43,673 nt of DNA, from positions 1 through 43,673 of the forward strand of contig MNYV01000120.1 of the NCBI GenBank assembly GCA_001873285.1, given 5' to 3'. The notes beneath the pieces are model-generated. The model was not told where the DNA came from. It saw nothing but the letters and a program-made list of their open reading frames with translations, and made no database searches. Made by a program: the position numbers and the translations under genes. This document shows, in pieces, positions 1 through 43,673 of this stretch (the first letter of the stretch is position 1; every line of letters starts with the position of its first letter). The stretch comes from Nitrospirae bacterium CG2_30_53_67. GTDB lineage: Bacteria > CG2-30-53-67.

Positions 1-1
1 C

Positions 2-403
2 TTTAACCGCATCATCGGGGACAGCCGGTTTGAACTGCTGTTCGCCCGCTTCCTGGAAGACTGCGCCGACGACGATGTGATTTCTTATGCCAAAAACTAC
101 CTGGCGGTGCATTTCAAGTTGGATTACGTGAACGCGGACGGCGACATTTCCAACTACTATCCGGATTTTATGGTCAAGCTGTCCGATAAGCGGCTTGTCA
201 TTGTCGAAACGAAGGGGCAGGAAGACCTGGATGTGCCGCTGAAGATGGCACGGCTGCGGCAATGGTGCGAGGACATCAACCGGGTGCAGTCGAATGTGAC
301 CTATGACTTTGTTTACGTGGACGAAGAGAGCTTTGAGAAATACAAACCCACCTCTTTCCGGCAATTGGTTGCCGGCTTCAGGGAATACAAAGAGAAAATA
401 TAA
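2..403 (+). CDS. Type III restriction enzyme, Res subunit, C-terminal fragment
   Basis: The reading frame is open from the window edge, so only the last 133 residues are present. They hold a PD-(D/E)xK nuclease core: a YYPDF motif about 50 residues in, then the strand VIVETKG, which supplies the E-x-K catalytic pair. This arrangement is typical of the C-terminal nuclease domain of type III restriction (Res) subunits and related DEAD/DEAH-helicase nucleases. The helicase part would lie upstream of the window. A GTG at 77 could start a shorter ORF, but the nuclease fold extends upstream of it. The gene converges on sat through a shared terminator. Type III Res is inferred from the nuclease core alone, so a related helicase-nuclease is possible. 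Confidence 0.72.
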   Translation, partial: FNRIIGDSRFELLFARFLEDCADDDVISYAKNYLAVHFKLDYVNADGDISNYYPDFMVKLSDKRLVIVETKGQEDLDVPLKMARLRQWCEDINRVQSNVTYDFVYVDEESFEKYKPTSFRQLVAGFREYKEKI

Positions 404-530
404 CCAAACGGTTTATCTGACCCCCAACGAGTTGGGACGCCCAACAGTTTTGAAAAATACCTTTGAAGATATGAGGAAAGAACTTGAGCTATAAGATAGT
501 CATCGCCGAGAATCCTATAGACTCCCCATT

Positions 531-566
531 AAAAAAGGGATGCGGTAAGAACCGCATCCCTTTTTT
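531..566. terminator. Bidirectional intrinsic terminator between res and sat
   Basis: A perfect 16-bp inverted repeat (531-546 with 551-566) surrounds an AAGA loop. The stem has a GC-rich core, GGGATGCGGT, and is flanked by six A on one side and six T on the other. It therefore works as a hairpin plus U-run in either direction, as expected between convergent genes. Bases 404-530 hold nothing else I can support. Confidence 0.9.
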
Positions 567-587
567 ATTCATTAAAACCAGGATTCG

Positions 588-1811
588 TTATTCGCCCGTG
601 GCCGCCTTATGCAGCTTGATCTCGACCTTATCAGTCAGGCCGGCATAGTACTCTCGGAGGATTTTAAGAACCTCGGGCCGGCTGAAATGATCCGGGACCT
701 CTTCACCTTCGGAAAGCATCTTCCGGAGCTTGGTGCCGGAAAGGAGCATGCGGTCTTCCTTGCCGTGGCAGCAGGTTCTCATGGAGGCCATGCCGTCGCA
801 CTTCTTGCAGTAGAAGGTCCAGTCGATTTTCAAGGGTTTGGTCTCCAGCGCATCCTTGGGGATCTCGTCAAAGATATGATGGGCATCGAAGGGGCCGTAG
901 TAGTCGCCCACGCCGGCATGGTCACGTCCGACGATCAGGTGGCTGCATCCGTAATTCTGACGGAACAGGGCATGGAGAAGCGCCTCACGCGGCCCTGCAT
1001 ACCGCATATCCAGCGGATACCCGGCCTGGATGACCGTGTCCTTGACAAAATATTTTTCAATCAAGGTTCCGATGGCCTTGCTCCGGACATCGGCGGGAAT
1101 ATCACCGGCTTTCAGTTTGCCGAGCAGTTGATGGATGAGAACCCCGTCGCAGACTTCGATGGCGATCTTGGCCAGGTATTCGTGGGACCGGTGCATGGGA
1201 TTCCGGGTCTGAAATGCCGCTACCGTGCTCCATCCCTTATCCTCGAAGATCTTTCGGGTCTCGGCCGGGGACATGTAGATGCCCGGATATTTTTTTGGGA
1301 ATTCGCCTTCACTGAAGACCTTGACCGGGCCGGCCAGATTGACGTCTCCCTGTTCCATGACCTTGGCCACGCCCGGATGCTCCATGTCCGTGGTTTTAAA
1401 GACGTGCTTGCATTCGAACTCCTTGTCCTTCTTGGTCATCTCATATTTTTCTTTCACGACCATGGAGCCCATGAGTTCCCCGGACTCTTCATCCACCAGG
1501 GCGATCTCTTCTCCCTCTTTGATGGAATCGGCTTGACCTTTGTTGGTGGAAAGGGTGATGGGAATGGGCCAGAAGAGGCCGTTTGCCATCTTGTAATTTT
1601 CGCAGACCCCTTTCCAATCGGCCTTGGTCATGAATCCGTCGAGCGGGGTGAAGCCGCCGATGCCGAGCATGATGAGATCTCCGGTCTCCCGGGAGACCGT
1701 CCGGACCTGTGTCAGCGATTTGGCCTTTTTCTTGGCCTCATCGAGCTCTTTACCCTTGATCAGAAGGGGTTTTAAACCTTTCCCGCCATGCGGTTGAACC
1801 AATTTGGACAT
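588..1811 (-). CDS. sat: Sulfate adenylyltransferase (ATP sulfurylase)
   Basis: Cytoplasmic enzyme that activates sulfate with ATP to give adenosine 5'-phosphosulfate (APS), the first step of dissimilatory sulfate reduction; it can run backwards in sulfur oxidisers. The 407-residue length matches the homo-oligomeric Sat of sulfate reducers. The ATP-binding/catalytic motif [10 protein letters not shown] is at residues 201-210 and GRDHAG at 295-300. A cysteine group (C335, C338, C347, C348) near the C terminus resembles the zinc site of some prokaryotic Sat proteins. An excellent ribosome site, GAGGAGGT, precedes the ATG. It lies 146 bases beyond qmoC, with a terminator-like hairpin between, so it may have its own promoter or depend on read-through. 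Confidence 0.97.
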
Positions 1812-1901
1812 GTTTTACCTCCTCTAAGACGATGTGCTTTCAAAACACTCTTGGCCGCCGGATTGGTTCAGCCAACCCCGGCAGTCAGAATTTTGTTATC
1901 C

Positions 1902-1930
1902 AAAAGGCGGCCGTTATCTAAACGTCCGCC
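1902..1930 (-). terminator. Terminator-like hairpin between qmoC and sat
   Basis: Read on the minus strand, GGCGGACGTT and AACGGCCGCC pair over 10 bp with one mismatch around a 5-base loop, followed by TTTT. It sits just downstream of the qmoC stop. The U-run is short, so termination may be partial, letting some transcription reach sat. Confidence 0.55.
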
Positions 1931-1957
1931 GGTTATCATCATTTTCCAAGGTGCCTG

Positions 1958-3100
1958 CTACCTGCCGCTCATCTTTGCAAAGACCAGCGCCGTGGTTCTG
2001 TAAAAGAGATGGGCGAACTTGGAATAAGGGGCATAGGCAAACAGATAAAACACGCAAACCAGATGAACAAAATAAACGGCCTTGGCCGGTAGATTCGGGT
2101 TGTGGATGTCGGCGCCCACGTAACGGAGAATCTGTGCCAGGAGTCCCGTGAGTCCGACCAGCAGTACGATGTTGAGAAACAACCAGTCGAAATAGCTCCC
2201 CCGTCCGGATTTCTCATCCTTGGCGCGGCGGTTCATGATCAGAAGCCCCGCTCCTGCAAGGAGGACGACAGCGCTGATGTTGCCGATGAATTTCATCATA
2301 ATGAAGAGCATCCGGCCCGGGACCGATTCTTCCCCGGTAAAATACATGACGATGAAACCAATGGTGGTGGTGACGGCCAGGCCGATGAATGCGTAGAACG
2401 TGAGCATATGCGCTGTCGCCCGAGCTTTGTTGACCCCGCATTCTTTGAATTTGGAGTGTGCCAGGATTTCTTTGACCACAGCCGTGATGCCTGCCCCGAT
2501 ACTTCCTGCAGCGGGGGGCAAGGAACCGGCCTTCATGTCGGCCCACATGCCGGTGATCCCCTTGTAGGCGGACCAGACAGCGAAGAGCGCCGCGGAGGTG
2601 AAGGTCAGATCGACCAGCCAGGTGTTGATAAAGTTCCCAAAAGCCCCGACGTGCATGAGCGATTCGGGAAGGGCCCTGTTGAGGGCCGGAGTGATGAGCA
2701 TGGCAACAGTTAGGATGACCACGGGGATGGCGAGGACCGTCAAAAGCGAATCCTTGTTGTTGACCGCTTTGGCGAGAAATTGCACCGGGGCATAATGCTG
2801 GATCGCCTGCTTGCGGATCGCGCCCAAAACCTCGCCGGGCTTGGCGCCTCGAGGGCAGTAGGAGGTGCAGTCTCCGCAGTGGTGGCAGAGCCAGATGTCG
2901 GGATCGGAGACGAGCCTGTCTTTGAGGCCCCACCCTGCCCAGATCATCTCTTTACGCGGGAAGGGTTTGTTGTCGGGTGATTGCGGACAGACCACCGAGC
3001 AGGTCGCGCACTGATAGCACTGCTTCAAGGTGTCACCGCCAGCCGCTTTAAGCTCCCTGATAAAACTCAGGTCCGGTTTGACCACGGTCGTATCTGCCAT
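1958..3100 (-). CDS. qmoC: Quinone-interacting membrane oxidoreductase, subunit QmoC
   Basis: Membrane subunit that links the quinone pool to QmoAB and, through it, to APS reductase. The N-terminal HdrC-like part has two [4Fe-4S] motifs (C28, C31, C34, C38 and C72, C75, C78, C82). The rest is an HdrE/NarI-like integral membrane domain with about six hydrophobic segments and histidines that could bind haem b. I chose the start at 3100 because AGGAGG lies about 10 bases upstream. An in-frame extension to 3166 would overlap the end of qmoB and has no comparable ribosome site. The 380-residue length is normal. It is the last gene of qmoABC, 28 bases after qmoB. Confidence 0.95.
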   Translation of the reverse strand: MADTTVVKPDLSFIRELKAAGGDTLKQCYQCATCSVVCPQSPDNKPFPRKEMIWAGWGLKDRLVSDPDIWLCHHCGDCTSYCPRGAKPGEVLGAIRKQAIQHYAPVQFLAKAVNNKDSLLTVLAIPVVILTVAMLITPALNRALPESLMHVGAFGNFINTWLVDLTFTSAALFAVWSAYKGITGMWADMKAGSLPPAAGSIGAGITAVVKEILAHSKFKECGVNKARATAHMLTFYAFIGLAVTTTIGFIVMYFTGEESVPGRMLFIMMKFIGNISAVVLLAGAGLLIMNRRAKDEKSGRGSYFDWLFLNIVLLVGLTGLLAQILRYVGADIHNPNLPAKAVYFVHLVCVFYLFAYAPYSKFAHLFYRTTALVFAKMSGR

Positions 3101-3128
3101 TGTCTTCGCGCCTCCTGATGTTATTCTT

Positions 3129-5381
3129 TTAGAATCCCTTGAAGGGATTGAATCCCACTTTGTCAATGGTCTCCATCATGGAGTTGACGATCTCCGGGAT
3201 CTTGTCGTATTCATTGATGGAGAGCTGATGGACCTGGATCCTGTCGGATTCGAGATGAAGCCGGTCCAGCGTCTCCTGGACCTTCTCGAGCCTGTAATTC
3301 GCCAGCTCGCTCCCCTTGATGAAGTGGCATTGGTAGTCATCCCCGTGCTTGCAGCCGATCAGGATGATCCCGTCCATGCCTCTCGAAAGCGAATCCGCGA
3401 TCCAGACCAGGTTGGTGCTCCCGAGGCACCGCAGAGGGATGAACCGGACCGAGGAATTGTACTGAAGCCTCTTCAGCCCGGCCATATCCACAGCCGGGAA
3501 GGCGTCGTTCTCGCAGATGAAGCAGAGGACGCGCGGCTTTTCATCATCCGGTTCCGGAACCTCGACGGCCTTGATCATGGAGGAGATGATATCCACACTA
3601 TAGTCCTTGAAGGAGATGAGCCTCTCCGGGCAGGCCCCCATGCAAACGCCGCAGCGCCGGCAGCGGTACGGGTTGGGTTTGGGCGTTCCCTTTTCGTCCT
3701 CATCGAGGACGCCGAAGGGGCATTCTTCGGTACAGCGCTTGCACTGAGTGCAGCGCTGGAGGAAGAATTCGGGGAAGGTCTGATCTCCGGCTCTCGGGTG
3801 GACCGCCTTGCCCTGGGAGGTCAACTCCAGGCACTGGATGGCCTTGAGCACGGCGCCGGTTGCATCGGTCTGACAGGCCTCCGTGTCCAGCGGGGCGCGT
3901 ACCGTTCCCGCCGCATAGATGCCGGTCCGTTGGGTCTCGTAGGGAAAACAAATATAGTGGGAATCCGGGAAGCCGTAAATCAGATGGGGGAGTTCTCCGC
4001 CGCGCCGATAGTTTAGATTCAGGATCGAAGGTTTCCCCACGTCCTCTTCCCGGAACGGCTTTCCCAGCGTGCCGGACTCCTGGGCCTTTTTCGCTTCCTG
4101 GACGGCCTGGGCCACCTCTTCCGGATTCATGGTTAGCGCCGTGGCGGGCTTCATCCCCGTGGCAAGCACCAGGAGGTCGGCCTCCACGGTGATCTTCCGG
4201 CCGAGCAGGGTATTGTCCACCTCGACGGTAAGATTCCCGCCCTGGCCGCTTCCGACCGAGACCACCTCTCCCTTGGTCAGGAAAATCCCGTCGTCGGCTT
4301 GGGCCTTTTTGTAGTAATGTTCGTACTGGCCCGGGGTCCGCATATCCTTGTAGAGGATCGTGGCCGTGGCATGGGGATCGCTCAGACGGACGTACTCGGC
4401 CTGTTTCAGGGAGGTCATGCAGCAGACCGAAGAGCAGTAGGGGAGATGATCGGGATCCCGGGATCCGGCGCATTGGATGAAAACCACGTTTCTGGCCGTC
4501 TTTCCGTCCGACGGCCGCAGGATCTTTCCGTTGTTCTTGGAAGCGATCTCCTCCATCTGGACGTTGGTGATGACGTTGGGGCTCAGACCGTAACCGAGGC
4601 GGCCGAGTTTTTCGGCCTCATACGGGCGGAAGCCCGCGGCTAGGATAATGGCCCCGATTTTCCTTTCCAAGGTTTCGCCGCTTTGTTTCTTAATGGCGGC
4701 CGTGTAGAGCCCGGGCTGCCCGGAGATGTTCTCCATGGTGGAGGAAAGGATCACCTCGATATTCTTATCCGCCTCTATCTGTTGAATCAGCGAGCTGTAC
4801 TCCGGATCCTGAAGTTTGTCAAAGGCGCCGGATTTGGGGAACTGCTTGTACAGCTTTCTTGCGAAGCCGCCGAGACGCTCGGTCTTCTCCACGAGCACGA
4901 CCTTATGGTTGGTCCATGAGGCCTCCAGGGCGGCCTTCATGCCGGTGATTCCGCCGCCGACGACCAGGATGGTCCGGTCAATGGGTTCGATGTGCGGCTC
5001 TGCAAGCTCCATCTTTTTGGCCTTGGCGATCCCCATCCGGATATAGTCCTCGGCCATCATCTGGGTATCTTCATGATTGGCCGGCTGAGACCAGACCACC
5101 TGTTCGCGAAGATTGACCCTCTCCTGAATCAGCCCCGGCCCGAAATCGAAGACATCGGTCATCATCCTGGGCGAGCAGGCCGCGATGACCACGGTGTTCA
5201 CCCCTTCCTTCTCGATGTCATCCTTGATGATTTGCGCCCCTTCGTCGCTGCAGAATGCCGCGTGATTCCTGCATACCGGCGCCTTGTGCTCTTGGGTCGC
5301 GACCTTGTTCATCGCCTCGATATTGAGGGATGACCCGATCTCACAGCCGGTGCAGATGTAAACCCCAAGTTTCTTCTCCAT
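3129..5381 (-). CDS. qmoB: Quinone-interacting membrane oxidoreductase, subunit QmoB
   Basis: HdrA-like flavoprotein of the Qmo complex, which moves electrons between menaquinol and APS reductase. The N terminus has a cysteine-containing HdrA-type segment (YICTGCEIG). It is followed by an FAD-binding Rossmann motif (VVGGGITGMKAA) near residue 140 and two adjacent ferredoxin motifs (CTQCKRCTEECP and CRRCGVCMGACP) near 555-605. The C-terminal 140 residues are an MvhD-like iron-sulfur domain (CFICEND, then LRCLG and GCKHGDDYQC). Its 750 residues match QmoB of sulfate reducers. It starts 4 bases after the qmoA stop with AAGGAGA ahead of the ATG, so the two are surely co-expressed. Confidence 0.96.
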   Translation of the reverse strand: MEKKLGVYICTGCEIGSSLNIEAMNKVATQEHKAPVCRNHAAFCSDEGAQIIKDDIEKEGVNTVVIAACSPRMMTDVFDFGPGLIQERVNLREQVVWSQPANHEDTQMMAEDYIRMGIAKAKKMELAEPHIEPIDRTILVVGGGITGMKAALEASWTNHKVVLVEKTERLGGFARKLYKQFPKSGAFDKLQDPEYSSLIQQIEADKNIEVILSSTMENISGQPGLYTAAIKKQSGETLERKIGAIILAAGFRPYEAEKLGRLGYGLSPNVITNVQMEEIASKNNGKILRPSDGKTARNVVFIQCAGSRDPDHLPYCSSVCCMTSLKQAEYVRLSDPHATATILYKDMRTPGQYEHYYKKAQADDGIFLTKGEVVSVGSGQGGNLTVEVDNTLLGRKITVEADLLVLATGMKPATALTMNPEEVAQAVQEAKKAQESGTLGKPFREEDVGKPSILNLNYRRGGELPHLIYGFPDSHYICFPYETQRTGIYAAGTVRAPLDTEACQTDATGAVLKAIQCLELTSQGKAVHPRAGDQTFPEFFLQRCTQCKRCTEECPFGVLDEDEKGTPKPNPYRCRRCGVCMGACPERLISFKDYSVDIISSMIKAVEVPEPDDEKPRVLCFICENDAFPAVDMAGLKRLQYNSSVRFIPLRCLGSTNLVWIADSLSRGMDGIILIGCKHGDDYQCHFIKGSELANYRLEKVQETLDRLHLESDRIQVHQLSINEYDKIPEIVNSMMETIDKVGFNPFKGF

Positions 5382-5385
5382 CTCG

Positions 5386-6636
5386 TTATCTCCTTACGAT
5401 GCTTTGAATCGCCTTGAGCGCGGCCCCGGTGGCGTCCTGTGTGCAGGAGGCCACGTCCGTGGGCTTCCTGGCGACGCCCGTAGAAATGATCCCCGTCCCG
5501 TTAGAGACGATAAAACCGCTTATGTCCTGTTCGACTGCAACGGGAAGTCTCCCTTCTCTTGCCGTCGGATCCATGCCCGTGGCGAGAACGACCAGGTCCA
5601 CGGTCTGGTGCACCTTCTCCCCGGTCACGGCGTTCTCGGCCGTCACCGTAAGCTTGCCGGTTGCCGGGTCTTCTGTGATCTTTGCGACCTTGCCTTTGAT
5701 CAGCGTGGTGTTCGGCTGGGCGGACACGGTCTGCACGAACTTTTCGTACTTTCCTTGGGCCCGAAGATCGATATAGAACATATAAGCCTGTGCGTTCGGA
5801 TTGAGTTCGTGGAGGTAGGCGATATGCTTGAAGGTCGCGAGGCAGCAGATTGAAGAGCAGTGGGCCATGTGGTTCTCATCCCTGGAACCCGCGCACTGGA
5901 CAAAGGCGATGGATTCGGGCGCTTTGCCGTCCGAAGGTCTCTGGATCTTGCCGCCGGTCGGACCGTTGGGAGCGGCCAGACGCTCCATCATCACGTTGGT
6001 GACGACGTTTTTGTATTTGCCGAATTCGAGATTGTCGATCTTCGCGGCATCATAAGGGTTCCATCCGGTGGCGAGGACCATGGCCCCGACATTCAGGTCC
6101 ACGGTCTCGGGTTTCATCTCCAGGTCAATGGCGTTGTAGGCGCAGGCTGCGACGCATTTTGCGCAGGCCTTTCCCTTGCAAACGCTCATATCGATCACGT
6201 ACCGCATGGGGAAGGCCATCTCGTGGGGGAGGTAGATCGCCTTGGTCTTGTCCATGCCGAGGTTGAAGTCGTTGAGACGCTCCACCGGGCAGGCCTCTAC
6301 GCACTTGCCGCAGGCCGTGCACTTGGCGTTCACATAACGGGGCTGAACCTTGACGCTCACCTGATAGCTGCCGTCACCGCCGGTCACCTTGTCCACCTGT
6401 GCCAGCGTGTAATATCTGATGTTTCGATTGGGGCGGATCCGCCGGAAGTTGATCTCCATGCCGCAGTAAGGCGGGCAGAGCTTGGGGAAGTATTTGTTCA
6501 TCTGGGCCACCCGTCCGCCCAGATAGGGGTTTTTCTCGACAATGACTGTCTTGTAGCCGGCTTCGGCCGCTTCAATGGCCGTGGTCATCCCGCTGATTCC
6601 TCCGCCCACGACCAGTATTCTTTTTTCCTCTGCCAT
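5386..6636 (-). CDS. qmoA: Quinone-interacting membrane oxidoreductase, subunit QmoA
   Basis: HdrA-like FAD protein of the Qmo complex. The dinucleotide-binding motif VVGGGISGMTTA lies at the N terminus, followed by the HdrA-type LCPPYCGMEINFRRI segment near residue 55. Two ferredoxin-like cysteine groups (CTACGKCVEACP and CKGKACAKCVAAC) fall around residues 110-165. Further FAD/NAD-binding motifs (LATGWNPYDA and LATGMDPTAREG) follow. The 416-residue length is normal. GGAGGAG precedes the ATG. It is the first gene of qmoABC and lies 45 bases from a ykgJ gene, where aprA would be expected in many sulfate reducers. Confidence 0.96.
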   Translation of the reverse strand: MAEEKRILVVGGGISGMTTAIEAAEAGYKTVIVEKNPYLGGRVAQMNKYFPKLCPPYCGMEINFRRIRPNRNIRYYTLAQVDKVTGGDGSYQVSVKVQPRYVNAKCTACGKCVEACPVERLNDFNLGMDKTKAIYLPHEMAFPMRYVIDMSVCKGKACAKCVAACAYNAIDLEMKPETVDLNVGAMVLATGWNPYDAAKIDNLEFGKYKNVVTNVMMERLAAPNGPTGGKIQRPSDGKAPESIAFVQCAGSRDENHMAHCSSICCLATFKHIAYLHELNPNAQAYMFYIDLRAQGKYEKFVQTVSAQPNTTLIKGKVAKITEDPATGKLTVTAENAVTGEKVHQTVDLVVLATGMDPTAREGRLPVAVEQDISGFIVSNGTGIISTGVARKPTDVASCTQDATGAALKAIQSIVRR

Positions 6637-6660
6637 ACTACTCCTCCATCAATAATGATA

Positions 6661-6681
6661 GGTTCTTCTCCCCTTGAACCC
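6661..6681. repeat. Possible remnant of the TIR element at the qmo/ykgJ junction
   Basis: GGTTCTTCTCC is identical to the outer 11 bases of the terminal inverted repeat of the elements at 18.9 and 20.1 kb. It is followed by CTTGAACCC, the core heptamer-like unit of those elements. It directly abuts the ykgJ stop codon, where base composition changes. It is short, so chance similarity is possible. Confidence 0.35.
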
Positions 6682-7482
6682 TTATGATTTTACAAACTTT
6701 TTGGGAAATGATTCATTCTTTTTTACCTTTAATGTCTCCTCAAGCATCAGGATATATTTCAGGTATTTGAATCCGAATTTCATCAGCGCGATCTCGTCGG
6801 TTTTCATCTTCTCGACCTCTTCTTTATCCATATCAAAAGAATCGAGAAACCTGCTCTCAAAGATAAATTTCTTGAATCTGTCTATATCATAACTTGCCAT
6901 GTAAAGCATGCCCTGTTTCTTCGAGTCGAGTTGGGGCTGCCCGGAGGCATTTCTCCTTAACTGGATCTCTTTCCATTCCCTGTTCATCTCATCATAGAGC
7001 TCAACCCCCTGGTCGATCCTCCAGGTCTCGATGGTCCACTCCTTTTCCTCCTGATAACCGAGGCAATTAGGGTCTCTTACAAAAAAGTAGAATTCTTCAT
7101 TTGCCGGCCCTTCCTTTGAGCCGCTTATCATCATAAGCCCCTGGCCAACCGGATAATATCGGCAGTTGGAAGGACGGTCTTCATAGATACTACAGCCTTC
7201 ATCCGTAACAAAGGGACATTTCCCTTCATCATCCGTCATCTTAAGCACTGCGTAAGGATGTGAGGTCTTTTCATCAGTATGGGTGTATGTGTATCTATCC
7301 AGGAACTCTCCTGATGAAATTCCCAATCTATTTTTCATCCTTACGATGTCATAAGGCGTAAGAAGCACATCCGCACGGCTGCAGCATTTGCTGAAACAGG
7401 CGATACTTTTATAACACCCGAATTTGAATTTGGAATTCAGTGTGCGCTTAATAGGTTCTACAAGCCTTCTACTCAAAAACAT
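6682..7482 (-). CDS. YkgJ-family cysteine-cluster protein (PF03692), copy 1
   Basis: A 266-residue protein with the CxxxCC signature of the YkgJ/UPF0153 family, thought to bind zinc or an iron-sulfur centre: CFSKCC near residue 30, then CPFVTDEGCSIYEDRPSNCRYYP near 90-115. The function of the family is unknown. The C-terminal ~120 residues form a helical extension shared with the next gene. AAAGGA stands 7 bases before the ATG. It lies between aprA and qmoA in the same direction, so a role in maturing or supporting APS reductase or Qmo is possible but only inferred. Low-GC codon use sets it apart from qmoABC. About 30-40% identical by eye to its neighbour, so an old duplication. Confidence 0.85.
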   Translation of the reverse strand: MFLSRRLVEPIKRTLNSKFKFGCYKSIACFSKCCSRADVLLTPYDIVRMKNRLGISSGEFLDRYTYTHTDEKTSHPYAVLKMTDDEGKCPFVTDEGCSIYEDRPSNCRYYPVGQGLMMISGSKEGPANEEFYFFVRDPNCLGYQEEKEWTIETWRIDQGVELYDEMNREWKEIQLRRNASGQPQLDSKKQGMLYMASYDIDRFKKFIFESRFLDSFDMDKEEVEKMKTDEIALMKFGFKYLKYILMLEETLKVKKNESFPKKFVKS

Positions 7483-7505
7483 GGTTTAATCCTTTGTCCC
7501 GAAAA

Positions 7506-7626
7506 TGTCATTCTCTGGCTTGACCAGAGAATCCAGTTCCGCTTTTTTCTGGATTCCCCGATCAAGCATGCCCTCGAATGTCTTAATCGGGGGTCGGGGA
7601 ATGACAGATGTGCCGACTTATCGGCA
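7506..7626. repeat. Palindromic intergenic repeat between the two ykgJ genes
   Basis: Nested inverted repeats: TTCTCTGG/CCAGAGAA around a 5-base loop at 7511-7531, a CCCCGA/TCGGGG pair further on, and outer ends TGTCATT (from 7506) and AATGACA (to 7606). The adjoining hairpin TGCCGA-CTTA-TCGGCA at 7611-7626 reaches into the last codons of the next ykgJ. This is a REP-like mosaic with a close relative at 8.46-8.63 kb. Confidence 0.7.
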
Positions 7627-8421
7627 TGTGGGTTTTGACTTCAATAGCTTATCCATTTCCTTATCTTTGAGTTTAAAGATTTCCTCGTTAAACAGAGTAA
7701 ATCTTACCCATCTATAACCAAAATTCAAGAGTTCTTCCTCATCTTCCTTGATCTTTTCGATAACCTCTTTCTCTACATCATATATATCAAAAAACCTGGT
7801 TCCAAAAAGGAATCTCTTGAATTCACCAAGGTCATAACAGGCCCTATAAAGCAGCTTTGCCTTTCCTGAATCAAGCTTATTATTCTGGAAATAATCATGA
7901 AAGGTAATCTCTCGATAGGCTTCATTCATTTTGTCATAGATGCCGATCCCCTGAGCCTTCTTCCACTCCCCTGCTGTCCATTGTCTTTCATCTTCTCCTC
8001 CAGAGGCTGAACTGCCTTTGGCGGAAAATCCAAGACATGAGGGCTTCTCCTCTATTAAAAATTCTTCTTCTTTAGAAGAAGCAGGGAAGACAGGATACAT
8101 CCTGCAGGACCATGGCCTGTCCTGATAAATACTACAACCATCCTCGGTAACAAAAGGACAACTCTTATTCTCATCCTCCATCATCTTAAGCACAACAAGA
8201 GGCAGCCCCTCATCTCCTAAGAGCGCAACCGTATATCTTTTTAAGAATTCTCCAGAGGACAGCCAGACCATCTTTCTCATCCTCAGGACATCATAGGGTG
8301 TAAGAAAGATATTGACATCATTACAGCAGGTGTTAAAACAAGAAAGCCCTTTATGACATGAAAATTTGAATCTGTCATTTAGAGAGAGCTTTCGTTGATT
8401 TTCAGTATATTTTTTATTCAT
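7618..8421 (-). CDS. YkgJ-family cysteine-cluster protein (PF03692), copy 2
   Basis: A 267-residue paralogue of the gene just downstream. The cysteine motif CFNTCC is near residue 29, and CPFVTEDGCSIYQDRPWSCRMYP near 87-110. A helical C-terminal region is rich in Glu and Lys. The last residues (KPTCR) are encoded inside a palindromic repeat, suggesting that insertion of the repeat altered the C terminus. GC content is low (35% in bases 7681-7740), unlike the Wood-Ljungdahl and qmo genes. It is transcribed with aprBA, 340 bases downstream of aprA. No function is assigned; metal or Fe-S binding is the family expectation. Confidence 0.83.
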   Translation of the reverse strand: MNKKYTENQRKLSLNDRFKFSCHKGLSCFNTCCNDVNIFLTPYDVLRMRKMVWLSSGEFLKRYTVALLGDEGLPLVVLKMMEDENKSCPFVTEDGCSIYQDRPWSCRMYPVFPASSKEEEFLIEEKPSCLGFSAKGSSASGGEDERQWTAGEWKKAQGIGIYDKMNEAYREITFHDYFQNNKLDSGKAKLLYRACYDLGEFKRFLFGTRFFDIYDVEKEVIEKIKEDEEELLNFGYRWVRFTLFNEEIFKLKDKEMDKLLKSKPTCR

Positions 8422-8458
8422 AAACTATTCTCTATAAATTAACGCCTTAAATAATGAG

Positions 8459-8627
8459 ATGCTGAAACAAGTTCAGCATGACAAGACAAAAGGTGTCATT
8501 CCGAACTTGTTTCGGAATCTCAAGACCCTGAAGTCCAGGGTGACAATTATCTTATGTCATTCCCCGATTAAATCGGGGGACGGCGTCTGGATTGTCCGAT
8601 CAAGTCGGACAATGACGGCATTGGAAT
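8459..8627. repeat. Palindromic repeat mosaic between aprA and ykgJ
   Basis: Several short hairpins follow one another: ATGCTGAA/TTCAGCAT, ATTCCGAA/TTCGGAAT, ACCCTG/CAGGGT, CCCCGATT/AATCGGGG and TTGTCCGA/TCGGACAA. TGTCATTCC-type units recur between them. This is a REP-like intergenic mosaic related to 7506-7626. It explains the spurious ORF reading through it. Confidence 0.7.
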
Positions 8628-8656
8628 TGATAATAATATACTTTCGTTTTCCTTAT

Positions 8657-8725
8657 GTGCCGACTTATCGGCACGATTGTTCCGTTCTAAATTTTTGGAG
8701 GGGCGGCCTGAAAGGTCGCCCCTCC
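8657..8725. other. Two hairpins just downstream of aprA
   Basis: GTGCCGA-CTTA-TCGGCAC (8657-8674) repeats the hairpin found at the end of ykgJ copy 2. GGAGGGGCG...CGCCCCTCC (8697-8725) is a strong GC-rich stem 37 bases past the aprA stop. Neither is followed by a U-run on the minus strand. They look more like transcript-stabilising or REP-type structures than classical terminators. Confidence 0.55.
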
Positions 8726-8761
8726 ATACATCATCTCATGGTCTACTATTTAATTAAACGA

Positions 8762-10687
8762 TTAAACGATAGGAATCATCGGTCTTTCGATGGTCTTCCA
8801 TTCCTTTTTAGCTGCATCATACTTCACATTGATAAAGTGTTTCTTGCTTTCATCCAAGTCCGGGAAGTCCAACTTGTGGTAATATCCGGGCCATCTTGAC
8901 TCTTTTCTGGCAAGCCTTGTTTTCACGCATGCCAGGCCGACATACATCCTGTGGACAGCCTCCCAGGCCCTCATCAGCTCATGATTGTTCTTCGCAGTAT
9001 TAACACCAAGCTTCTCTACGTCTTCTTCCAGGAAACCCAATTTCCAGACGGCTGTCTCAAGCATCTTGTCGGTTGTCTCATAACTGGTCTCCCAGCTCCC
9101 TGCATATTCACCCATGATCTTCTGCAGCCTGAATAAGAAACTGTGCGCTGAGATATAGTTTGGATTCACTTCTGCGCTTGTTGTGTATCCCTTCTTCTCC
9201 TCATAGAGGGCAACCGGCTTAAATACGATTTCCTTGAGTTTCTTTATCGTGTCATCAGATACAGTAGGCGTGTAGCCCTTATGGTCATAGGCGTACTTCA
9301 CTGCTGACTTTGCTGCAATCCTTCCCTGCGCATGTGAACCGCTTGAGAACTTATGCGCAGATGCGCCTACGCCGCAGCCTGCTGTAAATAGACCCTTGAC
9401 CGTAGTCATTAGGTTATACTGCTCAGGGAATGCATCAGCGTATTCCTTGGGCATCAGGTCATCAGCGCCGCGGACCCAGGCGCCGCAAGAGGCGGCATGT
9501 GAACCGATAAAGCAGGGGTCTCCCAACTGAAGCTCCGAAGGTTTTTCCAATGGGTCAATATTCAGCGAAGCCCAGAGGGTTGCGCCTGCAATCGTCATAT
9601 CCAGGAAGTCCTCCCAGGATTCCTGTTCATACTTTTTAAGCTCTTTTTTCTGCGCCTTCGGGTCTGTGACCTCCTTTTTTATCCTCTCCGTTACCTTTTC
9701 CGTATGCATGAGCAAGGGCGACTTACCGGCCTTGGTTGCGAGGATCATCTCATAGTTTCTCACAGGAGTCGGACAGGGCTTTACCTTTGAATATGGCGCC
9801 CACTTATCTGTCTCTGATTTGTATGCAAAAACATATGGATCCCCATAAACATCCGTTGCAGGCGTCTTAAAGAGAAGGAAGAAGGTCCCGACGGGTCCAT
9901 AGGCATCCTTGAACCTTGGAGGGATAAACGGCACATCCATCTGTGTAAGCTCACCGCCTGCCTGTAAAATGAGTGAATAAGTTGAACCTCCAAGCCACGG
10001 CGGCATCCAGGACCTCCCGAAGCCTTCACCCTGAGACCTGGGCCTGAATACATGGACCGCGCCGCCCAAACCGCAGTAAACCGCTTTTGCCTTAAACACG
10101 TAGAATTTGTCTTCCCTGACGCTGAAGCCCACCGCGCCGCAGACCTTGTCGGTCTCTTTCTCATCATTAAGCAGGTGCGTAATATAGACCCTCTCAATGA
10201 GCTGACCCTTATCACCGAGGGCGCCTAATGCGTTCTTTGCCGCCTCTGCCACGATGATCTTGTAGCTCTCGCCTGATATTGCTATCTGCCATGCGCCTGA
10301 TTTAGCATAATTCCCTGCCTCATCCTTCCATATGGGAAGACCCCATTTATCAAAACTCTTGACAGAGGAATCCACGTGCCTTGCGACATCATAGACGATG
10401 TCCTGCCTTGTTAACCCCATCTGGTCATTCGTCACATATTTCACAAAATCTTCGGGTGTGTGCTGATCATGTGTGACCTTTCCATCCAATCCCATATAGG
10501 TATTAATGGCAGAAAGTCCCATGGCAACAGGACCGCTCCTGTCCACAGCGGCCTTATCTACCCAGGTTACCTTTAACCCCGCTGCCTTCGCCCAGTAGGA
10601 AGCCTCTACTACAGCGCCGCAGCCTCCCATCCCTCCACCGAGTATCAATATATCGGTATTAACAACCTCTGTTGCAAATTCTTTCAT
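8762..10687 (-). CDS. aprA: Adenylylsulfate (APS) reductase, alpha subunit
   Basis: FAD-containing catalytic subunit that reduces APS to sulfite and AMP in the cytoplasm, with AprB as electron donor. The FAD motif LGGGMGGCG is at residues 16-24. VDRSGPVAMGLSAINTYMG and the later FIGSHAASCGAW and SSGSHAQGRIAAKSA segments are characteristic of dissimilatory AprA rather than fumarate reductase. Its 641 residues match the family. AAGGAGAG precedes the ATG, 19 bases after aprB. Moderate GC (47% in bases 9001-9060) contrasts with qmoABC next door. Electrons are expected to come from QmoABC. Confidence 0.97.
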   Translation of the reverse strand: MKEFATEVVNTDILILGGGMGGCGAVVEASYWAKAAGLKVTWVDKAAVDRSGPVAMGLSAINTYMGLDGKVTHDQHTPEDFVKYVTNDQMGLTRQDIVYDVARHVDSSVKSFDKWGLPIWKDEAGNYAKSGAWQIAISGESYKIIVAEAAKNALGALGDKGQLIERVYITHLLNDEKETDKVCGAVGFSVREDKFYVFKAKAVYCGLGGAVHVFRPRSQGEGFGRSWMPPWLGGSTYSLILQAGGELTQMDVPFIPPRFKDAYGPVGTFFLLFKTPATDVYGDPYVFAYKSETDKWAPYSKVKPCPTPVRNYEMILATKAGKSPLLMHTEKVTERIKKEVTDPKAQKKELKKYEQESWEDFLDMTIAGATLWASLNIDPLEKPSELQLGDPCFIGSHAASCGAWVRGADDLMPKEYADAFPEQYNLMTTVKGLFTAGCGVGASAHKFSSGSHAQGRIAAKSAVKYAYDHKGYTPTVSDDTIKKLKEIVFKPVALYEEKKGYTTSAEVNPNYISAHSFLFRLQKIMGEYAGSWETSYETTDKMLETAVWKLGFLEEDVEKLGVNTAKNNHELMRAWEAVHRMYVGLACVKTRLARKESRWPGYYHKLDFPDLDESKKHFINVKYDAAKKEWKTIERPMIPIV

Positions 10688-10706
10688 GTTTTCTCTCCTT
10701 TTTTAT

Positions 10707-11150
10707 TTATTTTTTTGTCGGGAGCTCTTTTACTCCCAGCATATCCGGCTCTGAAAACAGCAATTGACTGTTTAAGTCCGCCACCTTTGCCTCAGGATAC
10801 CCCTCAAGCGCCTTTATGGAACCCTCTGGTGTAGTCCTTATCGGATACTTGAATCTCTTGATCCTTCCATCCCTGTAGGTGATCGTCCACATGATGTCCT
10901 CTGTCCCTCTCAGGGGAGTTGATGAGGCGCCGAGGGGCATAAAGTCTGCATAACCCCTTACATCCATAGCCTGCTGGGGACATATCTTTACACAACAGTA
11001 GCACTCCCAGCAATAAGTAGGCTCCTGATTGTAGGCCTTCATCCTTTCCTTGTCCAGGAACATCAGGTCATTCGGGCAAATATACATACATGCAGTCTTA
11101 TCCTGCCCTTTACAACCGTCGCATTTTTCTGTCATTACGTAACTTGGCAT
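10707..11150 (-). CDS. aprB: Adenylylsulfate (APS) reductase, beta subunit
   Basis: Iron-sulfur electron-transfer subunit of APS reductase. Two [4Fe-4S] clusters are formed by C10, C13, C21, C25 and C47, C50, C53, C57. The longer spacer in the first group (CDGCKGQDKTACMYIC) is typical of AprB. The C-terminal tail that wraps around AprA follows, giving the usual length of 147 residues. AAGGAGGG precedes the ATG. It is the first gene of the leftward apr-ykgJ-qmo run, so the promoter should lie in 11151-11711. Confidence 0.97.
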   Translation of the reverse strand: MPSYVMTEKCDGCKGQDKTACMYICPNDLMFLDKERMKAYNQEPTYCWECYCCVKICPQQAMDVRGYADFMPLGASSTPLRGTEDIMWTITYRDGRIKRFKYPIRTTPEGSIKALEGYPEAKVADLNSQLLFSEPDMLGVKELPTKK

Positions 11151-11711
11151 CTTTAATCCCTCCTTAAAAACGTTAAATTAGGATGACTAAATCCTTTCCT
11201 TATTAAACATTAAACAGAAGCGTTCTCTTTCTCCTCTTTGTTTGTCGTTCCACCTCCCTTCACGGTTTGATCGGTCTGTTGCATAGTTGTGAGCCGTTCC
11301 TGTGCAGGAACAGAGTTTGAATGAGCGATTTGAGGTAAGCGAGAGCGTCATAAAAATCCGAAAGAGAAAAATAGTTTCTAAAATTAGAATATTAATATCT
11401 TCTAATAACTATAGAAAGTAAAATTAATAGTTCTTATCCAATCTTTAGAAAATATTATAGGGACCTCTCGTCTACCCGGAACGAGACAATTTTATAAGAG
11501 ATCCCGGATAGGAATTAAAATACTAATACGATCAAAAACAGGAATCAAGATAAAACATTAAAACCATACATTTGTAATTCTTATAAACGTATTAAGATAT
11601 ATAATTATTAATAATCATTATTGAACAAACAAGAGTAGAACGCTGTTTGATGACTGCTTCAATGATGGAACCTTTGGGGGATGCGGCTTTTGATGACCGT
11701 CAATCTTCATA
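11151..11711. other. AT-rich intergenic region upstream of aprB; likely holds the apr promoter
   Basis: No ORF here is convincing. Bases 11296-11311 form a perfect 16-base palindrome, GTTCCTGTGCAGGAAC. A minus-strand TATAAT hexamer lies at 11454-11459, next to the inverted repeat TCTCGT/ACGAGA (11466-11471 with 11481-11486). I could not find a convincing -35 box at 16-18 bases. The stretch from about 11360 to 11640 is strongly AT-rich. It must hold the apr promoter unless transcription reads through from hit. Confidence 0.5.
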
Positions 11712-12056
11712 TTACCCGGGCGGCCAATGCATGGGCCGCCCGCCCAGCAGATGGATATGAAGGTGGAACACGGTCTGCCCGCCGTGAGGGCCGGTGTTGA
11801 TCACGAGCCGGTAGCCTTTCTGATCCAGCTTGAGCCGTTTGGCGATCTCATGTGCGGCCCTCATCAGGTGGTGTAACAGTCCATCCGGCGCAGCATCAAT
11901 CTCGTTTAAGGATTTAAGATGGACCCTGGGAATGATCAGGAGATGTACGGGGGCCTGTGGATTGACGTCCCGAAAGGCCAGGCAATGCTCATCTTCATAA
12001 ACACGTTCCGCCTGCCGGTTACCGGAGACGATTTCGCAAAAGAGGCAGCCGTTCAT
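11712..12056 (-). CDS. HIT-family nucleotide-binding protein (HinT-like)
   Basis: A 114-residue histidine-triad protein. The signature HLHIHLLGG sits near the C terminus and the family-typical CLFCEIVSG at the N terminus (CxxC zinc site partly kept). HinT-like enzymes hydrolyse purine-nucleotide phosphoramidates such as AMP-lysine. Length and domain are complete. The start overlaps the stop of the HD-domain gene by ATGA, so translation is coupled. Being next to APS reductase is suggestive because HIT proteins can act on adenylyl sulfates, but a link is only inferred. Confidence 0.92.
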   Translation of the reverse strand: MNGCLFCEIVSGNRQAERVYEDEHCLAFRDVNPQAPVHLLIIPRVHLKSLNEIDAAPDGLLHHLMRAAHEIAKRLKLDQKGYRLVINTGPHGGQTVFHLHIHLLGGRPMHWPPG

Positions 12057-12691
12057 TCTTTTCCCCTGTTTTTCCCCGATCTGCCGGCCAGCTCTCGATT
12101 GAATTCGTTGATGTATTTCTGAAATTGTTTGAAGCCCCGGGGGCCGACCTCGTGTTCGATTTTCTCCATGAACTCCCTGGAACGCCGGCCGTAGGACTCT
12201 CCAAGCTCTCGGGTAAAACGCTTGACCACCGCATCCGTATCCCGTAACTCATGACGGTCTTCACCGGGGATGTAAAAGAGAAGATTGTCCACGTAGCAGA
12301 CGATCCGTTCCTCCAAGGTATTGGGGATAAAATCCCGGTGCGGAAGACCCAGGGCCGCTGTTTCTTCCTTGGCGATGCCCACGCCTATATGGGTCTCGCC
12401 GATTCTGGCCGCGGCCTCGGGAAAGCCATGCTCACGGATGATCTCTCCGCTCTTGACTCCGTGCTCCACAATACGGGATGCCCGGCTCCGTCCCACGTCG
12501 TGGAGGATGGCGCCTAATGTTAGGATGTCGAAGTCCACATGGGCCGTCCCAGGGAAAAGACGGGCCAGGAACAAAGAGGCATCGTGGACGATTCTTGCGT
12601 GCTCCAGGATCCCATCCTTCCATTCGGGTTTGTATTCGGCGGCCGTCTTCTTTAGAAGATCCCAGGCCCTTTCGGCTTCCTTTTCTTTCAT
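12053..12691 (-). CDS. HD-domain metal-dependent phosphohydrolase (TIGR00295-like)
   Basis: A 212-residue protein with an HD fold. The metal-binding residues are H in LEHARIVH, the LHDVG pair, and later H residues in IVEHG and ETHIG. The order matches TIGR00295-type HD proteins, including LEERIVCYVDNLL. Substrate unknown; nucleotides or cyclic nucleotides are possible. The C-terminal ~70 residues are charged. I prefer the ATG at 12691, preceded by GAGGACGG, although an in-frame ATG at 12709 exists without a ribosome site. It overlaps hit by 4 bases and so forms a two-gene operon. Confidence 0.85.
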   Translation of the reverse strand: MKEKEAERAWDLLKKTAAEYKPEWKDGILEHARIVHDASLFLARLFPGTAHVDFDILTLGAILHDVGRSRASRIVEHGVKSGEIIREHGFPEAAARIGETHIGVGIAKEETAALGLPHRDFIPNTLEERIVCYVDNLLFYIPGEDRHELRDTDAVVKRFTRELGESYGRRSREFMEKIEHEVGPRGFKQFQKYINEFNRELAGRSGKNRGKE

Positions 12692-12777
12692 AGCATATTC
12701 CGTCCTCATGGATTCATCAATGGATGGATAATCTATTTACATAAAAATGGGGGCCGTTGTCAATCAAGAAGCAGCAG

Positions 12778-12806
12778 ATGACATAAAAATGAGCAAGTGC
12801 TATACT
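12778..12806 (+). promoter_or_regulatory. Sigma-70-type promoter for the methyltransferase gene
   Basis: ATGACA (12778-12783), a 17-base spacer, then TATACT (12801-12806) with a TGn extended -10 element. It sits 74 bases before the ATG at 12880 in the divergent intergenic region. Confidence 0.55.
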
Positions 12807-12879
12807 CCGATAAAAAGAAAATCGTGACGTAAGAAGATTAGGTGGACAATCAGGCGTTTTCCTTATTTTGGAGCATCTT

Positions 12880-13890
12880 ATGACCCCATCCGGATTCAAC
12901 CCTGCGGAAAGAATCAAAGAGATCAGCACCGCCTACTGGAGATCCCAGGCCCTGTTTGTCGCCCTGCGGCTGAACGTGTTCAAGGAGATCGGAGATCGGA
13001 CCGTTCCGCTGCAGGTTCTATGCCCCAGGCTGGGCGTGACTCCTGACGCACTGGAGCGGCTCCTGCTGCCGCTCATCGCACTCGGGCTGCTGAGAAAGAC
13101 CGAACAGGGATACGCCGTTCCTGAAGCGTTCAGGCCCTGCCTGACTTCTGAAGGGGAGAAAGACCTGAGTGCATCCATAGCGCACATGGAACACCTTCAG
13201 GCCAAGTGGATGAGACTGGAAACGTCCGTGCGTACCGGGAAGCCCCTGGCGCCGGATTCCGATCTTACCGACGCAGAGATAAAAGAGAATACCGGGAATT
13301 TTATGGCGGCCATGGAGTCCCTGGCCTCGACCGTGGCCGAAGAACTGGTGAGGCGCTTTCCGCTGCAGGGGAATGAAGAGATCCTCGATCTCGGGTGCGG
13401 CCCCGGAACCTATTTCAGAAAATTTCTTCAAACCTATCCCGGCGTTCAGGCCACAGCCGTGGATGCAGAAGATGTCATTCCGATCACCCGGCGGCTTGCC
13501 GGGAAGCAGGGCCTTCTCGACCGGGTGACCTTCATCCCCGGAGATTTTCTTGAGCTCTCGTTCAAAAAGGATCATTACCATCCGGCGCTGCTTTCCAATG
13601 TCATCCATATCTATCCTCCGGAGGTCGTTTTAGATCTCTTAAGGAAGGTCTATGTCCTTCTCAGGCCCGGCGGGACCCTCCTCATCAACGATTTTTTCAC
13701 GGATGAAACCGGCACGCATCCCCTTTGGGGAGCGCTCTTCTCCCTGAACATGCTGCTCAACACAGAGGGAGGGAGGAACTACCGTCTCGATCAAGGGGAG
13801 GCCTTTCTCAAGGAAGCAGGCTTTTCGGGTATCCGTGCCCAAACCCTCTGTATGGATTCCACGCTCCTGATCGGGAAGAAATCGGTGTGA
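12880..13890 (+). CDS. SAM-dependent methyltransferase, O-methyltransferase family 2-like
   Basis: A 336-residue protein with two parts. An N-terminal winged-helix dimerisation domain covers residues 10-90 (FKEIGDRTVPLQVL, LGLLRKTEQGYAV). The C-terminal class I methyltransferase has motif I LDLGCGPGTY near residue 168 and the LLRPGGTLLINDFF post-motif near 265. This plan fits family-2 O-methyltransferases such as hydroxyneurosporene or small-molecule methyltransferases; the substrate cannot be told from sequence. GGAG lies 6 bases before the ATG at 12880. A TTG at 12868 would add four residues but overlaps that site. It is monocistronic, between an HD/HIT pair and a tRNA. Confidence 0.85.
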   Translation: MTPSGFNPAERIKEISTAYWRSQALFVALRLNVFKEIGDRTVPLQVLCPRLGVTPDALERLLLPLIALGLLRKTEQGYAVPEAFRPCLTSEGEKDLSASIAHMEHLQAKWMRLETSVRTGKPLAPDSDLTDAEIKENTGNFMAAMESLASTVAEELVRRFPLQGNEEILDLGCGPGTYFRKFLQTYPGVQATAVDAEDVIPITRRLAGKQGLLDRVTFIPGDFLELSFKKDHYHPALLSNVIHIYPPEVVLDLLRKVYVLLRPGGTLLINDFFTDETGTHPLWGALFSLNMLLNTEGGRNYRLDQGEAFLKEAGFSGIRAQTLCMDSTLLIGKKSV

Positions 13891-13953
13891 GGAATGGGTA
13901 TCGATCCGGACTTCCGCCGATCTGAAAGATCATGTAGACCGGTGAGAAATCGC

Positions 13954-13981
13954 TTGACTTTGCCATGAGGGTCAATACAAT
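13954..13981 (+). promoter_or_regulatory. Promoter of the tRNA-Gly gene
   Basis: TTGACT (13954-13959), a 16-base spacer, then TACAAT (13976-13981), 16 bases before the first base of the mature tRNA. Both boxes differ from consensus by one base. Confidence 0.75.
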
Positions 13982-13997
13982 ATAACAAAATATAAGA

Positions 13998-14072
<75 letters not shown>

Positions 14073-14081
14073 GGATGATCA

Positions 14082-14123
14082 GGAGCTGGTGAACGTCCAT
14101 TCACCACTCCTTTTTTATTTTTT
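14082..14123 (+). terminator. Intrinsic terminator of the tRNA-Gly gene
   Basis: GGAG-c-TGGTGAA pairs with TTCACCA-CTCC (14082-14110) with a single bulged C, followed by TTTTTTATTTTTT. It starts 9 bases after the encoded CCA. Confidence 0.85.
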
Positions 14124-14312
14124 CTCAGAGCTCCCCTTGGTTGGTGAAAAGTATTTTATTTTCAGGTGGAATTGTGTACACTGATCCCCCATGGATGGAG
14201 GTTGCCTTGATCAACTCGTTCCGGAGCCGCTTTCCCGCGGCGGCAGCCGGCCGCCTTGCCGTCCATGATGCATTGCTCTTTTCCAGACGGACACGGCCGG
14301 GGAGAGACAGCC

Positions 14313-15233
14313 ATGAATAGATCTCTGAATATCCGATCCATGCTTTGTAGTTTGGCGCTGATCTCCCTCTGCCTGACCGGATGTGAGGAACCCGATAGGG
14401 TCTCCGGCCCCCATGACCGGATCAAGGTGGTGGCCAGCATTTTTCCCCTCTCGGATTTCGTCCGGAACGTGGGCGGAGAGAGGGTCGAGGTCCTGACCCT
14501 TCTCCCTCCGGCTGCAAGCCCTCATGTCTATTCCCCGGCGCCCAGAGACCTTGCCCGGCTGCAGGATGCCCGGCTCTTCGTCAAGATCGGTCTCGGGTTT
14601 GAGTTCTGGGCAGGTAACCTGGCTCATGCCGGCGCCGCCCCCGGCCTTGCCGAGGTTGATACATCCCAAGGAATGGAGGTCATTGAGGAGACCGAAACCG
14701 GGCATGGGCGCCCGGCCGGGAATCCTCATATCTGGCTGGACCCGGTTCTGGCCATGGAACAGGTGAAAAGGATCAAAGAGGCCCTGGTGAAGATAGATCC
14801 GGCGCACCAGGCCGAATATGAAAAAAATACTGAAACCTATCTCAATCAGCTCAAGGTCCTCAATCTTGAGATCAGGAACCGGGTCAAAAGCTTCAGGGTC
14901 AATGCCTTCATTTCCTTCCACCCCTCCTGGACCTACTTTGCAAAACGGTATGGCCTGGTCGAGGCCGGCGTGATCGAAACCTCCCCGGGGAGGGAGCCGG
15001 CGCCCGGCGAACTCATGAAGATCGTGCAGGGTGTCAAGGCGTCAGGCGTGAAGGTGATATTCGCCGAACCGCAGTTGAACCCCAAGACGGCTGATGTGGT
15101 CGCCTCCGAGGTCGGGGGCCGGGTCTTTCTGCTGGATCCGATCGGATCCCCTGAACACGAGGACCGGTCCACCTATCTCAAGCTGATGCGCTATAACCTT
15201 GCAATCATGCAGCAGGCTTTCGGGGGGCCGTGA
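14313..15233 (+). CDS. Metal ABC transporter, substrate-binding lipoprotein (ZnuA/TroA family)
   Basis: Binds a divalent metal, most likely zinc or manganese, outside the membrane and delivers it to the permease encoded by the following genes. The N terminus is a lipoprotein signal: basic start, hydrophobic MLCSLALISLCL, then lipobox LTGC at about residues 23-26. Family features are the early VASIFPLSDFVRNVGG, a metal-ligand histidine in SPHVYSP, another in NPHIWLDP, and a third in SFHPSW. The histidine-rich loop seen in many ZnuA proteins is only short (ETGHGRP). I chose the ATG at 14313, with GGAGAG upstream; an in-frame start at 14256 would put an odd leader before the signal. 306 residues. 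Confidence 0.9.
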   Translation: MNRSLNIRSMLCSLALISLCLTGCEEPDRVSGPHDRIKVVASIFPLSDFVRNVGGERVEVLTLLPPAASPHVYSPAPRDLARLQDARLFVKIGLGFEFWAGNLAHAGAAPGLAEVDTSQGMEVIEETETGHGRPAGNPHIWLDPVLAMEQVKRIKEALVKIDPAHQAEYEKNTETYLNQLKVLNLEIRNRVKSFRVNAFISFHPSWTYFAKRYGLVEAGVIETSPGREPAPGELMKIVQGVKASGVKVIFAEPQLNPKTADVVASEVGGRVFLLDPIGSPEHEDRSTYLKLMRYNLAIMQQAFGGP

Positions 15234-15248
15234 TTGGAGGATTTTTTA

Positions 15249-16040
15249 ATGGGAACAGACCGGCAGGTCATGGTAGAGACCCGGAACCTGGATGTGGAGA
15301 TCAATGGTTACCCGGTGCTTCAGGGGGTGAACCTGAAGGTCGAGGAGCAGTCCTTCACCGGACTGATCGGGCCCAACGGCGGGGGAAAGACCACGCTCTT
15401 GAGGGCGATCCTCGGACTCATCCGTCCGGATCGGGGAGAGGTCTTGATCCAGGGGGTCCCTCTCGGGACCGGAGAAAGCCGCTCCTGGATCATGGGGTAT
15501 GTCCCCCAGCAGATCAACATAGACAGGCGTTTTCCGGTCTCGGTCCTGGACACGGTGATCATGGGGAGGTACGGGAAGATCGGGATCGGGCGCCGTCCGA
15601 AAAAATATGACCGTGACATGGCCATGGCCTGCCTCGATAAGGTAGGGATGATTCATCTATCAGGCCAGCAGATCGGGAGCCTTTCCGGAGGGGAGAAACA
15701 GCGTGTCTTTATCGCGCGGTCGCTTTGCGCCGAACCCAGGGTCCTGATCCTGGACGAGCCTGTGGCCGCGGTTGATCTCGCCGCACAGGACAGTTTCTAC
15801 CGGCTTCTGCAGCAGCTCCGCAAGGAGTACGCCCTGACCGTCATCATGACTACCCACGATATCGGGGTGGTCCCCATCCACTGCGATGCCGTGGCCTGCC
15901 TGAACCGGACGTTGCATCTCCACGGAAGGCCGGAGGATATCCTGAAAAGCGAGGTATTCAAGAAGCTCTACGGGACTGAGGTCGAAGCGGTCATGCACGG
16001 CAGGATCCCCCACCGGATGATCGGAGGGCATCGTGACTGA
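15249..16040 (+). CDS. Metal ABC transporter, ATP-binding protein (ZnuC family)
   Basis: ATPase that powers metal import. Walker A is GPNGGGKTT near residue 40, the ABC signature LSGGEKQR near 145, Walker B VLILDEP near 167, and the switch histidine is in TTHD. Length of 263 residues is normal. GGAGG at 15236-15240 is placed correctly for the ATG at 15249; a TTG at 15234 overlaps that site and is unlikely. The gene ends by overlapping the permease gene by 8 bases. Confidence 0.92.
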   Translation: MGTDRQVMVETRNLDVEINGYPVLQGVNLKVEEQSFTGLIGPNGGGKTTLLRAILGLIRPDRGEVLIQGVPLGTGESRSWIMGYVPQQINIDRRFPVSVLDTVIMGRYGKIGIGRRPKKYDRDMAMACLDKVGMIHLSGQQIGSLSGGEKQRVFIARSLCAEPRVLILDEPVAAVDLAAQDSFYRLLQQLRKEYALTVIMTTHDIGVVPIHCDAVACLNRTLHLHGRPEDILKSEVFKKLYGTEVEAVMHGRIPHRMIGGHRD

Positions 16041-16887
16041 AATCCTTGCCTACGGTTTCATGCAGAAGGCTCTCGCAGCCGGGATCCTGGTCAGCATCAC
16101 CTGCTCGGTGATCTCCTTTTTTGTCCTGGTCAACCGGCTCTCCTTCATCGGCGTGGGGATCTCGCATGCAGCCTTCGGGGGCGTGGCCATCGGGATCCTC
16201 TTCGGCATCGACCCGACCCTTTCGGCCGTGATCTTCTCCGTGCTGACCGCTTGGATGATCGGGATCGTGAGCCGCAGGGGGAGGCTTAACGAGGATACGA
16301 CCATCGGAATCTTTTATGCCGCGGCCATGGCATTGGGGATCGTGATCATCGGGCTTTCCAGAGGGTATACCGTAGACCTTTTCGGCTATCTCTTCGGGAA
16401 TATCCTCGCGGTCACCTCAACGGACCTCTGGATCGTGGCGGCCCTCAGCCTGTTTGTCCTCGGGACCGTATTTTACTTCTTCAAAGAACTGCTGTACATC
16501 AGTTTTGACGAAGAATCGGCACAGGTGAACGGTGTGCCGGTGGCCTTCCTCTATTATTATCTCCTCACGCTCATGGCCGTGACCATCGTGATCTCCATGA
16601 AGGTGGTCGGCATCATCCTGGTTTCGGCCCTTCTGGTGATCCCGGCCGCGGCGGCCTACGAGGTGAGTTCCCATTACAAGTCGGTTCTCATCGTCTCAGT
16701 CATCGTCGGGCTTGTCTCGGCCCTGGGCGGGCTCCTTGTCTCCTACCGGTTCAATACCGCCTCCGGGGCCACCATTGTCCTTCTGGCGGCTGCGGTTTTT
16801 CTCCTCCTCTTTACCATCCGCTCACTGAGGACCGGTCCTAAGAAGGACCGGGTTCCGGTCCATGGCCCTTCGGATCCCCAGGGTTAA
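16033..16887 (+). CDS. Metal ABC transporter, permease (ZnuB / ABC-3 family)
   Basis: Integral membrane permease of 284 residues with about eight hydrophobic helices. It shows the ABC-3 family segments VNRLSFIGVGISHAAFGG near the N terminus and LVSALLVIPAAAA in the middle. It starts with GTG inside the end of the ATPase gene, so translation is coupled. Together the three genes make a complete importer. Zinc, manganese and iron are all possible substrates; I see no Zur-type operator I would defend. Confidence 0.9.
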   Translation: MTEILAYGFMQKALAAGILVSITCSVISFFVLVNRLSFIGVGISHAAFGGVAIGILFGIDPTLSAVIFSVLTAWMIGIVSRRGRLNEDTTIGIFYAAAMALGIVIIGLSRGYTVDLFGYLFGNILAVTSTDLWIVAALSLFVLGTVFYFFKELLYISFDEESAQVNGVPVAFLYYYLLTLMAVTIVISMKVVGIILVSALLVIPAAAAYEVSSHYKSVLIVSVIVGLVSALGGLLVSYRFNTASGATIVLLAAAVFLLLFTIRSLRTGPKKDRVPVHGPSDPQG

Positions 16888-16895
16888 ATCCCACC

Positions 16896-17065
16896 TTAGT
16901 GGTCCTGTTCGTAAATAGGGTGACGTACCGAGAGGGTTGTAGGGCGGGCGCATCAAGGCACGCGACTCAGCGCGTACCCCTCTGGTACACCGCAAGGTGC
17001 GGAACTTTGACTCGACCGCCCTACGGCACTCGAATGCCACCGTATTTACGAATAGGGCCACTTAG
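16896..17065. repeat. Small element with terminal inverted repeats (MITE-like, about 170 bp)
   Basis: The left end (16897-16919) and right end (17042-17064) are imperfect inverted repeats of about 23 bases built on TAGTGGTCCTGTTCGTAAATA. The inside contains no credible gene; short ORFs on both strands just read through it. The right ~52 bases match bases 41143-41194 at roughly three quarters identity. No target duplication is evident. The rest of the gap to folE (17066-17409) holds only a candidate promoter. Confidence 0.7.
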
Positions 17066-17194
17066 TCTGTCACGGCCTTTCCTCTGATGCGCCGGAACTA
17101 TCGAAGTCTGGGGCAGGGGTTGGGTAGGGGCATTGTTTCTTAATTATTTATGGAGTTATAAGATTTATATATTCGCAATTGAATATTTATTTTC

Positions 17195-17223
17195 TTGACA
17201 AGGATGGCCTGAATTGATACTTT
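17195..17223 (+). promoter_or_regulatory. Candidate promoter of the folE-metV run
   Basis: A perfect TTGACA (17195-17200), 17-base spacer, then TACTTT (17218-17223), in an AT-rich stretch about 190 bases before folE. It is the best sigma-70-like site upstream of the rightward gene run. The long leader may carry further control. Confidence 0.55.
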
Positions 17224-17409
17224 TAATTGCTCATAGGTTGAAAGAATAAAACAGTGTTTTACTGAAATTGTCCTGCACGAAACAGCCAACGGCGAGATCT
17301 TCTCGGCATACTGAAAAGATCCATCGTCAGGATCGTTTTAAATAAATTTGTATTCAGAAACCATGGATCTGCCGGGTAGGATCAATCCCTCGGTGACGAT
17401 CAGCCATGG

Positions 17410-17985
17410 GTGAGCGGGATGGATAAGGCGAAGATCTCAAAAGGGGTAAGGCTGATTCTCGAAGGCGTGGGCGAGGACCCGGACCGTCCCGGTTTGAAGG
17501 ATACGCCGAGGCGGGTGGCTGATCTGTACGAAGAGATCCTGGAAGGGCTCTCGGCGGATCTTTCCAAGATCATCAGGCCTATTGACGGTGAGGCGCACAA
17601 GGAGATGGTGATGATCAAGGATATCCCGTTTTATTCGATCTGTGAGCACCATCTTCTCCCATTTTACGGCAAGGCCCATATCGCCTATATCCCCGGAGAG
17701 GGGAAGATCGTGGGCTTTTCGGCCTTGGCCCGGGCGCTTGAACTCCTGGCCCGGAGACTCCAGATGCAGGAGAGGCTGACCACCCAGCTTGCGGATCTGA
17801 TTGTGGAGAGCCTGGAACCCAGAGGGGCCATGGTGGTGATTGAGGCGGAACAGCTCTGTGTCTCCATGAGGGGGGTGAAGAAGGCCGGGGCAAAGACCGT
17901 GACCTCGGCGGTCCGAGGGATTTTTGAGGCCAATGAGCGAACCCGGGTGGAGATGCTGGAACTGATGAAGAGCGGCAATCTATAA
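17410..17985 (+). CDS. folE: GTP cyclohydrolase I
   Basis: Converts GTP to 7,8-dihydroneopterin triphosphate, the first step of folate synthesis. The zinc ligands are visible in [10 protein letters not shown] and LCVSMRG (Cys, His, Cys). [19 protein letters not shown] and SKIIRPID near the N terminus are typical. The 191-residue length suits a bacterial FolE type I. The start is either the GTG at 17410 or the ATG at 17419; neither has a strong ribosome site. Its place at the head of the C1 gene run fits the high folate demand of the Wood-Ljungdahl pathway. Confidence 0.95.
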
Positions 17986-17996
17986 GAAGAAAAAAC

Positions 17997-18104
17997 CCCC
18001 GTTAGAGAACATGGTGTTCCCTAACAACCGGTGATGGTGATTTTCTACCACCATCTTCAAGGGATGGTGTAGACTCCGTTTGAGATACGGTTTCTCTAAC
18101 GGGG
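17997..18104 (+). promoter_or_regulatory. Structured leader or inverted-repeat element before metV
   Basis: The ends CCCCGTTAGAGAA (17997-18009) and TTCTCTAACGGGG (18092-18104) are perfect 13-bp inverted repeats. GTTAGAGAAC (18001-18010) can pair instead with the local GTTCCCTAAC (18016-18025), 9 of 10. Inside, GATGGTG (18033-18039) pairs with CACCATC (18049-18055), or CCATC (18051-18055) with GATGG (18063-18067). The right arm ends 1 base before the metV ribosome site AAAGGAG (18106-18112). It may be a cis-regulatory RNA or a small mobile repeat; it matches no riboswitch class I recognise. Confidence 0.5.
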
Positions 18105-18121
18105 CAAAGGAGCAGCGGCTT

Positions 18122-18832
18122 ATGATAGTACAAGAGACAAAATCCAAAGAGCTCATTCTTGAAATGCTCAAGGGGATAAAGAAAATCTTCCTCGTCGGAT
18201 GCGGGGACTGTGCGACGGTCTGCGAAGCCGGCGGGGAGATTGACCTGAACCGTATGAAGGAGATGCTGGCGGCCGAGGGGATTGAGGTGACGGGTATGAC
18301 GATTCCGGACACGAGCTGTCACATCCCGGATATGAAAAGCCATTTGAAAGAGCACGCCAAGGAGATCGAGGAAGCGGACGGAATCGGCGTTATGTCCTGC
18401 GGGGCCGGCGTCCAGTCCGTGGGAACGGTCTATGAAGACAAGATCGTATTCCCCCTGAACAATTCCCTGTTTCTGGGTAATACCGAGCGGTTCGGCCAGC
18501 ACGTGGAGTTTTGCTCCGCCTGCGGCGAGTGCCGCATCGACAAGTTCGGGGCCGTCTGCCCGATCACACGCTGCTATAAGGGGATCCTGAACGGGCCCTG
18601 CGGCGGGGTGAACAACGGCATGTGCGAGATCGGAAACGACACGCCATGCGCCTGGGTTCTGGCCTATGAGCGGCTCGAAAAACAGAACCGTCTGGATAAC
18701 CTGAAAGAACCGTTGAAGGCCAAGAAGTGGTCGGCGCACCTGAAGCCGATGACACACCTGAACCCCACGAATAAGAAAAAGATGGAAGAGAAAGAGGCCA
18801 AACGCAAGGCCAAAGAAGAGGCGAAGGGATAA
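18122..18832 (+). CDS. metV: MetV, partner subunit of methylene-THF reductase
   Basis: A 236-residue protein of the zinc/iron-sulfur family found beside MetF in acetogens and sulfate reducers. It is needed for a MetFV-type methylene-THF reductase that need not use NAD(P)H directly. Cysteines occur in VGCGDCATVC near residue 26, and later in FCSACGECRIDKFGAVCPITRCYKGILNGPCGG near 133-165, enough for metal centres. The C terminus is a lysine-rich tail. I chose the ATG at 18122, 9 bases after AAAGGAG. The in-frame start at 18080 lies inside the inverted-repeat leader. metF follows after a transposon-like insertion. Its direct electron donor is not evident: no RnfC2 or HdrABC is nearby. Confidence 0.9.
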   Translation: MIVQETKSKELILEMLKGIKKIFLVGCGDCATVCEAGGEIDLNRMKEMLAAEGIEVTGMTIPDTSCHIPDMKSHLKEHAKEIEEADGIGVMSCGAGVQSVGTVYEDKIVFPLNNSLFLGNTERFGQHVEFCSACGECRIDKFGAVCPITRCYKGILNGPCGGVNNGMCEIGNDTPCAWVLAYERLEKQNRLDNLKEPLKAKKWSAHLKPMTHLNPTNKKKMEEKEAKRKAKEEAKG

Positions 18833-18881
18833 TTTGTGGATAAGTTTCTATCCCTGGAAATGAGAGGCTGAAACAAAATCT

Positions 18882-19139
18882 GGTTCATCTCCAAAAGAGT
18901 GGGTGAAAACATCAGGGGTCAAGGGGTCAAGGATTCCAGGGGTCAAGTGAAGTGATTTTCAAGACTTGAGGGTCCGAGGGGCCAAGGATTCAAGGGGTCG
19001 AGTGAAGTGCTAAAAACATCATGGGTCAAGGGTTCCAGTGTTTTCCTCTGGAGATTTTGCTTGCATTTAAGTATTTCACTTGAATCCTTGAACCCTGGAA
19101 TCCTCGAACCCTTTTTACCCACTATATGGGAGAAGAACC
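18882..19139. mobile_element. Non-autonomous TIR element (MITE-like), copy 1, between metV and metF
   Basis: The ends 18882-18909 and 19112-19139 are imperfect 28-base inverted repeats starting GGTTC(A/T)TCTCC and containing AGTGGGT. The flanks carry an 8-base duplication with one mismatch (CAAAATCT at 18874-18881, CAAAATAT at 19140-19147). Inside are many GGGTCAAGG-type units on the left arm and their complements (CCTTGAACCCTGG) on the right, so the transcript could form one long hairpin. No ORF of note. About 73 bases at the left end are identical to copy 2. Confidence 0.85.
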
Positions 19140-19171
19140 CAAAATATTAATATTATAGAGGAGGAGAGCCA

Positions 19172-20059
19172 TTGGGCAAGAAGAAAACCGTCAGAGCGGC
19201 GTTCGAAGCTGGAGAGTTTGTCGTGACCGGTGAATGCGGCCCCCCAAAAGGCACGGACATCTCCGAGATGCTTCATCATGCCGAGGGCATGCTCGGCTAT
19301 GTCAACGGCATCAACGTCACCGACAACCAGAGTTCAGTCATGCGGATCGGGTCCCTTCCGGTCTGCAAGCTCCTGGTCGACATGGGGCACGATCCGGTTT
19401 TCCAAATTACGGGCCGTGATCGGAACCGCCTGGCCATCCAAAGCGATCTCCTGGGCGCCCATATCCTCGGCATCCGGAACGTCCTCTGCCTGACCGGTGA
19501 CGGGGTCCAGGCCGGGGACCACAAGGACGCCAAACCGGTTTTCGATCTGGAGTCCGTGCAGATTCTTCAGGCCGTGGAGGCCCTGAATAACGGAAAGGAC
19601 ATGGCGGGCAATGACCTGAAAGGCGCAACGTCATTGTTTCCCGGAGCGGTGGTCACCCCCGAGTCCAGACCCATTGAGCCGCAGCTTATGAAGTTTGAAA
19701 AAAAGATACGGGCCGGGGCGAAATTCTTTCAGACCCAGGCGGTCTACGATATCGAGAACTTTCTTGACTTCATGAAGTTCGCACGGCAATTCGACACCAA
19801 GATCATGGCCGGGTTGGTGCTTCTGACCTCCGCCGGGATGGCCAATTACATGAACAAGTTTGTGCCCGGCGTTTCCGTGCCTCAGAACCTGATCGACCGG
19901 ATGAAGGCGGCCGGCAAGGAAAAGGCCATCGATACCGGGATCGACATCATGTGCGAATTCATCAAGGCAGTGAGGGACCAGTGCGACGGCGTCCATATCA
20001 TGGCCATCGGCAAGGAACATCTCGTGCCGGAGATCGTGAAGAGGGCGGGGCTGGCATAG
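19172..20059 (+). CDS. metF: Methylenetetrahydrofolate reductase
   Basis: Reduces 5,10-methylene-THF to 5-methyl-THF, the last step of the methyl branch; it could run in reverse during acetate oxidation. The 295-residue protein has the MTHFR barrel: ECGPPKGTDISEML near the N terminus, VTDNQSS, QITGRDRNRLAIQSDLLGAHILGIRNVLCLTGD near 80-112, FFQTQAVYDIENF near 190. GAGGAGGAG precedes a TTG start at 19172; no ATG or GTG fits better. With MetV it should form a MetFV enzyme. It lies between two copies of the same TIR element. Confidence 0.95.
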   Translation: MGKKKTVRAAFEAGEFVVTGECGPPKGTDISEMLHHAEGMLGYVNGINVTDNQSSVMRIGSLPVCKLLVDMGHDPVFQITGRDRNRLAIQSDLLGAHILGIRNVLCLTGDGVQAGDHKDAKPVFDLESVQILQAVEALNNGKDMAGNDLKGATSLFPGAVVTPESRPIEPQLMKFEKKIRAGAKFFQTQAVYDIENFLDFMKFARQFDTKIMAGLVLLTSAGMANYMNKFVPGVSVPQNLIDRMKAAGKEKAIDTGIDIMCEFIKAVRDQCDGVHIMAIGKEHLVPEIVKRAGLA

Positions 20060-20077
20060 GAATAAATCAAAAATTAA

Positions 20078-20250
20078 GGTTCATCTCCAAAAGAGTGGGT
20101 GAAAACATCAGGGGTCAAGGGGTCAAGGATTCCAGGGGTCAAGTGAAGTGCTGAAACACTACATTGATAAAATCACTGAAAAACAAACACTTGACCCCTT
20201 GAACCCTGGAATCCTCGAACCCTTTTTACCCACTATATGGGAGAAGAACC
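20078..20250. mobile_element. Non-autonomous TIR element (MITE-like), copy 2, between metF and panB
   Basis: Same 28-base ends as copy 1 (20078-20105 and 20223-20250), bounded by a perfect 8-base target duplication, AAAATTAA (20070-20077 and 20251-20258). It is 173 bp, shorter inside than the 258-bp copy 1, with the same GGGTCAAGG units and complements. Identical end sequences in both suggest recent activity. No coding capacity, so it must have been moved by an enzyme encoded elsewhere. Confidence 0.88.
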
Positions 20251-20275
20251 AAAATTAAATAAAGGAATGAATAGG

Positions 20276-21064
20276 ATGCCTCGAATCACCATCACGGATC
20301 TCAAAAAGAAGAAGGCCGAGGGGAAGAAAATCACCATGCTGACGGCCTATGACTTCCCCTTTGCCGCTCTGGTGGACCAGGCCGGGATCGACATGATCCT
20401 GGTCGGTGATTCCCTGGGCGTGGTGGTGCAGGGCAAAGAGAACACCCTGCCCGTGACCATGGACCAGATGGTCTACCATACGGAGATGGTCGTCCGGGCG
20501 ACCCGGAATGCATTGGTGGTGGGGGACATGCCGTTTATGTCCTATCAGGTGAGCTGTGAGGAAGCGGTTTCCAATGCGGGCCGGTTTCTCAAGGAGGCGG
20601 GGGCGCAGGCCGTGAAACTTGAAGGAGGCGCCTCGGTCCGGAAGACCATCGAGGCCATTTCAGCCGCGGATATACCGGTCATGGCCCATATCGGGCTGAC
20701 CCCGCAGTCCGTGCACAAAATGGGCGGGTTCAAGGTTCAAAAAGAGATGGACCGGCTCTTGAAAGACGCAGCATCCGTGGAAGAAGCCGGAGCTTTTTCC
20801 GTGGTCCTGGAGTGTATCCCCGGTGAGATTGCAAAAAAGATTACCCAGGAGATTTCCATTCCGACCATTGGGATCGGCGCAGGGGTCCACTGTGACGGAC
20901 AGGTGCTTGTCCTGCATGACCTTCTCGGACTCTTTGAGCGTTTTGTACCCAAGTTCATCAAGCGGTATGCCCATCTCGGAGAGGAAGCCTTGTCGGCCAT
21001 CCGGCAGTACAAGGAGGAAGTGGAGAGCGGGGGGTTCCCCGGAGAGGAACATACGTTTAAATGA
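20276..21064 (+). CDS. panB: 3-methyl-2-oxobutanoate (ketopantoate) hydroxymethyltransferase
   Basis: Transfers a hydroxymethyl group from 5,10-methylene-THF to alpha-ketoisovalerate, the first committed step towards pantothenate and coenzyme A. Family motifs are clear: [15 protein letters not shown] near residue 22, [14 protein letters not shown] near 40, [16 protein letters not shown] near 136, [22 protein letters not shown] near 196. Length 262 residues. AAAGGA lies 9 bases before the ATG at 20276. The upstream in-frame start at 20237 lies inside the TIR element and is rejected. Its presence in a C1 cluster makes sense because it uses methylene-THF and CoA is the end acceptor of the pathway. 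Confidence 0.95.
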
Positions 21065-21117
21065 TTCCGCCGCAAATACCCCATCTGCGGTGTTTCAAAA
21101 TTATTTTCGAGGGAAAC

Positions 21118-21852
21118 ATGGCCCAGACCAGATTGCATGTTGAGTTGCTGCGATATACCCCAAGACCCGAAGAGGTCGTGGCCATGGGCGCCAAGCTCTG
21201 TTATTCCCCTTCCAACATTGATGATCTGAAACAGGGGATCGAGAGCAAGGACCAGGCGGGGTTTGTGGACAAGCTGGTGACCATGGGGCATATGTCCCCT
21301 GTGGAGCATGTCTCGTTCACCTTCGGTGTGGAAGGGATATCCAGGGCCTGCTCCCATCAGATCGTGCGCCATCGAGTGGCCTCGTATTCACAGCAGAGTC
21401 AGCGGTATGTGGGCGAGCAGACGGAGAAACATCAAGGGAAGGTTTTCGACTATGTGGTCCCCCCGTCCGTGGCGGCTGCCGGCAAGTCCGCATGGTTCGA
21501 AGAGAAGATGAAGATCATCCAGGGCTGGTACGACGAACTCAACGCCGCTCTGGGGAACAGGGGGGAAAAATCCCAGGAGGATGCCCGGTTCATCCTGCCC
21601 AATGCCGCGGAGACCAAGATCATCATCACCATGAATGCCAGGGAGCTTCTCCATTTCTTCCGTGTGCGGTGCTGCAACCGGGCCCAGTGGGAGATCAGGG
21701 ACATGGCCGATGAGATGCTGAGGAAGGTCAAGGAGGCGGCGCCCAAACTTTTCAAGGAAGCCGGCCCGGGGTGCCTCAAGGGAAAATGTCCCGAAGGGAA
21801 GATGACCTGCGGCAAGACCGAAGAGGTCAGAGAAAAGTTTAAGAACATGTAA
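21118..21852 (+). CDS. thyX: Flavin-dependent thymidylate synthase
   Basis: Makes dTMP from dUMP using methylene-THF, FAD and NADPH, and returns THF rather than DHF, so no dihydrofolate reductase is needed. The ThyX signature RHRVASYSQQSQRY lies near residue 81. The 244-residue length fits. The C terminus carries an added cysteine-containing tail (PGCLKGKCPEGKMTCGK), seen in some anaerobes. I chose the ATG at 21118 with GAGGG ahead; the longer in-frame ORF from 21061 overlaps the panB stop. Confidence 0.95.
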   Translation: MAQTRLHVELLRYTPRPEEVVAMGAKLCYSPSNIDDLKQGIESKDQAGFVDKLVTMGHMSPVEHVSFTFGVEGISRACSHQIVRHRVASYSQQSQRYVGEQTEKHQGKVFDYVVPPSVAAAGKSAWFEEKMKIIQGWYDELNAALGNRGEKSQEDARFILPNAAETKIIITMNARELLHFFRVRCCNRAQWEIRDMADEMLRKVKEAAPKLFKEAGPGCLKGKCPEGKMTCGKTEEVREKFKNM

Positions 21853-21865
21853 AAAGAAAAGATTT

Positions 21866-21938
21866 ACCGCAGAGCACGCAGAGTAAATACTATAGATAAT
21901 AAAAAGCTTTTCTCTGCGATCTCCGCGTCCTCTGCGGT
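21866..21938. repeat. Inverted-repeat hairpin between thyX and cooC
   Basis: ACCGCAGAGCACGCAGAG (21866-21883) is followed after an AT-rich loop by its near complement (21912-21938, ending CCTCTGCGGT). It is an intergenic repeat-type hairpin with no U-run. The cooC start lies 16 bases beyond it. Confidence 0.6.
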
Positions 21939-21954
21939 GAGGAATGGGTCTTAT

Positions 21955-22713
21955 ATGTCGTTTAATATCGCCCTATCCGGGAAGGGCGGAACCGGCAAAA
22001 CCAGTCTGGCCGGGCTTCTCATCCGGTATCTGATCCGTCATGGGAAGAGCCCGATTATGGTTATCGATGCCGATGCCAATGCCAACCTTAACGAGGTCCT
22101 CGGCGTAAAAGTCGAAAACACCATCGGCGAACTCAGGGAAGGGCTCCTGGGGCGTGAGGGTCAGCAGCCGGGAGGCATGTCCAAGGATGCGTATTTCGAG
22201 ATGATGCTCCACCAGGTGGTCGCGGAGCATGAAGGGTTTGATCTTCTGGTCATGGGCCGGCCCGAAGGACCGGGCTGTTATTGTTTTGTCAACAACCTGA
22301 TTCGGAAATATTCGGACGAGTTGTCTGAGAAGTATCCCTATATTGTGACGGACAATGAGGCGGGTCTGGAGCACCTGAGCCGTAGGACGACTCAGAATAC
22401 GGATCTTCTCCTGGTGATCAGCGACCCGTCACAGCGCGGGATCAGGACCGCAAAGAGGGTCTTGGATCTGGCGGATGAGCTCAAGCTCAATATCAAGAGG
22501 ACGGCCCTGATCGTCAATCGGGTGGCGGGAGAGCTTGATCCCGCTTTGTCGGATCTGATTGAAGAGCAAGGGATGAAACTTGCCGGCTGGGTGCCGACCG
22601 ATCAGAATATTACAGAATACGATCTCCGGGGTGAGGCAATGATCAATCTGCCGGACGACTCCCGGGCCGTGATCGCCTTTGAAAAAATTCTGGACGGCAT
22701 GGAGATTGCCTGA
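21955..22713 (+). CDS. cooC: CooC/AcsF-type nickel-insertion ATPase
   Basis: MinD/CooC-family P-loop ATPase that loads nickel into CO dehydrogenase or acetyl-CoA synthase. The deviant Walker A motif SGKGGTGKTS is at residues 8-17, and VIDADANANL near 40 is the usual CooC segment. The nickel-binding CxC is seen in GPGCYCFVNN near 107-111, and DNEAGLEHLSRRTT near 135. 252 residues. I chose the ATG at 21955; an earlier start at 21937 lies at the end of the inverted repeat. It precedes the acs genes by two loci, so AcsA and AcsB are likely clients. Confidence 0.93.
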   Translation: MSFNIALSGKGGTGKTSLAGLLIRYLIRHGKSPIMVIDADANANLNEVLGVKVENTIGELREGLLGREGQQPGGMSKDAYFEMMLHQVVAEHEGFDLLVMGRPEGPGCYCFVNNLIRKYSDELSEKYPYIVTDNEAGLEHLSRRTTQNTDLLLVISDPSQRGIRTAKRVLDLADELKLNIKRTALIVNRVAGELDPALSDLIEEQGMKLAGWVPTDQNITEYDLRGEAMINLPDDSRAVIAFEKILDGMEIA

Positions 22714-22800
22714 AGGTTTTCTCGAGTCCTTATGATTTTCTTCGTGCCTTCGTCTCTTTGTGGCGGATGGGTTCCGGCTTGTCCGGGTTAGGAAGCAACC

Positions 22801-23676
22801 ATGAAGAAGTCCAGGGTTGTCATCATCGGGGCCGGTGTGGTGGGAACGGCGGTCGGCGCGCTCCTTCATCAGGAGAGCTATGAGATTGCGGCCGTGGCTT
22901 CCCGGAGCATGGGATCGGCTGAGCGGGCGGTCCAATATATCGGCGCAGGAGCTGCCACAACCGATGTCGTGAAGGCCGCCAGGCAGGGTGATCTGATCTT
23001 CATCACCACGCCGGACGGGGCCATCGCTTCGGTCTGCGAGAAGATCGCGAAGAAAAAAGGGTTTCCCCCGGAGAGTACGGTCATCCATTGTTGCGGGGCC
23101 CTTTCGGCTGAGATCCTATCTCCGGCGCGTGCCTGCGGGGCGCGGATCCTTTCGATCCACCCCTTGCAGACTCTGGCGGACACGGATCAGGCCGTGGCCA
23201 ATCTTCCCGGCTCCTTTTTCGCCCTGGACGGCGGCCCGGATGCGATCAAGACCGGCAAGGAGATCATCCGGGATCTGGGGGGGACCGTGATGGTGATCCC
23301 CTCCGAGGGGAAGATGCTCTACCATGCGGCCGCGGTGGTGGCGTGCAATTATTTCGTAGCCCTTGTGTTTCAGGCGCTCCGCATGCTGGAGGCCGTGGGG
23401 ATCCCCAGGACGTCGGGACTTCCGGCGCTGATGCCGCTGATCAAGGGGACGGTCGGGAATCTGGAGAAGGTAGGAATCCCCAAGGCATTGACCGGACCGA
23501 TCGCCCGGGGGGATCTCAAGACCATCGAAGGGCATCTTGCGGCCTTCGATCGGCTGATGCCCGAAGCAAAGAGAATCTACTGCGAAATGGGGAGGGTCGC
23601 TGCCGATGCGGCCGAGGCCAAGGGGAGTATAAATGAGGAAACCCGGAGAAAGTTGTTGGAACTGTTTTCCGCGTAG
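22801..23676 (+). CDS. Rossmann-fold/DUF2520 dehydrogenase-like protein, possible ketopantoate reductase
   Basis: A 291-residue protein with an N-terminal NAD(P)-binding motif VIIGAGVVGTAVGALL at residues 7-22, ITTPDGAI near 64, and SIHPLQTLAD near 117. The helical C-terminal half fits DUF2520 (YHAAAVVACNYFVAL near 178). The fold resembles ketopantoate reductase and 6-phosphogluconate dehydrogenase. Related proteins often sit beside panB/panC, and panB is three genes upstream here, so I infer a substitute PanE role; the sequence does not prove it. It lies 87 bases after cooC, across a spacer that holds nothing certain. Confidence 0.8.
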   Translation: MKKSRVVIIGAGVVGTAVGALLHQESYEIAAVASRSMGSAERAVQYIGAGAATTDVVKAARQGDLIFITTPDGAIASVCEKIAKKKGFPPESTVIHCCGALSAEILSPARACGARILSIHPLQTLADTDQAVANLPGSFFALDGGPDAIKTGKEIIRDLGGTVMVIPSEGKMLYHAAAVVACNYFVALVFQALRMLEAVGIPRTSGLPALMPLIKGTVGNLEKVGIPKALTGPIARGDLKTIEGHLAAFDRLMPEAKRIYCEMGRVAADAAEAKGSINEETRRKLLELFSA

Positions 23677-23719
23677 CGGCGTCCTCGGGCAGCCTGCCCG
23701 GGTCGTGCTGCTGAATTTG

Positions 23720-23758
23720 AGATTTGAAATTTGAAATTTCCAATTTCAAATCTTTTTG
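23720..23758 (+). terminator. AT-rich hairpin with U-run before acsE
   Basis: AGATTTGAAATT (23720-23731) pairs perfectly with AATTTCAAATCT (23742-23753), followed by TTTT. It could terminate weakly after the DUF2520 gene. The stem is AT-rich and has the look of a common intergenic repeat, so a terminator role is uncertain. Confidence 0.45.
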
Positions 23759-23773
23759 CTGAGGAGGCAGATC

Positions 23774-24610
23774 ATGTTACTGATCGGCGAGCGTATCAAT
23801 GTCATTACCAAGGTGCAGCGGGAGGCCATGAAGAACCGGGACCCCAAACCGATTCAGGAGATGGCCAAGGCCCAGGTTGCGGCCGGGGCCAACGTGCTCG
23901 ACGTGAACATCGGTCCTGCCGAGGACGACGGGCCCGAACTCATGGACTGGATTGTGAAGACCGTCCAGAAGGCGGCGCAGGTCCCGATCTGCCTCGATAC
24001 CACGAATCTCAACGCGATCAAGGCAGGCCTCAAGGCCCACAACAATACCTGGGGCCGGCCCATGATCAATTCCACCTCGGGTGAGACCCAACGGCTGAAC
24101 ACGTTTATGCCTGTAGCCGCGGAGTTTCAGTGCGATATCATCGGGCTCTGCCTTTCGGGATCCGGGCTTCCCGCCGATGCCAACGACCGCTGTGCCATTG
24201 CCGTGGACATCATGGCCAAGGCCGATGAGGTGGGGCTTCCCCTGGACCATATCTATCTGGATCCCCTGGTCCTGATGCTGAACGGGAACCAGGAGCATGC
24301 CCTGCACTGCATTCAATCTGTGGAGATGTTCCAGACCTTAAACGATCCGCCCATGAAGTCCGTGGTGGGGCTTTCAAATATCGCTAACACGGCGCCGGCC
24401 TCCATGAAGGGGATCCTGACCGCGGTCTTTTTCCAGATGCTGAGAGACGCGGGCCTGACCGCCGCCATCATTGATCCTTTGGAGAAGGAATTCATGCAAG
24501 TGGTTAAGAGCGGGAACCCGAGAGCAGTCTATCCGGCGCATCAAGTGGACAAGACCGAGAAGGTCATGCGCGGGGAGATCCTGTATGCCCATTCATTTTT
24601 GGAGGTATAG
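23774..24610 (+). CDS. acsE: Methyl-THF:corrinoid iron-sulfur protein methyltransferase
   Basis: Moves the methyl group of 5-methyl-THF to the cob(I)amide of the corrinoid iron-sulfur protein AcsCD. The pterin-binding barrel begins at once: LLIGERINVI at residues 2-11, GANVLDVNIGPAEDDG near 40-55, ICLDTTN near 75, NSTSGE near 96, VGLSNIANTAP near 200. 278 residues, slightly longer than the usual ~262. GAGGAGG precedes the ATG at 23774. The next gene is acsD, after a hairpin-repeat spacer. Confidence 0.95.
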   Translation: MLLIGERINVITKVQREAMKNRDPKPIQEMAKAQVAAGANVLDVNIGPAEDDGPELMDWIVKTVQKAAQVPICLDTTNLNAIKAGLKAHNNTWGRPMINSTSGETQRLNTFMPVAAEFQCDIIGLCLSGSGLPADANDRCAIAVDIMAKADEVGLPLDHIYLDPLVLMLNGNQEHALHCIQSVEMFQTLNDPPMKSVVGLSNIANTAPASMKGILTAVFFQMLRDAGLTAAIIDPLEKEFMQVVKSGNPRAVYPAHQVDKTEKVMRGEILYAHSFLEV

Positions 24611-24625
24611 GATTAGGTAAAACAC

Positions 24626-24828
24626 AGGGGCCAAGGGGTCCAGGGGCCGAGGGTTCAAGTGAAGTGCTGGAAAACAAAAGGGGTCAAGGGATCGAGGGTT
24701 ACGCTCCGCGTGCCCCGCTTTTCTTTGATCTTTGCCGTCTGCGACGGCTACTACACTAAGGCATCTTGGGGTCAAGTGTTTGAGCATTTCACTTGAATCC
24801 TGGAACCCTGGAACCCTTGAACCCTTCT
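24626..24828. repeat. GGGTCAAGG-type hairpin repeat between acsE and acsD
   Basis: A left block of GGGGCCAAGGGGTCCAGGG units is mirrored on the right by AATCCTGGAACCCTGG-type units, so the transcript could form a long, imperfect hairpin. The internal units match those of the TIR elements at 18.9 and 20.1 kb, but the 28-base ends are missing. The central ~70 bases differ. Confidence 0.65.
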
Positions 24829-24847
24829 TGAAGAAGAGGAGAATGCG

Positions 24848-25792
24848 ATGGCAGTTGAGATCCTGAAAGAGAAGTATACAGGCAAAGTGAATACCGTCAC
24901 CATCGGGACCGGCGACAAGGCCGTGACCGTGGGCGGGGCGACCGCGCTTCCCTTTCATCTCTTTGAAGGAGAGGCCGGGAACCGTCCTTTAATCGCCTAT
25001 GAGGTGCTGGATCTGCCGCCTGAGGACGCGCCTTTAGCCCAGAAAGAGGCATGGGGTGCGTTATGGAGCGATCCGGTTCAGTGGGCCAGGTACTGTCAGA
25101 ATGAACTCTCGGCAAGGGCCGTGGCCTTGCGGCTGATCAGCACGGACCCGGACGGCAAGAACGCCGGTCCCGAAGAAGCGGCTGATACCGTCAAGAAGGT
25201 TCTGGCCGCCATTGATATCCCGCTCATCATCCTCGGCTCTTTCAAGGAGGCCAAGGACGGCCAGGTTCTGAAGGTGGTCGCCGACGCGGCCAGAGGGCGG
25301 AACTGCCTGATCGGTAAGGCCCAGGAGGAGAACTACAAGACCATCGCCGCTGCGGCCATCTCCAACGGCCATAAACTGATCGCCTTCTCCAATCTGGACT
25401 TCAACCTGTCCAAACAGATTAATATCCTTCTGACCCAGACCGGGTTCAACATCAACGATATCGTCATTGACCCCACGGCCAGCGCCCTCGGGTATGGTCT
25501 GGAATACACCTATTCCGTGATCGAAAGGATCCGGGCCTCCGCCCTCATACAGAACGATGCGATGATGCAGCCTCCCATGCTCTTGGATCTGGCCTCCGTG
25601 GTCTGGAAGGTCAAAGAGGTGAAGGCCGGCGAGGACCAGATGCCGGGATGGGGGGATGTCGGGGAGCGGGGAACGCACTGGGAGGCTTCCACGGCTGTCA
25701 GCATGCTCATGGCCGGTACGGAGATCCTGGTTATGTCATCACCCAAGGCGGTTCAGACCGTGGAGAAGACGATTGATCAGTTGATGGCGTAA
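24848..25792 (+). CDS. acsD: Corrinoid iron-sulfur protein, small subunit
   Basis: Small (beta/delta) subunit of the corrinoid iron-sulfur protein that carries the methyl group between AcsE and AcsB. It is a TIM-barrel protein of 314 residues. Typical segments are ALPFHLFEGEAGNRPLIAYEVLDLPPEDAP near 36-65, and the cobamide-pocket region near 205-225 (DIVIDPTASALGYGLEYTYSVIERIR). GAAGAAGAGGAG precedes the ATG. It is followed by acsC in the order D then C. Confidence 0.95.
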   Translation: MAVEILKEKYTGKVNTVTIGTGDKAVTVGGATALPFHLFEGEAGNRPLIAYEVLDLPPEDAPLAQKEAWGALWSDPVQWARYCQNELSARAVALRLISTDPDGKNAGPEEAADTVKKVLAAIDIPLIILGSFKEAKDGQVLKVVADAARGRNCLIGKAQEENYKTIAAAAISNGHKLIAFSNLDFNLSKQINILLTQTGFNINDIVIDPTASALGYGLEYTYSVIERIRASALIQNDAMMQPPMLLDLASVVWKVKEVKAGEDQMPGWGDVGERGTHWEASTAVSMLMAGTEILVMSSPKAVQTVEKTIDQLMA

Positions 25793-25797
25793 AATCT

Positions 25798-25894
25798 AAG
25801 GGTTCGAGGGTTCCAGGGGTCGAGGGGTCGAGTGTTTGTTTCCGATGAAATTCTCTTTGCACTTCACTTTGCCCCTTGAACCCTGGACCCCTTT
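25798..25894. repeat. GGGTCAAGG-type hairpin repeat between acsD and acsC
   Basis: GGTTCGAGGGTTCCAGGGG-type units (25800-25833) are mirrored by CCCCTTGAACCCTGGACCCC (25872-25891). Long hairpin possible. No 28-base terminal repeats, unlike the two TIR elements. Confidence 0.65.
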
Positions 25895-25956
25895 TGGTCA
25901 CAAAATGAGAAGGATCTGAAAAGGATAATATTAAAAGATAATATTAGGAGACAACA

Positions 25957-27297
25957 ATGGCCCTGACCGGTATAGAAATCTTCAAACACCTGCCCAAGAC
26001 CAACTGTAAGGACTGCGGGTTCCCGACCTGCCTGGCCTTTGCCATGAAGCTTGCGGCCAAGCAGGTCTCATTGGATGCCTGCCCGCATGCATCAGAAGAA
26101 GCCAAGGCCTTTTTGGGCGCGGCGTCGGCGCCTCCTGTGCGCAAGGTCGTGATCGGCGCCGGAGATGCGGCCTGGCCCCTCGGGGAGGAGACCGTCCTCT
26201 TCAGGCATGAAAAGAAATTCGTCAATCCCTGCGCGTACGCCGTCCAGGTCGGAGACAACGATCCGGAACTTGCGGCCAAGATCAAACAGATCGCGGACTT
26301 CAAGGTCGACCGGGTGGGGGTGAACTACGGTGTGAACATGATCGCGGTTCAGGACAGATCCGGCGGCGGGGCGGCCTTTTCAGCGGCCGTGAAAAAGGTT
26401 GTGGATGCAGCGCCCGGCCTGGGGGTCCTCCTCATGAGCCGGGACGCTCAAAGAATCGGTGCGGCCCTTTCGTCATGTGAAGGGAAGAAGCCGCTGGTCT
26501 ACGGAGCGGACAAAGAGAATCTGGAGCAGCTCCTCCCCCTGGTCAAAGGCAAGGCATCCCTGGTTCTCAGCGCCGGGAATCTGGACGAACTCTCGGCCAT
26601 GGCCGAAAAAGCCGCCGGCGCCGGCGTGGAAGACCTGATCCTGGACCCCATGCCGGGGAACGCCAGGGAGGCCCTGGAGAGATTCACGATGATGCGCCGC
26701 CTTGCCGTCAAGAAGAACTACAAACCCTTCGGGTATCCTCTTTTCATGAACGCCGTTCATGAGGATGCCCAGGTTGAGGGGGCGCTGGCCGCCCTCGGGA
26801 CCATGAAATACGCCTCGGTCATCCTGCTCGGGGCGCTCCGGTCGTGGGAGATGCTGGGCCTTCTCACGGGCAGGCTCAACATCTATACGGACCCGCAGAA
26901 ACCCATGCAGGTTGATCAGAAGATTTATGAAATGGGGACGGTCAACGGGAACTCTCCTTTGATTGTGACCACGAACTTCGCCCTGACTTATTTCATTGTG
27001 GCCGGTGAGATCGAGAACAGCAAGGTGCCGGCCAGGCTTGCCGTTCAGGACGTGGAAGGGTTATCCGTGCTCACGGCCTGGGCCGCCGGCAAGTTTACGG
27101 CAGGTTCCATTGCGAATTTTATCAAGGAATCCGGTGTGGAAAATCAGCTCGCGAAAAAGGAAGTCATCCTTCCTGGCTATGTCGCAGTCCTCTCCGGGTC
27201 ACTGGAAGACAAACTGGGCAACGGCTGGAAGGTGGTGGTCGGCCCCCGGGAAGCGAATCAAATCCCGCAATTCCTGAAAGCCCGGGCAAATGGATGA
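25957..27297 (+). CDS. acsC: Corrinoid iron-sulfur protein, large subunit
   Basis: Large (gamma) subunit. The N-terminal domain binds one [4Fe-4S] cluster through C17, C20, C25 and C42, used for reductive activation of cobalt. A TIM barrel follows, then a C-terminal cobamide-binding domain (LSVLTAWAAGKFTAGSIANF near 368-387, and PGYVAVLSG). 446 residues, normal. Its last codons overlap the start of a 49-codon ORF. Works with AcsD, AcsE, AcsB and the RACo-like activator at 41.2 kb. Confidence 0.96.
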   Translation: MALTGIEIFKHLPKTNCKDCGFPTCLAFAMKLAAKQVSLDACPHASEEAKAFLGAASAPPVRKVVIGAGDAAWPLGEETVLFRHEKKFVNPCAYAVQVGDNDPELAAKIKQIADFKVDRVGVNYGVNMIAVQDRSGGGAAFSAAVKKVVDAAPGLGVLLMSRDAQRIGAALSSCEGKKPLVYGADKENLEQLLPLVKGKASLVLSAGNLDELSAMAEKAAGAGVEDLILDPMPGNAREALERFTMMRRLAVKKNYKPFGYPLFMNAVHEDAQVEGALAALGTMKYASVILLGALRSWEMLGLLTGRLNIYTDPQKPMQVDQKIYEMGTVNGNSPLIVTTNFALTYFIVAGEIENSKVPARLAVQDVEGLSVLTAWAAGKFTAGSIANFIKESGVENQLAKKEVILPGYVAVLSGSLEDKLGNGWKVVVGPREANQIPQFLKARANG

Positions 27298-27439
27298 GAT
27301 CCTTGATCCGTTTGCGTATTTCCTGAAGGATCGTGTAAAATGGCAGATGAAAGGACCCCTGTTTCTGAACAGAGGCCTGAAAAGGATTTTCTTTGCGCAA
27401 AAAGTCATAAGAAGAGAAGATTTTTTATATGAATTGTGA
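27290..27439 (+). CDS. Unrecognised 49-residue ORF between acsC and acsB
   Basis: An ATG at 27290 overlaps the acsC stop and opens a 49-codon frame ending 18 bases before acsB, so it fills the spacer almost completely. The product would be basic and aromatic-rich: MDEILDPFAYFLKDRV at the start, then a Lys/Arg and Phe-rich middle (FLNRGLKRIFF) and an acidic end. No cysteines and no membrane segment. No clear ribosome site, but overlap with acsC would allow coupled translation. I know no family for it; it may be a chance frame. Confidence 0.4.
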   Translation: MDEILDPFAYFLKDRVKWQMKGPLFLNRGLKRIFFAQKVIRREDFLYEL

Positions 27440-27457
27440 AGTGAGGAGATATGGATT

Positions 27458-29659
27458 ATGTCAAAGCTGATTGCCTCGGCGGCCATACGCGCCTCTCATG
27501 AGATTCTTGAGAAAGTGGACAGCCTGTTGACGGAGGTTACGGCCGAGAAGGGCGAGGATTTCCAGTTTGAATTCATGGACACGGGATATTTTCTGCCCCA
27601 GATCTATGCCATGACCGGTTTTGCCGTCAAAACGCTCAAGGATATGCGCACGGCCCTTGAGGCCTATGCCCGCCCCCTTCTGAAACCGGTTCCCGAAGAA
27701 AAGGTCTATAAGCCTTATCTGGGTGAGGCCCTGGATGCAGGGATGGCCACCCTCTTTGCCCAGGAGATCCTGATGGCCCTGCGGTATATCAAGGGTCTGG
27801 AGCCGGTCACGGATCCGGAGATGAATCTGACCTACAATGGATTCATTACCGATTCGATCCTCCGGGACCTGGGTTTCCAGTTGGTGGACGGGTCCATGCC
27901 GGGCTACGTAGTCATCCTCGGCGCGGCCGAGAGCGACGAGCGGGCCGAGCAGATCGTGCGGGATCTCCAGCAGAAAAACATCCTGATCTTCCTGGCCGGC
28001 CATGTCAAGGGGAACAGTGTGACCAAGCAGCTTCACCGGAGAGGCGTGGAAATGGGCTGGCCGACCCGGATTGTCCCCCTGGGTCCGGATACCGAGCATA
28101 CGATCTATGCCTTGGACTGGGCGGCGCGGGCCGGGCTCACCTTCGGCGGGCTCAAGGCCGGGGATTATGCGCTCAATCTGAAATATTCCCTGAACCGGGT
28201 CTTTGCCTTTGCCATGGTCCTGGGGGATCTGGACGATATGAAATGGGCGACCGGCGCCGGGGCCATCAATCAGGGATTCCCTGCGGTTTGCGACACCGAT
28301 GTCCCGGAGATCCGGCCGAGAGGCGTGTGCACCTACGAGCACGTGGTCCGCGAACTGGATCAGGACAAGATCGTCCAGACCGCGATCGAGACCCGGGGCC
28401 TCAAGATCATCGTGGAAAAGCCGCCCATCCCCGTGGCGTATGGTCCGGCCTTCGAAGGAGAGCGGATCCGCAAGGAGGATACCTTCCTGGAGTTCGGGGG
28501 GAACCAGTCTCCTTCCTTCGAGCTGGTGAGGATGCTGAATCTGGATGAGGTTGAGGACGGCAAGGTTGAGCTCATCGGCACCGAAAACGTGGAGAAGTAC
28601 GAAGCCGGCGGGGTCGTTCCCCTCGGGGTGGTGATTGAAGTGGCCGGCCGGAAGATGCAGAAGGATTTCGAGCCGGTCCTCGAGAGGAAGACCCATGACT
28701 TCGTCAACATGGCCCAGGGGGTCTGGCACATGGGACAGCGGGACATCTGCTGGTCCAGGATCAGCAAAAGCGCCTTCAGCGAGGGTTTTCGGATTCACCA
28801 CTTCGGAGAGATTCACGTGGCCATGATGAAGTCCAAGTTTCCGGCCATCGTGGACAAGGTTCAGGTCAAGATCTACACGGACGAGAAAGACGTGGTTCGG
28901 CTCAGGGACGAGGCGCGGAAGGTCTACCATGAACGCGATATCCGTGTCGCCAACATGACCGACGAGTCCGTAGATACCTATTATTCCTGCCTCCTCTGCC
29001 AGTCCTTCGCGCCCAACCACGTCTGCGTGGTTTCACCCGAGAGACTCGGCCTCTGCGGCGCAGTCAACTGGATGGACGCCAAAGCCGCCTTCGAGATCAA
29101 CCCCACAGGCGGGAACCAGCCCGTGAAGAAGGGAGAGACCCTCGATGCGGTCAAGGGCCGTTGGACGGGTGTGGAAGAATACGTGAAGAAGGAGTCCCAC
29201 GGCGCGCTCGATGGGTTCTCGGCCTATTCCCTGATGGATGCGCCCATGACCTCCTGCGGATGCTTTGAGGCCATTGTGTCCGTGGTCCCTGAGGCCAACG
29301 GAATCATGATCGTGGACAGGGGATATCCGGGCATGACGCCGATCGGGATGAAGTTCTCCACCCTGGCGGGCACCGTGGGCGGAGGGACCCAGACGCCGGG
29401 TTTTACGGGAATCGGAAAGTATTTCATCACGAGCAGAAAGTTTTTAACGGCGGATGGAGGATTCAAGCGGATCGTCTGGCTCACGACGAGTATCAAAAAT
29501 CAGTTGGGCGAGGCGCTGAAGAAGCGGGCCGAGGAGATCGGGGAACCGGATCTCCTAAACAAGATCGCCGACGAGACCGTGGCGGTCGACGCCGAGCAGC
29601 TGGTCGCTTTTCTGACCGAGAAGGGGCATCCGGCCCTGACCATGGAGTCTATGTTCTGA
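27458..29659 (+). CDS. acsB: Acetyl-CoA synthase (CO-methylating), alpha subunit
   Basis: Joins CO, the methyl group of AcsCD and CoA into acetyl-CoA at the Ni-Ni-[4Fe-4S] A-cluster. The 733 residues match the bacterial three-domain enzyme (729 in Moorella). A-cluster cysteines are C511, C514, C523 and C533, and the distal-nickel loop is C600-G601-C602. Every one is exactly five residues after its Moorella counterpart. The N-terminal domain, missing from archaeal CdhC, binds CO dehydrogenase and is present. GAGGAG precedes the ATG. It is followed by acsA after 111 bases. Confidence 0.97.
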   Translation: MSKLIASAAIRASHEILEKVDSLLTEVTAEKGEDFQFEFMDTGYFLPQIYAMTGFAVKTLKDMRTALEAYARPLLKPVPEEKVYKPYLGEALDAGMATLFAQEILMALRYIKGLEPVTDPEMNLTYNGFITDSILRDLGFQLVDGSMPGYVVILGAAESDERAEQIVRDLQQKNILIFLAGHVKGNSVTKQLHRRGVEMGWPTRIVPLGPDTEHTIYALDWAARAGLTFGGLKAGDYALNLKYSLNRVFAFAMVLGDLDDMKWATGAGAINQGFPAVCDTDVPEIRPRGVCTYEHVVRELDQDKIVQTAIETRGLKIIVEKPPIPVAYGPAFEGERIRKEDTFLEFGGNQSPSFELVRMLNLDEVEDGKVELIGTENVEKYEAGGVVPLGVVIEVAGRKMQKDFEPVLERKTHDFVNMAQGVWHMGQRDICWSRISKSAFSEGFRIHHFGEIHVAMMKSKFPAIVDKVQVKIYTDEKDVVRLRDEARKVYHERDIRVANMTDESVDTYYSCLLCQSFAPNHVCVVSPERLGLCGAVNWMDAKAAFEINPTGGNQPVKKGETLDAVKGRWTGVEEYVKKESHGALDGFSAYSLMDAPMTSCGCFEAIVSVVPEANGIMIVDRGYPGMTPIGMKFSTLAGTVGGGTQTPGFTGIGKYFITSRKFLTADGGFKRIVWLTTSIKNQLGEALKKRAEEIGEPDLLNKIADETVAVDAEQLVAFLTEKGHPALTMESMF

Positions 29660-29770
29660 TCACAGGCCTCCGGAGGATAATCCCTCGGTTCCTTTTTCGG
29701 GTATACGGAGCCGGCGAATATCAAAAGGAAAATTTCAACCTGCAGAGGGGGAAGTAAAGGAGCAGCCCTG

Positions 29771-31765
29771 ATGAGCAAAGAAATCAGTACGCAAGATCTG
29801 ATCAACATGACCATTGACGAGACGGCCAAGGATCTCCTGAAGGTGGCGGAAAGAGAGGGGATCTCCACCGCCTTCAAGCGAGCGATTGAGGTCAAGCCCT
29901 GCCCCATCGGCAGGGATGGGATGTGCTGCAAGCACTGCTTCATGGGCCCCTGCCGGATCACGCCCAAAACGCCGAACGGCGTTTGCGGGGCCGATGTGGA
30001 TACGATCGCAGCCCGGAACTTCGGACGGATGGTCGCCGCGGGCGCGGCAGCCCATGCCGACCACGGGAGAGACATGGCCTTCATCCTCCTCGCCGCTTCC
30101 CGGGGAGAGACCGAGGGAATCAAGATCAAGGACGTAAAAAAGCTCCATGCCGTGGCCGGGCATCTGAAGATCGATATCCAGGGAAAGACCACGGAGAAGA
30201 TCGGTGAGGAAGCGGCGCTGAAGTTCCTCGAAGACTTCGGGCGCCAGAAGGGGGATATCAACTATATCCGGAGGGCGCCGAAGAAAAGGCAGGAACTCTG
30301 GAAGCAGAAGAATCTCCTCCCGAGGGGGCTCGACCGTGAGATTGTGGAGATGATGCACCGGACCCACATGGGCGTGGACCAGGACCCCAAGAGCCTGCTC
30401 CACCATACGCTTAGGACCTCTCTGACCGACGGCTGGGGCGGGGCCATGATAGCCACGGACGTGTCCGACATCCTGTACGGGACACCCACGCCGGTTAAGG
30501 CCAAGATGAGCGTCGGCCTCCTCAAGGAGGACGAGGTGAACATCATCGTGCACGGCCATGAGCCGTCTTTGTCCGAGATGATGGTCGTGGCATCGCAGGA
30601 GCCGGAGATGCTCACATACGCCAAGAGCAAAGGGGCCAACGGGATCAACCTGGCAGGCATCTGCTGCACCGCGAACGAGGTGCTCATGCGCCAGGGGATC
30701 GGCTCCGCCGGGAACTTCCTGAACCAGGAGCTCACGATCCTCACCGGCGCCGTGGAGGCCATGGTCGTGGATGTGCAGTGCATCATGGAATCCCTGGCAG
30801 ACGTGGCTAAGCATTATCACACCAAGCTGATCACGAGTTCACCCAAGGCCCATATTCCCGGGGCCATTCATATCGAATTCGACGAGGAGCATGCCATGAC
30901 CGTGGCCCGCAAGGTCCTGAGGACGGCCATTGATAATTTCCCCAACCGCAAGAAGGGCGCCATCACCCTTCCGGACTACGTGAGCGAGGCCATCGGCGGT
31001 TTCTCTCATGAGTATATCAAATATATGCAGGGCGGGACCTACCGGGGTTCGTTCAGACCTTTAAATGACGCCATCATGGACGGACGGATCCAGGGCGTGG
31101 TCGGGATCGTGGGATGCAACAACCCGCGCAACGTTCATGACTCCGAAATCGTGGAGCTGGCCAAGGAGTTCATCAGCCGGGATATCCTGGTGGTGACCAC
31201 GGGGTGCGGCGGGATCGCCTGCGGGAAGCAGGGGATGCTCGCTCCCGAGACCATGGCGGCCGCCGGCCCGGGTCTCAGAGAGGTCTGTGAGGCCATCGGG
31301 ATCTCTCCGGTCCTCCATGTGGGATCCTGCGTGGACAACACCCGGATTCTCACCATCGCGACCGACATGGTCAAGGAAGGCGGCCTGGGAGACGATATCA
31401 GCGATCTTCCCGCGGTCGGTCTCTGTCCGGAATGGATGTCGGAGAAGGCCCTGGCCATCGGCTGTTACTTCGTAGCCTCCGGGGTCTATACGATCTTCGG
31501 CGTAGGCTCTCCGGTCTCGGGGAGCGAAAACGTCACCCGGATGATGAGCGAAGGCTGGGAGCAGGAGGTCGGCGGCAGGCTCGAATTTATCCCCGATCGG
31601 CAGAAGGTCATCGAGAAGACCATTGAGCACATCACCAGGAAGAGAAAGGCCCTCGGGATCACCGAATATGCGAAAGGGAAGTTCGGGGCGCAGAAGGTCC
31701 TGATGGATATGACAGACCGCCGGAAACTCGAAGACGAACAGAAGAAAGCGATGGCAGGCAAATGA
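29771..31765 (+). CDS. acsA: Carbon-monoxide dehydrogenase, catalytic (beta) subunit
   Basis: Ni-Fe CO dehydrogenase that interconverts CO2 and CO for AcsB. 664 residues. The N terminus has the B/D-cluster cysteines (CPIGRDGMCCKHCFMGPCR near 44-62). C-cluster ligands are recognisable: the histidine in VHGHEP, then cysteines in AGICCTANE, DVQCIME, GIVGCNNPR, TTGCGGIACGKQG and HVGSCVDN. AAAGGAG precedes the ATG. The stop overlaps the start of the NuoE-like gene by ATGA, tying CO dehydrogenase expression to the formate dehydrogenase cassette. Confidence 0.97.
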   Translation: MSKEISTQDLINMTIDETAKDLLKVAEREGISTAFKRAIEVKPCPIGRDGMCCKHCFMGPCRITPKTPNGVCGADVDTIAARNFGRMVAAGAAAHADHGRDMAFILLAASRGETEGIKIKDVKKLHAVAGHLKIDIQGKTTEKIGEEAALKFLEDFGRQKGDINYIRRAPKKRQELWKQKNLLPRGLDREIVEMMHRTHMGVDQDPKSLLHHTLRTSLTDGWGGAMIATDVSDILYGTPTPVKAKMSVGLLKEDEVNIIVHGHEPSLSEMMVVASQEPEMLTYAKSKGANGINLAGICCTANEVLMRQGIGSAGNFLNQELTILTGAVEAMVVDVQCIMESLADVAKHYHTKLITSSPKAHIPGAIHIEFDEEHAMTVARKVLRTAIDNFPNRKKGAITLPDYVSEAIGGFSHEYIKYMQGGTYRGSFRPLNDAIMDGRIQGVVGIVGCNNPRNVHDSEIVELAKEFISRDILVVTTGCGGIACGKQGMLAPETMAAAGPGLREVCEAIGISPVLHVGSCVDNTRILTIATDMVKEGGLGDDISDLPAVGLCPEWMSEKALAIGCYFVASGVYTIFGVGSPVSGSENVTRMMSEGWEQEVGGRLEFIPDRQKVIEKTIEHITRKRKALGITEYAKGKFGAQKVLMDMTDRRKLEDEQKKAMAGK

Positions 31766-32313
31766 AGAAGAAGAGTCAACCTTCCTCTGTAAAAAAGGGT
31801 GAGGAAGAAAAGAAACGGGCAAGAAAAATGCCGAAGGACAAGACGGTCGTGGATGAAGGGATTGATCTGACTCCTGTGGACGAAATCGTCGCGCGTTTTC
31901 ATGGGGTAAAAGGCGCTCTGATCCCTGTGCTCCAGGAGGTTCAAGGTCATTACGGCTACATCCCCGAGGAGGCGGTCAAATTGATCGCAGAGGGGCTGCG
32001 CCTCTTTGCAAGCAGTATTTATGGGGTGATGACCTTTTACACCCAGTTTCACCTCAAGCCCCGCGGCAAGAACATTATCCGGGTCTGCTGCGGCACGGCC
32101 TGCCACGTCAGGGGCGGAGAGAGGGTGAGAAGCAAGTTCCAGGAGATCCTCAAGGTTTCCATGGGAGAAACCACCGATGACCGTCTCTTCACCCTGGAGC
32201 AGGTGGCCTGTATCGGCGCCTGTTCCCTGGCGCCGTCCATGATGGTCAACGATGAGGTGCACGGCCACGTCACCCCCGATGAGGCAGTGAAGATCCTGGA
32301 TCAGTATAAATAA
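31762..32313 (+). CDS. NuoE/HydA-type [2Fe-2S] thioredoxin-like subunit
   Basis: A 183-residue subunit of an NAD(P)-linked oxidoreductase. After a ~30-residue lysine-rich N terminus comes the NuoE helical domain (LIPVLQEVQGHYGYIPEEAVKLIAEGL). The thioredoxin-like fold follows, with [2Fe-2S] ligands in CCGTACHVRGG and then VACIGACSLAP. Homologues are NuoE, HoxE, HydC and StnA. It starts inside the acsA stop (ATGA). It most likely works with the following NuoF-GltD fusion and FdhA rather than with complex I, since no other nuo genes are present. Confidence 0.9.
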   Translation: MKKKSQPSSVKKGEEEKKRARKMPKDKTVVDEGIDLTPVDEIVARFHGVKGALIPVLQEVQGHYGYIPEEAVKLIAEGLRLFASSIYGVMTFYTQFHLKPRGKNIIRVCCGTACHVRGGERVRSKFQEILKVSMGETTDDRLFTLEQVACIGACSLAPSMMVNDEVHGHVTPDEAVKILDQYK

Positions 32314-32315
32314 CC

Positions 32316-32368
32316 GTTCAAGCCGTTCAAATGGTTTAAACGGCTTGAATCATTTGAATCGATTGAAC
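32316..32368. repeat. Short inverted repeat between the NuoE-like and NuoF-GltD genes
   Basis: GTTCAAGCCGTTCAAATG pairs with CATTTGAATCGATTGAAC (15 of 18). An alternative inner stem AAGCCGTT/AACGGCTT is also possible. No U-run, so it is not an obvious terminator. Confidence 0.5.
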
Positions 32369-32393
32369 CGGACAGCTATTTAAGGTAATACCC

Positions 32394-35300
32394 ATGGCCA
32401 CACAGAAGAAGAAAAGCGCCTCCAAAACCAAGCCGGAGAAGACCTCGGCGCCCAAGGGCAAGAGTGCGGGGAGGGAAGGCGTATCCAAGACCCGGACGTC
32501 GAACCGGAAGACCCGCATCCTGGTGGGGATGGGGACATGCGGCCGGGCGGCTGGGGCGCTGAAGGTCTATGATCTCCTGTCGGATCTGATCAAACGGAAC
32601 AAGGTGGATGCCGAGGTGACACAGACGGGCTGCATCGGGATGTGTTCTCAGGAAGTTCTGATAGACGTGCAGCTCCAGGGCAGGACGCGTGTTCTCTACG
32701 GGAACCTCAGCCCGGTCAAGGATGGGTATCGTCAGGTCATAGAGAAGATTGTGGAAGATCATCTCATGAACGGCCGGGTCTGCAAAGAGCACGCCTTCGC
32801 TCAGATCAAGCCGGTCAACGGGGAGCAGCCTTATGATGGGATCCCCTTTTATGAGGATCTATCGTTTAATTCCGCTCAGGAACGGATCGTCCTTAGAAAT
32901 TGCGGATCCATGGACCCGGAGAGCATTGATGAGTATATCACTCGAGACGGATACCGGGCATTGACCCGCGTCCTGAAAGAGATGACTCCCGAAGGGGTGG
33001 TGGATGAGGTCAAACGTTCCGGGCTTCGGGGCAGAGGCGGCGCCGGATTTCCCACGGGCTTGAAATGGGGTTTCGCCGCTATGGCCAAAGGCGACGTGAA
33101 GTACATGATCTGTAATGCCGATGAGGGAGACCCCGGCGCCTTCATGGACCGATCGGTCCTGGAGGGGGATCCCCATTCCGTACTGGAAGGGATGGTGATC
33201 GGCGGATACGCGATGGGCGCCCATACCGGGTATATTTACGTCCGCGCCGAATATCCCCTGGCCGTGAAACGCCTGAAGATCGCCATTGCCCAGGCCGAGG
33301 AGCGGGGCTTCCTCGGCAGGAATATCCTGGGGTCCGGATTTGACTTTGAGATCCATATCAAGCAGGGGGCCGGCGCCTTTGTCTGCGGTGAGGAGACGGC
33401 CCTGATCGCCTCCATCGAAGGGAAGAGGGGGATGCCCCGGCCCAAGCCGCCCTTTCCTGCCAACCAGGGTCTCTGGGGGAAACCTACCAATATCAACAAT
33501 GTGGAGACCCTGGCCAACATCGCCCCCATTATCCTCCGCGGCGGAGAGTGGTATGCGGGATTCGGCGCCGAGAAGAGCAAGGGGACCAAGGTCTTCGCCC
33601 TGGCCGGCAAGATCAATAAGCCGGGCCTGATCGAGGTCCCTATGGGGACGTCTCTACGCAGCATCATCTACGATATCGGCGGCGGATGCCCCCAGGGGAA
33701 AAAATTCAAGGCCGTGCAGACCGGCGGGCCTTCGGGCGGGTGTATCCCCGCCTCCCTGATTGATACGTCGGTCGATTACGAATCTCTGGTCAAGCTGGGA
33801 ACCATTATGGGATCCGGCGGCATGGTGATCATGGATGAGGGGACCTGCATGGTGGAGATGGCGCGGTATTTCCTGCACTTCACCCAGGATGAATCCTGCG
33901 GCAAGTGCGTCCCCTGCCGCATCGGGACCAAGAGGATGCTGGAGATCCTGGAGAGGATCGTCAACGGCAAGGGGGAGGCGGGCGACGTGGATCTCCTGAA
34001 GGACCTGGGAGAAGATATCAAGGCGGCTTCCCTCTGCGGTCTCGGCCGGACTGCGCCCAACCCCGTTCTCAGCACCATCCGGTATTTTCAGGATGAGTAT
34101 GAAGCTCACATCAAGTATAAACGATGTCCTTCATTCGTCTGCAAGGAAATCATATCTTCCGCCTGCCAGCATACCTGCCCGATCGGCACAGAGGCATCGG
34201 TCTATACGGCCTTAATCGCCCATGGACGTTTTGAGGAGGCCGTTCAGATCATCAGGAAAGACAATCCGTTGGCGAGCGTCTGTGCGAGGGTTTGCCATCA
34301 TCCTTGTGAACTCACGTGCAAGGCGGGTGAAGGAGGAGGAAAACCCATCGCCATCAGGGCCTTGAAACGCTTTGCCATGGACTATGCCCGCAAAAAAAAG
34401 ATAAAAGCCCAAATTCCAAGGAAGGAATTAAAGAATCAGAAGGCTGCCGTGATCGGCTCCGGGCCGGCCGGGTTGACGGCGGGTTACTTCCTTGCCCTGA
34501 AAGGCTATGACGTCACGATTTTTGAGGCCAAGACTGTTGTGGGCGGCATGCTCAGAATTGCCATACCTGAATACCGCTTGCCCAAAGAAGTTTTTGGCCT
34601 CGATCTTGCTTTCATGGAAGATGCGGGGGTAAAATTCAAAACGGGCGCCGCATTGGGAAAAGATATTTCTATTGACAGCCTCTTTGAGGAAGGCTATAAG
34701 GCGATATTTATTGCGATCGGTTCCCACCAGTCGATGAAACTGGGTATTCCCGGCGAAGAGACCCAGGGCATGATTCCTTCCCTGAGGTTTCTTGAAGCAG
34801 CCAATACCGGCCGGAAGATCGAGATCGGGAAGAGGGTCGTGGTTCTCGGCGGCGGCAACTCCGCTGTGGATTCGGCCAGGACTGCACACCGCATCAAAGG
34901 GACAGAGAAGATCGCCCTCCTTTACAGAAGGACAAGGTCGGAGATGCCTGCCTATACCGAGGAGATAGAGGCGGCCCTGGAAGAAGGCGTTGAAATGCAA
35001 TTTCTGACCGCACCGGTCAAGGCGCTCAGTCGGAACGGAAAGGTATGCGGTTTGGAATGCGTCCGCATGAAATTGGGGGAGCTTGATAAAAGCGGAAGGG
35101 CAAGGCCTGTTCCTATTGAAGGTTCTGAGTTCGTGGTTGATGCGGACACCGTGATCGTGGCGATCGGTGAACAACCCGACACGTCCTCCATTCATGAAAG
35201 GGACGGGCTTGAGGTCTCTCAAAGGAACACGCTCGTGGCGGATCCGGAGACCCTGGCGACGTCACGGGAAGGTGTTTTTGCCGGCGGAGACGTGGTGACA

Positions 35301-35621
35301 GGTTCCAATACCGTCATCCATGCCATGCAGGCCGGCAGGAAGGCGGCTGAATCCATGGATCAATATCTCAAAGGTGAGAGTCTGGAAAAAAGATATGATG
35401 TGACCAGGCCCTCTCGATATATCGAACCGGTCTCGCTTACCGTTGAGGAAATCATGGAAGCAGACCGTCCTCCGATGCCCCTGCTCCCGGTTGAGAAGAG
35501 GAAGAACAATTTCAGAGAAGTGGAGCTTGGGTTTGCCGAAGAAACGGCGGTTAAAGAGGCCAAGCGATGTCTCAGGTGCGAATTGAGCACGCTGGACGGG
35601 CAAAAGCCGTTCAGGAAATAG
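32394..35621 (+). CDS. NuoF-like NADH/FMN subunit fused to a GltD/NfnB-like FAD-NAD(P) domain
   Basis: A 1075-residue iron-sulfur flavoprotein. In order: a Lys/Ser/Thr-rich N terminus (1-40); a thioredoxin-like [2Fe-2S] domain with C49, C80 and C84; a NuoF domain with GLRGRGGAGFPTGLKW, NADEGDPGAFMDR and the [4Fe-4S] motif C502, C505, C508 plus a later cysteine; then from about 575 a GltD/NfnB-like part with its own cysteine-rich N-terminal region (CQHTCPIG, CARVCHHPCELTC), FAD motif VIGSGPAGLTAGYF near 684, and a second dinucleotide motif VVLGGGNSAVDSAR near 816. It thus has two potential pyridine-nucleotide sites, like StnB and StnC of the Sporomusa-type transhydrogenase joined in one chain. 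It sits between a NuoE-like gene and fdhA. Electron bifurcation is inferred. Confidence 0.9.
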   Translation: MATQKKKSASKTKPEKTSAPKGKSAGREGVSKTRTSNRKTRILVGMGTCGRAAGALKVYDLLSDLIKRNKVDAEVTQTGCIGMCSQEVLIDVQLQGRTRVLYGNLSPVKDGYRQVIEKIVEDHLMNGRVCKEHAFAQIKPVNGEQPYDGIPFYEDLSFNSAQERIVLRNCGSMDPESIDEYITRDGYRALTRVLKEMTPEGVVDEVKRSGLRGRGGAGFPTGLKWGFAAMAKGDVKYMICNADEGDPGAFMDRSVLEGDPHSVLEGMVIGGYAMGAHTGYIYVRAEYPLAVKRLKIAIAQAEERGFLGRNILGSGFDFEIHIKQGAGAFVCGEETALIASIEGKRGMPRPKPPFPANQGLWGKPTNINNVETLANIAPIILRGGEWYAGFGAEKSKGTKVFALAGKINKPGLIEVPMGTSLRSIIYDIGGGCPQGKKFKAVQTGGPSGGCIPASLIDTSVDYESLVKLGTIMGSGGMVIMDEGTCMVEMARYFLHFTQDESCGKCVPCRIGTKRMLEILERIVNGKGEAGDVDLLKDLGEDIKAASLCGLGRTAPNPVLSTIRYFQDEYEAHIKYKRCPSFVCKEIISSACQHTCPIGTEASVYTALIAHGRFEEAVQIIRKDNPLASVCARVCHHPCELTCKAGEGGGKPIAIRALKRFAMDYARKKKIKAQIPRKELKNQKAAVIGSGPAGLTAGYFLALKGYDVTIFEAKTVVGGMLRIAIPEYRLPKEVFGLDLAFMEDAGVKFKTGAALGKDISIDSLFEEGYKAIFIAIGSHQSMKLGIPGEETQGMIPSLRFLEAANTGRKIEIGKRVVVLGGGNSAVDSARTAHRIKGTEKIALLYRRTRSEMPAYTEEIEAALEEGVEMQFLTAPVKALSRNGKVCGLECVRMKLGELDKSGRARPVPIEGSEFVVDADTVIVAIGEQPDTSSIHERDGLEVSQRNTLVADPETLATSREGVFAGGDVVTGSNTVIHAMQAGRKAAESMDQYLKGESLEKRYDVTRPSRYIEPVSLTVEEIMEADRPPMPLLPVEKRKNNFREVELGFAEETAVKEAKRCLRCELSTLDGQKPFRK

Positions 35622-35658
35622 CCGTGAGGAAAAGAAACCATTCATAAGAAGGTTTGAG

Positions 35659-38361
35659 ATGGATAGAATGAATTTAACCATCAACAATAAAAAAATAGCC
35701 GTACCCGCAGGGAGCACCATCCTGGAGGCGGCGCAGAGCGCCGGAATTCATATCCCCACGCTCTGTTATTATAAGCGGCTTTCCCCTTACGGAGGGTGCC
35801 GGGTTTGTATTGTCCAAGTCGAGGGGATCCCGAGGCTCGTGGCATCCTGTACCACGCCTGCGTCCGAAGGGATGGTGGTCCGCACGGATTCCGAGCAGAT
35901 TCGGAAGATCCGCAAGACCGTGGTGGAACTGATGCTCTCCAATCATCCGAACGAATGTATGCTCTGTGAGCAGAACGGCCGCTGCGAGCTGCAGGATCTG
36001 GCCTATGAGTTCGGTCTCAAGGAGATCCGTTTCCAGGGAGAGAGGAGCCGTTACGAGATCGAAAACCGGAACCCCATGATCGAGCGGGACTACAACAAGT
36101 GCATCCTCTGCGGCCGGTGCGTGCGCGTGTGCGACGAGGTCCAGGCGGTCGGCGCCGTAGACTTTTCCAAGCGCGGCTTTCATGCCAAGATCGCCTCGGA
36201 GTTCGACGGGGTGCTGAATTGCGAATTCTGCGGGAATTGTGTGGAGGCCTGTCCGGTAGGCGCGCTGACGGGCAAGATCTCCCGCTTCAAAGGGAGACCC
36301 TGGGAGGCCAAAAAGGTCAAAACCGTCTGCAACTACTGCGGGTGCGGCTGCAGCCTGATCCTGCATGCCCAGGAAGGGAAGGTCATCCGGGTCACCCACG
36401 CGGAGGGCGAGTGCGTCAATGAAGGGTTCATGTGCGTCAAGGGGAAGTTCGGGTTCGAGTATATCAGCCATCAAGACCGTCTCAAGACGCCTTTGATCAA
36501 AAAGAACGGGAGCTTCGTGGAGGCAAGCTGGGACGAGGCCCTGAAGACCGTGGCGGATAACCTGTCGAGGGTCAAGAAGGAGTACGGCAATAACAGCATC
36601 GGCGGTCTCTGTTCGGCCAAATGCACCAACGAGGAGAACTACCTCTTCCAAAAATTTATGCGCACGGCGATCGGCACCAACAATGTCGATCACTGCGCAC
36701 GGTATTGACACAGCTCCACGGTCACCGGTCTGGTGACCTCCTTCGGAAGCGGGGCCATGACCAACTCGATCTCCGAGTTTGAGCATTCCGATGCGTACTT
36801 CGTCATCGGGTCCAACATGACCGAGGCCCATCCGATCATTGCGCTGAAGCTGAAACGAGGCGCCCGGTACAACGGGGCCAAGCTCATTGTAGCCGATCCT
36901 CGGGAGATCACCCTTACGAAATATGCCGCCCTTTGGCTCCGGCATAAGCCGGGCACCGATGCCGCGCTGATCAACGGCCTCATGCACGTGATCCTTGATG
37001 AGGGCCTGGAGGATAAGGAGTTCATCGAGGCCAGGACGGAGAACATCACGGCCTTGAAAAAGGTCTTGAAAAAATACACCCCGGCTTTCACCGAGAAGGT
37101 CACCGGCGTGCCCCAGGAGAAGATCATCGAGGCGGCCCGGATCATCGGGGAGAGCGGCACGGTCGCCTTTTTCTATGCCATGGGGATCACCCAGCATATC
37201 ATGGGGACCGAGAACGTGATGTCCGTGGCCAACCTCGCCATGCTCACGGGAAATGTGGGGAGACCCGGAACAGGCGTGAACCCCCTTCGCGGCCAGAGCA
37301 ATGTTCAAGGCGCCTGTGACATGGGCGGGCTTTTCGATTATTATCCCGGGTACCAGCGGGTGGACCTGGAAGAGAACCGGAAGAAGTTCTCTGAGGCCTG
37401 GGAGTGTAATACGCTGAGCCGTGATGCCGGTCTTCCGGCCACGGCCATGATCAACGCGGCCGTGGAGGGAAAGCTCAAGGCCCTCTATGTCATGGGGGAA
37501 AACCCCCTGCTTTCGGATCCGGATATCGGGCATACGGAGAAGGGATTCAAGAACCTCGACTTTCTGGTGGTCCAGGATATCTTCATGACCGAGACCGCGG
37601 CCATGGCCGATGTGGTCCTCCCTGCCGCAAGTTATGCGGAAAAGGACGGGACCTTCACCAATACGGAACGCAGGGTGCAGCTCCTGCGCCAGGTCATCGA
37701 GCCGATCGGGGGGAGCCGGATCGACTGGAAGATCATCATGGAGATCTCCACCCGGATGGGAAGGCCCATGACCTATAAGAACACGGCGGAGATCATGGAC
37801 GAGATCGCCTCGCTCACTCCCATCTACGGCGGGATTTCCCACGAACGCCTGCAGAAGGGAGGGCTCCAGTGGCCCTGCCCGGACAAGAATCATCCGGGGA
37901 CGCCTTATCTGCACAAGGATAAATTCAGCCGGGGCAAGGGCTTCTTCTACCCCGTGGATTATCACCCCCCATCCGAACTTCCGGACCCGGAGTATCCCTT
38001 CCTGCTGACCACGGGCCGGATGCTTTCGCACTACCATACCGGGAGCATGACCCGCAGGGTCAAAGGGCTGAACGAGATCTGCCCCGAGGGGTTTATGGAA
38101 ATCCACCCCAAGGACGCGCGCAGTCTGGATATCGCCGACGGGGAAATGGTCCGTGTCTCTTCCCGAAGGGGGGCCATCACGGTCCGGGCCAAGGTGACCC
38201 GGAAAGTTCCGCCCCAGGTGGTCTATATGAATTTCCATTTTTCGGAATCGCCGGCCAACCGGCTGACCATCGCGGCCCTGGATCCCATGTCCGGGATCGC
38301 CGAGGCCAAGGTCTGCGCCGTCCGGATTGAGAAGCGGAAGCTTCAAGAGACGGCGGTGTAA
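35659..38361 (+). CDS. fdhA: Formate dehydrogenase, selenocysteine-containing catalytic subunit
   Basis: Interconverts CO2 and formate at a molybdenum or tungsten bis-MGD centre. The frame runs through an in-frame TGA at 36706-36708 that must be read as selenocysteine (residue 350): VDHCARY-Sec-HSSTVTG is the classic FdhA active site, and a SECIS hairpin follows. The 900-residue chain has a NuoG-like N terminus: [2Fe-2S] C36, C47, C50, C64, a His-Cys3 cluster near 95-112, two [4Fe-4S] ferredoxin motifs (CILCGRCVRVC and CEFCGNCVEAC near 150-205), then the [4Fe-4S] motif of the catalytic domain from C224. This layout matches soluble NAD(P)-linked FdhF2-type enzymes. AGAAGG precedes the ATG; MNLT at 35668 is an alternative start. 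Partners are the two genes upstream. Confidence 0.96.
36706..36742 (+). promoter_or_regulatory. Bacterial SECIS element with the UGA (Sec) codon of fdhA
   Basis: After the TGA, GGTCACC (36720-36726) and GGTGACC (36732-36738) form a perfect 7-bp stem with loop GGTCT. The loop begins 18 bases past the TGA and matches the GGUCU apical loop of the E. coli fdhF SECIS that binds SelB. It shows the organism has a selenocysteine system (selA, selB, selC elsewhere). Confidence 0.93.
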
Positions 38362-38376
38362 CAAAAGGAGGGCGCC

Positions 38377-38835
38377 ATGCTGCAGAAAGATATACTCCGA
38401 GTCAATCCGCTTTTCGAGGATCTGACCGATGACGACCTGGACAAGGTCATTGAGGTGATCCAGCAAAAGGAGTTTTCCGCCGGATGCGAGATCTTTGACG
38501 AATCCATGCCGGGACGGGAACTCTATATCATTCTCAAAGGAAAAGTCCGCATCATGAAGGCGACGCGGGAAGGAGAACGCCAGACCCTGAGTGTACTGAA
38601 GCCCGGGAATTTCTTTGGCGAGCTCTCCCTGCTGGACGGCCGCAAACATTCTGCGATGGCAGAGGCCGATGAAGCATCCACACTTCTCGTGATCACGAGG
38701 CAGGCCCTGGCCCAGATCGAGAAAAACCATCCCGCGGTGGCCCTGAAGGTGATCAAGAACATGGCCTTGAAGATCAGCGGCATCCTCCGCGAGATGAACG
38801 AAAAGTTTATGGAGATGGTGAATTATATGTGGTAG
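38377..38835 (+). CDS. Stand-alone cyclic-nucleotide-binding domain protein
   Basis: A 152-residue protein with one CRP-like cNMP-binding barrel: ELYIILKGKVRIM near residue 49, then the phosphate-binding cassette FFGELSLLDGRKHSAMAEA near 85-103. It ends in a helix near 130-150 and has no helix-turn-helix, so it is not a classical CRP/FNR transcription factor. AAAGGAGG stands before the ATG, 15 bases after fdhA, so the two are co-expressed. It may regulate the formate dehydrogenase by protein contact or sense a nucleotide; both are inference. Confidence 0.85.
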   Translation: MLQKDILRVNPLFEDLTDDDLDKVIEVIQQKEFSAGCEIFDESMPGRELYIILKGKVRIMKATREGERQTLSVLKPGNFFGELSLLDGRKHSAMAEADEASTLLVITRQALAQIEKNHPAVALKVIKNMALKISGILREMNEKFMEMVNYMW

Positions 38836-38845
38836 AGGGCGTGAG

Positions 38846-38943
38846 GAAGGGTCCAAGGGGCCGAGGGTTCAAGGGGTCAAGTGAACCACTCGAACCACTT
38901 GAACCCTTGAACCCTGGACCCCTCGACCCCTTGAATCCTTTTT
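38846..38943. repeat. GGGTCAAGG-type long hairpin after the fdh cassette
   Basis: Arms of about 40 bases: the left block of AAGGGTCCAAGGGGCC-type units mirrors the right block ending GACCCCTTGAATCCTT. TTTTT follows (38939-38943), so this copy could act as a terminator between the cNMP-domain gene and fhs. It lacks the 28-base ends of the TIR elements. Confidence 0.65.
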
Positions 38944-39019
38944 AAGGGTTGTTAATGCTCTGTAACGGGCTTTGTAGTCTATAGGATTTCATCAACATAA
39001 TATTGAGGAGGAAATATTT

Positions 39020-40783
39020 ATGGCATTGGATCCCAAGAAGCACGCGGACTGGCAGATCGCCGAGGATGCGGAAACAAGAATGAAGACGGTCTATCAGCTG
39101 GCGGATGAGCTGGGCCTGGAGAAGGAGGAACTGCTTCCCCATGGCCACTATGTGGCCAAGGTGGATTTTTCAAAGTTATTAAAGCGGATTGCCGACCGGC
39201 CGGACGGCAAATATATCGATGTCACGGCCATTACGCCGACACCGCTGGGGGAAGGGAAGTCCACCTCGACCATGGGGTTGACCCAGGGACTCGGCATGAG
39301 GGGAAAGAAGGTCACGGCGGCGATCCGGCAGCCATCGGGCGGTCCGACCATGAACATCAAGGGATCGGCCGCGGGCGGCGGTCTCTCCCAGTGTATCCCG
39401 CTCACCCCCTTCTCCCTGGGTCTGACAGGCGACATCAATGCCATCATGAATGCCCACAACCTGGCCATGGTCGCCCTCACCTCGAGGATGCAGCATGAGT
39501 TCAACTACGGCGACAAGGAACTGACCAAGCGTAAGCTGACGCGTCTGAACATCGATCCGAACAACGTGGAGATGGGATGGATCATGGATTTCTGCGCCCA
39601 GTCCCTCCGCAATATCATCATCGGGATCGGCGGCAAGATGGACGGCTTCATGATGCGCTCCAAGTTCGGGATCGCCGTCTCGTCCGAGATCATGGCGATC
39701 CTGGCCGTGTCCACGGATCTCAAGGACATGCGGGAGAGGATGGGCCGGATCGTGGTCGCCTACAACAAGAAGGGAGATCCCGTGACCACGACGGACCTGG
39801 AGGTGGCCGGCGCCATGACCGCCTGGATGGTGGAAGCGCTGAATCCTAACCTGCTTCAGACCATCGAAGGGCAGCCCGTTTTCGTTCATGCCGGGCCCTT
39901 TGCCAACATCGCCATCGGTCAGTCCTCGATCATTGCCGACCGGATCGGTCTGAAACTGAGTGAATACCACGTGACGGAATCGGGTTTCGGCGCCGACATC
40001 GGTTTCGAGAAGTTCTGGAACCTCAAGTGCCGCTTCTCCGGACTCAAACCCCACACGGCCGTGATCGTGGCCACCATCCGGGCCCTGAAATGCCACGGCG
40101 GCGCGCCCATCCCCGTGCCCGGGAGGCCCATGCCGGAGGAATATAAAGGGGAAAACGTGGAATGGGTGGAGAAAGGGTGCGAAAATCTCATTCATCATAT
40201 TAAAACCGTGAAGAAGGCGGGGATCAACCCCGTGGTCTGCATCAACGCCTTCAAGACCGATACCAAGAACGAGATCAAGGTCGTCCGCCGCCTGGCCGAA
40301 TCAGCCGGCGCCCGAGTGGCCGTCTCCAATCATTGGGAGAAGGGGGGCGAGGGCGCCCTTGAGTTTGCGGATGCGGTGATTGATGCCTGCAATGAACCGA
40401 ACAAGTTCAAATATCTCTATGAGCTCAAGACCCCGCTCCGCAGCCGAATCGAGATGATTGCGGAACAGGTCTACGGCGCAGACGGTGTCGAGTATTCCCA
40501 GGAGGCTCTGGACAAGGCCAAGCGGATTGAAGAGGACAAGGAGCTTTCAAAGCTTGGGACCTGCATGGTCAAGACGCACCTCAGCCTGGCGGATAATCCC
40601 ATGATCAAAGGGGTTCCCAAGGCATGGAAGCTCCGTATCCGGGACATTCTCATGTATAAGGGGGCCGGCTTTGTGGTCCCCGTAGCCGGGACCATCAGCC
40701 TGATGCCGGGCACGGCCTCGGATCCGGCGTTCCGCCGTGTGGACGTGGACGTCAAGACAGGAAAGGTCAAAGGCGTATTCTAA
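39020..40783 (+). CDS. fhs: Formate-tetrahydrofolate ligase
   Basis: Makes 10-formyl-THF from formate, ATP and THF, the second step of the methyl branch. It can also run to make ATP when acetate is oxidised. 587 residues. The P-loop-like [16 protein letters not shown] is near residue 74, [19 protein letters not shown] near 102, and FALTSRM-like [10 protein letters not shown] near 152. AGGAGG lies ahead of the ATG. Next step (FolD/FchA) is not encoded in the window. Confidence 0.97.
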
Positions 40784-40853
40784 GGGACTCATGAGGCCCG
40801 CTGTTTCCGATGCCGTCAAGCTTGATGGTCGTGGGCGCTTTAGGAGATGACGC

Positions 40854-41132
40854 ATGTTCGATATGAACCGTGGATCCCGGCATACCCTTCTCCCCATCGG
40901 ATTGATGATCCTGGCCGGTATCCTGGGGAACCTCATGGCAAGCGGACTTGCCCTGGTCGTTCCACGCGGGCCCGCACACGAAATCCTGACCTTCGGCTAT
41001 GGTTTCGGGATCAATCCGCCGTGGGTCCTGGACCTTTCGGTGATGACGCTGACGTTCGGCTTCAGCCTGAAGGTGACCATCGTGGGCGCGCTCTTCATGA
41101 TTGTTGTTCTGCTTCTGTACAAAAAAATCTGA
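40854..41132 (+). CDS. Small membrane protein, DUF4321-like
   Basis: A 92-residue protein with two or three hydrophobic segments: LLPIGLMILAGILGNLMASGL near 12-32, and a C-terminal helix (VTIVGALFMIVVLLLY near 73-88). Length and pattern fit DUF4321, whose function is unknown. AGGAG lies 7 bases before the ATG. It sits between fhs and the RACo-like gene. No role in C1 metabolism can be claimed. Confidence 0.75.
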   Translation: MFDMNRGSRHTLLPIGLMILAGILGNLMASGLALVVPRGPAHEILTFGYGFGINPPWVLDLSVMTLTFGFSLKVTIVGALFMIVVLLLYKKI

Positions 41133-41142
41133 GAGGAGAGGG

Positions 41143-41194
41143 AACCGCCCTGCGATCTTCAAATGCCGTCCTATTCATGAATAGGACCACTAAG
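41143..41194. repeat. Second, partial copy of the 16.9-kb TIR repeat
   Basis: These 52 bases match 17014-17065 at roughly three quarters identity and end in the same CCACTAAG/CCACTTAG border. They include a perfect 16-base palindrome CCTATTCATGAATAGG (41170-41185). Only one end of the element is present. It lies between the DUF4321 gene and the RACo-like gene, whose ribosome site it may have replaced. Confidence 0.6.
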
Positions 41195-41205
41195 TCATAG
41201 CCGCT

Positions 41206-43125
41206 ATGAAACTTTGCAAGGTAACCTTTCTGCCTGAGACCCGAAGCGTGTCGGTTCATAGCGGGTCCACGCTCCTCAAAGCGGCCTCCATGGCCGGGGT
41301 GCATATCAATGCCTCCTGCGGGGGGGCGGGAACCTGCGGGAAATGCCGGGCCGTGGTGCAGGGCGGGAATTTCCGGACCGAGCCGAGCATCCACCTCACG
41401 CCATCGGAGATGAAGAAGGGGTATGTGCTCTCCTGCCTGACCGTGGTCCAGGGCGACCTTACGGTCGAAATCCCCAAGGAAGCGCGGAAAGGAGTCGGCG
41501 TCCGGATCGACACAGGGAGACGGCCCGGCGGTGATCTCCTGAAGATCGGGGACCGGAAGATCCGTCCCCGCACCAAAAAGGTCCACCTCCAAATCCCTCC
41601 CCCCACGTTGAGCGACAATATTTCGGATCTGGACCGCATCAAGAGGGAATTGAAAAAGGCCGGCTATAAGGATTTGGACATCACCTGCAGCCTTCCTGTG
41701 CTCCAAAAACTGGGACGGACACTTCGGGAAAGCCACTGGGACGTGACCGTCACCGTCTTCTGGAACCGGTGTGAGATCGAGATCATGGACATCGAGCCCG
41801 GCGACGTGACCCTCTCCCGGTACGGGCTGGCCGTGGACGTGGGGACCACGACCGTGGTGGCCTACCTGGTGCATCTCAACACCGGGAAGATCGTGGACGT
41901 GGAGTCGGACCTGAACGCACAGATCCGGTGCGGAGAAGACGTGATCTCCCGCATTGTTTACGCCACGGAGATCGGGACGGTGGAAGAGGTGCATAGCCTC
42001 GTGATCGAAACCATCAACGGTCTGGTCAAGCGCCTCGCGGAGAGAAACGGCATCCTTCCCGAAAGCATAGACTCCGTGGTTTCCGCGGGGAATACCACCA
42101 TGACCCATCTCCTCTACGGGATTGATCCCCGGTACATCCGGGAGGAGCCGTACATTCCCACGGTGAATCTCTTTCCGGTGATCAAGGCCCGTGAGATCGG
42201 GATCCAGGTCAACCAGAATGCCAGCATCTATTCGGTGCCGGGCACGGCCAGCTACGTGGGGGGGGACATCTCGGCCGGTATTCTCGCATCCGGAGTCTAC
42301 AAGAGCGATGCGCTGACCATTTTCATAGACATCGGGACCAACGGCGAACTCGTGCTCGGGAACAAGGACTGGATGGTGGCCGCCTCCTGTTCAGCCGGTC
42401 CCGCCTTTGAAGGCGGAGGCGTGAAGTTCGGGATGAGGGCCTCCCGCGGGGCCATCGAAGGGGTGAGGATAGACCGCGAGACCCTGGAGCCTGTCTGCCA
42501 CGTGATCGGAGACGCGGAGCCGCAGGGGATCTGCGGATCCGGGATGATTGATGTCCTGGCCGAGATGTACCTCGCGGGGATCATCGACCGGAAAGGGAGG
42601 TTTGTCGAAGGTCTCCCGACCGACCGGATCCGGCAAGGGGATACGGGCCTGGAGTATGTCCTGGTCCGTCAAGACGGGGACAAGGGGGAATCCGATATCG
42701 TCCTCACCTCTTCGGATATCGACAATATCATCCGGACCAAGGGCGCCATCTATGCCGCCTTCAAGACGCTGATCGGCGAGATGAACCTGACGTTCCAGGA
42801 TGTCGAACGGTTTATCATCGCCGGCGGGTTCGGAAACTATATCGAGATTGAAAAGGCAGTCATTATCGGACTTCTCCCGGATCTCCCGGAGGATCGCTTC
42901 CACTTCATCGGGAATTCCTCCATCATCGGGGCCTATCTGGTCCTGCTGTCCAAGGAGATGCGGCTGGATGCCGAGGAGATTGCCGGCAGGATGACCTATA
43001 TAGAACTCTCGGTCTCCCGCTCTTTCATGGACGAGTACATGTCCGCCCTGTTCCTGCCCCATACCAATATGGATGACTTCCCTTCGGTCAAGGAGATCAT
43101 CCGGAAAAGAAAAATATCAGGCTAA
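41206..43125 (+). CDS. Reductive activator of corrinoid iron-sulfur protein (RACo-like, DUF4445/ASKHA)
   Basis: An ATP-dependent activator that reduces the inactive cob(II) form of AcsCD back to cob(I). 639 residues. The N-terminal plant-type [2Fe-2S] domain has C38, C44, C47 and C77. A linker of about 100 residues follows, then the ASKHA ATPase core (LAVDVGTTTVVAYL near 207, FIDIGTNGEL near 369, and IIAGGFGNYIEIEKA near 541). No clear ribosome site precedes the ATG at 41206; the repeat just upstream may explain that. It is the last gene of the C1 region. Confidence 0.93.
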   Translation: MKLCKVTFLPETRSVSVHSGSTLLKAASMAGVHINASCGGAGTCGKCRAVVQGGNFRTEPSIHLTPSEMKKGYVLSCLTVVQGDLTVEIPKEARKGVGVRIDTGRRPGGDLLKIGDRKIRPRTKKVHLQIPPPTLSDNISDLDRIKRELKKAGYKDLDITCSLPVLQKLGRTLRESHWDVTVTVFWNRCEIEIMDIEPGDVTLSRYGLAVDVGTTTVVAYLVHLNTGKIVDVESDLNAQIRCGEDVISRIVYATEIGTVEEVHSLVIETINGLVKRLAERNGILPESIDSVVSAGNTTMTHLLYGIDPRYIREEPYIPTVNLFPVIKAREIGIQVNQNASIYSVPGTASYVGGDISAGILASGVYKSDALTIFIDIGTNGELVLGNKDWMVAASCSAGPAFEGGGVKFGMRASRGAIEGVRIDRETLEPVCHVIGDAEPQGICGSGMIDVLAEMYLAGIIDRKGRFVEGLPTDRIRQGDTGLEYVLVRQDGDKGESDIVLTSSDIDNIIRTKGAIYAAFKTLIGEMNLTFQDVERFIIAGGFGNYIEIEKAVIIGLLPDLPEDRFHFIGNSSIIGAYLVLLSKEMRLDAEEIAGRMTYIELSVSRSFMDEYMSALFLPHTNMDDFPSVKEIIRKRKISG

Positions 43126-43173
43126 GTCCTTCGATTCATAAGTGCGATTACGAGCCTATGAACTCAGGACTTA
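43123..43173 (+). other. Hairpin overlapping the end of the RACo-like gene
   Basis: TAAGTCCT (43123-43130, including the stop codon) pairs with AGGACTTA (43166-43173), with TTCATA/TATGAA inside. No U-run follows, so it may only stabilise the transcript end. The stretch to 43308 holds nothing else I can support. Confidence 0.4.
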
Positions 43174-43308
43174 AATTCATTTCTTGTGCTACCACCTTGA
43201 CTCTTCGGTCTATCTCTGCTAAGAATCTATTCGATCTCCAAGCTTTTTATAAAGCTATCCGCTTAAAATCCTATCTTCTCGCCCTGACCTTTCTAAATTC
43301 GGATTTTT

Positions 43309-43425
43309 GGAACAAATAGGGACAGCGCCCATTTTTACTTGTGGAACAAATAGGGACAGCGCCCATTTTTACTTGACTTCACAGGTGAACAAATAGGGAC
43401 AGCGCCCATTTTTACTTGACTTCAC
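43309..43425 (+). repeat. Three tandem REP-like repeats upstream of a RAYT gene
   Basis: GAACAAATAGGGACAGCGCC followed by CATTTTTACTTG occurs three times (from 43310, 43344 and 43387), with spacers of 2-12 bases. The second and third copies also share the trailing ACTTCACA. Such motifs are typical of REP sequences kept by REP-associated transposases, and one follows at once. Confidence 0.8.
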
Positions 43426-43450
43426 ATTCTGCATTGTTTACCATTGGCCC

Positions 43451-43673
43451 ATGCCGAGAATCTCCAGAGCCGTAGCTGTAGGCTTTCCTCATCACATCAC
43501 CCAAAGGGGCAATTACCGGCAGAGCGTCTTTGAAAGAAAAGACGATTACCTGTTTTATCTTGAATGGCTCAAGACATACAGCAGCAAATATTCACTCAAA
43601 ATATGGGCCTACTGCCTGATGAAGAACCACGTTCACTTCATCGCAGTGCCCATGGAGTCCGATTCCATGGCAA
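43451..43673 (+). CDS. REP-associated tyrosine transposase (RAYT, Y1_Tnp), N-terminal fragment
   Basis: The frame runs off the window after 74 residues. MPRISRAVAVGFPHHITQRG at the start and the HUH motif KNHVHF near residues 58-63 identify a Y1/TnpA_REP domain; the catalytic tyrosine would lie downstream. RAYTs process nearby REP repeats rather than moving as typical insertion sequences. The three repeats just upstream fit this. Start at the ATG 43451; no strong ribosome site. Confidence 0.85.
   Translation, partial: MPRISRAVAVGFPHHITQRGNYRQSVFERKDDYLFYLEWLKTYSSKYSLKIWAYCLMKNHVHFIAVPMESDSMA

Follow-up and report, generated by a model that had tools for sequence, protein, structure and literature searches.

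A NuoF-GltD fusion beside a selenocysteine formate dehydrogenase: probable replacement of ferredoxin by NADP(H) through exchange of an arm

A formate dehydrogenase cassette in a Wood-Ljungdahl gene cluster

The window analysed here (the whole stretch of 43,673 nucleotides) comes from an uncultured sulfate reducer (genome G000) and carries its acs/fhs Wood-Ljungdahl cluster, which houses a cassette of three genes coding for NuoE, a NuoF-GltD fusion and FdhA (positions 31762-38361; Table 1). The genes flanking the fusion are the acs genes, nuoE, fdhA, a gene for a cNMP-binding protein, fhs and the RACo gene. As described in the initial annotation, the NuoE-like protein, the 1075-residue fusion, the selenocysteine formate dehydrogenase and the cNMP-domain protein are encoded in a row, and the first gene overlaps acsA, with which it shares 4 bp (ATGA). 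The membership of the cassette has to be narrowed to the first three, since the cNMP gene is missing beside fdhA in two related genomes (G001 and G002) and is thus not a constant member. No GltB partner (Glu_synthase, PF01645) was found among the genes flanking the fusion, and no PyrK/NfnA-type gene in the cassette; an NfnAB-like pair is present elsewhere in the same genome (L103), and among the matches listed there is no second BfuB-type subunit in G000.

Table 1. Position of the cassette, its neighbours and the features discussed in the text (numbering of the window)
Feature	Position	Strand	Evidence or remark
acsA, CODH catalytic subunit	29771..31765	+	TIGR01702, 610 bits; upstream neighbour (context)
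NuoE/HydC/BfuC-like [2Fe-2S] subunit, 183 aa	31762..32313	+	PF01257, E=1.9e-51; Cys 110, 114, 150, 154
NuoF-GltD fusion, 1075 aa	32394..35621	+	Pfam/NCBIfam/PDB matches; full-length homologues
Trx-like [2Fe-2S] domain, fusion residues ~40-130	32511..32783	+	alignment to StnB/HydB
NuoF head, residues 163-577: NADH/FMN site, N3-type [4Fe-4S]	32880..34124	+	Pfam, PDB alignments
Zinc-hinge motif E-Y-E-A-H572-I...C578...C583, residues 568-583	34095..34142	+	junction and recombination breakpoint
GltD/StnC-type arm, residues 589-1063: two [4Fe-4S], FAD, NADP(H) Rossmann fold with YRR	34158..35582	+	
K658 codon, StnC K170 equivalent (cluster-C7 ligand; Glu in NfnB)	34365..34367	+	alignment; PMC10482914
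FdhA, selenocysteine formate dehydrogenase, NuoG-like N terminus, 900 aa	35659..38361	+	TIGR01591, 890 bits (cut-off 666)
In-frame UGA (Sec), the sole in-frame TGA of fdhA	36706..36708	+	same position in G001-G005
SECIS-like hairpin GGUCACC-GGUCU-GGUGACC	36720..36738	+	11 nt past UGA; spotted by eye
cNMP-binding domain protein, 152 aa	38377..38835	+	PF00027; neighbour
fhs, formate-tetrahydrofolate ligase	39020..40783	+	NF010032, 1142 bits; context: formate consumer or producer

The assignment of the third product as a formate dehydrogenase catalytic subunit with a NuoG-like N terminus is borne out by its TIGR01591 score and by the in-frame TGA, which is kept in six genomes (G000 and G001-G005) in the context RYUHSS. 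Its closest PDB relatives are the R. capsulatus formate dehydrogenase alpha subunit and other formate dehydrogenases, and the domain search detected no GltD domain on it. The family match, the selenocysteine in a U-H motif and the presence of selB in the genome place the enzyme among the selenocysteine-type metal-dependent formate dehydrogenases. The SECIS-like hairpin lies within the minimum-energy fold, with a score against shuffled sequences that is not significant (z -1.0), and the Rfam search after the UGA yielded no SECIS match.

Head, hinge and arm of the fusion

According to Pfam, the fusion is composed, in this order, of Complex1_51K (residues 206-377), SLBB (401-449), NADH_4Fe-4S (488-572), Fer4_20 (568-669) and Pyr_redox_2 (684-981). 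The Trx-like domain is StnB-like, with one Cys in its first motif and GCIGMC as the second, and C80 and C84 are invariant in the alignment of the fusions. At the end of the NuoF head lies a zinc hinge, whose H572, C578 and C583 are invariant in 34 aligned fusions; it is directly followed by the GltD arm, that is, in the place where a ferredoxin arm would be. In the search with the modelled structure (pLDDT 86, pTM 0.81), the head matched StnB/HydB/NfnB(ABC) and the arm StnC/NfnA(ABC), and none of the best 50 PDB matches listed spans both halves.

The head appears to be of the bifurcating type, as it bears A249, M251, F329 and GGPSG (444-448), i.e., the residues (A/E, M, F, GGPSG) proposed as criteria in PMC7311640 on the basis of 17 sequences; the match to position 367 of that work is ambiguous, F329 fitting the role described and the other candidate, Y387, being uninformative. 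Among the fusions listed, M251 is kept in 51 of the 51 aligned and F329 in 53/53, and GGPSG is near-invariant, while complex-I-type NuoF proteins have K and Y at the M251 and F329 positions and no GGPSG. No Fer4-type ferredoxin domain was matched in the window fusion, and the CxxCxxCxxxC tail is absent from it and from every fusion listed (0/54). Both B3/B4 motifs are present in 33 of 35 unfused BfuB-type subunits, and those adjoining StnC also keep the ferredoxin tail.

As for the arm, the window fusion and nearly all the others have intact GxGxxG (FAD), GGGNSA (NADP), YRR and GGD motifs, whether the partner is a formate dehydrogenase, a hydrogenase or a glutamate synthase, and eight cluster Cys are conserved. 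The proposal of two separate nucleotide sites, an FMN/NADH one in the head and a FAD/NADP one in the arm, is thus in agreement with the motifs of the fusion, all of which are intact; from motif and homology, we infer that the arm prefers NADP(H) over NAD(H). The same motifs argue against the idea that the arm, coming from glutamate-synthase-type NuoF-GltD complexes, acts mainly as a relay or structural element with a vestigial nucleotide site, which would make the enzyme in effect NAD-dependent; some of the arms nearest to it do belong to loci that carry a gene for a glutamate-synthase FMN domain, but we regard this idea as very improbable.

The residue K658 corresponds to K170 of StnC by residue count on the alignment to 9bov_A, the same alignment setting C114 and Y117 as in the StnC paper. 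Lys occupies this position in 53 of the 54 fusions listed and in 26/26 StnC proteins, and Glu in all eight stand-alone relatives (NfnB/GltD, PRK12771-like). In StnC, the flavin on the Lys side is the non-bifurcating NADPH port (PMC10482914), and an NfnB-like bifurcation at the GltD FAD was rejected on account of the Lys ligand. This bears on the original suggestion of ferredoxin as a fourth substrate, according to which ferredoxin would join formate and the two nucleotides, NAD(H) and NADP(H), in a single hub. Its docking site would then be the [4Fe-4S] clusters of the GltD arm, on the model of NfnAB. Indeed, ferredoxin reduction is served in NfnB, which has the GltD fold, by the bifurcating FAD together with its [4Fe-4S] clusters (PMC10482914), the arm has kept its eight cluster Cys, and docking at these clusters could in principle occur. 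Nevertheless, such a hub appears unlikely, as B3/B4 is exactly what GltD replaces, throughout the fusions listed, and the proximal ligand is the Lys of StnC and not the Glu of NfnB.

Exchange of the arm among relatives and spread of the fusion

The order acsDCBA-nuoE-nuoF-fdhA-(cNMP)-fhs is found at the same locus in G000-G005. In four relatives of the same family (G002-G005), the NuoF protein is unfused and ends in a two-[4Fe-4S] ferredoxin arm (B3/B4), as in bifurcating HydB/BfuB, and in the window genus (G000 and G001) a GltD arm stands in its place. The fusion of G001, the second genome of this genus, lies at the same locus and shares 74% identity with that of the window; along the protein, the identity is 22-82% up to residue ~560 and then mostly 75-98%. 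The window head (residues 161-560) is instead 82-98% identical to the unfused NuoF of G003. The CODH and FdhA trees pair G000 with G001, and the tree in which the heads were forced into one clade gave a p-AU of 0.017. Judging from these sequences, head and arm of the fusion do not share one history, and the break between them falls at the zinc hinge.

One might object that such a mosaic is an assembly misjoin, given that the G000 draft consists of 183 contigs and that head and arm differ in their nearest relatives. This objection is hardly tenable: the fusion of G001 is independent and two in-frame misjoins would be required. Full-length homologues (52-54% identity) are also encoded in three genomes of other groups (G008, G031 and G028); together with the locus shared with G001, they show that the fusion is no assembly artefact. 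The NuoF-GltD-fdhA arrangement, whose search in other genomes had been recommended at the outset, was retrieved both in G001 and in other phyla, where the same fusion adjoins fdhA.

The genome scan, which ran on hinge patterns, so that all fusion counts are lower bounds and fusions with both arms may be under-sampled, retrieved at least 54 NuoF-GltD fusions across about 20 phyla. Their partners are formate dehydrogenase, hydrogenases (with at least 18 [FeFe]-hydrogenase loci harboring HydB-GltD), glutamate synthase and MetVF; the [FeFe]-hydrogenase version also occurs in the cultured Pelotomaculum terephthalicicum JT (L049). The partner types are scattered in both the NuoF and the GltD trees. 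In the latter, the window arm falls inside the group of fusion arms, apart from the stand-alone NfnB/GltD group and from the StnC group, in a clade of 14 with a support of 99. An origin from ordinary glutamate synthase was therefore discarded, even though a glutamate-synthase FMN-domain gene was assigned to the loci of nine arms of this clade: the suspected grouping with glutamate synthase does not hold for ordinary GltD/NfnB and holds for the arms of NuoF-GltD proteins at glutamate-synthase-type loci. Two other candidates were also rejected, i.e., an Acetoanaerobium "plasmid" match covering 95% of the fusion, which is a normal Stn operon with no fusion, and a 1813-aa open frame of G037 taken for a longer fusion, whose NuoF is 607 aa long and closes with the usual ferredoxin tail.

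Possible electron routes and relationship with known systems

On the whole, it is probable, on the strength of domain order and motifs, that the cassette couples formate/CO2 to NAD(H) and NADP(H), NADP having replaced ferredoxin through the exchange of one arm. NuoE, NuoF-GltD and the selenocysteine FdhA would form a cytoplasmic complex, derived from an electron-bifurcating formate dehydrogenase of the Bfu/HydBC type. FdhA would interconvert formate and CO2 and pass electrons via its NuoG-like clusters to the FMN of the head, where NAD(H) would react. The ancestral NuoE and head would have sent the second electrons over the zinc hinge to the B3/B4 [4Fe-4S] clusters and on to ferredoxin; here, the place of these clusters would be taken by a GltD arm of the StnC type that carries FAD, an NADP(H) site and a pair of [4Fe-4S] clusters, one of them with the predicted Lys ligand, so that the second port would serve NADP(H) and not ferredoxin. 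The net result would be the oxidation of formate, or the reduction of CO2, against both NAD(H) and NADP(H). While domain order, loss of B3/B4, bifurcating-type head residues, FAD/NADP motifs, Lys position and swap at the hinge are read in the sequence, the cluster-to-cluster route, the nucleotide specificity and the absence of a reaction with ferredoxin are what we would expect from them.

The least certain point is an obligate coupling of the two nucleotide reactions, i.e., a true bifurcation, and the odds appear to be somewhat against it. The loss of B3/B4 coincides with the loss of bifurcation in the S. wolfei-type HydB, which is non-bifurcating without these clusters (PMC11406978), and thus the coupling may be gone despite the head residues kept. 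A plausible, though not the favoured, reading is that of a non-bifurcating formate dehydrogenase of dual specificity, in which NAD+ and NADP+ are independent exits and formate drives NAD/NADP balancing. With the potentials of PMC9304861 (Table 1 therein), and with -280 and -380 mV averaged, formate oxidation by both NAD+ and NADP+ comes out downhill (about -17 kJ per mol of formate), and therefore no coupling would be needed. On the other hand, practically all the fusions have bifurcating-type head residues, unlike non-bifurcating NuoF, and hinge and NuoE are retained. Returning to the exchange of ferredoxin for NADP(H), we tentatively suggest, with less conviction than for either of the preceding points, a flavin-based bifurcation forming a class of its own, where a HydBC-type FMN head would split electrons between NAD+ and an NADP+ arm, the zinc hinge acting as the swap socket; the electron sources would be H2, glutamate or methylene-THF in the cousins and formate here.

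The StnABC/NfnABC enzymes (Sporomusa ovata; PMC7483475, PMC10482914; PDB 8oh5, 9bov, 9n5u) share with the cassette NuoE, a NuoF head that has both FMN and the zinc hinge, and a GltD domain with FAD and NADP(H), in which a Lys serves as cluster ligand and the RCLxC tail is permuted. As initially stated, and in agreement with PMC10482914, Stn keeps GltD on a separate subunit, the NuoG-like StnC, and the ferredoxin arm on StnB, whereas in the window GltD is on NuoF with no ferredoxin arm, and the third subunit is, unlike in Stn, a true formate dehydrogenase. Another close system is the Type 1 Fdh-Bfu of the Bfu family (PMC9304861), together with the unfused cassettes of G002-G005, which occupy the same operon position in sister genera: NuoE, NuoF, an FdhA with a NuoG-like N terminus and bifurcating-type head residues are common to all. 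The window also shares with the Bfu/HydBC family NuoF/FMN, SLBB, NADH_4Fe-4S, the Trx-like [2Fe-2S] domain and the NuoE-like BfuC subunit, and differs in having an NADP(H) arm instead of the IPR017896-type B3/B4 ferredoxin arm of BfuB. NfnAB has in common a GltD-fold subunit with two [4Fe-4S], FAD and NADP(H), but Glu is at its proximal cluster, and in the window there are Lys and no NfnA partner in the operon. The NADP-dependent formate dehydrogenase of Moorella thermoacetica, compared by its description (PMC5736913), has an FdhB with Fe-S and NADP-binding domains and, unlike the fusion, no NuoF/FMN head is described for it.

A HydB-GltD hydrogenase subunit is already known from one genome paper of 2018 (PMC6163223), whose accessible text describes the same architecture in the trimeric [FeFe]-hydrogenase of Vallitalea guaymasensis L81, where GltD follows the FMN/NADH domain in the position of the two-[4Fe-4S] domain of HydB. 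The case concerns a hydrogenase in one genome, its function was guessed as a glutamate link, and the same text holds no phylogeny or residue analysis of the protein. Together with the hydrogenase loci found here, it makes the assertion that Hyt/Hyd enzymes have only one nucleotide site too strong. Our literature search retrieved no earlier account of the formate dehydrogenase version, of the hinge swap or of its breadth.

In HydBC/Bfu enzymes, the use of ferredoxin is treated as defining; here, a natural swap of the arm between sister genera, with the catalytic subunit kept and in one operon position, opens the functions of the B3/B4 arm and of the hinge to a direct test. Moreover, the occurrence of the NuoF-GltD module with hydrogenases, glutamate synthase and methylene-THF reductase in so many phyla implies that the electron-carrier assignments of anaerobes may need revising; in metabolic models, a gene annotated as NuoF or HydB may mean NADP(H), not ferredoxin.

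A separate observation concerns the key Glu of R. capsulatus FdsB, the target of mutants in NAD/NADP preference, which maps, in an approximate register, near the conserved E333/E334 of the fusion.

Gene organization and host

A row of genes for a NuoE-like protein, a NuoF-GltD fusion, a formate dehydrogenase and a cNMP-binding protein, the first overlapping acsA, had been reported in the initial annotation and is indeed present in the window. The TGA of fdhA is conserved in six genomes; the candidate SECIS hairpin following it did not receive statistical support. The cNMP gene occupies the fdhA-fhs gap in four of the six genomes of the family; no DNA-binding domain was found in its product, which is possibly a regulator of the formate dehydrogenase complex.

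Features of the formate dehydrogenase region and segments of the fusion protein
Feature	Position	Strand	Remarks
acsD-acsC-acsB-acsA	24848-31765	+	
NuoE-like gene	31762-32313	+	4-bp overlap with acsA
NuoF-GltD fusion	32394-35621	+	1075 codons
Trx-like [2Fe-2S] segment, HydB/StnB kind	fusion residues ~40-130		
FMN/NADH head and its [4Fe-4S]	fusion residues 163-577		
Zinc-hinge motif	fusion residues 568-583		H572, C578, C583 invariant, n = 34 fusions
GltD arm	fusion residues 589-1063		
Formate dehydrogenase (fdhA)	35659-38361	+	900 codons, single in-frame TGA
cNMP-binding protein	38377-38835	+	stand-alone, between fdhA and fhs
fhs, then RACo/AcsV-type activase		+	3' of the cNMP gene

The window also encodes MetF and, at 591-11150 on the minus strand, Sat, QmoC with adjoining HdrA-like proteins (probably QmoAB) and AprBA, linking sulfate reduction genes to the Wood-Ljungdahl acs/fdh/fhs cluster. 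Elsewhere, the genome harbors two copies of dsrAB, Rnf, selB, [NiFe]-hydrogenases and an NfnAB-like pair; no [FeFe]-hydrogenase was found in it. Because sat/Qmo/apr and acs/fhs lie in the window and dsrAB and the other genes in the genome, the host, whose phylum counts only eight genomes in our set, resembles a sulfate reducer and carries a Wood-Ljungdahl cluster.

Fusion architecture and exchange of the arm

The structure model of the fusion is confident everywhere but at residues 1-37 and 137-146. Among solved structures, the head best matches the B subunits of NfnABC/Stn and of bifurcating hydrogenases, and the arm, which retains intact FAD and NADP(H) motifs, best matches StnC/NfnA(ABC). 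Concerning the residues that tell bifurcating from non-bifurcating beta subunits (Losey et al., PMC7311640), the bifurcating pattern is nearly universal in the fusions (M251 in 51/51, F329 in 53/53, GGPSG) and is shared by 33/33 BfuB proteins (the NuoF-like Bfu subunit) with a ferredoxin arm; complex-I-type NuoF has K and Y at those positions and mostly no GGPSG. At the position of StnC K170, near which the StnC flavin forms a non-bifurcating NADPH port, Lys occurs in 53 of 54 fusions among the matches listed and in 26/26 StnC, and Glu in 8/8 stand-alone relatives.

In four genomes from sister genera within the window's family (G002-G005) the operon is arranged as in the window, GltD is absent from it, and NuoF continues after the hinge into a two-[4Fe-4S] ferredoxin domain (B3/B4), which in HydABC and Stn is the site of ferredoxin reduction (PMC10482914). 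In the window and in the second genome of its genus (G001), GltD takes the place of this domain directly 3' of the hinge. The two are closest kin by CODH (94%) and FdhA (84-90%); however, NuoE and the NuoF head of the window are nearest to the unfused G003/G005, and in the tree the G001 head is nearest to the unfused G002/G004. Forcing both heads into one group was rejected (p-AU 0.017, in a test picked once the tree was known), and identity between window and G001 is mostly 75-98% from residue ~560 on and 22-82% upstream. We conclude from this that head and arm recombined, with the breakpoint at the hinge.

Possible function and relation to known systems

Read most economically, the sequence describes a formate dehydrogenase in which NAD(H) would react at the bifurcating-type FMN head and NADP(H), rather than ferredoxin, at the second port, the GltD arm; we infer the nucleotide specificity, the cluster distances and the lack of ferredoxin reactivity. 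Using published potentials (formate -420, NADP about -380, NAD about -280 and ferredoxin about -500 mV; PMC9304861), formate oxidation is computed at about -6 kJ/mol before and about -17 kJ/mol after the swap, CO2 reduction becoming correspondingly harder, which would suit an oxidative use of the pathway. The two nucleotide reactions may be coupled, as the bifurcating-type residues of the head would suggest, but the missing B3/B4 speaks against this: S. wolfei-type HydB, also devoid of B3/B4, is non-bifurcating.

The complex falls outside Bfu, whose published definition includes the missing B3/B4 arm, and outside Stn, where GltD resides on a subunit other than the NuoF-type one; its construction blends the two. 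The NuoF-GltD architecture has one earlier mention, for a trimeric [FeFe]-hydrogenase of Vallitalea guaymasensis, in a study that offered a second NAD(P)H site as a guess (PMC6163223). In the literature searched, which covers only a minority of subscription journals, we saw neither the formate dehydrogenase version nor the hinge-precise exchange, the residue pattern or the breadth of partners described.

Distribution and partners of the fusion

Scanning 84,980 species genomes for the hinge, together with genome searches, yielded at least 54 loci with NuoF fused to GltD, spread over about 20 phyla and including one archaeal genome. Among the matches listed, the ferredoxin motif pair occurs in 0/54 fusions; both motifs are present in 33 of 35 unfused BfuB-type subunits from the same loci. 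No fusion keeping both arms was found among the matches listed in a full-length search of 41 genomes, and two-arm fusions could be under-represented, since the scan is biased to NuoF hinges with GltD immediately after. The association with formate dehydrogenase does recur in other genomes, at least 10 of these loci having such a partner. The partner is an [FeFe]-hydrogenase at at least 18 loci, a glutamate-synthase FMN-domain protein at at least nine (two assigned by Pfam, the others from the resemblance of their downstream proteins or gene arrangement), a [NiFe]-hydrogenase at at least three (one by Pfam) and methylene-THF reductase MetVF at at least one; further partners are HdrA-like or poly-ferredoxin proteins, some loci carry no partner assignment, and labels at some truncated loci are provisional.

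Nine loci from several phyla (L024, L025, L028, L033, L036, L039, L040, L048 and L053; e.g., L039:6454-12846) encode consecutively NuoE, the fusion, a HoxU-like Fe-S protein and a ~525-aa protein, the latter with Glu_synthase (PF01645) in 2/2 examined; these would appear to be glutamate synthases in which NADH and NADPH each have a port of their own. A Dehalococcoidales genome (L030:401-7589) groups a NuoG-like N-terminal protein, NuoE, NuoF-GltD, MetV and MetF, which may together form a methylene-THF reductase complex linked to NAD(P). In a Dehalococcoidia genome (L073:8707-12780), one 1357-aa chain unites Fer2-like, GltD and formate-dehydrogenase-like catalytic parts, joining GltD to formate dehydrogenase by a route other than NuoF-GltD. 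At three loci (L034:10542-14466, L035:10536-14438 and L059:10513-14569) NuoF-GltD is followed by a second NuoE, a non-bifurcating-type NuoF and HydA, giving two NuoF proteins per hydrogenase locus. In five deltaproteobacterial loci (L051, L054, L057, L061 and L068) the fusion lies inside a conserved small-protein cluster (by eye one PHP-like, one ATPase-like), in most cases accompanied by NuoE and by a separate Trx-like protein, and no catalytic subunit was found directly downstream of it. Finally, the relative G004 has an extra BfuB-type subunit (L021, C24:34353-35990), absent from the window genome.
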